Origin: Peptococcaceae bacterium BRH_c23
GTDB lineage: Bacteria > Bacillota_B > Desulfitobacteriia > Desulfitobacteriales > Desulfitobacteriaceae
Assembly: GCA_000961805.1 (NCBI GenBank)
Contig: LADV01000210.1
Coordinates: forward strand, 1 to 33,126
DNA: 33,126 nt
Reading direction: 5' to 3'
Shown one piece after another: positions 1 to 33,126 of this stretch; the stretch's first letter is position 1; every line of letters begins with the position of its first letter. The notes below the pieces were generated by a model. It was not told where the DNA came from, ran no database searches, and saw only the letters and a list, made by a program, of their open reading frames with translations. The translations under genes were made by a program, and so were the position numbers.

Positions 1-140
1 TAACCTCAAGTTCTAAATTCGATTGTGCCAATAACAACATAAGCCGTTTGTTATCTACTAAATTAACTATTTGTCTGATGCTTATTAAAACTTGCATGCT
101 GAGGAGACAAAAGCTATGGTAGAAATTTTCCGGAAAATAG

Positions 141-302
141 TTGACATAAATCAAAAAATTATATATATTAAAATATAATATGATATTTTAGTATTCAAAG
201 GAAAAGATCAAAGAAATACAATTTAACAAATTCTTTGTCGACCGTAGCGGTACTTGTCCAAGGGGGATAGTGCACGCAGTATTAATACGACGGTCTTTTT
301 TG
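141..302 (+). ncRNA. candidate small RNA or leader: sigma-A-like promoter plus hairpin and U-tract
   Basis: A TTGACA box (141-146) is followed after 17 bp by TATATT (164-169). About 70 bp downstream, GACCGT (240-245) can pair with ACGGTC (290-295), and six T follow directly. The 44 bases enclosed can form smaller stems, for example around GTATTAATAC (279-288). This arrangement would give a transcript of about 125 nt with its own terminator. I recognise no riboswitch class here, and the terminal stem is only 6 bp, so this is a weak call. It may be unrelated to the decayed gene on the other strand. Confidence 0.2.
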
Positions 303-384
303 TTGTTATATCTGGTAAGTTTGCTGGTCCAAAAACTGATAGAGGAGCCTTCTTTAAACAGAATGAAACTTAGCTTCACCCATG

Positions 385-600
385 CAAATTACCGTGAATT
401 TTCATCTGGTCTGCGCATTGGCAAAGCTTGAGGGGCGAACTTATAAGACGCTACATGGGGCAAACATTTAGATTACAGAGCTGTCTGCAACAAGAACAGA
501 TACATCCTGAGTAAAGTTAATCACACCTTGTCCCGTTGAACTCAGATTTTAAGACCGATTCAGATGCCGTTGTGGCCCCTCATGAAAATACTTATATTGG
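385..600 (-). pseudogene. decayed second copy of the DUF447 gene
   Basis: Read on the minus strand from 548 down to 390, the frame gives NLSSTGQGVINFTQDVSVLV, a 15-codon stretch containing two stops, then VRPSSFANAQTR, a stop and KFTV. This aligns without any gap to the intact DUF447 protein at 8463-9080 (NLKATGQGVINFTDDVLVFV, 15 residues, VRPPSMAHASTIWEFTV). Identity is about 14 of 20 in the first block and 10 of 17 in the last. Codons for identical residues differ mostly at third positions, so these are diverged coding sequences and not a recent duplicate. At least four in-frame stops (one where the intact copy has Glu, one where it has Trp) show that it is dead. The ends are uncertain: nothing alignable was seen upstream of about 600 or downstream of about 385. 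Confidence 0.65.
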
Positions 601-710
601 GTCGTAAGGTGAGGTGACGATATATTCAACATTTATACCATGCTTGGGAAGATTTTGTTATAAAGGGGATTACTAATAGTACGATAGCCCAGGTAAATCC
701 TATAATCAAG

Positions 711-2576
711 TTGTCTTGGCAACGTTGCCTGGCGAGAAATTTAAACCCGGAAATGGTTCAAACCGCACGAATTTCCGAACACGGGATAGAGATTCGGAGA
801 AAATATAATCGAAAGCTTATTGAAGTGGCTAAACCTTTTTTGGAGAGACTCTATCAGTTGGTAAAAGGCTCGGGCTTCGTTGTTATTTTACTTGACCATG
901 AGGCCTGTATACTTGAGCTTTTAGGGGACCAATATATCTTAGATCAAAACAGTAATTTTCAAATTGGTGAATTCTGGGACGAAGAGAACAAAGGAACGAA
1001 TGCTATGGGCCTAGTAAAAATTGAGGAAAAACCACTTCAAGTTTTTGCGACAGAGCATTTTTCCCGAATGAACCATGGGATTACTTGTTCGGGGGCGCCT
1101 ATCAGGGGAGAAAACGGCGAAATGATAGGAATTCTAGATGTTTCTGGAGATTATCATCATGCTCACGCTCATACATTAGGGATGGTCGTCGCAGCAGCCG
1201 AAGCAATCGAGAATTTACTGCGCTTGGAGTCTGCGAATGCGGAAATCGTTCGCGCTTATAATAATGTTAATGCTATCTTGCAGTCTATGTCAGAGGGGCT
1301 TATCTCTTTTGATGAAGCAGGAAGGATTACCAGGTTGAATCCGGTTGCGTATAAAATTTTGCATATTAACTCTGAGAGCTACAAAGGTCAATTGATTGGC
1401 GATCTTCTAAAAAACTCATATATTTCGACTGTAATGCTTAATGAAGGGCGTACGATTATTGACCGCGAGATTTCCCTCGACACAGGGTACGGGCAGGTGC
1501 GCTTTTTGTTTTCAGGGCAACCTATTATTGACAAAAACCTAGAAGTCTGTGGTGGTGTGGCAATCCTTCGGGAAATAAAAAATGTACACCGCTTAGTTAA
1601 TAGAATAGTTGGGGCAAGAGCACATTTTACGTTCGAAGACATTATTGGACAAAGCGCGTCACTGCTAAAAAGTATCCAAGTGGCTAAGGCTGTTGCAGAT
1701 AGCATGTCCTCAATCTACTTACAGGGCGAAAGCGGCACGGGTAAAGAAATGTTTGCCCAAGCTTTACACAATGCCAGCCCGGTCAGTCGTGGTCCATTTG
1801 TTGCCATTAACTGTGCAGCCATCCCGCGGGAGCTTATGGAGAGTGAACTTTTCGGATATGAAGAAGGTGCATTTACCGGGGCAAAGCGCGGGGGCCGGCC
1901 AGGTAAATTTGAGTTGGCCAACGGAGGCACGATTTTTTTGGATGAAGTCGGGGACATGCCATTAGAGACGCAAGTATCTTTATTGCGAGTACTTCAAGAG
2001 AAACAAGTTGTTCGTATTGGGGGATTTAAGCCTATTGCGGTTACCATTAGAGTGATTGCGGCAACCAATAGGGATCTGAAGGAAGAAGTTCGGAGGGGTA
2101 ATTTTCGGGAAGATCTGTACTACCGCCTAAACGTTATTAATATTTCGGTGCCTCCTTTACGTCACCGAAAAGGAGACATCCTACTGTTGGTAGATTATTA
2201 TATTCATAAATTTTCGCAGCTGCTCCACTTACCACTAAGTGAGCTTGACAGAAAAACTGCTCAAGCGTTAGAGAACTATTTCTGGCCGGGAAATGTGCGC
2301 GAACTTTCTAATGCCATTGAACGTGCTGTGAACTTAGCAAAGGGACGAATCATTACGACCGAACATTTACCGGAGTCATTACAAGGCTTAAGCGAACCAC
2401 CTGCGCAAGCCAAAAGCAATGTCTCCTCCATGGGGGAACTGGAGAAGACGCTAATCATTGAGGCCCTGGACATGGCAGGCTGGAATATTACCCATTGCGC
2501 TTCAGCGTTAGGCATCGCCCGTAATACACTTTACCGAAAACTAAGAAAGTACCATATTTCCATCCCAAACGCTTAA
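711..2576 (+). CDS. sigma-54-dependent transcriptional activator (GAF-PAS-AAA+-Fis HTH, AcoR-like)
   Basis: Enhancer-binding protein that remodels RNA polymerase-sigma-54 with ATP. From the TTG at 711 the order is a GAF-like sensor (about residues 40-165), a PAS-like domain (about 178-290), the AAA+ domain with Walker A GESGTGKE (339-346), the sigma-54 contact loop GAFTGA (386-391) and Walker B IFLDEVGD (408-415), and a Fis-type helix-turn-helix at about 580-615. The start is doubtful: the frame stays open upstream to 618 and encodes AWEDFVIKG...NPIIKLSWQRC, which fits the usual N-terminus of this family. No ATG, GTG or TTG exists there; an ATT at 624 follows AGGTGAGGTGA (607-617). The gene precedes a clear sigma-54 promoter (2847-2863) and most likely controls the DUF2193/aquaporin unit. 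The effector is unknown; a C1 compound is an inference from the neighbours. Confidence 0.92.
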   Translation: MSWQRCLARNLNPEMVQTARISEHGIEIRRKYNRKLIEVAKPFLERLYQLVKGSGFVVILLDHEACILELLGDQYILDQNSNFQIGEFWDEENKGTNAMGLVKIEEKPLQVFATEHFSRMNHGITCSGAPIRGENGEMIGILDVSGDYHHAHAHTLGMVVAAAEAIENLLRLESANAEIVRAYNNVNAILQSMSEGLISFDEAGRITRLNPVAYKILHINSESYKGQLIGDLLKNSYISTVMLNEGRTIIDREISLDTGYGQVRFLFSGQPIIDKNLEVCGGVAILREIKNVHRLVNRIVGARAHFTFEDIIGQSASLLKSIQVAKAVADSMSSIYLQGESGTGKEMFAQALHNASPVSRGPFVAINCAAIPRELMESELFGYEEGAFTGAKRGGRPGKFELANGGTIFLDEVGDMPLETQVSLLRVLQEKQVVRIGGFKPIAVTIRVIAATNRDLKEEVRRGNFREDLYYRLNVINISVPPLRHRKGDILLLVDYYIHKFSQLLHLPLSELDRKTAQALENYFWPGNVRELSNAIERAVNLAKGRIITTEHLPESLQGLSEPPAQAKSNVSSMGELEKTLIIEALDMAGWNITHCASALGIARNTLYRKLRKYHISIPNA

Positions 2577-2639
2577 ATGGGTGTCAGGGCAATGGACAAA
2601 ATTTGGTAGTTAAAAATACTGACCTTTTAGTCAAAAAGG

Positions 2640-2672
2640 GCTCTTTCGAAGTCGATCGAAGAGCTCTTTTTT
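2640..2672 (+). terminator. Rho-independent terminator of the activator gene
   Basis: GCTCTTTCGA (2640-2649) pairs with TCGAAGAGC (2656-2664) with one bulged T, closing a 6-nt loop, and a T-rich run follows (2665-2672). It separates the activator from the sigma-54-driven gene. Confidence 0.75.
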
Positions 2673-2688
2673 GATTTGTCTGTTAAAA

Positions 2689-2735
2689 CAATGTAACGTT
2701 CCAATTTTGAACAATGTATCAATTTTGAGCAATGT
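2689..2735 (+). promoter_or_regulatory. candidate upstream activator sequences (tandem repeats)
   Basis: CAATTTTGAACAATGT (2702-2717) and CAATTTTGAGCAATGT (2720-2735) differ by one base and repeat with an 18-bp period; a third CAATGT lies at 2689-2694. The core between them also reads TTGA-N8-TCAA. The repeats lie about 110-160 bp upstream of the -24/-12 promoter, the normal place for enhancer sites of sigma-54 activators, and directly downstream of the activator gene. Binding is an inference. Confidence 0.5.
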
Positions 2736-2846
2736 TTTATGTGCTCTAATACTCGTACAAGCACAGATCCGTTAATTAAAAACGTATTTTATACTAAATT
2801 GCGATAATTAAGATGAATTATAATATTCTAAAGGCAAATTGAGGGC

Positions 2847-2863
2847 TTGGCATGTTAGTTGCT
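2847..2863 (+). promoter_or_regulatory. sigma-54 (-24/-12) promoter
   Basis: TTGGCATG-TTAG-TTGCT matches the sigma-54 consensus TTGGCACG-N4-TTGCW closely, with invariant GG (2849-2850) and GC (2861-2862) correctly spaced. Transcription would start near 2874, leaving a leader of about 50 nt before the ATG at 2925. It excludes the upstream ATG-like starts of the same frame, which overlap the promoter. Confidence 0.88.
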
Positions 2864-2924
2864 ATATAGGTATATGGGTACAATACAAGGGTACCCAAAT
2901 AAAAAAATGGGGGGTTTTAAGTTC

Positions 2925-4388
2925 ATGTCAAAAGGACTGTATACCAAAATGATCACGGAAGCCTTAGCAGCTCAAAAAGCAGATTTGAGCGTGATTAAGG
3001 CAAAAAGAGGTGGAGCGTTTAAAATTACTGACGCCAAACCGTATGTCGACGCCGTCAACGCGATGACCGTTGGAGAAGGACAAAGTCCTGAAGTGATTCG
3101 TCTTCATGTTGATTCTGTGAATGCCCATTATGAAACATTGTTACAACTCACAGATACGGTTCGTCCTGAAGACGATCCCTTCGTCGAGCATTACCAAACT
3201 CCACCTATCCTCGAAATCCTTTACGAAGTGGATCCGGCGTTCAGGGGTGCAGTAGAACAGTTCATCGAGGCGATTGCGTCAAATGAGGCTTTGATTGGCA
3301 AGGAGTCTTTACGACGCTATGGTGGTTTCTACGGTCCTACATGCGTGGTAGATTTTGCTTTCGTTCCAGGATCAACCAGTAACGTTGTGAACACTATTTT
3401 AACCGGCATGAATATGGAGACAAAATATAAGCAAGCCATTTTATCTTCAAAATCCTGGGGAATGAATACCTCTTATGGAATTGGTGCGGCTTTCGCAGCT
3501 GCGATCAATGCCGGATCGACGACAGCAAAGGCAGTCGAAGAAGAAATTGCCATGCTGCAACTAGTTTATGATCGCCCGATTGAAGCCCAAACAAAGTTAA
3601 TGACAGATTTTGGACATTCCTCATTTGACGTCAAGAAATATATGGAAATCTATAAAGAAAGAATGCGCCCGGCGGTTGCAGCCGCGGTTAAGGCGGGAGT
3701 ACATTACGGTAACATTGTCACCGTACCGGCGTATTGCGTAGGCGATGTAGCCCATCACATTTCGCAATCCATGTTTAACATGTGCAAAGATGACATGACT
3801 ATGGCTATTATTGAAGCGACAACAGATGTCATGGAGCAAACCTTAAAGTTAGGCTTAGATCAAGGCTACAAGAGTCCTTATGATATTTTGAGCGTTGCAA
3901 CAGGATCAACGGCTGCTGCCACAACTTACATCCTTGAAAAAGACGCTTTCACCGTACCGATGGTTGTTGATCTTCTTGCTAAACGTTACACAAACTTTGT
4001 CCAAAAATTTCCAGATCGCGGGCCTGCGGCTGAACTTCACAATGTAGACTTTATGGACATGATTAACCGTGGTAGTAAAATCTTGAAAACTGGAAAAGTA
4101 AAAGGAGTTCAGGTTCAACTAAGTGCTGTTGATGCCAATGAGGTGGTTGCCAATCCTCAGCGCTATACTTACCCTGCGTGCGGAATAACGGTACATTTCT
4201 CCTCGCTGATGCGTCTGGCAGATTTCCCTTGTCTTCTGACTAGCGAACCAGTGACAGCAACGTTAATGACCAACATTATCGCCTTAGATCCGACAAAAGC
4301 GGGTTCACCTGCAAGAGTTTGCAAAGACTGCGCTGTAGTCAGTTTAGTACAGCGGTGTAACTACTGTAACTGGAACAGTGCTGTTTAA
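2925..4388 (+). CDS. DUF2193-like protein, function unknown
   Basis: A 487-residue soluble protein that I place, from memory, in DUF2193, a family seen mainly in methanogenic archaea and without a firm function. Visible features: an N-terminal helical region with the stretch VDAVNAMTVGEGQSPEVIRL, Gly/Ala/Ser-rich central helices, and a C-terminal four-cysteine cluster (C466-x2-C469 and C478-x2-C481) in CKDCAVVSLVQRCNYCNW, which could bind zinc or an iron-sulfur cluster. No signal peptide or membrane segment is seen. The ATG at 2925 follows GGGGGG (2909-2914) and is the first good start after the sigma-54 promoter. It is the first gene of a regulated unit with the aquaporin downstream, so a role in taking up or converting a small C1 substrate is plausible but inferred. 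Confidence 0.7.
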   Translation: MSKGLYTKMITEALAAQKADLSVIKAKRGGAFKITDAKPYVDAVNAMTVGEGQSPEVIRLHVDSVNAHYETLLQLTDTVRPEDDPFVEHYQTPPILEILYEVDPAFRGAVEQFIEAIASNEALIGKESLRRYGGFYGPTCVVDFAFVPGSTSNVVNTILTGMNMETKYKQAILSSKSWGMNTSYGIGAAFAAAINAGSTTAKAVEEEIAMLQLVYDRPIEAQTKLMTDFGHSSFDVKKYMEIYKERMRPAVAAAVKAGVHYGNIVTVPAYCVGDVAHHISQSMFNMCKDDMTMAIIEATTDVMEQTLKLGLDQGYKSPYDILSVATGSTAAATTYILEKDAFTVPMVVDLLAKRYTNFVQKFPDRGPAAELHNVDFMDMINRGSKILKTGKVKGVQVQLSAVDANEVVANPQRYTYPACGITVHFSSLMRLADFPCLLTSEPVTATLMTNIIALDPTKAGSPARVCKDCAVVSLVQRCNYCNWNSAV

Positions 4389-4428
4389 CAGCAAAACCGA
4401 ATGCTCAGAGTAAATGGTAAGGAGAGTT

Positions 4429-4452
4429 GGAGGCGGCGCCAAAGCTGCCTCC
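4429..4452 (+). other. GC-rich hairpin between the DUF2193 and aquaporin genes
   Basis: GGAGGCGGC (4429-4437) pairs with GCTGCCTCC (4444-4452), one G-U pair, 6-nt loop. No U-run follows, so it looks like a processing, stability or attenuation element within one transcript and not a full terminator. Confidence 0.4.
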
Positions 4453-4509
4453 TCTCGTCCCTGAATATTCGTAGCCCTATTGATCATAATCAAAAAAGGG
4501 GTGGTTAGA

Positions 4510-5253
4510 ATGGCTTCATTGACTAAGAAATTCATTTCTGAATTAATTGGAACTTGGATGCTTGTTACGGTTGGTGCAGGATCTGCGGCAGTGACCCTGA
4601 TGTTGGCTGAAGGGGAAAAAAAAGCTTCCACTTTTAATATCGGTATTGGTGCTTTAGGGGGTCTGGGAGATTGGTTAGCCATCGGTTTGGCTTTTGGAAT
4701 TGTAATCGCGGCCGCCATTTACATCTTCGGACCGGTATCGGGAGCTCACATGAATCCGGCGGTTACAATTGCTCTCTGGATTAGTAAACGGTTTCCTACT
4801 GGAGAACTGATTCCCTATCTGGTGGCTCAATTTGTTGGTGCTTCTCTCGGTGCGGTCACAATATTGGCTATGCTCGGCAGCAAAGGGGCAACAGTCGGCG
4901 GTTTGGGTGCTCCCGGGCCTTTTCCGGGAATGAGCCTTACCGGCGTCTTCATTGCAGAACTGGTCGGAACGTTTATTCTGATGTTAACCATTATGGGGAT
5001 TGCGGTCGATAAAAGAGCCCCTCAGGGTTGGGCTGGTTTGATCATCGGACTTATTGTTGCGGGCTTGATTACCACGATGGGAAACATTTCCGGACAAGGA
5101 ATAAACCCTGCTCGTACTTTTGGACCGGTTTTTGTTGATAGCTTGGTGGGTGGTCCCAACGGTTGGTCAGTTTACTGGATTTATCTTGTAGCTCCCATTA
5201 TCGGTGCGATCTTGGCGGTCTGGCTTTATGATGGTGTAGTGAAGGAAGATTGA
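4510..5253 (+). CDS. MIP/aquaporin-family channel
   Basis: Integral membrane channel of the major intrinsic protein family, 247 residues with six predicted membrane segments. Both pore half-helices are intact: SGAHMNPAVTIAL (NPA at 82-84) and GQGINPARTFGPV (NPA at 199-201, with the selectivity-filter Arg at 202). The insert between the first two helices (GEKKASTFNIG) is longer than in classic aquaporins. ATG at 4510 is chosen because GGGGTGG (4497-4503) lies 6 bases upstream. It follows the sigma-54-controlled DUF2193 gene with no terminator between and is closed by a terminator at 5290-5323, so both are probably co-transcribed. A small uncharged solute such as methanol, formamide or glycerol is possible; the sequence does not decide it. 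Confidence 0.93.
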   Translation: MASLTKKFISELIGTWMLVTVGAGSAAVTLMLAEGEKKASTFNIGIGALGGLGDWLAIGLAFGIVIAAAIYIFGPVSGAHMNPAVTIALWISKRFPTGELIPYLVAQFVGASLGAVTILAMLGSKGATVGGLGAPGPFPGMSLTGVFIAELVGTFILMLTIMGIAVDKRAPQGWAGLIIGLIVAGLITTMGNISGQGINPARTFGPVFVDSLVGGPNGWSVYWIYLVAPIIGAILAVWLYDGVVKED

Positions 5254-5289
5254 GGGAAAATTGGCTAAATTTGAAAAATGGTTTCTTAG

Positions 5290-5323
5290 AAGGCAGGCTC
5301 CGTCTTTGGGGCTTGCCTTTTAA
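5290..5323 (+). terminator. Rho-independent terminator after the aquaporin gene
   Basis: AAGGCAGGCTCC (5290-5301) pairs with GGGGCTTGCCTT (5308-5319), including G-U pairs, around a 6-nt loop, followed by TTTT. It separates the sigma-54 unit from the H4MPT block. Confidence 0.75.
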
Positions 5324-5401
5324 GAAAGAAGGCTATCGGTAGAAAAATACAGTTAACCGCAACAACAGTTTCCTACTTTGCCAGGGAAAGGTGATGAATG
5401 T

Positions 5402-6382
5402 ATGCCGAAATTCTGGGTGAAAACAGGCGCCCGTTTACACCTCGGACAATTGGACTTAAATGGCTCGTTGGGTCGTCTTTATGGAGGTTTGGGCTTAGCT
5501 ATTGATCAACCCCAGTTGGAGTTAACAGCGGAGAAGAAAAACGGACTTTGCATTGACAGTCCGGATTCTGAGAGAAGCAGGGTTAGGCTCATTGCTCAAC
5601 AGTATCTCGAACATTATTCCTTACCTGGCGCTAAAATCAACATCATTCAGTCCCTGCCAAGTCACAGTGGTTTGGGTTCCGGGACTCAGCTCGCTTTGGC
5701 ACTGGGTTTTGCTCTTACCCGTCTATACGGGTTGCAGCCGTCCCTGCTGGAACTGGCAGGGGTGACAGACCGGGAGGGAAGCCGCTCCGGAATCGGGGTA
5801 GCGGGATTTGAACAGGGAGGGTTTCTGGTTGACGGGGGAAAACCGACCACGGCCAGGGACAAAATGAATTTAACGGAGACAAAATTTCACGTTCCTCCGC
5901 TGCTCACCCGCCTCCCATTTCCTGAGGAATGGGCTGTCATTATAGCTATTCCTAATAAGGAAGAGAAAATGTTTGGTAGTAAGGAAGAAAAGGTCTTTAA
6001 GGGTATGTTGCCGATGGAGGAGCATATATCCGGTAAAATTAGCCGGCTTCTTCTTCTGAAGTTGCTGCCCGCATTAATAGAAAAGGACTTGGAACACTTT
6101 GGGCAGGCTGTGACTGAAATTCAGGAGTATTTAGGCGACTATTTTACCCCGGTGCAAGGGGGACGGTTTGCTACGGCCCAAGGTGCTCTAGTGGCGGACT
6201 ACATGTTATCTCAAGGGGCTGCCGGAGTAGGCCAAAGCTCTTGGGGGCCAACGGTATACGGGTTTACGGATCAGAAGAATTTAGCTGCCTTAGTAGAAGG
6301 CACTCGCAATTTTATGGATAACCATGGTCAAGTGTGGGTGGCGCGGGCGGTAAATCGTGGCGCAGATTGGGGTTGGCGTTAG
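5402..6382 (+). CDS. mptG: beta-ribofuranosylaminobenzene 5'-phosphate synthase
   Basis: First committed enzyme of the methanopterin branch: it joins 4-hydroxybenzoate or 4-aminobenzoate to PRPP with decarboxylation, giving the ribosyl-arylamine part of H4MPT. 326 residues, GHMP-kinase fold. The N-terminus VKTGARLHLGQLDLNG and the Gly-rich motif PSHSGLGSG (86-94) are typical of the family, as is the C-terminal GQSSWGPTVYGF. ATG at 5402 is preferred over an in-frame TTG at 5378 because GGAAAGGTG (5385-5393) is correctly spaced. It opens the H4MPT gene block. Its aryl substrate could come from the PabA-PabB fusion at 23811-25847. Confidence 0.92.
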   Translation: MPKFWVKTGARLHLGQLDLNGSLGRLYGGLGLAIDQPQLELTAEKKNGLCIDSPDSERSRVRLIAQQYLEHYSLPGAKINIIQSLPSHSGLGSGTQLALALGFALTRLYGLQPSLLELAGVTDREGSRSGIGVAGFEQGGFLVDGGKPTTARDKMNLTETKFHVPPLLTRLPFPEEWAVIIAIPNKEEKMFGSKEEKVFKGMLPMEEHISGKISRLLLLKLLPALIEKDLEHFGQAVTEIQEYLGDYFTPVQGGRFATAQGALVADYMLSQGAAGVGQSSWGPTVYGFTDQKNLAALVEGTRNFMDNHGQVWVARAVNRGADWGWR

Positions 6383-6440
6383 TTGTACTAACGGAGTTAT
6401 TTTTAGATTAGGGGAATCAGGAGAGGAGTATAGGGGCACG

Positions 6441-6989
6441 ATGACTGAACAGGGGAAAAGGATTGAATCAAGGATAGCCTGGGGGATAACAGGAGCCGGA
6501 CATTTTTTGTCCTCGTGTTTCGATATTCTGCTCGCCATAAAACAGGCCGATGTATTTCTTTCCAAAGCAGCCAGAGAAGTTCTCCCCGACTACGGCTTAT
6601 TTGAAAAGCTAAAACAGTCCCAATATCGTATCTTTTTAGATACAAGCGCCGGTTCCCGGCCGATTACAAAACTGTATACGGGAGAGTACAAGCTGGTTGT
6701 CATCGCCCCGGTGACTTCAAATTCTATTGCCAAGATGGCGAGTGGAATAGCAGATAATTTAATTACGAATCTATTTGCCCATGCCGGTAAGTGTCAAATC
6801 CCGACGATATTGCTGCCTTGTGATTCCAAACCGGAAATTAATTCGTTAACACCGCGGGGAGATCAGGTTATGGTCCATGCACGAAAGATCGACCTAGAAA
6901 ATATAAACCGTTTAGCGGGCTGGCCCGGTGTGACACTGGTTGCCGACCCGGAACAATTAAAATCCCATTTGCATACTTTTCTTGTTTAA
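6441..6989 (+). CDS. dmrB: flavoprotein, probable dihydromethanopterin reductase (acceptor)
   Basis: 182 residues of the HFCD/flavodoxin-like flavoprotein superfamily. It starts MTEQGKRIESRIAWGITGAGHF, giving the Rossmann-like GITGAG turn, and carries the FMN-site segments DTSAGSRPITKLYTGEYKLVVIAPVTSNSIAKMASGIADNL in pieces typical of archaeoflavoprotein/DmrB-like proteins. DmrB reduces dihydromethanopterin to H4MPT, the last step of cofactor synthesis, and is found in H4MPT clusters of some bacteria and in methanogens. An in-frame GTG at 6357 overlaps mptG; ATG at 6441 sits after AGGAGAGGAG and is preferred. No other H2MPT reductase was seen in the block, which supports this role. Confidence 0.75.
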   Translation: MTEQGKRIESRIAWGITGAGHFLSSCFDILLAIKQADVFLSKAAREVLPDYGLFEKLKQSQYRIFLDTSAGSRPITKLYTGEYKLVVIAPVTSNSIAKMASGIADNLITNLFAHAGKCQIPTILLPCDSKPEINSLTPRGDQVMVHARKIDLENINRLAGWPGVTLVADPEQLKSHLHTFLV

Positions 6990-7002
6990 ACAGAAAATAT
7001 TA

Positions 7003-7053
7003 TAGACAGCATATGTGCAGCTAAGGCTTCTGCCTGCGCCTAACAGCTGTCTA
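7003..7053 (+). other. possible structured spacer between dmrB and the DHPS-like gene
   Basis: TAGACAGC (7003-7010) and GCTGTCTA (7046-7053) can form a perfect 8-bp stem closing a 35-nt region that itself contains short complementary GCAG/CTGC runs. No U-run follows. It could be an mRNA processing or stability element; no known regulator class was recognised. Confidence 0.25.
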
Positions 7054-7081
7054 ATCTCTTCCGGAAAAAGGTGTTGTTTCT

Positions 7082-8431
7082 ATGGAGAAATATTTATTGA
7101 TTACCGGAACTATTGCTTATCGGGCTCTTATAAAATTAATCGAAAAAACAAATCTTGAGATGCTGTTTGAGGTCAAAGCCCTTAAATGCACGGTGGCAGC
7201 GCTGATGACGACGGACTTCATCGCGCGCAAGCTTGGCGAGGAGCTTCTTTTAAGCGGAGAGGAAATTATCGTAATTCCTGGTTTGAGTCAAGGTTCCCTG
7301 GAACCTATCGTTCAAGCTACGGGCTGCCAAGTCCGGAGAGGCCCGGCTGATTTAAAGGATCTGCCTCCTTTTCTAAAAGGAGAGCAGTACCCGAACCGTT
7401 CCACTCCGGAACCCGAACAAGATCAGATGACTTCACCTATCCAGATTCTCGCTGAAATTGTCAATGCCCCTAGGATGAGCCTATCCCAAATTGTAGAAAG
7501 AGCTTACTACTACCGGGAGAGCGGAGCCGAGATCATCGATATCGGAGGGGATGTCGATCAGCCCTTTCCCCATCTGCGGGATGTTATCCGAACCCTTAAA
7601 GCGGAAGGCTTTAAGGTAAGTATTGACAGCCTCCAAGAAGAAGATATTCTGGCAGCGAATCGGGCCGGAGTGGATTTAGTGCTCAGCTTGAACTCGAACA
7701 ATCTGGAGCTGGCTAAAATTCTGGATTGTCCGGTGGTGCTAATTCCTGATGATGGGGAAGACTTAAGTTCTCTGTACCGTAACCTGGAGACATTGACCAA
7801 GTGGAATACGCCCTGTATTCTCGACCCTATTCTACCTCCTTTGACGATGGGTTTGGTCGAAGGCATCAGCCGGTACCGCAAGCTCAGACGAGATTTTCCG
7901 GAATGCCCTTTGCTTATGGGTTTGGGAAATGTGACAGAACTCATTGATGCAGACAGCACGGGAATTAATGCTCTGATGGTTGGTATGGCCACCGAGCTTA
8001 ACGTGAATTACATCCTTACGACGGAAGTAAGCCACCGGGCCCGGGGCGCAGTTAGGGAAACAAGTCTGGCCCGAAAGTTGATGTATCGTGCCATCACGGA
8101 GGGAAGGATACCCAAGCATCTGGATTATAGCTTATTAACCATTAAAGATCCTTTTGGCAATTCGTATGAGGCAGCAGAATTAAGGGAGATGCAGGCGGAG
8201 ATTAAGGATAAAAATTATCGTATTTTTGTGGATGACCGCTTTATTTACATTTTTAACGCTTTTATTTTCTTTCAGGGGACTTCTGCGCAAGAACTTTTTT
8301 CCCGGCTCAGTATTCAAGATTCCAATCATGCCTTCTATCTTGGCCGAGAGTTAGGGAAAGCGGAGATGGCTTTGCGTTTAGGCAAAAAATATGTGCAGGA
8401 TGATCCGCTGCGTTGGGGGTTATATCAGTGA
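7082..8431 (+). CDS. dihydropteroate synthase-like protein of the H4MPT pathway
   Basis: 449 residues. An N-terminal domain of about 120 residues (starting MEKYLLITGTIAYRAL) precedes a DHPS-like TIM barrel: MSLSQIVERAYYYRESGAEIIDIGGD, then VSIDSL, a DDGED turn, CILDPILPPL and LLMGLGNVTELID. It matches the DHPS-related family shared by methanogens and H4MPT-using bacteria. The presumed role is condensation of the pterin pyrophosphate with beta-RFA-phosphate, but for this long family the reaction is less certain than for folate DHPS. ATG at 7082 follows AAGGTG with 8 bases spacing. The next gene begins 31 bases downstream, so they are co-transcribed. Confidence 0.82.
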   Translation: MEKYLLITGTIAYRALIKLIEKTNLEMLFEVKALKCTVAALMTTDFIARKLGEELLLSGEEIIVIPGLSQGSLEPIVQATGCQVRRGPADLKDLPPFLKGEQYPNRSTPEPEQDQMTSPIQILAEIVNAPRMSLSQIVERAYYYRESGAEIIDIGGDVDQPFPHLRDVIRTLKAEGFKVSIDSLQEEDILAANRAGVDLVLSLNSNNLELAKILDCPVVLIPDDGEDLSSLYRNLETLTKWNTPCILDPILPPLTMGLVEGISRYRKLRRDFPECPLLMGLGNVTELIDADSTGINALMVGMATELNVNYILTTEVSHRARGAVRETSLARKLMYRAITEGRIPKHLDYSLLTIKDPFGNSYEAAELREMQAEIKDKNYRIFVDDRFIYIFNAFIFFQGTSAQELFSRLSIQDSNHAFYLGRELGKAEMALRLGKKYVQDDPLRWGLYQ

Positions 8432-8462
8432 AGGGAAAGGCAACGGATGCAGGTGAATTATT

Positions 8463-9080
8463 ATGATTCTTGAAACTATCCTTTCGTCTATCAGTCATGA
8501 TGGTATTGTGAATTTTGCTCCGATGGGCTTGCACATTTCCGATACAGATCTCGAACGCTCTCCAGTCAAACGGATCGTTTTCCGCCTTTATCCAGGTTCA
8601 CAAACTTACGAGAATCTGAAAGCGACAGGACAGGGCGTTATCAACTTCACGGACGATGTTTTGGTTTTTGTGGAAACAGCTCTTTACTCTGGCTGCCCGC
8701 CATCTGTGCCTTCCCAAAAAGTTCGACCACCGAGTATGGCGCATGCGAGTACAATCTGGGAATTTACGGTTACCCGTTTTGATCCATCCACCGAACCGGC
8801 TTTCCTAGAGGGAAAGATTGAGCATCGTGAGCAAAGGGGAGGATTTGCCGGATTCTGCAGGGCTCAAGGGGCCGTTTTGGAAGCGGCTATCGCAGCGACC
8901 CGCTGGCAATGGCTGCCAATGGGGAAAATAATCGATCCTTGGCCCGTGTGGTTGGAATTGGTTCAGAAAACGGGCGGAAACCGGGAACGGGAGGCATTTA
9001 ACAAAGTAGGCAGCTTTTTGGTCGGTAAGGGAATTCAGGTGCCGATAGTTTCCGGGGACGGAAGAAAAGCAAGCTTGTGA
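8463..9080 (+). CDS. DUF447 family protein (flavin-reductase-like split barrel)
   Basis: 205 residues with no membrane segment. The N-terminus (SISHDGIVNFAPMGLHISD) and TGQGVINFTDDV resemble the FMN-binding split barrel of flavin reductase-like proteins; DUF447 genes recur in H4MPT clusters of bacteria and in methanogens. The function is not established. RBS AGGTGA precedes the ATG. A dead relative on the opposite strand at 385-600 aligns without gaps to residues of about 53-106. Confidence 0.82.
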   Translation: MILETILSSISHDGIVNFAPMGLHISDTDLERSPVKRIVFRLYPGSQTYENLKATGQGVINFTDDVLVFVETALYSGCPPSVPSQKVRPPSMAHASTIWEFTVTRFDPSTEPAFLEGKIEHREQRGGFAGFCRAQGAVLEAAIAATRWQWLPMGKIIDPWPVWLELVQKTGGNREREAFNKVGSFLVGKGIQVPIVSGDGRKASL

Positions 9081-9145
9081 TGAAGCCAAGGGTTAGGGAT
9101 AGGCGGCAGTTAGGCGCCAGATATATTTAACAGGGAGGGTTTAGT

Positions 9146-10009
9146 ATGAAAAAAATCTTAATTCATCTCGAATCAGATTCTAAAGCGAGTGTCTTTGATC
9201 AGATTACGGCCTACGATGCCGGAGCGGATCAGGTGTTGGCCTATGGAGGGGTTCAGCTGGAGGAAGTTGCGAATCTTGTGTACGGGGCAATCTTTACCCG
9301 GGGCGGAGAAGGATTGCGCAATACGGCCGTATTTATAGGCGGCACCCAGGTGCCGACGGCGGAAAAGCTGATGAGAAAAGTCCTTGACACGTTTTTTGCG
9401 GATTTCCGGGTCTCGGTGATGTTTGATGCCAATGGCTGTAATACGACGGCGGCCGCTTTAGTGCATAAAATTGCTCGGGGGCGGGATCTTAAGGGCAAGA
9501 AAGCTCTGATCCTGGCCGGTACGGGTCCGGTGGGGATCCGGGCGGCTACGCTGCTGGCGCAGGAGGGATGTGAGGTATTCCTTTCTTCGCGTCAACTTGC
9601 GCGTTCTCAGGAAGTTTGCAAGCACATGGAGGAAAATAACGGTGTAAAAGTAAAACCTGTAGAAGCAGCCAGTCCTGAGGATGTGGAAAAAATCTTAGCC
9701 CAAGGAATTAACATTGTGGCCAGTTGCGGTGCCGCGGGTGTGCAACTGCTGGAGCAGGCGGCGTGGGCTTCTGCCCGTTCGCTGGAAATCATTGCGGACA
9801 TTAATGCGGTAGAACCGTTAGGCGTGGAAGGAATGAAAGTTACGGACAATGGCAAGGAACGGGAAGGGAAAATTCTGTACGGTGCGATTGCGATCGGCAA
9901 CTTGAAAATGAAAGTGCACCGCGCTGCCGTTCAGGCTTTGTTTGAGCGCAATGACCAGGTTTTAGATTTTTCACTTATTTATGCCTTGGCTAAGAAAATG
10001 GAGGCCTAA
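9146..10009 (+). CDS. mtdB: NAD(P)-dependent methylene-H4MPT dehydrogenase
   Basis: Oxidises methylene-H4MPT to methenyl-H4MPT with NAD(P)+. 287 residues, the family's usual length. The N-terminal substrate part shows TAYDAGADQVLAYGGV and VMFDANGCNTTAAALVHK; the Rossmann fold has ILAGTGPVGIRAATLLAQEG followed by the NADP-side SSRQ. MtdA and MtdB cannot be separated by eye; mtdB is chosen because every neighbour belongs to the H4MPT/MFR route. GGGAGGG precedes the ATG, and the following ATP-grasp gene starts 2 bases after the stop. Confidence 0.9.
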   Translation: MKKILIHLESDSKASVFDQITAYDAGADQVLAYGGVQLEEVANLVYGAIFTRGGEGLRNTAVFIGGTQVPTAEKLMRKVLDTFFADFRVSVMFDANGCNTTAAALVHKIARGRDLKGKKALILAGTGPVGIRAATLLAQEGCEVFLSSRQLARSQEVCKHMEENNGVKVKPVEAASPEDVEKILAQGINIVASCGAAGVQLLEQAAWASARSLEIIADINAVEPLGVEGMKVTDNGKEREGKILYGAIAIGNLKMKVHRAAVQALFERNDQVLDFSLIYALAKKMEA

Positions 10010-10011
10010 AA

Positions 10012-11223
10012 ATGTTCCTTCTTGTCGGGGCAAGCATCAGAGCACTGATGGAGTCCGCTGTGGAGTCAGGCTACCCGGTCAGGGGGATTGATTTCTTTGG
10101 AGATTTAGACACCCGGCGGTGTGGAAAAACCGTGGGCATCGTGAATGACCTTGGTTTGGCTCCGACCGTGAAAAATTTGCTGCAGGTTGCCCGAGGCTTG
10201 ACTTGTCAAGGACTGGTCTATGTTTCCGGACCGGAAAACCACCCCGAGGAATTAACTTTCTGGGAGGAGCGTGGCTTGTTGTGCGGGAACGGGGTTTCTG
10301 CATTACAGCAGGTGCGGGATCCGTGGCAACTCAGGCAGGCCCTTTCTGAAATTGGGATCGCGATGCCCGAATTTTATCGCGTGGAACAGTGGAGCCCGGA
10401 TGAGATAGGGAAAAAATGGCTTCTGAAACCCCTGAACAGGGGCGGGGGACACGGGATTGTCGAATTGCCCCAGGAAAAGGTGGATGCTCGGGCGCGGATC
10501 TCCGGCTTAGGGGATCCGTCCCGGTATATTGTCCAGGAATATATTTCCGGTATTCCGGCTTCAGTCACCTTCTTGGCGGACGGACGACAGGCGGTTGTGT
10601 TGGGGACCAGCCGTCAGTTGACTGGAATACAGGGGTCTCAGCCTTTTATCTATGCCGGAAATATTGTGCCATTCGATAGCTCATTCCTACCGGGGCTGAG
10701 GACTTTTGAAGAGGATTTGATCCGCATCAGTCAACACCTTGCCTCAGCTTTTGGCTTAAGAGGGGTTAACACCCTGGATTTTATAGTTAACTCGAGCGGG
10801 ATTTGGGTTCTGGAATTGAATCCTCGTTGGTCAGCTTCAGTGGAACTGATTGAGAAGTGGAGGGGAGAACGTTTGTTTTCCCCTCATATTGCCGCTTGTA
10901 AAGCAAAGGGACAGAATTCGTTCCCCCCCAGCGGAGACAACCGTAAGCCAGTTCACAAGCAGGGCTGGCAAGGTTTTTGGGGAAAAAGTATCGTCTATGC
11001 CCAATCCTCTTTCCAAGTCACGGCAGATTTGGATATCCAGTCTCTATACGAGCAGGGAGTGCGCGATATTCCGCCCGCCGGAACCAGGCTGGAGAGCGGC
11101 CAGCCCATCTGTACCGTTTTAAGCGGCGCTGCGAGTGATGCCGCTTGTTGGCAAAGCTTGCAAGTAAAGTCAGAATGGGCCCGCCAGGTTTTTGGTGATA
11201 TCAAGTCATCCGCTGCCCGCTAA
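10012..11223 (+). CDS. ATP-grasp ligase of H4MPT/methanofuran clusters, substrate unknown
   Basis: 403 residues. The N-terminal pre-ATP-grasp half is MFLLVGASIRALMESAVESG..., followed by an ATP-grasp domain with KWLLKPLNRGGGHGI (ATP-lysine and Gly-rich loop), YIVQEYISGIPASV and the metal-site stretch NTLDFIVNSSGIWVLELNPRWSASVEL. Such ligases join an acyl phosphate to an amine. It starts 2 bases after mtdB and sits before the formylmethanofuran dehydrogenase genes, so a cofactor side-chain (for example glutamyl) ligase is likely. It is one of three ATP-grasp proteins in the block, and its exact reaction is not known to me. Confidence 0.8.
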   Translation: MFLLVGASIRALMESAVESGYPVRGIDFFGDLDTRRCGKTVGIVNDLGLAPTVKNLLQVARGLTCQGLVYVSGPENHPEELTFWEERGLLCGNGVSALQQVRDPWQLRQALSEIGIAMPEFYRVEQWSPDEIGKKWLLKPLNRGGGHGIVELPQEKVDARARISGLGDPSRYIVQEYISGIPASVTFLADGRQAVVLGTSRQLTGIQGSQPFIYAGNIVPFDSSFLPGLRTFEEDLIRISQHLASAFGLRGVNTLDFIVNSSGIWVLELNPRWSASVELIEKWRGERLFSPHIAACKAKGQNSFPPSGDNRKPVHKQGWQGFWGKSIVYAQSSFQVTADLDIQSLYEQGVRDIPPAGTRLESGQPICTVLSGAASDAACWQSLQVKSEWARQVFGDIKSSAAR

Positions 11224-11278
11224 ACCGCATAAGCAGCAAGTTAGTTTGGACAACTATTGATTAAAGGAGGGGTGCGTC

Positions 11279-11659
11279 ATGGGCATTATTTCCGGTTTAC
11301 TAATTACCGTGCGAACCGGCCGGCAAGGTGCCACGATGGAGAACGGGAAATTAACCCCGGAATACCTCGAAGAAACCTCGACGCTGGCGATTAATCCCGA
11401 GGATTTCGCTGCCCTGGGAATGGCTCCGGGCCAAAGAGCTCGGTTAAAAAGCCCTGATGGTGAAGTCATCGTCACCTGCCGGCCCACGGAAGGGCCGCGC
11501 GGATTATTCTTTCTGCCGCTGGGCCCGACAGCTAGTCAATTAATCAGTGGAGAAACACATGGAACAGGAGTTCCGGATTTTAAGGGATTACTCGTAACGT
11601 TAGAACCAGAACTTGAATTTTCTCAGCAGACTAATCTAGGGGGTGAGATACGTAAATGA
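11279..11659 (+). CDS. fwdD: formylmethanofuran dehydrogenase subunit D (molybdopterin dinucleotide-binding)
   Basis: 126 residues forming only the C-terminal molybdopterin-dinucleotide-binding barrel of the formate dehydrogenase-like catalytic chain. It contains LTPEYLEETSTLAINPEDFAALGMAPGQ and VTCRPTEGPRGLFFLPLGP, and TGVPDFKG near the end. Together with subunit B it rebuilds the split FdhA-like subunit that carries Mo or W. A strong AAAGGAGGGG precedes the ATG. The stop overlaps the subunit B start as ATGA (11656-11659), implying coupled translation. Confidence 0.9.
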   Translation: MGIISGLLITVRTGRQGATMENGKLTPEYLEETSTLAINPEDFAALGMAPGQRARLKSPDGEVIVTCRPTEGPRGLFFLPLGPTASQLISGETHGTGVPDFKGLLVTLEPELEFSQQTNLGGEIRK

Positions 11660-12963
11660 GTATCTATCAGGATGTCGTATGTACTTTCTGCGGGAGTCTT
11701 TGTGACGACCTTGAAGTCGAAGTGGCAAACAACAAAATTGTAAAAGTGAAACGGGCTTGCCTAATTGGTCGAAACAAACTTATGCACGCCCAATCAGATT
11801 TGGCTTCGGTCCGTATCAACGGTCAACCCGCTACCCTGGATGGAGCATTGAATGAAGCGGCACGGATATTATCAAAAGCCAAATCCCCGCTTGTCTACGG
11901 TTTATGTAGTACGACAACCGAAGCGCAGCGTGAGGCTGTCGTCTTGACCGAACTGATCGGGGGAATCGTGGATAACCCTTCGTCCTACTGACACGGTCCG
12001 GGCGTTGTTGCCCGCCAGTCAGTTGGACTGGCTTCATGTACGTTAGGCGAAGTAAAGAATCGGGCAGACCTCTTAATTTACTGGGGTTGCAATCCTATGG
12101 AAGCCCATATGCGCCATCTTAGCCGCTATTCTGCGTTATCAAAAGGGCTTTTCGTTCCGGAAGGCCGCAAAGGTCGGAAAGTGGTCGTGATTGATGTACG
12201 ACCGACAGCAACATCAAAACAGGCCGATATATTTTTACAGGTCACTCCTGGACAAGACTTTGAGATTGCCACAGTCTTACGCGCCTTAATCAAAGGTTTA
12301 CCTTTAGAGGGGCTTAGTGAATCCAGTACCGTCGCTGGTGTACCTTTGTCCAAGTGGCGGGAATTGGTTGCCTTAATGAAGGAGTGCCATTACGGGGTTG
12401 TCATGTTTGGAATTGGTCTTACGCAGAGCCGGGGGAAAGAGTTAAATTTGGAACAAATTAATACACTGGTCGGGGAAATGAATGAGTTCACTCGCTTCTA
12501 TGCTATTCCAATGCGTGGTCACGGTAATGTCAATGGCAGCAATCAGGTTTTGACCTGGCAAACTGGGTATCCCTTTGCTGTGAATTTGAGCCGTGGGTAT
12601 CCGCGTTACAATCCGGGAGAATTCAGTGTTATGGATCTGTTGGTTCGACGGGAGGTAGATGCCGCCCTAATCATTGCTACAGACCCTGGGGCTCATCTTC
12701 CTAAAGCTGCAGTTGAGCATCTTAAAAATATTCCCATCATTGTCTTGGAACCCCATGAAAATTGGACTACCTCATGGGCCAACGTAGTGATCCCTGTAGC
12801 ACCTGCAGGGGTAGGGGCTGCAGGTACGTTTTACCGGATGGATAGCGTGGCTTTGCATGTTAAGAAGTTGGTGGATTTCCCGTTTCCTTCCGATCTAGAG
12901 GTGGTAAAATCCATAAAGGAGAGAATAACGGATGTTAAAGATTATCAACGGGCAAGTTTATGA
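11656..12963 (+). CDS. fwdB: selenocysteine-containing formylmethanofuran dehydrogenase subunit B (TGA at 11989-11991 read as Sec)
   Basis: Catalytic Mo/W subunit, 435 residues when TGA is read as Sec, the normal length of FwdB. C9-x2-C12-x3-C16-x18-C35 (VVCTFCGSLCDD...RACLIG) binds the proximal [4Fe-4S] cluster. The frame then reaches SSY-TGA-HGPGVV; the TGA is codon 112, the place of the metal-ligating Cys/Sec in methanogen FwdB, and the same Sec-His-Gly-Pro motif occurs in Sec formate dehydrogenase. After the TGA the same frame goes straight into conserved FwdB sequence (SCTLGEVKNRADLLIYWGCN, then RHLSRY) without an indel, so this is recoding, not decay. A naive annotation splits it into two genes (11656-11991 and 12097-12963). 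A SECIS-like hairpin lies at 12014-12032. The gene overlaps fwdD by 4 bases and fwdA by 32. No selA/B/C/D is in the window. Confidence 0.93.
12014..12032 (+). promoter_or_regulatory. bacterial SECIS-like stem-loop in fwdB
   Basis: GCCAGTC (12014-12020) and GACTGGC (12026-12032) form a perfect 7-bp stem with the 5-nt loop AGTTG. The loop has G as its second base and starts 29 nt after the TGA, which fits what I know of bacterial SECIS rules (a G among the first two loop bases, roughly 16-37 nt spacing, 4-16 bp stem). A competing hairpin, CGGGC (11999-12003) with GCCCG (12010-12014), with TGAC/GTCA able to pair at its base (11989-11992 with 12018-12021), overlaps it. Confidence 0.75.
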
Positions 12964-14584
12964 TCCAGCAAACGGGGTCAGAGGAGAGCTAAAAGACATC
13001 TGCATTGAGGGCGGTAAAATTATCGCAGAGCCTCACTTTCCTCAAAACCACAAGGGCGATATTGAGGTGATCGATGCCGCTGGATGTGCCGTGATGCCGG
13101 GTGGCGTCGAGATTCATAGCCACTTAGCGGGCCCGAAGGTAAATACCGCACGCATGATGTGTCCGGAAGACCACTATGATCATGTTCATTCCAAGACGCT
13201 CGCCACGCGCTCGGGAACGGGATACACAATTCCAAGTACATTTTTAACGGGCCAGTTATACTCGAGGCTTGGTTATACGACAGTCTTCGAAGCGGCTGTT
13301 CCGGCCTTGCTGGCCCGTCATGCGCACGAAGAACTTCAAGATACACCCTTACTTGACGCGGGTTTTTTTACGCTCATGGGCAATAACTACATGATGATGA
13401 AAGTCCTTGGTGAACCTGAGTCTGAGAAACGAAAAGAGCGACTAAGGGATCTTGTAGCTTGGCTTTTACGGAGCAGCAAAGGATATGCTGTGAAAATTGT
13501 GAACCCGGGTGGCATCGAAAGCTGGAAATGGAGCCAGGGTTCGGTCAATCTCGATACCCCCGTTCCTCCGTTTGGCGTGACGCCGCGACGGATGCTCTTG
13601 GAATTGGTTGACGTGGTGGAGGAGTTGCATCTGCCCCACCCCATACACCTTCATTCCAATCACCTCGGCGAAGCCGGAAATGTGCAGACGACGTTGGAAA
13701 CCATGCGTACGCTTGAAGGCCGCCGCGTACATTTGACCCATATGCAGTTTCACTCGTATGGCGCAACAAAAAAAGGGGGCATTGCATCAGGAGCGCCCCA
13801 GATAGCGGAGTACCTAAACCAACACCCTGAATTTACGTGTGACGCTGGGCAGATTGTTTTCGGTCCAGTGACCACGATGACTGCGGATTCTCCCATGCAA
13901 TTCCACCTTCACCAGTTAACCGGCAACAAGTGGGCGAATGCAGACGTTGAGATGGAGTCGGGGGCAGGCATCGTTCCCTTAATCTATCGCCCGAGCAATC
14001 TGGTAAATGCCATCCAATGGTCCATTGGCTTAGAACTTCTCCTGTTGGTCAAGAATCCGTGGCAGATTTTCCTGACGACTGATCATCCCAATGCGGGACC
14101 GTTTACAGCTTATCCACAAATCATCCGCTTACTTATGGATGCAGACTATCGCAGGGCACGGATGGCAGAACTAAACCCGAAAGCTGTTCGTTATACTTGC
14201 TTGGCGGAATTAGACCGAGAATACACGCTCGATGAAATCGCCATCATTACCCGTGCCGGTCCGGCAAAAGCTCTGGGACTTTACCGTAAAGGGCACTTGG
14301 GGGTTGACGCTGATGCGGACGTGGCCATTTATCGGCTTCAACAAGATAAGGAAGCGATGTTTTCTCGCCCAGCCTATGTCTTAAAAGATGGAGAGGTTAT
14401 CGTTCGCGAGGGACAGGTGATCAAGAATGTTAGGGGCCGGACACTATTTGTCCAGCCTGAGGGCTCACAGAAATTGCCTCCAGATCTGGCTGATGATTTT
14501 GCGAAATTCTACTCGATTGCGCTCTCGAATTTCGCCGTCGAAGAAGAGTATGTTGAGCGCCCGGAGGTGATCCCATGTATTTAA
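12932..14584 (+). CDS. fwdA: formylmethanofuran dehydrogenase subunit A (amidohydrolase)
   Basis: Zinc amidohydrolase-like subunit that interconverts formate + MFR and formyl-MFR. 550 residues. Visible metal residues: HSH (H62, H64) in GGVEIHSHLAGPKVN, the lysine expected to be carbamylated (about K188, in YAVKIVNPGG), the His cluster HPIHLHSNHLGE (about 236-245), HLTHMQFHSYG, and the catalytic Asp in TTDHPNAGPF. All are intact, so the hydrolytic site should be active and could be tunnelled to the Sec site of FwdB. ATG at 12932 has AAAGGAGAG upstream and lies inside the end of fwdB. The stop overlaps the ftr start by 10 bases. Confidence 0.94.
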   Translation: MLKIINGQVYDPANGVRGELKDICIEGGKIIAEPHFPQNHKGDIEVIDAAGCAVMPGGVEIHSHLAGPKVNTARMMCPEDHYDHVHSKTLATRSGTGYTIPSTFLTGQLYSRLGYTTVFEAAVPALLARHAHEELQDTPLLDAGFFTLMGNNYMMMKVLGEPESEKRKERLRDLVAWLLRSSKGYAVKIVNPGGIESWKWSQGSVNLDTPVPPFGVTPRRMLLELVDVVEELHLPHPIHLHSNHLGEAGNVQTTLETMRTLEGRRVHLTHMQFHSYGATKKGGIASGAPQIAEYLNQHPEFTCDAGQIVFGPVTTMTADSPMQFHLHQLTGNKWANADVEMESGAGIVPLIYRPSNLVNAIQWSIGLELLLLVKNPWQIFLTTDHPNAGPFTAYPQIIRLLMDADYRRARMAELNPKAVRYTCLAELDREYTLDEIAIITRAGPAKALGLYRKGHLGVDADADVAIYRLQQDKEAMFSRPAYVLKDGEVIVREGQVIKNVRGRTLFVQPEGSQKLPPDLADDFAKFYSIALSNFAVEEEYVERPEVIPCI

Positions 14585-15480
14585 ATGGTGTAGAAATCGA
14601 AGAAACGTTCGCCGAGGCGTTTACGATGCGTGGCACAAGAGTGACAGTTACTGCGGTAAACGAACGATGGGCTCGCTACGCCGCCTTGGCAGCCACCGGC
14701 TTTGCGACGTCAGTTATCGGATGTGGGGTCGAAGCTGGGATTGAGGGACCTACAGCGAGTACGCCGGATGGCCGGTTCGGCTTGGATTGCCTCTTTTTTG
14801 CCTTCTCGAAAGAAGACATGGAAAAACACCTTATCAAACGTATCGGTCAGGCGATTATGACCACCCCGACTTCAGCCTGCTTCGACGGAGAATTACCGGA
14901 ATTTCAGGGGCAAGGGGATACCTTGAACAAAGTCAATATCGGAGGAAAGCTGCGTTTTTTTGGAGATAGTTATCAAGCGAGTAAAGTTATTGGAAATCAG
15001 CGCTATTGGCGGATTCCAGTTATGGATGGCGAATTTTTAGTCCAAGAGGAGTTCACCGTAGCCAAAGCGATTGGCGGCGGGAATTTCCTTATCTTGGCTG
15101 AAAGCGCGGAGGCAGCCCTTCTGGCCGCGGAAGCTGCGGTAGAGGAGATGCGTACCATTCGTGGTGTTATCCTTCCCTTCCCGGGCGGTGTGGTCCGCAG
15201 TGGGAGTCAGGTTGGGTCAAACTACAAATTTCTTTCCGCCTCGACGAATACAGCCTATTGTCCAACGATTCGAGGACGCCTTGATAGCCTGCTTCCCGAT
15301 GGAGTCAATGCCGTGCTGGAGATTGTCATCGATGGACTTACCTTCGAGGCTGTGAGCCGGGCGATGCAGGTGGGGATCAACGCAGCGACTCAAGTGCCGG
15401 GCGTCCAGAGGATTACCGCAGGCAATTACGGAGGACGTTTGGGTAAACATCATTTTCATCTCCAAGAGATCTTGATTTAA
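14575..15480 (+). CDS. ftr: formylmethanofuran:H4MPT formyltransferase
   Basis: Moves the formyl group between MFR and N5 of H4MPT. 301 residues, the usual size. Family segments: IEETFAEAFTMRGTRVTVTA at the N-terminus, SVIGCGVEAGIEGPTASTPDGRFG, IMTTPTSACFDGE, and the C-terminal GVQRITAGNYGGRLGKHHFHL. GGAGGTGATC immediately before the ATG lies inside fwdA, so the two are translationally coupled. Its position between subunits A and C resembles the fhc operons of methylotrophic bacteria, where Ftr (FhcD) is part of the complex; whether it is bound here is unknown. Confidence 0.95.
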   Translation: MYLNGVEIEETFAEAFTMRGTRVTVTAVNERWARYAALAATGFATSVIGCGVEAGIEGPTASTPDGRFGLDCLFFAFSKEDMEKHLIKRIGQAIMTTPTSACFDGELPEFQGQGDTLNKVNIGGKLRFFGDSYQASKVIGNQRYWRIPVMDGEFLVQEEFTVAKAIGGGNFLILAESAEAALLAAEAAVEEMRTIRGVILPFPGGVVRSGSQVGSNYKFLSASTNTAYCPTIRGRLDSLLPDGVNAVLEIVIDGLTFEAVSRAMQVGINAATQVPGVQRITAGNYGGRLGKHHFHLQEILI

Positions 15481-15506
15481 GAGTTAAAAGGGATAGGGGG
15501 TAAGGC

Positions 15507-16391
15507 ATGAAAACGCAAGTGACACTGGTTCTGAAAAAAATCCCCTCTGTGCCGGTGGAAGCAGAAAGTATCAACCCCGAGAATGTCACCGAAAAAGGAA
15601 TTCAGGAGATCGAAAGTATGCTCCTGTGGTGTGGAAATCGCCAAGCAAGGGTCGGCGACTACTTTGATGTCGAGATTGCATCGCTCGAAGAGACTAAGAA
15701 CGGTGTTGCTGATCCTGTGTTTAATTCGTCTAACAAAGGCCAAAAGAATTTGGCAAAGCTTGTGTTACAGGGAGACCTTTCCAAATTCAAGCGGCTTGGG
15801 CAAGGCATGGCCGCAGGGGAAATGGTGATTCAGGGGTCGGTGGGTTTCCACGCCGGAGCGCTTATGCGTGGAGGAACCCTTGTGATTCAGGAAAATGCCG
15901 CTGATTGGCTGGGTGCCCATATGGAAGGCGGGCACATTCGGGTGAAAGGTTCAGTGGGTCATTTTGTCGGATCCGCTTATCGAGGTAAAACGAAAGGAAT
16001 GACAGGTGGCACGATTCTGATTGGGGGTAATGCTGGGCAAATGCTTGGAGCGCGCATGGCCCGAGGGCTCATCGCGGTCGAAGGAGATTGCGGAGACGTG
16101 CCGGGATTTGGCATGATGGCGGGCACGATTCTCATTCAAGGAACTCCAGGGATTCGGGTCGGTGCGAAAATGCACCGCGGCACCGTGATTCTTTTTCAGC
16201 CGAAAGTTCTTCTGCCCACGTTTTATTACAATTGTACCTATAAGGTTCCCTTTTGGAGTTTATTGTATAATCAACTTATCCGGGAAGGCTTCTCGCTGCC
16301 AGCTTCATCTCAAGACGTGTCCTTTCGCCGCTACAGTGGTGACGCTAATGAAGGGGGAAAGGGGGAAATTTTAATATGTCTTTGTCATTAA
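15507..16391 (+). CDS. fwdC: formylmethanofuran dehydrogenase subunit C
   Basis: Structural subunit with the right-handed beta-helix of the glutamate synthase alpha-subunit C-terminal domain. 294 residues. About residues 85-230 are repeats of the pattern G-x3-G-x2-M-x2-G, e.g. VGFHAGALMRGG, DWLGAHMEGG, GQMLGARMARG, VPGFGMMAGT and GIRVGAKMHRG. In FwdABCD complexes it packs on subunit A and closes the internal channel. RBS AGGGGG precedes ATG at 15507. It overlaps mch by 16 bases. Confidence 0.93.
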   Translation: MKTQVTLVLKKIPSVPVEAESINPENVTEKGIQEIESMLLWCGNRQARVGDYFDVEIASLEETKNGVADPVFNSSNKGQKNLAKLVLQGDLSKFKRLGQGMAAGEMVIQGSVGFHAGALMRGGTLVIQENAADWLGAHMEGGHIRVKGSVGHFVGSAYRGKTKGMTGGTILIGGNAGQMLGARMARGLIAVEGDCGDVPGFGMMAGTILIQGTPGIRVGAKMHRGTVILFQPKVLLPTFYYNCTYKVPFWSLLYNQLIREGFSLPASSQDVSFRRYSGDANEGGKGEILICLCH

Positions 16392-17365
16392 AAACAGTGC
16401 CTGAACTTAGCCCCAATCAACAAGCGCTTCCGATCGTCCAAGACCTCATCGCTCGCCGTGAACAGCTTCAGGTGGCAGTCCACCTAGTCAGTGGGACCAC
16501 GGTGATTGACTGCGGGATCAATGCTCCAGGGGGGTGGGAAGCAGGGGTCGCCTTCGCTTCGATATGCCTGGGGGGCCTCGCACAGGTGAAGATGCACTGG
16601 GCAGATTTTGGCGGGTTGCGCTGGCCTGCGGTCGAAGTAGTAACCGATCATCCCATCCGTGCTTGCCTGGCCTCCCAATATGCCGGCTGGTTTATTAAAA
16701 AAGACAAGTTTTCGGCTATGGGATCCGGGCCTGGGCGAGCTGTGGCTCATACAGAAGAGCTGTTTGCCAAGTTAGGCTATGAAGATCCCTCCCCGGTTGC
16801 CATCCTTTGCTTAGAAAACCGCAAACTTCCTACTGAAGCGGCTGTGGAGATGATCGTTGAGAAGTGCGGGTGCGAACCGTCTAATCTCTATATTTTAGTC
16901 GCGCCTACAGCGTCGCCGGTTGGTTCGGTCCAAATCGCGGCTCGTGCGGTGGAAACCGGTTTGCATAAGCTCATGGCGCTGGGGTATGACCTGGGAGCTA
17001 TTGAAAGCGGATGGGGCATTTGCCCGATTCCGCCGGTTGCTGCCGATGATCTCAAAGCTTTGGGTCGAACAAACGATGCCGTGCTTTATGGCGCTACCGT
17101 TCATTATCATCTGCGCGATGACGACGAGAAGCTGGCCTCTCTAATTGGGCAGATCCCGTCACTGGCCTCGCGTGATTACGGCGAACTGTTTGGGAAACTG
17201 TTCGAGCGGTATGGCTCGTTCTATGACATCGATCCGCTCTTATTTAGTCCGGCGGAAGTGTGGTTGAGTAATCTGCAAAGCGGTCGTTCCTTCCATGCCG
17301 GTTCTGTCCGTTCAGACCTGCTAACCTCGTCTTTTGGGCTTGAAGCGCAGGACAAAGATAGTTAA
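16376..17365 (+). CDS. mch: methenyl-H4MPT cyclohydrolase
   Basis: Interconverts methenyl-H4MPT and formyl-H4MPT between the MtdB and Ftr steps. 329 residues, close to the family's usual 320. Recognisable stretches: TVIDCGINAPGGWEAG, SICLGGL, the long conserved DHPIRACLASQYAGW, FSAMGSGPGRA and GWGICPIPPVAADD. AAAGGGGGAAA precedes the ATG within the end of fwdC, so translation is coupled. Confidence 0.95.
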   Translation: MSLSLKTVPELSPNQQALPIVQDLIARREQLQVAVHLVSGTTVIDCGINAPGGWEAGVAFASICLGGLAQVKMHWADFGGLRWPAVEVVTDHPIRACLASQYAGWFIKKDKFSAMGSGPGRAVAHTEELFAKLGYEDPSPVAILCLENRKLPTEAAVEMIVEKCGCEPSNLYILVAPTASPVGSVQIAARAVETGLHKLMALGYDLGAIESGWGICPIPPVAADDLKALGRTNDAVLYGATVHYHLRDDDEKLASLIGQIPSLASRDYGELFGKLFERYGSFYDIDPLLFSPAEVWLSNLQSGRSFHAGSVRSDLLTSSFGLEAQDKDS

Positions 17366-17384
17366 AGCAAGAGGGGACAAAAAT

Positions 17385-18293
17385 ATGCGTCAAAGAGTGC
17401 GGATGGGGATCATGGGAACAGCAAAAGGACCTCACATACAAGCTTTAGCCACAGCCCTGCAAAACAGAGGTGCAGAAGTTAGCTTCGTTTCCCCTCAGCG
17501 CCTGACATCGTTTATCCCGGAGCCCGCAACCATCATCACGGGCTCGGATGGGTCTCGAAAAAACCTCGGGGATCTGGATGCCTTGCTTGTCCGTTCGCTG
17601 CCTGGCGGATCCCTGGAACAAGTGATTTACCGGGTCGATGTACTGCATCGGTTGGAAAAACTCGGCTTAAAAGTCATTAATCGGGCTGCAGTCTTGGAAA
17701 AAACAGTTGACAAGTTCTATACGTCTGCTTTGTTAGCCGATGCGGGCTTGCCGGTACCCAAAACCGTCGTGACCGAAAGCTTCGATCAGGGGATGGAAGC
17801 TGTGAGGAAGATGGGGGCAGTGGTTGTGAAACCCCTTTTTGGCTCCCTCGGAACAGGCATGGTCATGGTCGAGGATCCGGAGGTGGCTTACCGCGTTTTT
17901 CGAGCCCTGGAGATGGGGCGCTATGTATATTATTTACAAGAATTTCTACCGCATAATAATGAAGATTACCGACTCTTTGTTGTCGGTGGGGAAGTAATCA
18001 GTGCGATGCGTCGCCGTGGAGAAAATTGGAAGACTAATATCGCCTGCGGTGCGATTGCGGAATACGTAGAACCGGATCCCGTCCTGAGCCAGTTAGCCCT
18101 TAAAACGGCAGAGCTTTTAGGAGCAGATTACGTTGGTGTAGATATACTAATCAGTCACGGGCAACCCTATATTATTGAAGCCAATGGGATTCCAGGCTGG
18201 ACTGGCCTGCAATCGGTGACTAATGTCGACATTGCCGGGGTTCTGGCAGAGTATGCCATTCGTCAGGTGCAATTGGTGATTAATAAAGATTAG
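17385..18293 (+). CDS. RimK-family ATP-grasp ligase, probable H4MPT:glutamate ligase (MptN-like)
   Basis: 302 residues. RimK-like architecture: N-terminal RMGIMGTAKGPHIQALATAL, then the ATP-grasp domain with VVVKPLFGSLGTGMVMVEDP, YYLQEFLPHNNEDYRLFVVGGE, SAMRRRG and the metal site GVDILISHGQPYIIEANGIPGWTGLQ. Archaeal MptN adds L-glutamate to tetrahydromethanopterin, and RimK-like genes recur beside mch in H4MPT-using bacteria. The exact acceptor here is inferred. An in-frame TTG at 17334 lies within mch; ATG at 17385 after GAGGGG (17371-17376) is preferred. Confidence 0.82.
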   Translation: MRQRVRMGIMGTAKGPHIQALATALQNRGAEVSFVSPQRLTSFIPEPATIITGSDGSRKNLGDLDALLVRSLPGGSLEQVIYRVDVLHRLEKLGLKVINRAAVLEKTVDKFYTSALLADAGLPVPKTVVTESFDQGMEAVRKMGAVVVKPLFGSLGTGMVMVEDPEVAYRVFRALEMGRYVYYLQEFLPHNNEDYRLFVVGGEVISAMRRRGENWKTNIACGAIAEYVEPDPVLSQLALKTAELLGADYVGVDILISHGQPYIIEANGIPGWTGLQSVTNVDIAGVLAEYAIRQVQLVINKD

Positions 18294-18306
18294 AAGGCGA
18301 GAAAGA

Positions 18307-19266
18307 ATGCCAAAGGATGATTTTTGTTGGGATATTGCTTGGGCTGCGCAAGCGGCCTGCATCTTAGAAGCCAATGCGCCTAAAGTGGGGAATGTAAACC
18401 GTTTGAATGATTTTGCGGACTGTTCCCTGGAAGATTTCCAGATGAGTGCGGTGGCTATTGCCGAGCCGTTGGGTCGGGTTAAAGCGCTTGGGGTTGGACA
18501 AACCATCCGAGCGGCGATCCAGGCAACGCGCCAGGCGGTTCCGACGAATACAAATTTAGGGATGGTCTTACTTCTGGTTCCTTTGGCGATGGCCTGGAGC
18601 CTGATGGAACAAAGTTGCGAGGAAAAGAATGGCGCTGGGGAGAAAAAAGAGCCGCAGCGTGAGGGCTGGGCGAAGGAGATAGCCAATGTCCTCACGGGGC
18701 TTACGGCGGAAGATACCCGCTGCGTCTATGAAGCCATTCGCCTAGCTACCCCTTCAGGCATGGGGCACTCGGAAAGCCAGGATGTTTACCAGGAAAATTC
18801 CCCGGATATTACATTATTGGAAGCCATGCGTTTAGCTGCTGGCTGGGACATGGTTGCCCTAGAATATGTGAACCAGTTTCATACGGTCTTAGAGGTGGGG
18901 CTTCCGGCCTTGGAACGGGCTCTGAACGCCGGTCTATCTTTACCCCATGCGACTGCCCATACACACCTCTTCCTTTTGAGCCAATTCCCGGATACACTAA
19001 TTGCCCGCAAAGTGGGTTTAAGCTTAAGTGAGACAGTTCAAGCGAGGGCTCAAATGATTTGGGAAGAAGGAGGGTGGCGGACAGATGCCGGACGGGCGCA
19101 GGCCGCAGAGTTTGATGCCTGGTTAAGAGAAGATGGGCATCACCTGAATCCTGGCTCGACAGCGGACCTAATTGCAGCCATCCTTTTTGTTTTATTTCTA
19201 GAAAATGGGCTCGGGCTTTGGAAGAAAAACCGCCGGGGCAAGGTGAACTTGCAAACGAGTGAATAA
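18307..19266 (+). CDS. triphosphoribosyl-dephospho-CoA synthase-like (CitG/MdcB family) protein
   Basis: 319 residues, mainly helical, resembling the CitG/MdcB family: WAAQAACILEANAPKVGNVNR at the N-terminus, NTNLGMVLLLVPLAMA, the conserved LTAEDTRCVYEAIRLATPSGMG and PHATAHTHLFLLSQFPDTLIARK, and LNPGSTADLIAAILFVLFLE. Classic members make the phosphoribosyl-dephospho-CoA prosthetic group of citrate or malonate lyase, but no lyase gene is here; the branch in H4MPT clusters has an unproven role. Given its chemistry (ribosyl transfer to a triphosphate cofactor), a step in building the H4MPT ribosyl-phosphate side chain is one idea. GC-rich and collinear with its neighbours. Confidence 0.8.
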   Translation: MPKDDFCWDIAWAAQAACILEANAPKVGNVNRLNDFADCSLEDFQMSAVAIAEPLGRVKALGVGQTIRAAIQATRQAVPTNTNLGMVLLLVPLAMAWSLMEQSCEEKNGAGEKKEPQREGWAKEIANVLTGLTAEDTRCVYEAIRLATPSGMGHSESQDVYQENSPDITLLEAMRLAAGWDMVALEYVNQFHTVLEVGLPALERALNAGLSLPHATAHTHLFLLSQFPDTLIARKVGLSLSETVQARAQMIWEEGGWRTDAGRAQAAEFDAWLREDGHHLNPGSTADLIAAILFVLFLENGLGLWKKNRRGKVNLQTSE

Positions 19267-19286
19267 ATAACAAGGAGTGGGTTCCT

Positions 19287-20042
19287 ATGGGCATATTTTT
19301 AGACTCTCCTTTTTTGGCATCGGCCCCTTTGCTCTTGGTCAGTGTGGTTAATCTGGCGGAGGCGAAGGTTGCGTTCGAGGGAGGTACGGATGTCCTTGAT
19401 ATCAAGAATCCGGCAGAAGGAGCTTTGGGTGCTCCACGTCCCGGGGTTATTGCAGACATATGTCGAGTATACAAAGGTAAAAAGCCAATTAGTGTAGCCC
19501 TAGGCGAATTTCCGGGAAAACCCAGTGCAGCGGCTTTGGTCGCTATGGGAGCCGCCCAGTTCCAACCGGATTACCTGAAAATAGCATTTCTCGCTGATGC
19601 AACGCGCGCGGAGATCGTTACAACCCTTCAGGAAATAAGGCTGGGGGTGGCGTATGTTCAGCCGGAAGAGATACCCGTGGTTGCCGTGGCTTATGCGGAC
19701 ACCCTGCCTTCCGCGTCTTGGACTTTAGAGGAATTTACTACTTTCGCTCAAGATGGCGGTGCTCAGGGCTGTCTTGTGGATACCTGGGAGAAAAACGGAA
19801 CGTCTCTGCCGAATTTTTTATCCAGGCAACAAAGCGCAGAATTTATCGCTAACTGTCACGATCGCCAGCTTTTCTGCGGTTTGGCCGGATCTTTAAAGCC
19901 TGAAGAAATAGGTTCTTTGCTCACCTTAGGTCCGGATATTATTGGGGTGCGTTCGGCTGCGTGTGGAGGAGATCGCTTGCGGGGGGAGGTTACTTCTCAA
20001 CGGGTGACTGGACTAAAGGCACTTTTTTCCCAAAAGAAGTAG
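19287..20042 (+). CDS. mfnB: (5-formylfuran-3-yl)methyl phosphate synthase
   Basis: Builds the furan ring of methanofuran from two glyceraldehyde 3-phosphate. 251 residues, TIM-barrel of DUF556. Near the N-terminus SVVNLAEAKVAFEGGTDVLD is followed by IKNPAEGALGAPRPGVI, a strong family signature with the active-site lysine; also PDYLKIAFL, then CGLAGSLKPEEI and the C-terminal GVRSAACGGDRLRGEV. AAGGAG precedes the ATG. It is the last plus-strand gene before mfnE, with which it converges and overlaps by 53 bases. Confidence 0.92.
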   Translation: MGIFLDSPFLASAPLLLVSVVNLAEAKVAFEGGTDVLDIKNPAEGALGAPRPGVIADICRVYKGKKPISVALGEFPGKPSAAALVAMGAAQFQPDYLKIAFLADATRAEIVTTLQEIRLGVAYVQPEEIPVVAVAYADTLPSASWTLEEFTTFAQDGGAQGCLVDTWEKNGTSLPNFLSRQQSAEFIANCHDRQLFCGLAGSLKPEEIGSLLTLGPDIIGVRSAACGGDRLRGEVTSQRVTGLKALFSQKK

Positions 20043-20667
20043 GGGTCTTTGGCCCCAGATAGACGCCCTGCGTGTGACCGGTCTCTAAAAGTTCAGCAAG
20101 TCGTTCCGGATAAAGACCATTCAGAAACCAAACCGGAAGATTGGGCGAGAGAGCTTCATGAAAATAAGCGTCGACGTCCGGTTCTTTGACCTCTGGATCA
20201 ATATCAACGCTCTTTAACAAGACGAGGAGCGCAGCATCCAGCCGTTTGGCAAGATAGGCCGCGATGGAATCTGAGGTGACGCTCCATGACCGGGGTAGGT
20301 CCTCCGGTGGTACGAGGCTTATGTAACGGGAGCACAGGAGGATCTGGGGGCTAGAGGGGAAGCTCGATTGCTGAAAAGACACTGGAGCGGCGAGGTCAGT
20401 TAATCTGCTGCCGGGAATAAACGACTGAAGGAGGTAAGCAAACTGATCCATGGCTAACAAGGCCATAAAATGACAGGTCGGCTCACTGAGGTTTAATCGT
20501 TCTCCATAGTCGCGGACACTGTCTGCAAAGGGTCCTCCGCCGGGTACGATGAGCAAAGGGTGTTTTGCGGAAAAACATTGCAGGATGTTTCCGAGTGGCT
20601 TGAGGGCTTGGCCGTCTTCCTGGTAAACCAAACTTCCCCCCAGTTTGATGATGATGGGTTTTTGCAA
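19990..20667 (-). CDS. mfnE: [5-(aminomethyl)furan-3-yl]methyl phosphate kinase
   Basis: Amino-acid-kinase family enzyme that phosphorylates the aminomethylfuran phosphate to the diphosphate used in methanofuran synthesis. About 225 residues. Motifs: PIIIKLGGSLV (phosphate-binding), LLIVPGGGPFADSVRDY, and the C-terminal VTSDSIAAYLAKRLDAALLVLLKSVDI. An ATG at 20676 directly abuts the ribosome site AGGAGG (20682-20677); the TTG three codons later (20667) has normal 9-base spacing and is chosen. It is the only minus-strand gene of the block and has its own promoter (20736-20764). Its 3' end overlaps mfnB by 53 bases. Confidence 0.85.
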   Translation of the reverse strand: MQKPIIIKLGGSLVYQEDGQALKPLGNILQCFSAKHPLLIVPGGGPFADSVRDYGERLNLSEPTCHFMALLAMDQFAYLLQSFIPGSRLTDLAAPVSFQQSSFPSSPQILLCSRYISLVPPEDLPRSWSVTSDSIAAYLAKRLDAALLVLLKSVDIDPEVKEPDVDAYFHEALSPNLPVWFLNGLYPERLAELLETGHTQGVYLGPKTPTSFGKKVPLVQSPVEK

Positions 20668-20735
20668 TAAAATCATCCTCCTGTCATTTTTTTTAAGAGA
20701 TGCGTTATTATTAAATATGTTTAAATCTTTTACTT

Positions 20736-20764
20736 ATTGTAAAGGAATTCGTGTGTTTTGCCAA
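20736..20764 (-). promoter_or_regulatory. sigma-A promoter for mfnE
   Basis: On the minus strand, TTGGCA (20764-20759) and TACAAT (20741-20736) are separated by 17 bp, about 55 bp upstream of the mfnE ribosome site. No equally good promoter was seen for mfnD on the other strand. Confidence 0.6.
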
Positions 20765-20794
20765 AGCCAAGAGTTTTTGAGGAGGTAGGGATTT

Positions 20795-21829
20795 TTGCGA
20801 GTCTTAATCTATGAGTTTTTTTCTGCTGGTGCAATGGACGATAACGAAGATTTGTTTTTATTGGGATTTTCTATGCTCAATGCGGTTCTGAGCGATTTTA
20901 TTGAGCTCCCTGGCTTGGAAATTTCCACGGTCCTTCAGTCTCGCGTCAAGGATCTCATGGTCCAAGTCCCTTATGCCAGTCGGATACACATTTCTTGGAC
21001 TGGGGAGGGGACTGGAACATGGCTTGATCAATATGAGGAAATGTTGGAATGGTGTGATATTGTTTTAGTGATTGCTCCTGAGACCGACGGGCTTTTGGCC
21101 AGGCTCATCGGTGCAGCCGAAAGGAAAGGAAAGAAGGTGCTGGGTTCAACCGCCAAAGCGGTGGCCCTGGTCAGTGATAAAGCGGAAACCATAAAATTAT
21201 TGGCAAGCCAGGGCTTACCCGTTCCGTACACTGAGAGGTTGACATGGCCTTTGCCTTCTCACTGGCAGGCCAGGATTGTCGAACGTTTTCCCATGCCGAT
21301 CGTGCTTAAACCAGTGACCGGGGCCGGAGGGCAGGGGGTTATGGTTATCAAAGATCCTGTTCGCCTAGACCGAGCCGTGAAACAATTTGAAGGGGTATCA
21401 GGCCCCACACCTTTTCTGGTACAAGAGTATATCTCAGGAGAGGCGGTGAGCGTCAGTTGCTTCGTCACGGCCGGCCAGGTGCTGCCATTAAGCTTGAATC
21501 GTCAACACATAGCTCAGGATGAAGAGCTTTATTTCCAAGGGATTACGATTCCCTATCAGCATCCACAGGCCCAGGATGCCCTTGACATTGCCAAGCGTGC
21601 CTGCGAGGCGGTAGATGGACTTGCGGGATTTGTTGGGGTTGACCTTGTCCTCGGCGTAACGGGGCCTGTGATCATGGAGATCAATTCCCGAATTTCTGTG
21701 GCCTATGTCGCGTTGAGAGAAGTTGTTAAACGGAATTTAGCCCAGGATCTTTGGCTTACCTGTCTGGAGCAGCGCTTACCGGCTCCACCTGAGCTAAGCG
21801 GAACATTTACATATCGAGTGGGTTCATAA
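20795..21829 (+). CDS. mfnD: tyramine-L-glutamate ligase-like ATP-grasp protein
   Basis: In methanogens MfnD attaches glutamate to tyramine, the phenolic arm of methanofuran. 344 residues. N-terminal MRVLIYEFFSAGAMDDNEDL is characteristic; then TDGLLARLIGAAERKGKKVLG, the ATP-grasp PIVLKPVTGAGGQGVMVI, FLVQEYISGEAVSVSC and the metal-site GVDLVLGVTGPVIMEINSRIS. Start is TTG at 20795, 9 bases after GGAGG (20781-20785); no ATG fits. Bacterial methylofuran-type cofactors use tyrosine or tyramine arms, so the acceptor may be tyramine or a relative. Divergent from mfnE. Confidence 0.85.
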   Translation: MRVLIYEFFSAGAMDDNEDLFLLGFSMLNAVLSDFIELPGLEISTVLQSRVKDLMVQVPYASRIHISWTGEGTGTWLDQYEEMLEWCDIVLVIAPETDGLLARLIGAAERKGKKVLGSTAKAVALVSDKAETIKLLASQGLPVPYTERLTWPLPSHWQARIVERFPMPIVLKPVTGAGGQGVMVIKDPVRLDRAVKQFEGVSGPTPFLVQEYISGEAVSVSCFVTAGQVLPLSLNRQHIAQDEELYFQGITIPYQHPQAQDALDIAKRACEAVDGLAGFVGVDLVLGVTGPVIMEINSRISVAYVALREVVKRNLAQDLWLTCLEQRLPAPPELSGTFTYRVGS

Positions 21830-21880
21830 GGCGAAACGTACGCAAATCTGAAAACCCATTGTGAAGGTGAGGGGTAAAGA

Positions 21881-22942
21881 GTGTCTATTTTTATGGGTTT
21901 GGACATTGGCGGAGCCAATACCAAGGTGTGTTGGTTGGAGATGGAGAGTGGTCGGGTTGTGCGAGCCAAAGGCGATTCTGTTTACCATGAGGTGTGGAGA
22001 GACCCAGAAGGATTGCGAGGCGTATTAGAGGACTTCAAGTACAACTGGAAAATGGGAGATGGCCAGACGCTTCAGGGCGTTGCTCTAACTATGACGGCAG
22101 AACTGTGTGATATTTTCAAGTCCAAAGCGGAAGGCGTTATCACAATTCTTCGTTTGGTTGAGCAAGTTTTTACCGATGTACCCATCTACGTTTGGACAAC
22201 ACGCGGGGTTTTTGTTAGCCCGTCTCAAACGAGAGAGAAACCACTGGAGGTGGCGGCAGCGAATTGGCTGGCCAGTGCAACCGCCTTGGCCCGAAGCCCA
22301 CTGGTCAACGATGAAGCTACGTTACTTGTCGATATGGGCAGCACGACGACAGATATTCTGCCGCTGGTTCGAGGGGAGGTTGTGGCCAAAGGGCGTACAG
22401 ATCTCGAACGTTTATTATATGGGGAACTGGTCTACACAGGGGTGCTGCGAACCCAAGTCCAAGCGATCGTTGATTATGTACATGTAAATGGCATGCCATG
22501 CAAAGTGACTAGTGAATATTTTTCGATTACCGCGGATGTGTATCGATTGTTGGGCTTGATTAGGGAGGAGGATTATGATGTCGCTACCCCAGATGGCGGG
22601 GGACGGGATCTTACAGCCTGTGCCCAACGTCTTGCGCGTGTGGTTGCTGCCGACCCCGAGGAATTCGGTCGAAATGGCGTTTATGCGCTGGCTCGATTTA
22701 TTCAAGAAAAACAGATCCAGCAAGTGCTGGATGGGATCTGGCAACTCCTTTCACGAATGGAGCAACCATGGCCAAAACGGTTAATCATGGCCAGTCAGGG
22801 CGCATTTCTTCTGAAAGAAGTAGCCAGACGTTTAGAGTGGGAAGCGATTCCCTGGTGGGAGTGTATCCCGGGTGCACAGGAAAGCTATGCGTTGACAGCC
22901 TTTGCGGTGGCTCGGCTATTGGCTACCCAACTGGCAGCTTAA
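21881..22942 (+). CDS. mfnF: hydantoinase/oxoprolinase-fold H4MPT-linked C1 protein (MfnF-like)
   Basis: 353 residues with an actin-like ATPase fold: phosphate loop 1 GLDIGGANTKVCWLE near the N-terminus, DMGSTTTDILPL as phosphate loop 2, and PDGGGRDLTACAQRLARVV further on. The family is the H4MPT-linked C1-transfer pathway protein. In methanogens MfnF joins aminomethylfuran diphosphate to glutamyl-tyramine, forming the ether bond of methanofuran; assignment to the bacterial member is by homology and context (mfnD just upstream). Start GTG at 21881 follows AAGGTGAGGGG. Confidence 0.82.
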   Translation: MSIFMGLDIGGANTKVCWLEMESGRVVRAKGDSVYHEVWRDPEGLRGVLEDFKYNWKMGDGQTLQGVALTMTAELCDIFKSKAEGVITILRLVEQVFTDVPIYVWTTRGVFVSPSQTREKPLEVAAANWLASATALARSPLVNDEATLLVDMGSTTTDILPLVRGEVVAKGRTDLERLLYGELVYTGVLRTQVQAIVDYVHVNGMPCKVTSEYFSITADVYRLLGLIREEDYDVATPDGGGRDLTACAQRLARVVAADPEEFGRNGVYALARFIQEKQIQQVLDGIWQLLSRMEQPWPKRLIMASQGAFLLKEVARRLEWEAIPWWECIPGAQESYALTAFAVARLLATQLAA

Positions 22943-22963
22943 TTCAAAAAAAGGATGTTGAAT

Positions 22964-23752
22964 ATGAATAAAAAGCCATTCCGAATCATTCCCGCTTTGG
23001 ACCTCAAGGCTGGAGTGGTTGTGCACGGGGTTCGGGGCGAGCGGGAAAAATATCAACCAATAGAGAGTGTTTTGAGCAGATCGTCGGAGTTCTCTCCCCT
23101 TGTGGACGCATTTGTTCAGCAGTTGGGGCTTCGAGAGTTTTACGTTGCAGATCTTGACGCAATCATGTCTTCCCTGAAGAAGGATCATTTGCATTTTGTG
23201 GCGCGGAAAAATGCTGAAAGGGTAAATCCTCTCGAACAGCTTTCGTTTATGGTGGATGCGGGAGTTTATGACGTTGACGGGGTTGGAAAAGTATTAGAAG
23301 CCGGAGTTGACTATGTCATTATTGGCACGGAGACTTTGCCTTCGCTTGAGATATTACATGAGATCATTAACCGCTATGGAGCAGAGCGACTTGTGGTTAG
23401 CCTGGATATTAAGGATACCAAAATTATGAGTGCTGCCTTGGAAATTACCCGTCTTACCCCTCCACAAGCTTTAAGGGAACTTAGGGAGTTAGGCATTCAA
23501 AATTTTATATTATTAGAACTAAGTAAGGTGGGCACGGGTACGGGGCTAAACAAAAGGCTAATTAAAGAATGCTTAACCGTCTTGGGTGCACAGCCCCATA
23601 AAACGATAGGTTCTTTAATCCTGGGCGGAGGAGTTTCCGGATCTGAGGATTTGCGCTGGTTAGCACAGGTGGGCGTTGCGGGAGCGATTGTGGCGACCGC
23701 TCTGCATGATGGCCGACTTACAAGAGAAAAACTAAACCAACTAATTAATTAA
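22964..23752 (+). CDS. HisA/HisF-like TIM barrel protein of H4MPT clusters
   Basis: 262 residues. Closely resembles the HisA-like proteins that accompany H4MPT genes in archaea and methylotrophs: FRIIPALDLKAGVVVHGVRGERE, FYVADLDAIM, YVIIGTETLPSLE, SLDIKDTKIM, LILGGGVSGSEDL and AIVATALHDGRL. Histidine genes are absent around it, so a histidine role is unlikely. Its substrate is unknown; HisA fold suggests a phosphoribosyl or ribulose-like isomerisation. ATG at 22964 is preferred over ATG at 22955, which directly abuts AAGG. Confidence 0.82.
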   Translation: MNKKPFRIIPALDLKAGVVVHGVRGEREKYQPIESVLSRSSEFSPLVDAFVQQLGLREFYVADLDAIMSSLKKDHLHFVARKNAERVNPLEQLSFMVDAGVYDVDGVGKVLEAGVDYVIIGTETLPSLEILHEIINRYGAERLVVSLDIKDTKIMSAALEITRLTPPQALRELRELGIQNFILLELSKVGTGTGLNKRLIKECLTVLGAQPHKTIGSLILGGGVSGSEDLRWLAQVGVAGAIVATALHDGRLTREKLNQLIN

Positions 23753-23810
23753 TTGTAAACATAACCCAAAAGTATTAATGAAACTGTCCGGGTTTAAAGG
23801 GGAAACAACG

Positions 23811-25847
23811 ATGATATTTTTGCTGGACAATCATGATTCTTTTACCTATAACCTCTACCAATACTTCGGGGAACTTGGAGAGGATATCATTGTCAAACGC
23901 CAAGACGCAATTACGATAACAAATATCGAAGCTATGCATCCTGATTTGATTGTGATCTCGCCTGGGCCCTGTACTCCGAGTGAATCCCCACTTTCCTTAG
24001 CCATCATCGAACACTTCAGGGGGCAAATTCCTATTTTGGGAGTATGTCTCGGTCATCAAGCTATCGGACAATTTTTCGGAGGAAAAGTGGTTCAGGCCAA
24101 AAGGCCTATCCACGGAAAAACTGCACCCATCCTTCATGATCAGCAGGGGGTCTTCACTGACCTTGTTAATCCATTGGAAGTGACCCGCTATCACTCACTG
24201 GTCATAGAGCGATCTACCCTTCCGGAGGAATTACTAATTACTGCCGAGTCAGCTGATGGAGAGATCATGGGCATACGTCATAAAACCCTCCCCATTGAAG
24301 GAATTCAATTTCATCCGGAAGCGATCTTAACCCAATCCGGACATCATCTGTTAAAAAACGCCCTCCAAAATGCCAAAATGTGGCGACTGCAGCATGCTGC
24401 AGCTCCATGGATTGTCAAGCCACTCTTCGTTTCAATTCCCCCTTATCTCTTATTTTCAGTCTTTAAAGAAAAATCATCTCCATTTTTTTTGGATAGTGGA
24501 AACGATTACAAAGAGCTTGGCCGTTATTCCTATCTGGGATCATCCCCTTTTTTAGAAGCGACAGCCTATCCCGATCAGCTTGAGCTATTTTGGACGAACC
24601 GCTCACACCGGGAAATAATTCCACTTCATAAATTCGAAAGTTTGAACTTTCTTAACGATGCACAGAGTAAATACCACGTGCGTCGTTCCCCTTTTCCCTT
24701 CTCCGGTGGCGCCGTAGGTTTTTTAAGCTACGATCTTAAAGACGAGCTTGAATCGCTTCCCAATGATACCGCCGATGACCTAACCCTACCCCTTTGGCGT
24801 TTTGCCTGGTATGATGGAATTGTGATTTATGATCACTTTCAGGATAAATATTGGATCACAGCCTGCGGTATTGACGAAGACGGGACATGTCATGCCGATT
24901 TAGCGCAGGAACGTGTCGAAAGCTTAGAACAGCTCCTCTACCCATTTGTTCCAGAGCAACTTGGCGAACCAGAGGACCTCATGAAGATGACAAACTCTTC
25001 CCTCTCACCCTTTTCCCCCATTACCCCCAGCGTCTCCCATGCCCAGTATCTAAATGATTTGAAACGCCTCATTGACTACATCTATGCTGGGGATATTTAT
25101 CAAGCCAATCTAACCCAACGTTTTTCCATGACTTGGACAGGGGATCCTTGGGATCTTTATTCCCAACTTCATAGACAAAACCCCGCTCCCTTTGCTGCAT
25201 TTCTGCCTTACTCGGATTTTCAAATACTTTGCAGTTCTCCCGAGCGCTTTATCCGAATTCAACCGGACGGACAAATCGAAACGCGCCCGATTAAAGGGAC
25301 TCGCCCCCGCGGAAAATCAGAGGCAGACGATCAGGCTCAAGCCTTTGAGCTTCAAAATAGTCCAAAGGATCGTGCGGAGCTGACCATGATTATTGATCTG
25401 GAACGAAACGACCTCGGGCGAATTTGCGAATTCGGAACCGTTAAAGTTCCCGATTTAATAAAACTTGAAAAATATCCGACCGTCTGGCATCTAGCCTCGA
25501 CCATTACCGGGCAACTAAGGCGTGGTCTCGAGCCCAGTGATATTATCCAGGCTGTTTTCCCCGGTGGGTCGATCACCGGAGCTCCCAAAATTAGGGCGAT
25601 GGAGATTATTGAAGAATTAGAGTTATACAAACGGGGGCTGTATACAGGAAGCATCGGTTATATGGGCTTTGATGGCGCGTGGGACTTTAATATTGTCATC
25701 CGAACGATTTTGTTAAAAAACGGCAAGGCTTATATTCAGGTTGGGGGAGGGATTGTGGCAGACTCGATCCCCGAAAGTGAGTATAACGAAACGCTTGATA
25801 AAGCTAAAGCCCTGTTCAGGGTTCTGAAAGGACGATTAGATAGTTAA
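23811..25847 (+). CDS. pabAB: aminodeoxychorismate synthase, PabA-PabB fusion
   Basis: Makes 4-amino-4-deoxychorismate from chorismate and glutamine, the precursor of 4-aminobenzoate. 678 residues. Residues about 1-190 are the glutamine amidotransferase: NHDSFTYNLYQYF, catalytic Cys79 in GVCLGHQA, and FHPEAIL. The rest is the chorismate-binding component I, with the PabB-type nucleophile lysine K495 in RPIKGTRPRG (anthranilate synthases have Ala there), and FPGGSITGAPKIRAMEII. No tryptophan genes are adjacent. PabC lyase is not seen. ATG at 23811 follows AAAGGGG; an upstream in-frame ATG at 23778 lacks a ribosome site. The location suggests pABA supply for MptG. Confidence 0.93.
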   Translation: MIFLLDNHDSFTYNLYQYFGELGEDIIVKRQDAITITNIEAMHPDLIVISPGPCTPSESPLSLAIIEHFRGQIPILGVCLGHQAIGQFFGGKVVQAKRPIHGKTAPILHDQQGVFTDLVNPLEVTRYHSLVIERSTLPEELLITAESADGEIMGIRHKTLPIEGIQFHPEAILTQSGHHLLKNALQNAKMWRLQHAAAPWIVKPLFVSIPPYLLFSVFKEKSSPFFLDSGNDYKELGRYSYLGSSPFLEATAYPDQLELFWTNRSHREIIPLHKFESLNFLNDAQSKYHVRRSPFPFSGGAVGFLSYDLKDELESLPNDTADDLTLPLWRFAWYDGIVIYDHFQDKYWITACGIDEDGTCHADLAQERVESLEQLLYPFVPEQLGEPEDLMKMTNSSLSPFSPITPSVSHAQYLNDLKRLIDYIYAGDIYQANLTQRFSMTWTGDPWDLYSQLHRQNPAPFAAFLPYSDFQILCSSPERFIRIQPDGQIETRPIKGTRPRGKSEADDQAQAFELQNSPKDRAELTMIIDLERNDLGRICEFGTVKVPDLIKLEKYPTVWHLASTITGQLRRGLEPSDIIQAVFPGGSITGAPKIRAMEIIEELELYKRGLYTGSIGYMGFDGAWDFNIVIRTILLKNGKAYIQVGGGIVADSIPESEYNETLDKAKALFRVLKGRLDS

Positions 25848-25871
25848 AGTTAAAAGGGGGAAATATAAGTT

Positions 25872-27122
25872 GTGAAAATAACAGTAGAAAGGCGGTTAAT
25901 GCTGTTTGTGGCTTTAATTGCAGTATTAAACGTCGGAATCACGAGTGTAATTTTTTACTATAAATCCAATGAACTTTTTCTGTTAATACTGATCGTGTTT
26001 TCCTGTCTCTTGGGGTTTGTCTTTGCCAAAATGATTTCTAGGCCTTTAAACTCTTTAACAAATCTTGTTATTCAAACGGCCAGTTTGGATTTTACGACAG
26101 AAGAAAGTTTGTTTAAAAAATTAAATAAAAGAAAAGACGAAATAGGCTCAATGTCCAGCGCCTTATATGAAATGGGCGGTGTATTACTGGACATGATTGA
26201 TCAATTGTTAACATCATCCAATAGCATTAATGAAAATGCCCGGTTATTGCATGTTTCGGCAGAACAAGTAGTAGAGCATGCCAATGAAAATTCTGCGACG
26301 ACGCAGGAACTCTCAGCCGGATTGGAGCAGTCGGCTGCATCTGCAGAAGAGATTTCGGCCGCTTCAGAGGACGTTAAACAAAAAATGGATTCCATCACGG
26401 ATAAGGCTAAAAATGGAGCCGACATTTCGAAAGAAATAACCATTAAAGCATCTATACTGAAACAAGATGCTTTAAATTCCAACGAAACAGCTCAAACCTT
26501 GTACCAAGATGTTAAAACAAAAATGGAGGCTGCTCTCCAACAAGCTCAGACAGTTTCTAAAATCAATCTTCTTACTGAGACAATTCTGAGAATTGCGGAG
26601 CAGACGAATTTGCTTTCGCTTAATGCGGCTATTGAAGCTGCACGGGCAGGGGAGGCCGGACGAGGTTTTTCGGTAGTCGCTGATGAAATCAGGAAATTAG
26701 CCGGACAATCATCGCAAACGGTTGTGGATATTCAGAAAATGATTGAATTGGTTACGACTTCTATAGATAGTATGACGCTTGGTTCCCAAAAACTACTCGA
26801 ATTTGTTGACAAGAATGTAAAAAGCGATTACCAAAAGTTCATTGATGTTAGTGAACAATATAATCACGATGCGGTAGTTATTAACGACCTCATGGCAGAT
26901 ATCAATGTAACTGCTGAACAATTGGATCTTATTGTTACCGGAATTACGATGACAATCGCCGAAGTCGCCCGGACCATCAATGAGGGAGCGAGCGGTGTGC
27001 AGGAAATTGCCGGAAAAACGGGCGAAATTGTTTACCAAATTAATGATGTAAAAACAGCCGCGAATAAAAATCTTGAAAATGCTATGATCCTAAAGGGAAT
27101 TCTAAACAAATTTAAGATTTAA
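25872..27122 (+). CDS. methyl-accepting chemotaxis protein without an extracellular sensor
   Basis: 416 residues. Two hydrophobic segments at about 9-30 and 34-55 are separated by only a few residues, so almost nothing is outside the membrane; a HAMP-like region follows ([12 protein letters not shown]), then the cytoplasmic signalling rod. The conserved hairpin tip is [19 protein letters not shown]. It should signal to CheA/CheW, sensing something in the membrane or cytoplasm, or energy state. Start GTG at 25872 with AAAGGGGG 11 bases upstream. No che genes are in the window. It follows pabAB by 24 bases, so it may share its transcript. Confidence 0.9.
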
Positions 27123-27143
27123 TAACCTCGGAGGTGTTACATC

Positions 27144-27992
27144 TTGTTTCGATTGGTCTGTCTCGATGTCGACGGTACATTAGTTGATACAAATATGAGG
27201 ATTCCTCCTCAGGTTGTTAAAACATTAATACGTCTTCAAACGCGTGGAACTATAATAACCCTTGCTTCAGGAAGACATATTCCTTCTCTACAAGAATATG
27301 CCCGTCTCATTGGGACAAAAGCGCCGCTCATCGCGTTCAATGGAGCCTGGATCCAATGTTATAAGCAAGATGGACAAAAGAATAGGCGATACTGGCCACT
27401 CAACAGGTATCGTATTCTATCCATTATTGAATGCGCAGAACAAATGGGAATGGAGGTAACTCTCTACTATGCCAATGGCATAGTCTTAAAAAGGAATCGT
27501 AAAAGCAAAGAACAAAACCTATGGGCAGAGTTCCTCCGACGGATGGAAAAAGTTCCTGTTCAGGTAGTACAATCGTGGCCATTGATTTCTTCAATCTCTA
27601 GCAACGAAACAGACGGGTTGGGATCCCTCATGAAAATACTAATTGCGGGTCAGCCAGAAAGTGTTATTGAGTTATTGGGATACTATAAAGAGCATTATCC
27701 GGCAGATTATCAATTTGTTCTAAGCGGGGATCGATATCTTGAAGTCGTCGACAAGCATGCCACCAAAGGACTGGCATTGCAAACCGTTGCCCAGCATCTC
27801 GGAATTTCAAGGAGTGACATTATGGCCGTCGGTGACCATTATAATGATGTGTCCATGCTGGAGTATGCCGGCTTTGGGGTTGCTATGGGCAATGCGCCAG
27901 TGGTTGTTCAGCAGAAGGCTGATTGGGTTACTGCCAAGAACACAGAGATGGGTATTCTTAATGCATTGGCCTGTGCCTTTGGTCAGATCTGA
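27144..27992 (+). CDS. Cof-type HAD-IIB hydrolase (phosphatase)
   Basis: 282 residues of the HAD superfamily, class IIB. Motif I LDVDGTLVD (residues 6-14) holds the nucleophile and acid Asp; motif II LASGR; motif IV GDHYNDVSML, followed by the cap-typical GVAMGNAPVVVQQKADWVT. Phosphatases of this kind act on sugar phosphates, pyridoxal phosphate or flavin/pterin phosphates. In this place, dephosphorylation of dihydroneopterin phosphate (the step after GTP cyclohydrolase I) is an attractive guess, not shown. TTG at 27144 with GGAGGTG 7 bases upstream. Confidence 0.9.
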   Translation: MFRLVCLDVDGTLVDTNMRIPPQVVKTLIRLQTRGTIITLASGRHIPSLQEYARLIGTKAPLIAFNGAWIQCYKQDGQKNRRYWPLNRYRILSIIECAEQMGMEVTLYYANGIVLKRNRKSKEQNLWAEFLRRMEKVPVQVVQSWPLISSISSNETDGLGSLMKILIAGQPESVIELLGYYKEHYPADYQFVLSGDRYLEVVDKHATKGLALQTVAQHLGISRSDIMAVGDHYNDVSMLEYAGFGVAMGNAPVVVQQKADWVTAKNTEMGILNALACAFGQI

Positions 27993-27999
27993 AGCATAA

Positions 28000-28215
28000 C
28001 TTTTCATCCGCTTAACATCAGGGTGTAAAGTTTCTTTAAAAAACTTTTACTCAACTCCGATCATCTGTGAATTAAAGGTTTTAGGACCGATCCATTTAGA
28101 AATTGCGAGAGCGGGTATAGACCTAAAGCACTGGAGACGATATGTTAGCGAGTATCACATGTTCGGCGATAAACAAGTCTTTGGTTCTCGCTTAGCCTAT
28201 TTTATCTCATACTAA
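28000..28215 (+). other. unassigned coding-like open frame without a start codon
   Basis: The spacer between the HAD gene and folE contains a 71-codon stop-to-stop frame ending in a peptide of gene-like composition (VLGPIHLEIARAGIDLKHW, then RRYVSEYHMFGDKQVFGSRL). No ATG, GTG or TTG opens it, and I recognise no family. It may be the 3' remnant of a lost gene. A hairpin (GTAAAGTTT at 28025-28033 with AAACTTTTAC at 28041-28050) lies at its upstream end. Confidence 0.25.
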
Positions 28216-28263
28216 AAAACAGAAATTCGTTACTGGAGGACCATAGTAAAGGAGAAAGAGATT

Positions 28264-28836
28264 ATGGGGATGGATTTAGAAAAGATTGAGCAAGCAGTTT
28301 ACATGATTTTGGAGGCTATAGGAGAAGACCCTGACCGCGAAGGGTTAAGGGATACACCGAAAAGAGTAGCCAGAATGTATGCCGAAGTTTTTAGTGGGTT
28401 ACAAGAAGACCCTAGTCGGCATTTGAAAGTGCAATTTTCAGAAGTACATGAAGAGATGGTCATTGTTAAGGATATACCGGTTTATTCCATGTGTGAACAT
28501 CATCTGGTACCATTTTATGGCAAGGCACATGTCGCCTATATCCCGCGCAAAGGAAAAATAACCGGCTTGTCAAAATTCGCTCGTGTCGTTGAAGGGTTTG
28601 CGCGTAGACCACAGCTGCAGGAACGCTTGACGTCACAAATCGCGGATGCAATTATGGGCGAACTTGTTCCACTAGGGGTTTTGGTGGTTATTGAAGCAGA
28701 GCATATGTGTATGACCATGCGTGGGGTCAAGAAAGCGGGATCACAAACATTAACCTCAGCAGTACGGGGGGTATTTAATACTAATCCCATTACAAGATCA
28801 GAAGCTTTTTCACTGATTCAAGGTCATAGACGCTAA
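28264..28836 (+). CDS. folE: GTP cyclohydrolase I (type IA)
   Basis: Converts GTP to 7,8-dihydroneopterin triphosphate, the pterin entry for both folate and methanopterin. 190 residues, homodecamer in the family. Zinc ligands are present: C77 and H80 in [11 protein letters not shown], and C149 in [11 protein letters not shown]. Other signatures: [18 protein letters not shown] and [30 protein letters not shown] lies upstream of the ATG. It is not followed by folate genes; a short frame (28860-28961) and then a broken TorD gene follow, so it may be retained for H4MPT synthesis (methanogens use an unrelated MptA enzyme). Confidence 0.95.
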
Positions 28837-28915
28837 GAAAGAGGAGATCATGGTGGATGATGATTAAAGCCGTCGGTGTCATAAAGCCAAATACTATCTG
28901 CATAGTTTATCCCTT

Positions 28916-29230
28916 CTACGAGAGTTCAGCTTGTCTAAACAATTCGGGGCTCCTGGCTTGATCCAATTTTACATAACTCTCAGTCAGTAGCGCGAGGGCT
29001 TGATAATACATGCTCTGAGCGTGGGTTCTGACATCTTGACAAAAGGCCGGAACCCAATGCGCCAAATGTTCCTCAAGCAAGCGCTGTTCGAATTGCTGAG
29101 CGGCTAATACAGAAGATTTGTTTTCCTTCCCCCAGGCCTCAACTTCCATACTGGTAAAAAGAGCCATGCCTTCCGGTTCTGCACTAATATGATCCGGCAT
29201 TTGGTAATTCCAGACCCCGAAGTCGTATTT
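28916..29230 (-). pseudogene. C-terminal fragment of a TorD-family chaperone
   Basis: Minus-strand frame giving YDFGVWNYQMPDHISAE, then EAWGKEN and LEEHLAHWVPAFCQDV, the C-terminal half of TorD/DmsD-like chaperones that insert molybdenum cofactor into Tat-exported oxidoreductases. The frame begins abruptly after a stop at 29231-29233; the N-terminal ~100 residues are missing. Its broken end meets the broken end of an unrelated permease fragment on the plus strand, so a deletion or rearrangement joined them at about 29230-29237. It is probably not functional. Confidence 0.7.
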
Positions 29231-29234
29231 TTAG

Positions 29235-29486
29235 ATAGCAAGTGTCTTAGCCAGTGTATTGTACTTTCCAATGCTCATCTTCTCAGGTGCTACTTTGCCT
29301 TACGAGGTTATGCCTGGGGCTCTTCAAAAAGCAGCCGATATATTACCGCTGACCCAGGGCATTAAACTGCTGAAAGCCGCTTCACTTGGCTTGCCGATCG
29401 ATAGTGTTTTACTGCCCGTCATTGTGATGATTGCACTTGTAGTGACATGTATTGGTGTTTCCATTCACTTTTTCAGATGGGAGTAA
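29235..29486 (+). pseudogene. C-terminal fragment of an ABC-2 type permease
   Basis: The frame IASVLASVLYFPM, then LIFSGATLPYEVMPGALQKA and the final hydrophobic segment ending FFRWE, is the usual last third of ABC-2 efflux permeases (SGAT-P near a helix, C-terminal RWE). About 80 residues of a normal ~250 remain; no ATPase partner is adjacent. An apparent TTG at 29259 is not a true start. After its stop, 29487-29672 is a locally GC-rich stretch with no gene that I can name. Confidence 0.7.
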
Positions 29487-29672
29487 TCCAAGCGCGCAGA
29501 TCTTCGCTACCAGCATTGCCCCCTATTCCCTGAGAGCAAGGAACGGGGCCGGGGTGTCCATGCCCATCGCCTCGGCTGAACTGGACACGGTGGCTCCCGA
29601 CGTGTTGAATCCAAACATATTAGCCTCATTTGGGCATACTATATTGAACAACCAAATGGAGGGTGGTATAAT

Positions 29673-29870
29673 ATGGACAAGAAGATCAGTCGTGATAAAG
29701 AATGTACGAAGGGGGAGAAAGATATGTCTCCTATTGTATTAAATAAACTTGAAAATAAAGGTTTAAATGAATCTAAAAAAGCCATATTAAAACAACTTAT
29801 GGGTTCCTATTCGGGAAAAGTTGATTTTAATAAGGTGCGTGACGAGTGGAAAAAGGATGAAAAGCGTTAA
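29673..29870 (+). CDS. small antitoxin-like protein upstream of a PIN toxin
   Basis: 65 residues (or 48 from ATG at 29724), charged, Lys/Glu-rich, no membrane segment. The last part (SYSGKVDFNKVRDEWKKDEK) resembles the toxin-neutralising tails of small antitoxins. ATG 29673 follows GGAGGG; the inner ATG 29724 follows AAGGGGGAG at ideal spacing, so either may be used. It overlaps the PIN gene by 14 bases, as in toxin-antitoxin pairs. No DNA-binding motif is obvious. AT-rich compared with the H4MPT block. Confidence 0.6.
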   Translation: MDKKISRDKECTKGEKDMSPIVLNKLENKGLNESKKAILKQLMGSYSGKVDFNKVRDEWKKDEKR

Positions 29871-30408
29871 TTTTAATGATCACTTTTTAGGTTTCGAAGA
29901 AGATGAGGATATCTTATTAGATACCAATATTATTTATGCGTTTCTAAACCCATTTGATGCTTGGCACACTACAATCAAAAACTTGTTTAATACCCATATC
30001 CTTACAAGTAATGTTAAATTATATCTTTATACTCATTCGAGTATTGTAAATGAAGTGACTTATTTATCTAGAGATCCTCTTAATAATTATTCTAAACATT
30101 ACGGGACGATTTTTTCTGAACAAGATATTACTCAATCTGTGAATGATATTTTAGATAAAACGAAACAATTGATTGAACAGGATGTAGTTTTACTTTTAGA
30201 GAGCAATAAGGAAAGTATATATCAACAAGTAGATTATGCTATGTATTTTGGCGCGATGGATTCTCTTATTATATCTTTGGTAAATGAATATGGAATAAGT
30301 TTGCTAACAACTGACACTAGGTTGCTCAATAATCTTACGAGTAAACAAAATGAGTTTCCAAACATACGAAATGTTTATTACACAAATGGTTATCATAGGT
30401 CTTACTGA
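29857..30408 (+). CDS. PIN-domain protein, probable toxin RNase
   Basis: 183 residues from ATG 29857. PIN-like acidic residues: ILLDTNIIYAF (Asp22), SSIVNEVTYL (Glu), the Asp in FGAMDSLIISL, and LLTTDTRLLNN. PIN domains are metal-dependent RNases, often toxins that cut tRNA, rRNA or mRNA. It is coupled to the small gene just upstream and ended by a terminator. A TTG at 29821 gives a longer frame but has no ribosome site; AAAAGG before 29857 is modest. Confidence 0.8.
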   Translation: MKSVNFNDHFLGFEEDEDILLDTNIIYAFLNPFDAWHTTIKNLFNTHILTSNVKLYLYTHSSIVNEVTYLSRDPLNNYSKHYGTIFSEQDITQSVNDILDKTKQLIEQDVVLLLESNKESIYQQVDYAMYFGAMDSLIISLVNEYGISLLTTDTRLLNNLTSKQNEFPNIRNVYYTNGYHRSY

Positions 30409-30437
30409 GGCTTCCCTTTTTGGAGGCCTTTTATTTT
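30408..30437 (+). terminator. Rho-independent terminator of the PIN locus
   Basis: AGGCTTCC (30408-30415) pairs with GGAGGCCT (30422-30429) with one G-U pair, 6-nt loop, followed by TTTTATTTT. Confidence 0.75.
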
Positions 30438-30545
30438 ATAGTGTTTTATTTAGCCGTAATTAAACTGAAACCTAACGTTAAAATGATGCTAGAAGTTTTC
30501 ATAGTGATTTGGCAAATATTTCTGTATAATGAAATAGAAAGTTCT

Positions 30546-30576
30546 AGAACTGAAAGTCAACCTTTCAGTTCTTTTA
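30546..30576 (+). terminator. perfect 11-bp hairpin with U-run (terminator or attenuator)
   Basis: AGAACTGAAAG (30546-30556) pairs perfectly with CTTTCAGTTCT (30562-30572), 5-nt loop, followed by TTT. A TATAAT lies only 16 bp upstream (30525-30530) with no good -35 box, so a transcript starting there would meet the hairpin at once; it could act as an attenuator for the short frame that follows. Confidence 0.6.
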
Positions 30577-30592
30577 TTATAGGGGGTCAACA

Positions 30593-30766
30593 TTGACGAA
30601 GGCCAAACAGATTAAAATGTATAGCTTTGGAAGCGATAAAAGTCTATTTGCGCAGAGCATGGGACAAACCTTTTAAATGGATGAAAGATATGGATTAGAT
30701 ATTTATCGGACAGTTGACAGAGAAAAAATGCAGGTCGTAATGGATCTATGCATACCGATTAAATAG
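30593..30766 (+). pseudogene. short broken frame, possibly remnant of a GyrI-like ligand-binding domain
   Basis: TTG at 30593 after AGGGGG opens 27 codons, then TAA (30674-30676), and the same frame continues MDERYGLDIYRTVDREKMQV...MDLCIPIK to a stop at 30766. The ending resembles the last strand of GyrI-like effector domains. The likeness is weak and the internal stop suggests it is dead. Confidence 0.3.
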
Positions 30767-30893
30767 AGCAAGAATTCAGAAGTAAATAAACAGACTTCTT
30801 ACTATAATGAGAACTGTTCCAGGGATATAGTTCGATTTGAAAGGAGTCTGTTTTGTGTTTTTAGAAGTAATAGAAAAAATGGAGGGTGTTAAA

Positions 30894-31136
30894 ATGTTTG
30901 ATATAAGAAAAATTCAGGAGCAGGTAATCTATGGAGCTGTCAAAAGGGCGAGCAATGCTGAAACAGCAAGAGAAATAGTCTATGGAAAAGATGAGTTGGC
31001 TAGAACAGAGAATAATCCGACTTGGGTGAACTCTACAATGAAGAGATTAGAAAACCATTTTGATAAGTCGGCTGTTAATCAGATTAGAATGAACTGTCAG
31101 TGTGGATATGGAATGGATGAGAAATTAGCGCTGTAG
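30894..31136 (+). CDS. small protein with conserved Cys motif (DUF6144-like N-terminal part)
   Basis: 80 residues. The end, NQIRMNCQCGYGMDEKLAL, with the C-x-C motif, resembles the start of a conserved region in longer clostridial proteins that I recall as DUF6144, so this copy is probably truncated. ATG at 30894 follows GGAGGGTG; an upstream TTG at 30837 is less likely. Imperfect inverted repeats (around 30789-30800 and 30840-30852) lie upstream. Function unknown. Confidence 0.5.
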   Translation: MFDIRKIQEQVIYGAVKRASNAETAREIVYGKDELARTENNPTWVNSTMKRLENHFDKSAVNQIRMNCQCGYGMDEKLAL

Positions 31137-31160
31137 CTATCCCCATGGGGTAGTTTTTTT
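31137..31160 (+). terminator. Rho-independent terminator
   Basis: CTA-T-CCCC (31137-31144) pairs with GGGG-TAG (31147-31153) with one bulged T, followed by seven T. It ends the small DUF6144-like gene. Confidence 0.65.
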
Positions 31161-31316
31161 GTTATAATCAAAACAGCTTAGAAATATAAGGTTGAAAATA
31201 GTCGCAACAGAGAATATAGTGGAAAATTTTGTACTATATTAACCAGATAAATAATTAGGTTCGTTCTAACAAATCATGGTATGATTTGATTAATCCTTTG
31301 TTTAGGAGTGATTATT

Positions 31317-31559
31317 ATGAAGGCAATTAAAATTCAAAATAAAGATGTCCTAGAAGCAGTTAATTCAGGTTTACCATATATCGAAATTGGTAACCGGAAG
31401 TTTTTATTATTCGAAGTTGAACAATATCCTGATACTAATGTTTATGAGGTGACTGATACCGAAGAAGAACAATTGTTATTAGAGGCTTTAGAAGGAGATA
31501 ACCCAATCCTTTCTGATTTAGAAATAGACAAAATTTTGGGTTATACTAGAGAAGCATGA
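31317..31559 (+). CDS. antitoxin-like protein of a ParE/RelE-type pair
   Basis: 80 residues, acidic (YEVTDTEEEQLLLEALEGD...LSDLEIDKILG). The N-terminal part KAIKIQNKDVLEAVNSGLPY is basic. ATG at 31317 is chosen because TAGGAG (31303-31308) stands 8 bases upstream; the GTG at 31308 overlaps it. It ends by a 4-base overlap with the downstream toxin-like gene, typical of type II toxin-antitoxin operons. No DNA-binding fold is recognised. Confidence 0.65.
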   Translation: MKAIKIQNKDVLEAVNSGLPYIEIGNRKFLLFEVEQYPDTNVYEVTDTEEEQLLLEALEGDNPILSDLEIDKILGYTREA

Positions 31560-31861
31560 GAATACATTGGAGAAGATCGGCAGTTGATTCACTTATATCC
31601 CTTGATAAATGGAGAAGAGAAATAGAACTTAAACCTATAGCATCATTCTTGAGGGAGCACATCAATAATTATTTCCAAGGACAGGACTTTTCCGTATATG
31701 TCCCTGGAAAAGCCGTTGTTCTTAAAGGTTACCCCGTTAATTTAAGGATGCTGCTCATATCTGTTGGAAAATCTGATCCATATAAGGTTTTTTATCGTAT
31801 TACAAAAGATGACATTGAGATATTCCTGGTTCGTCATCCACGGCAAAATCAAATGTTTTAA
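31556..31861 (+). CDS. RelE/ParE-superfamily toxin-like protein
   Basis: 101 residues, basic. MRIHWRRSAVDSLISLDKWR, KAVVLKGYPVNLRMLLI, PYKVFYRITKDDIEIFLVRH and the final HPRQNQMF follow the order of the RelE/ParE fold (helix, then beta strands with YRI and EIF-VRH). Such toxins cut mRNA in the ribosome or inhibit gyrase. It overlaps the acidic upstream gene (ATGA), which supports the pair. Confidence 0.7.
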   Translation: MRIHWRRSAVDSLISLDKWRREIELKPIASFLREHINNYFQGQDFSVYVPGKAVVLKGYPVNLRMLLISVGKSDPYKVFYRITKDDIEIFLVRHPRQNQMF

Positions 31862-31972
31862 CGCTAAGCGCATATTATAAATATTGGGTATGGATTTAAC
31901 AATATATAAAAAAGGCAGAACAGGAGGGTTACTCATAGGCTAATCCAAGCTAGAGAAGGGGATTCATGCCCT

Positions 31973-32524
31973 ATGCTTATGCAATGGGAAGCTGTTGGAC
32001 AGGAGGGAGGCCTTGGTTACAATGAACTGAAATATTTTTGGGAGGAAAAAGCGGTACAATTAAAGTATCCGGCCAATGGGAAAAAAAACACTGCCGGCGT
32101 TATTAATAGGGTTAGTAATTTGGAAGGACTCCGTCTTACCTCGGAGGGAATGGCTATGGGATATCATGAGGGCAAAGCCACCTTTGTACCCGGCTTGCTG
32201 CATGGGGAAATTGGTCAGGTTAAGACTGTGGAAGTGAAAAAGAACTGGCAAAGAGGAAAACTGCTGGGAATTCTGAAAGCATCTGCAGACCGGGTCAACT
32301 CGCCTTGCAGTATATTTCCTGTTTGCGGCGGCTGCCAGCTGCAACACCTGAAATATGAGCAGACCTTGGTTAGGAAAGAAGCAGTGGGTGACAGCCACAG
32401 CCCTCGACCCATTGAAGCATCCGACGCGGGGTCCTATGTCAAGTCTCGACACAAGAGTATCTCTCTACCCATAGGCCATTCACGTAGTATGATTCGCTTA
32501 ATGATGCTCCAGATTTCCATATGA
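31973..32524 (+). pseudogene. truncated RlmD-type 23S rRNA uracil methyltransferase
   Basis: The N-terminal third of RlmD/RumA: TRAM domain (LTSEGMAMGYHEGKATFVPG), ending at EVKKNWQRGKLLGIL, then the [4Fe-4S] cysteines C112, C118 and C121 (PCSIFPVCGGCQLQHLKYEQ). After about residue 138 (near 32385) the frame runs into unrelated sequence (GDSHSPRPIEASDAG) and stops at 32524; the SAM-binding catalytic domain (about 300 residues) and the fourth cluster Cys are missing. It therefore looks like a gene broken by insertion or recombination. Confidence 0.75.
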
Positions 32525-32626
32525 CTTTTGTCTAAAATTTGGAGGTCAATTCAAACAGTGGCTCAACCTGGTCCGAATTATTCAATAGAGGCTTAGCTAA
32601 TATGTATTCGCAAATATCTTTTCGTT

Positions 32627-32651
32627 CCAGGCCGTTTGGTCTGGCTTTTTT
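32627..32651 (+). terminator. Rho-independent terminator
   Basis: CCAGGCC (32627-32633) pairs with GGTCTGG (32638-32644), one G-U pair, GTTT loop, followed by C and six T. Confidence 0.75.
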
Positions 32652-32702
32652 GTTGTTCAGGAAAGTATAAAATTTTTGATTTGTGGATAACTGATTTGAA
32701 GC

Positions 32703-32723
32703 GCGTGCGACAGCACGCTTTTT
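32703..32723 (+). terminator. Rho-independent terminator
   Basis: GCGTGC (32703-32708), loop GACA, GCACGC (32713-32718), then five T. Confidence 0.7.
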
Positions 32724-32769
32724 CTATATACCCGATGGGTACATATGATTATTTCATCAGTCTCAAATT

Positions 32770-32811
32770 GGTTTTGCGATGGACTAATCTAGATTAGTCC
32801 ATCGCAAAACC
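32770..32811. repeat. 42-bp perfect palindrome
   Basis: The 21 bases at 32770-32790 are the exact reverse complement of 32791-32811, centred on TCTAGA, with no loop. Flanking AAATT (32765-32769) and AATTT (32815-32819) allow further pairing across a bulge, and T-rich sequence follows. It could form a cruciform, serve as a strong bidirectional terminator, or be joined ends of a mobile element. The 32525-32968 stretch holds no gene, only this element, two terminators and the promoter of the last gene. Confidence 0.9.
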
Positions 32812-32902
32812 GGCAATTTTTTAATTTTTTTCGCTGGGAACTCATTCCCTTAATCTATAGTGTAATAAACCGTCCATAGTGAATCTGTCTGGAATTATCT
32901 GG

Positions 32903-32931
32903 TTGATGACGTAGTCGTATTATGATATAAT
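32903..32931 (+). promoter_or_regulatory. sigma-A promoter of the Phd/YefM-type gene
   Basis: TTGATG (32903-32908), 17 bp, TATAAT (32926-32931). The gene begins 37 bp downstream. Confidence 0.75.
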
Positions 32932-32936
32932 ATGAC
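32914..32936. promoter_or_regulatory. palindromic operator overlapping the -10 box
   Basis: A 23-bp imperfect palindrome (GTC-x-TATTAT...ATAATA-x-GAC; 9 of 11 pairs) covers the -10 box. This is the usual place of the autoregulatory operator of a Phd/YefM-type antitoxin. Confidence 0.5.
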
Positions 32937-32968
32937 TATTAGAAAGTATATTGGAAAGAGGTGATACC

Positions 32969-33126
32969 ATGGAGAAAATAATCCGGCCGTCAGCAGATTT
33001 AAGAAATCATTACAGTGAAATATCAAAACAGTGCAAAGAAACGAGAGAAGCTGTTATTATTACGGTAAATGGAAGAGGAGATACGGTAGTTCTTGGATTA
33101 CAGGATTACTATCAGCTGAAATCAGA
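32969..33126 (+). CDS. Phd/YefM-family antitoxin (partial, runs off the window)
   Basis: The first 52 residues: MEKIIRPSADLRNHYSEIS, then KQCKETREAVIITVNGRGDT and VVLGLQDYYQL. This is the DNA-binding N-terminal half of the Phd/YefM fold, which represses its own operon and neutralises a downstream toxin (RelE/YoeB or Doc). AGAGGTGA lies just before the ATG. The toxin would be outside the window. Confidence 0.85.
   Translation, partial: MEKIIRPSADLRNHYSEISKQCKETREAVIITVNGRGDTVVLGLQDYYQLKS

Follow-up and report, generated by a model that had tools for sequence, protein, structure and literature searches.

Selenocysteine (Sec) forms of the formylmethanofuran dehydrogenase subunit FwdB are already published for archaea, as are cysteine forms for bacteria. 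The Sec and Cys isoenzymes of archaeal FwdB are said, in work attributed to Vorholt in 1997, to be able to coexist. In bacteria, Sec formate dehydrogenases of the FdhF type carry a U-H-G-P motif followed by a SECIS element within the coding region. In Methanopyrus kandleri and Methanococcus (CAA67419.1; PMC13188914, accessible part), the Sec of FwdB lies in a U-H-x-P motif and is a ligand of W or Mo; the same part of that paper places archaeal SECIS elements most often in the 3'-UTR. A fwdDBA-ftr-fwdC operon with a Cys118 site is described for the Hakuba Actinobacteria in the accessible part of PMC7325909, which reports fwdE and fwdFG as absent there, and bacterial FwdB homologues are counted in the available portion of PMC10100899. 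The Fhc complex of Methylorubrum extorquens (6s6y) is without the D subunit and metallopterin, two losses that go together in the accessible text of PMC11656701.

The locus described here lies in a window (the whole stretch of DNA analysed) of 33,126 nucleotides, and contains the following features.

2859..4388, + strand: DUF2193 protein, close to where the conserved cluster begins
4480..5253, + strand: major intrinsic protein (aquaglyceroporin family)
5378..6382, + strand: beta-RFAP synthase family protein, methanopterin biosynthesis (TIGR00144 over cut-off)
6357..6989, + strand: flavoprotein like AfpA or dihydromethanopterin reductase (below cut-offs)
7082..8431, + strand: dihydropteroate synthase-like protein (TIGR00284, below cut-off)
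8463..9080, + strand: DUF447 protein
9146..10009, + strand: MtdB-type methylene-H4MPT dehydrogenase (106 bits to PF09176; no NCBIfam model passed its cut-off)
10012..11223, + strand: ATP-grasp protein, immediately upstream of fwdD (PF02655)
11279..11659, + strand: fwdD, molybdopterin-dinucleotide-binding subunit (PF01568 over cut-off; 2ki8_A, 8rja_D)
11656..12963, + strand: fwdB, formylmethanofuran dehydrogenase subunit B, 435 residues with one internal TGA read through (frame, TIGR03129, 8rja_B, 5t5i_B)
11989..11991, + strand: TGA within the frame at residue 112, predicted to encode selenocysteine, equivalent to Cys118 of 5t5i_B
12000..12013, + strand: first hairpin 3' of the TGA, with four of five pairs invariant across the eight TGA genes
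12014..12032, + strand: SECIS-like hairpin (stem of 7 bp; AGUUG loop; spacing from the UGA 29 nt; energy -11.2 kcal/mol)
12932..14584, + strand: fwdA, amidohydrolase subunit (TIGR03121, 737 bits, over cut-off)
14575..15480, + strand: ftr, formylmethanofuran:H4MPT formyltransferase (TIGR03119 over cut-off)
15507..16391, + strand: fwdC (TIGR03122 over cut-off)
16376..17365, + strand: mch, methenyl-H4MPT cyclohydrolase (TIGR03120 over cut-off)
17334..18293, + strand: RimK family ligase, MptN-like (TIGR00768 over cut-off; MptN below)
18307..19266, + strand: CitG-family protein (PF01874)
19287..20042, + strand: MfnB-like protein, methanofuran biosynthesis (below cut-off)
19990..20676, - strand: MfnE-like kinase, whose gene converges on mfnB and overlaps it (below cut-off)
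20795..21829, + strand: ATP-grasp ligase, MfnD-like (below cut-off)
21881..22942, + strand: MfnF-like protein (above the cut-off of TIGR03123, below that of the MfnF model)
22955..23752, + strand: HisA/HisF-like protein

The core gene order is that of the Hakuba Actinobacteria, whose enzyme has Cys where a predicted Sec and a SECIS-like hairpin are found here; the cluster also adds biosynthesis genes of the methanofuran and methanopterin types, and some of these were not observed in Hakuba according to the accessible part of PMC7325909. Against NF042908, fwdD scored 67.1 bits (cut-off 175), the stricter models NF042911 and NF042910 scored FwdA and FwdC below their own cut-offs, and structure prediction of the DUF2193 protein gave no usable model (mean pLDDT 40). 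Between 17 and 21 of the window genes recur, with their order kept, around the seven other Sec genes, and no additional ORF of at least 120 aa was found within the cluster at those seven loci.

The earlier note had claimed that a TGA at codon 112, followed by His-Gly-Pro, is the only interruption of fwdB, that it falls on the Cys/Sec metal-ligand position and that the [4Fe-4S] cysteines are intact, and each of these claims held when the frame was re-read and aligned. The frame from 11656 to 12963 contains exactly one internal stop, and its terminal stop is likewise TGA. TIGR03129 matched the read-through product over the entire model (1-421 of 421; 534.9 bits, cut-off 327.8), and 8rja_B matched it with an E value of 2.5e-129. 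In the alignment to 5t5i_B, codon 112 corresponds to Cys118, the W/Mo ligand of methanogen FwdB, the following residue to His119 and R287 to Arg288, and the N-terminal cysteines C9, C12, C16 and C35 are all retained. Arg288 and these cysteines presumably have their roles in the FwdB site; the Cys/Sec metal ligand and His119 are named in the accessible part of PMC11656701.

The search of relatives for the same TGA, or for Cys at this codon, was productive on both counts. The codon is TGA in eight distinct fwdB genes of seven genomes, from Desulfosporosinus, Moorella, further relatives and the window (the seven genes besides that of the window being L001, L002, L004, L117 as a second copy in G001, L118 in G003, L119 in G062 and L120 in G314), which is therefore more than chance. 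Across 99 locus rows, codon 112 was TGC/TGT in 76, TGA in nine (eight genes, as L004 and L123 are the same), Gly in ten, His in two, and Arg and Phe in one each, while 120 listed proteins comprised 101 with Cys, five with Arg and 14 not reaching the site. G003 encodes both a Sec and a Cys FwdB, a pairing like that of the coexisting archaeal isoenzymes. Arg occupies the ligand position in a sister lineage, and in the single locus read the usual place of FwdD is without FwdD. The nearest relatives in the FwdB tree, which was taken without any archaeal Sec-FwdB, are bacterial.

The conserved RNA element 3' of the TGA is the second hairpin, at 12014-12032, which is likely, judging from its sequence and predicted fold, to be a bacterial SECIS. 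The bacterial SECIS model in the accessible part of PMC13188914 allows a loop of 3-9 nt with G in positions 1-2, a stem of 4-16 bp, a spacing of 16-37 nt and an energy of at most -7.5, and the window hairpin fits these limits (loop 5 nt with G at position 2, stem 7 bp, spacing 29 nt, -11.2); in L117 and L118 the loop G is at position 3, one off the rule. This segment reached -9.7 kcal/mol or lower in all nine TGA rows (eight genes) versus one of 76 TGC/TGT rows, and random synonymous recoding attained the observed energy in only 7 to 24 of 3000 trials per TGA gene. The Cys gene L006 retains the same hairpin at an equally unlikely energy (15 of 3000 recodings). Codons 113-128 are the top-ranking 16-codon window of fwdB for synonymous-codon freezing: in seven Sec genes, nine of 14 invariant residues there use a single codon, versus six of 193 elsewhere (p = 5.4e-9). 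Among five Cys control sets, one (Chloroflexi/Desulfobacteraceae) was mildly elevated (3/9 vs 15/194, p = 0.035). Covariation in the hairpins was weak, as just one pair had both of its bases changed and 58 to 323 of 500 shuffles did equally well, and Rfam scans matched no SECIS family to the element. One long hairpin enclosing the UGA, predicted in the window (66 nt, z -2.7; shorter cuts, z -2.1 and -1.0), was rejected, as L001 and others are predicted to fold differently.

The machinery for Sec insertion was found in the relative genomes. All four TGA genomes tested (G001-G004) encode a tRNA-Sec (64.5-72.2 bits; called SeC by ARAGORN, with anticodon tca) together with SelA, SelB and SelD over cut-off, and each has at least one SelD copy that itself contains an internal TGA. 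With G062 and G314, where tRNA-Sec and SelA are also present, these two components occur in all six TGA-bearing relative genomes. Taken together, the TGA shared by relatives, the rightly placed hairpin and this machinery uphold the earlier reading of the codon, and TGA 112 is very probably a selenocysteine codon. We hold with high confidence that the codon would be decoded as Sec by means of the likely SECIS downstream and that the product would probably be a W/Mo-Sec formylmethanofuran dehydrogenase.

If the TGA were instead a true stop, fwdB would have decayed or split, leaving two halves that are either remnants or proteins in their own right. Ordinary ORF calling does yield two ORFs, of 111 aa and 288 aa, and databases contain C-terminal fragments of 284-320 aa, among them the D. 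lacus entry P0075 (284 aa); such splitting by annotation had been foreseen, and the 14 listed homologues that miss the site begin after codon 112. However, the frame beyond the TGA is open for 316-328 codons in each of the eight genes, and the part 3' of the TGA is under purifying selection as estimated by dN/dS (0.094 vs L001 and 0.219 vs L002), at values near those before it (0.116 and 0.191). Neither fragment would hold a whole site, the cluster cysteines lying before the TGA and the Arg288 counterpart after it, and the Cys sets show little of the strong RNA-level constraint seen in the TGA genes. On recurrence, dN/dS and this constraint, the pseudogene or true-stop reading was rejected as highly improbable. 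Decoding as another amino acid, with Trp inserted, for instance, by a suppressor tRNA or by read-through with a near-cognate tRNA, appears exceedingly improbable, given the tca tRNA-Sec with SelA, SelB and SelD in four TGA genomes and the prevalence of Cys at the site in the listed homologues. TGA is also the ordinary stop of other window genes, closing six of 25 with fwdB counted; thus the genetic code is not changed, and reassignment was ruled out.

Another possibility is that the complex has given up redox chemistry and works as an Fhc-type hydrolase, with the TGA residue playing no part in catalysis. The A and B subunits of Fhc are homologous to FwdA and FwdB of the window, as presumably are its C subunit and Ftr, and we take the ftr-containing neighbourhood to be like that of fhc. 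In addition, the scan of the window genes recognised no FwdE, FwdF or FwdG within the conserved cluster; the ferredoxin-type FwdF and FwdG are subunits of the methanogen complex and not part of every Fwd operon. A likeness to fhc is stated for the Hakuba operon too in the accessible part of PMC7325909. The earlier description of an 'fhc-like operon' was nevertheless only half right, because FwdD is present and the order D-B-A-Ftr-C is that of an Fwd operon. FwdD, which we take to complete the metal-cofactor pocket together with FwdB, lies near the Sec gene in nine of nine rows versus none of nine Gly rows and neither of two His-type rows; the Gly count excludes the second copy of L026, whose adjoining FwdD belongs beside the first, Cys-type copy. 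The Cys118, His119 and Arg288 counterparts and the cluster cysteines are retained, and the best alignment of FhcB (6s6y_B) spans only residues 241-425. The traits of Fhc, loss of the metal ligand and of FwdD, are thus not seen here (with the TGA read as Sec), and on FwdD and the site residues an Fhc identity for the Sec form was rejected as very unlikely. The earlier proposal of a redox dehydrogenase is supported by this comparison of gene content and residues.

As the active-site stop is predicted to encode selenocysteine, the enzyme would likely make or break CO2 by redox chemistry. SelB bound to the hairpin at 12014-12032 would bring Sec-tRNA to the UGA, and Sec112, a sulfido ligand and the dithiolenes of two pterins between FwdB and FwdD would hold W or Mo. 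An MtdB-like enzyme and Mch would oxidise methylene-H4MPT to formyl-H4MPT, Ftr would transfer the formyl group to methanofuran, and FwdA would hydrolyse formylmethanofuran to formate within the complex; FwdBD would then oxidise formate to CO2, with its one [4Fe-4S] cluster relaying the electrons to an acceptor whose gene lies elsewhere. We infer the redox activity, its direction and the acceptor, and think the oxidative direction, from methylene-H4MPT to CO2, more likely; the complex may run in the CO2-reducing direction, which we favour less. Formaldehyde entry via Fae was rejected, as none of the six genomes examined carries Fae. Formate dehydrogenase H (1aa6_A) matches FwdB weakly, over residues 104-207; the FdhF type differs from the present enzyme in family and in partner subunits, and here FwdA is expected to supply the formate from formylmethanofuran.

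Compared with archaeal Sec-FwdB, the host is a bacterium and the SECIS-like hairpin lies in the coding region right after the UGA; since archaeal SECIS elements are mostly in the 3'-UTR, this position suggests that Sec was gained in bacteria after the archaeal-type gene. A broader scenario, to which we give equal belief and doubt, is that a lineage of anaerobic bacteria acquired the CO2-reducing enzyme of archaeal methanogenesis, that Sec was re-invented with a bacterial SECIS, and that it was repeatedly lost at one codon, to Cys and once to Arg with loss of FwdD. If so, the losses to Cys sometimes left both isoenzymes in one genome, and the change to Arg with loss of FwdD would make a hydrolase of a dehydrogenase by a route independent of the Fhc of Methylobacterium. 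As Sec here seems to have been acquired within bacteria, the finding also bears on the claim, made in the accessible part of PMC7331816, that the metal ligand of this family was ancestrally Sec.

The combination had been expected to be unusual or undescribed, and no report of a bacterial Sec-FwdB was found among the papers listed from open-access journals, judged by listings and excerpts. Sec use in formylmethanofuran dehydrogenase, treated as a methanogen trait in the accessible parts of reviews, would thus extend to Bacteria, with named strains of Desulfosporosinus and Moorella among the bearers. The entries of these enzymes in databases miss the N-terminal third, and redox C1 pathways are thereby hidden in genome surveys. 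Finally, as the Sec, Cys and Arg versions are approximately 65-75% identical to the window FwdB, and Sec and Cys forms occur in one genome, the contributions of selenium and of FwdD to CO2/formate chemistry would be directly testable.

The fwdB frame of the window (11656-12963, forward strand), which encodes subunit B of formylmethanofuran dehydrogenase (Fwd), is broken only by a TGA at codon 112, with His-Gly-Pro immediately following, and its read-through product covers the FwdB model from end to end, bearing out the earlier note's description of a lone TGA within continuous FwdB homology. Among solved FwdB chains, the product matched 8rja_B at 2.5e-129 and the methanogen chain 5t5i_B at 9.6e-123. 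The alignment to 5t5i_B that the note had called for places the TGA on Cys118; the counterparts of His119 and Arg288 are retained, as are all four N-terminal cysteines that the note had described as intact. TGA also terminates 6 of the 25 window genes. The dN/dS ratios before and after the TGA were 0.116 and 0.094 against the gene of D. lacus (L001) and 0.191 and 0.219 against that of D. metallidurans (L002), with dS saturated in comparisons to three more distant genes. Judged from sequence comparison, the portion of fwdB 3' of the TGA is kept up as protein.

The note had also proposed searching other Firmicutes for the same TGA or a Cys codon, and both were found: counting the window, eight distinct TGA fwdB genes are present in seven genomes, each with 316-328 open codons 3' of the TGA. 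A scan of named-species genomes, in which 80 of 89 confirmed loci were retained, gave TGA in D. lacus (L001, 90%), D. metallidurans (L002, 95%) and Moorella sulfitireducens (L004, 69%). When proteins were searched at E 1e-60, FwdB was present in 5 of 82 genomes from the class of G002 and in 12 of the 398 sampled from its phylum; these searches contributed further TGA copies from G001 (a second D. lacus copy, L117), G003, G062 and G314. Across 99 locus rows, the codon at this site was TGC/TGT in 76, TGA (predicted selenocysteine, Sec) in 9, Gly in 10 (nine planctomycete rows and a second copy in L026), His in 2, Arg in 1 and Phe in 1. Genome G003 carries a TGA copy (L118) and a TGT copy (L003) in similar operons. 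Two Sec-type operons occur in D. lacus, and one Sec-type and one Cys-type in G003.

A hairpin at 12014-12032 of the window, 29 nt 3' of the UGA, has a 7-bp stem and the loop AGUUG. It satisfies the limits given for bacterial SECIS elements in the available text of PMC13188914 (loop of 3-9 nt, stem of 4-16 bp, G at loop positions 1-2, spacing of 16-37 nt, energy of -7.5 kcal/mol or lower); the loop-G rule is missed by one position in L117 and L118. An energy of -9.7 or lower for this segment was seen in all 9 TGA rows, which represent 8 genes, in the single Arg row (L121), and in one (L006) of the 76 Cys rows. When each gene was randomly recoded 3000 times with synonymous codons at the window's codon usage, the observed energy was attained by 7 to 24 recodings per TGA gene, by an unremarkable 1218 and 1434 for the Cys genes L003 and L005, and by 15 for the Cys gene L006, on a par with the Sec genes. 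Codon choice is constrained as well: among seven Sec genes, 9 of 14 invariant residues in codons 113-128 use a single codon, whereas in the rest of the gene 6 of 193 do so (p = 5.4e-9); no other 16-codon stretch of the gene scores better. A four-gene Sec set gave 9/14 against 23/222 (p = 6.5e-6), and five Cys control sets, two of which overlap, gave 0/7, 0/8, 3/9 (p = 0.035), 2/14 and 0/4. Covariation in the hairpin was weak, with one pair altered on both sides, no better than shuffles. L006, a TGC gene of a Planctomycetaceae MAG, retains the full SECIS-like hairpin (7024-7071) and could be a relic; its genome has SelA, with SelD unmatched and no SelB above the cut-off.

Genomes G001-G004 contain tRNA-Sec (64.9, 66.3, 64.5 and 72.2 bits; ARAGORN agrees, anticodon tca), SelA, SelB and SelD above cut-off, and in each a SelD copy itself contains a TGA. 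The family cut-off of RF01852 is passed by 5 of 14 control genomes, which makes the weaker hits near 50 bits uninformative; with the threshold set at E 1e-10, E. coli and M. jannaschii were the sole controls to match. SelA and tRNA-Sec were found in G062 and G314. All four components are present in G003, with both gene types, and in the Cys-type genome G005. Of two other Cys-type genomes, G006 has SelA, with SelD unmatched and no SelB over the cut-off, and G007 gave no match to SelA or SelD.

In a quick tree of 148 rows, none of them archaeal Sec-FwdB, the Sec genes are scattered over several places within one 94-row group, among Cys rows and with Cys outgroups; at least six U/C/R/G changes are needed. 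The near-identical hairpins, all at one place, accord with a single gain of Sec and later losses, but several gains are also possible; support at one deciding fork is just 81. Arg occupies the site in five of 120 listed homologues (P0004, P0008, P0010, P0013 and P0018) and in one locus:

G019:C665 3061-4601, minus strand, FwdB Arg variant (L121), AGA at the Sec codon

The Arg sequences form one group (SH-aLRT 99), nested in an 18-row group together with the window's group, and L121 retains the SECIS-like hairpin. Its ATP-grasp gene runs directly into fwdB with no FwdD between them, on a contig of only 4,628 bases, such that FwdD could lie elsewhere; FwdC was not recognised in the 507 nt remaining after ftr. 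The N-terminal extension of P0008 resembles the same ATP-grasp tail in another reading frame, which points to a shared arrangement. G019 has SelA, and tRNA-Sec was unmatched at 1e-10. From this one locus and one extension, we infer that in the Arg lineage Sec may have been replaced by Arg and the metal cofactor lost.

The note's expectation of an unusual or undescribed combination agrees with the literature searched, as far as the available text of these papers goes: the parts are already known, and bacterial Sec-FwdB appears unreported. PMC13188914 lists Sec-FwdB with CAA67419.1 (M. kandleri, going by the reference given), and its description of FwdB concerns methanogens; in PMC9312934, PMC1242214 and PMC1088965, Sec-FwdB, where mentioned, is archaeal or without a bacterial case; PMC7331816 speaks of bacterial FwdB as absent; and PMC7325909 reports a bacterial Cys-type fwdDBA-ftr-fwdC. 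The accessible part of PMC10100899, with 149 bacterial FwdB representatives and a search that allowed for UGA, leaves bacterial Sec-FwdB unmentioned, and TGA fwdB sequences may sit unremarked within that set.

The gene order common to the Sec operons is DUF2193-MIP-mptG-afpA-dhps-DUF447-mtdB-ATPgrasp-fwdD-fwdB-fwdA-ftr-fwdC-mch-mptN-citG-mfnB-(mfnE)-mfnD-mfnF; several of the biosynthesis genes score below curated NCBIfam cut-offs, and so are named by family resemblance. In L119, neither DUF2193 nor MIP was matched ahead of mptG; L117, L119, L120 and L123 gave no match to mfnE. In the window, the 3' ends of mfnB (19287-20042, forward) and the mfnE-like gene (19990-20676, reverse) overlap by 53 nt; L001 and L002 likewise show overlapping aligned ranges for the two genes, and L003 and L118 do not. 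The D. metallidurans mptN was matched as two overlapping pieces (L002, 15743-16700), suggestive of a frameshift or an error in assembly. By eye, window ORFs 23778-25847 and 28264-28836 resemble a fused PabA-PabB and GTP cyclohydrolase I, which could plausibly supply precursors for methanopterin. The DUF2193 gene (2859-4388), near the cluster start beside an aquaglyceroporin-family gene, is 77-92% identical in seven relatives and has a Cys-rich C-terminus; Pfam describes the family as conserved in archaea, and the protein is possibly a C1 entry step.

According to the available text of PMC11656701, the metallopterin lies between subunits B and D, and its loss in Methylorubrum accompanies a missing D and remodelled B loops. 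A search for FwdD up to 8 kb from the site located it in 9/9 Sec, 65/76 Cys, 0/9 Gly and 0/2 His rows, the Gly count excluding the second copy of L026, where the nearby FwdD belongs to the Cys copy. Restricted to rows with at least 1 kb of upstream sequence, the counts are 9/9, 65/71, 0/8 and 0/2, and therefore six Cys rows are truly without FwdD nearby. None was found near the Phe row (L066) or the Arg row, both close to a contig end. Fae was found in none of six genomes, and no electron-accepting subunit was recognised within the conserved cluster. Going by family knowledge, the MtdB-like enzyme, Mch and Ftr encoded alongside Fwd suggest that methylene-H4MPT would be oxidised to CO2.
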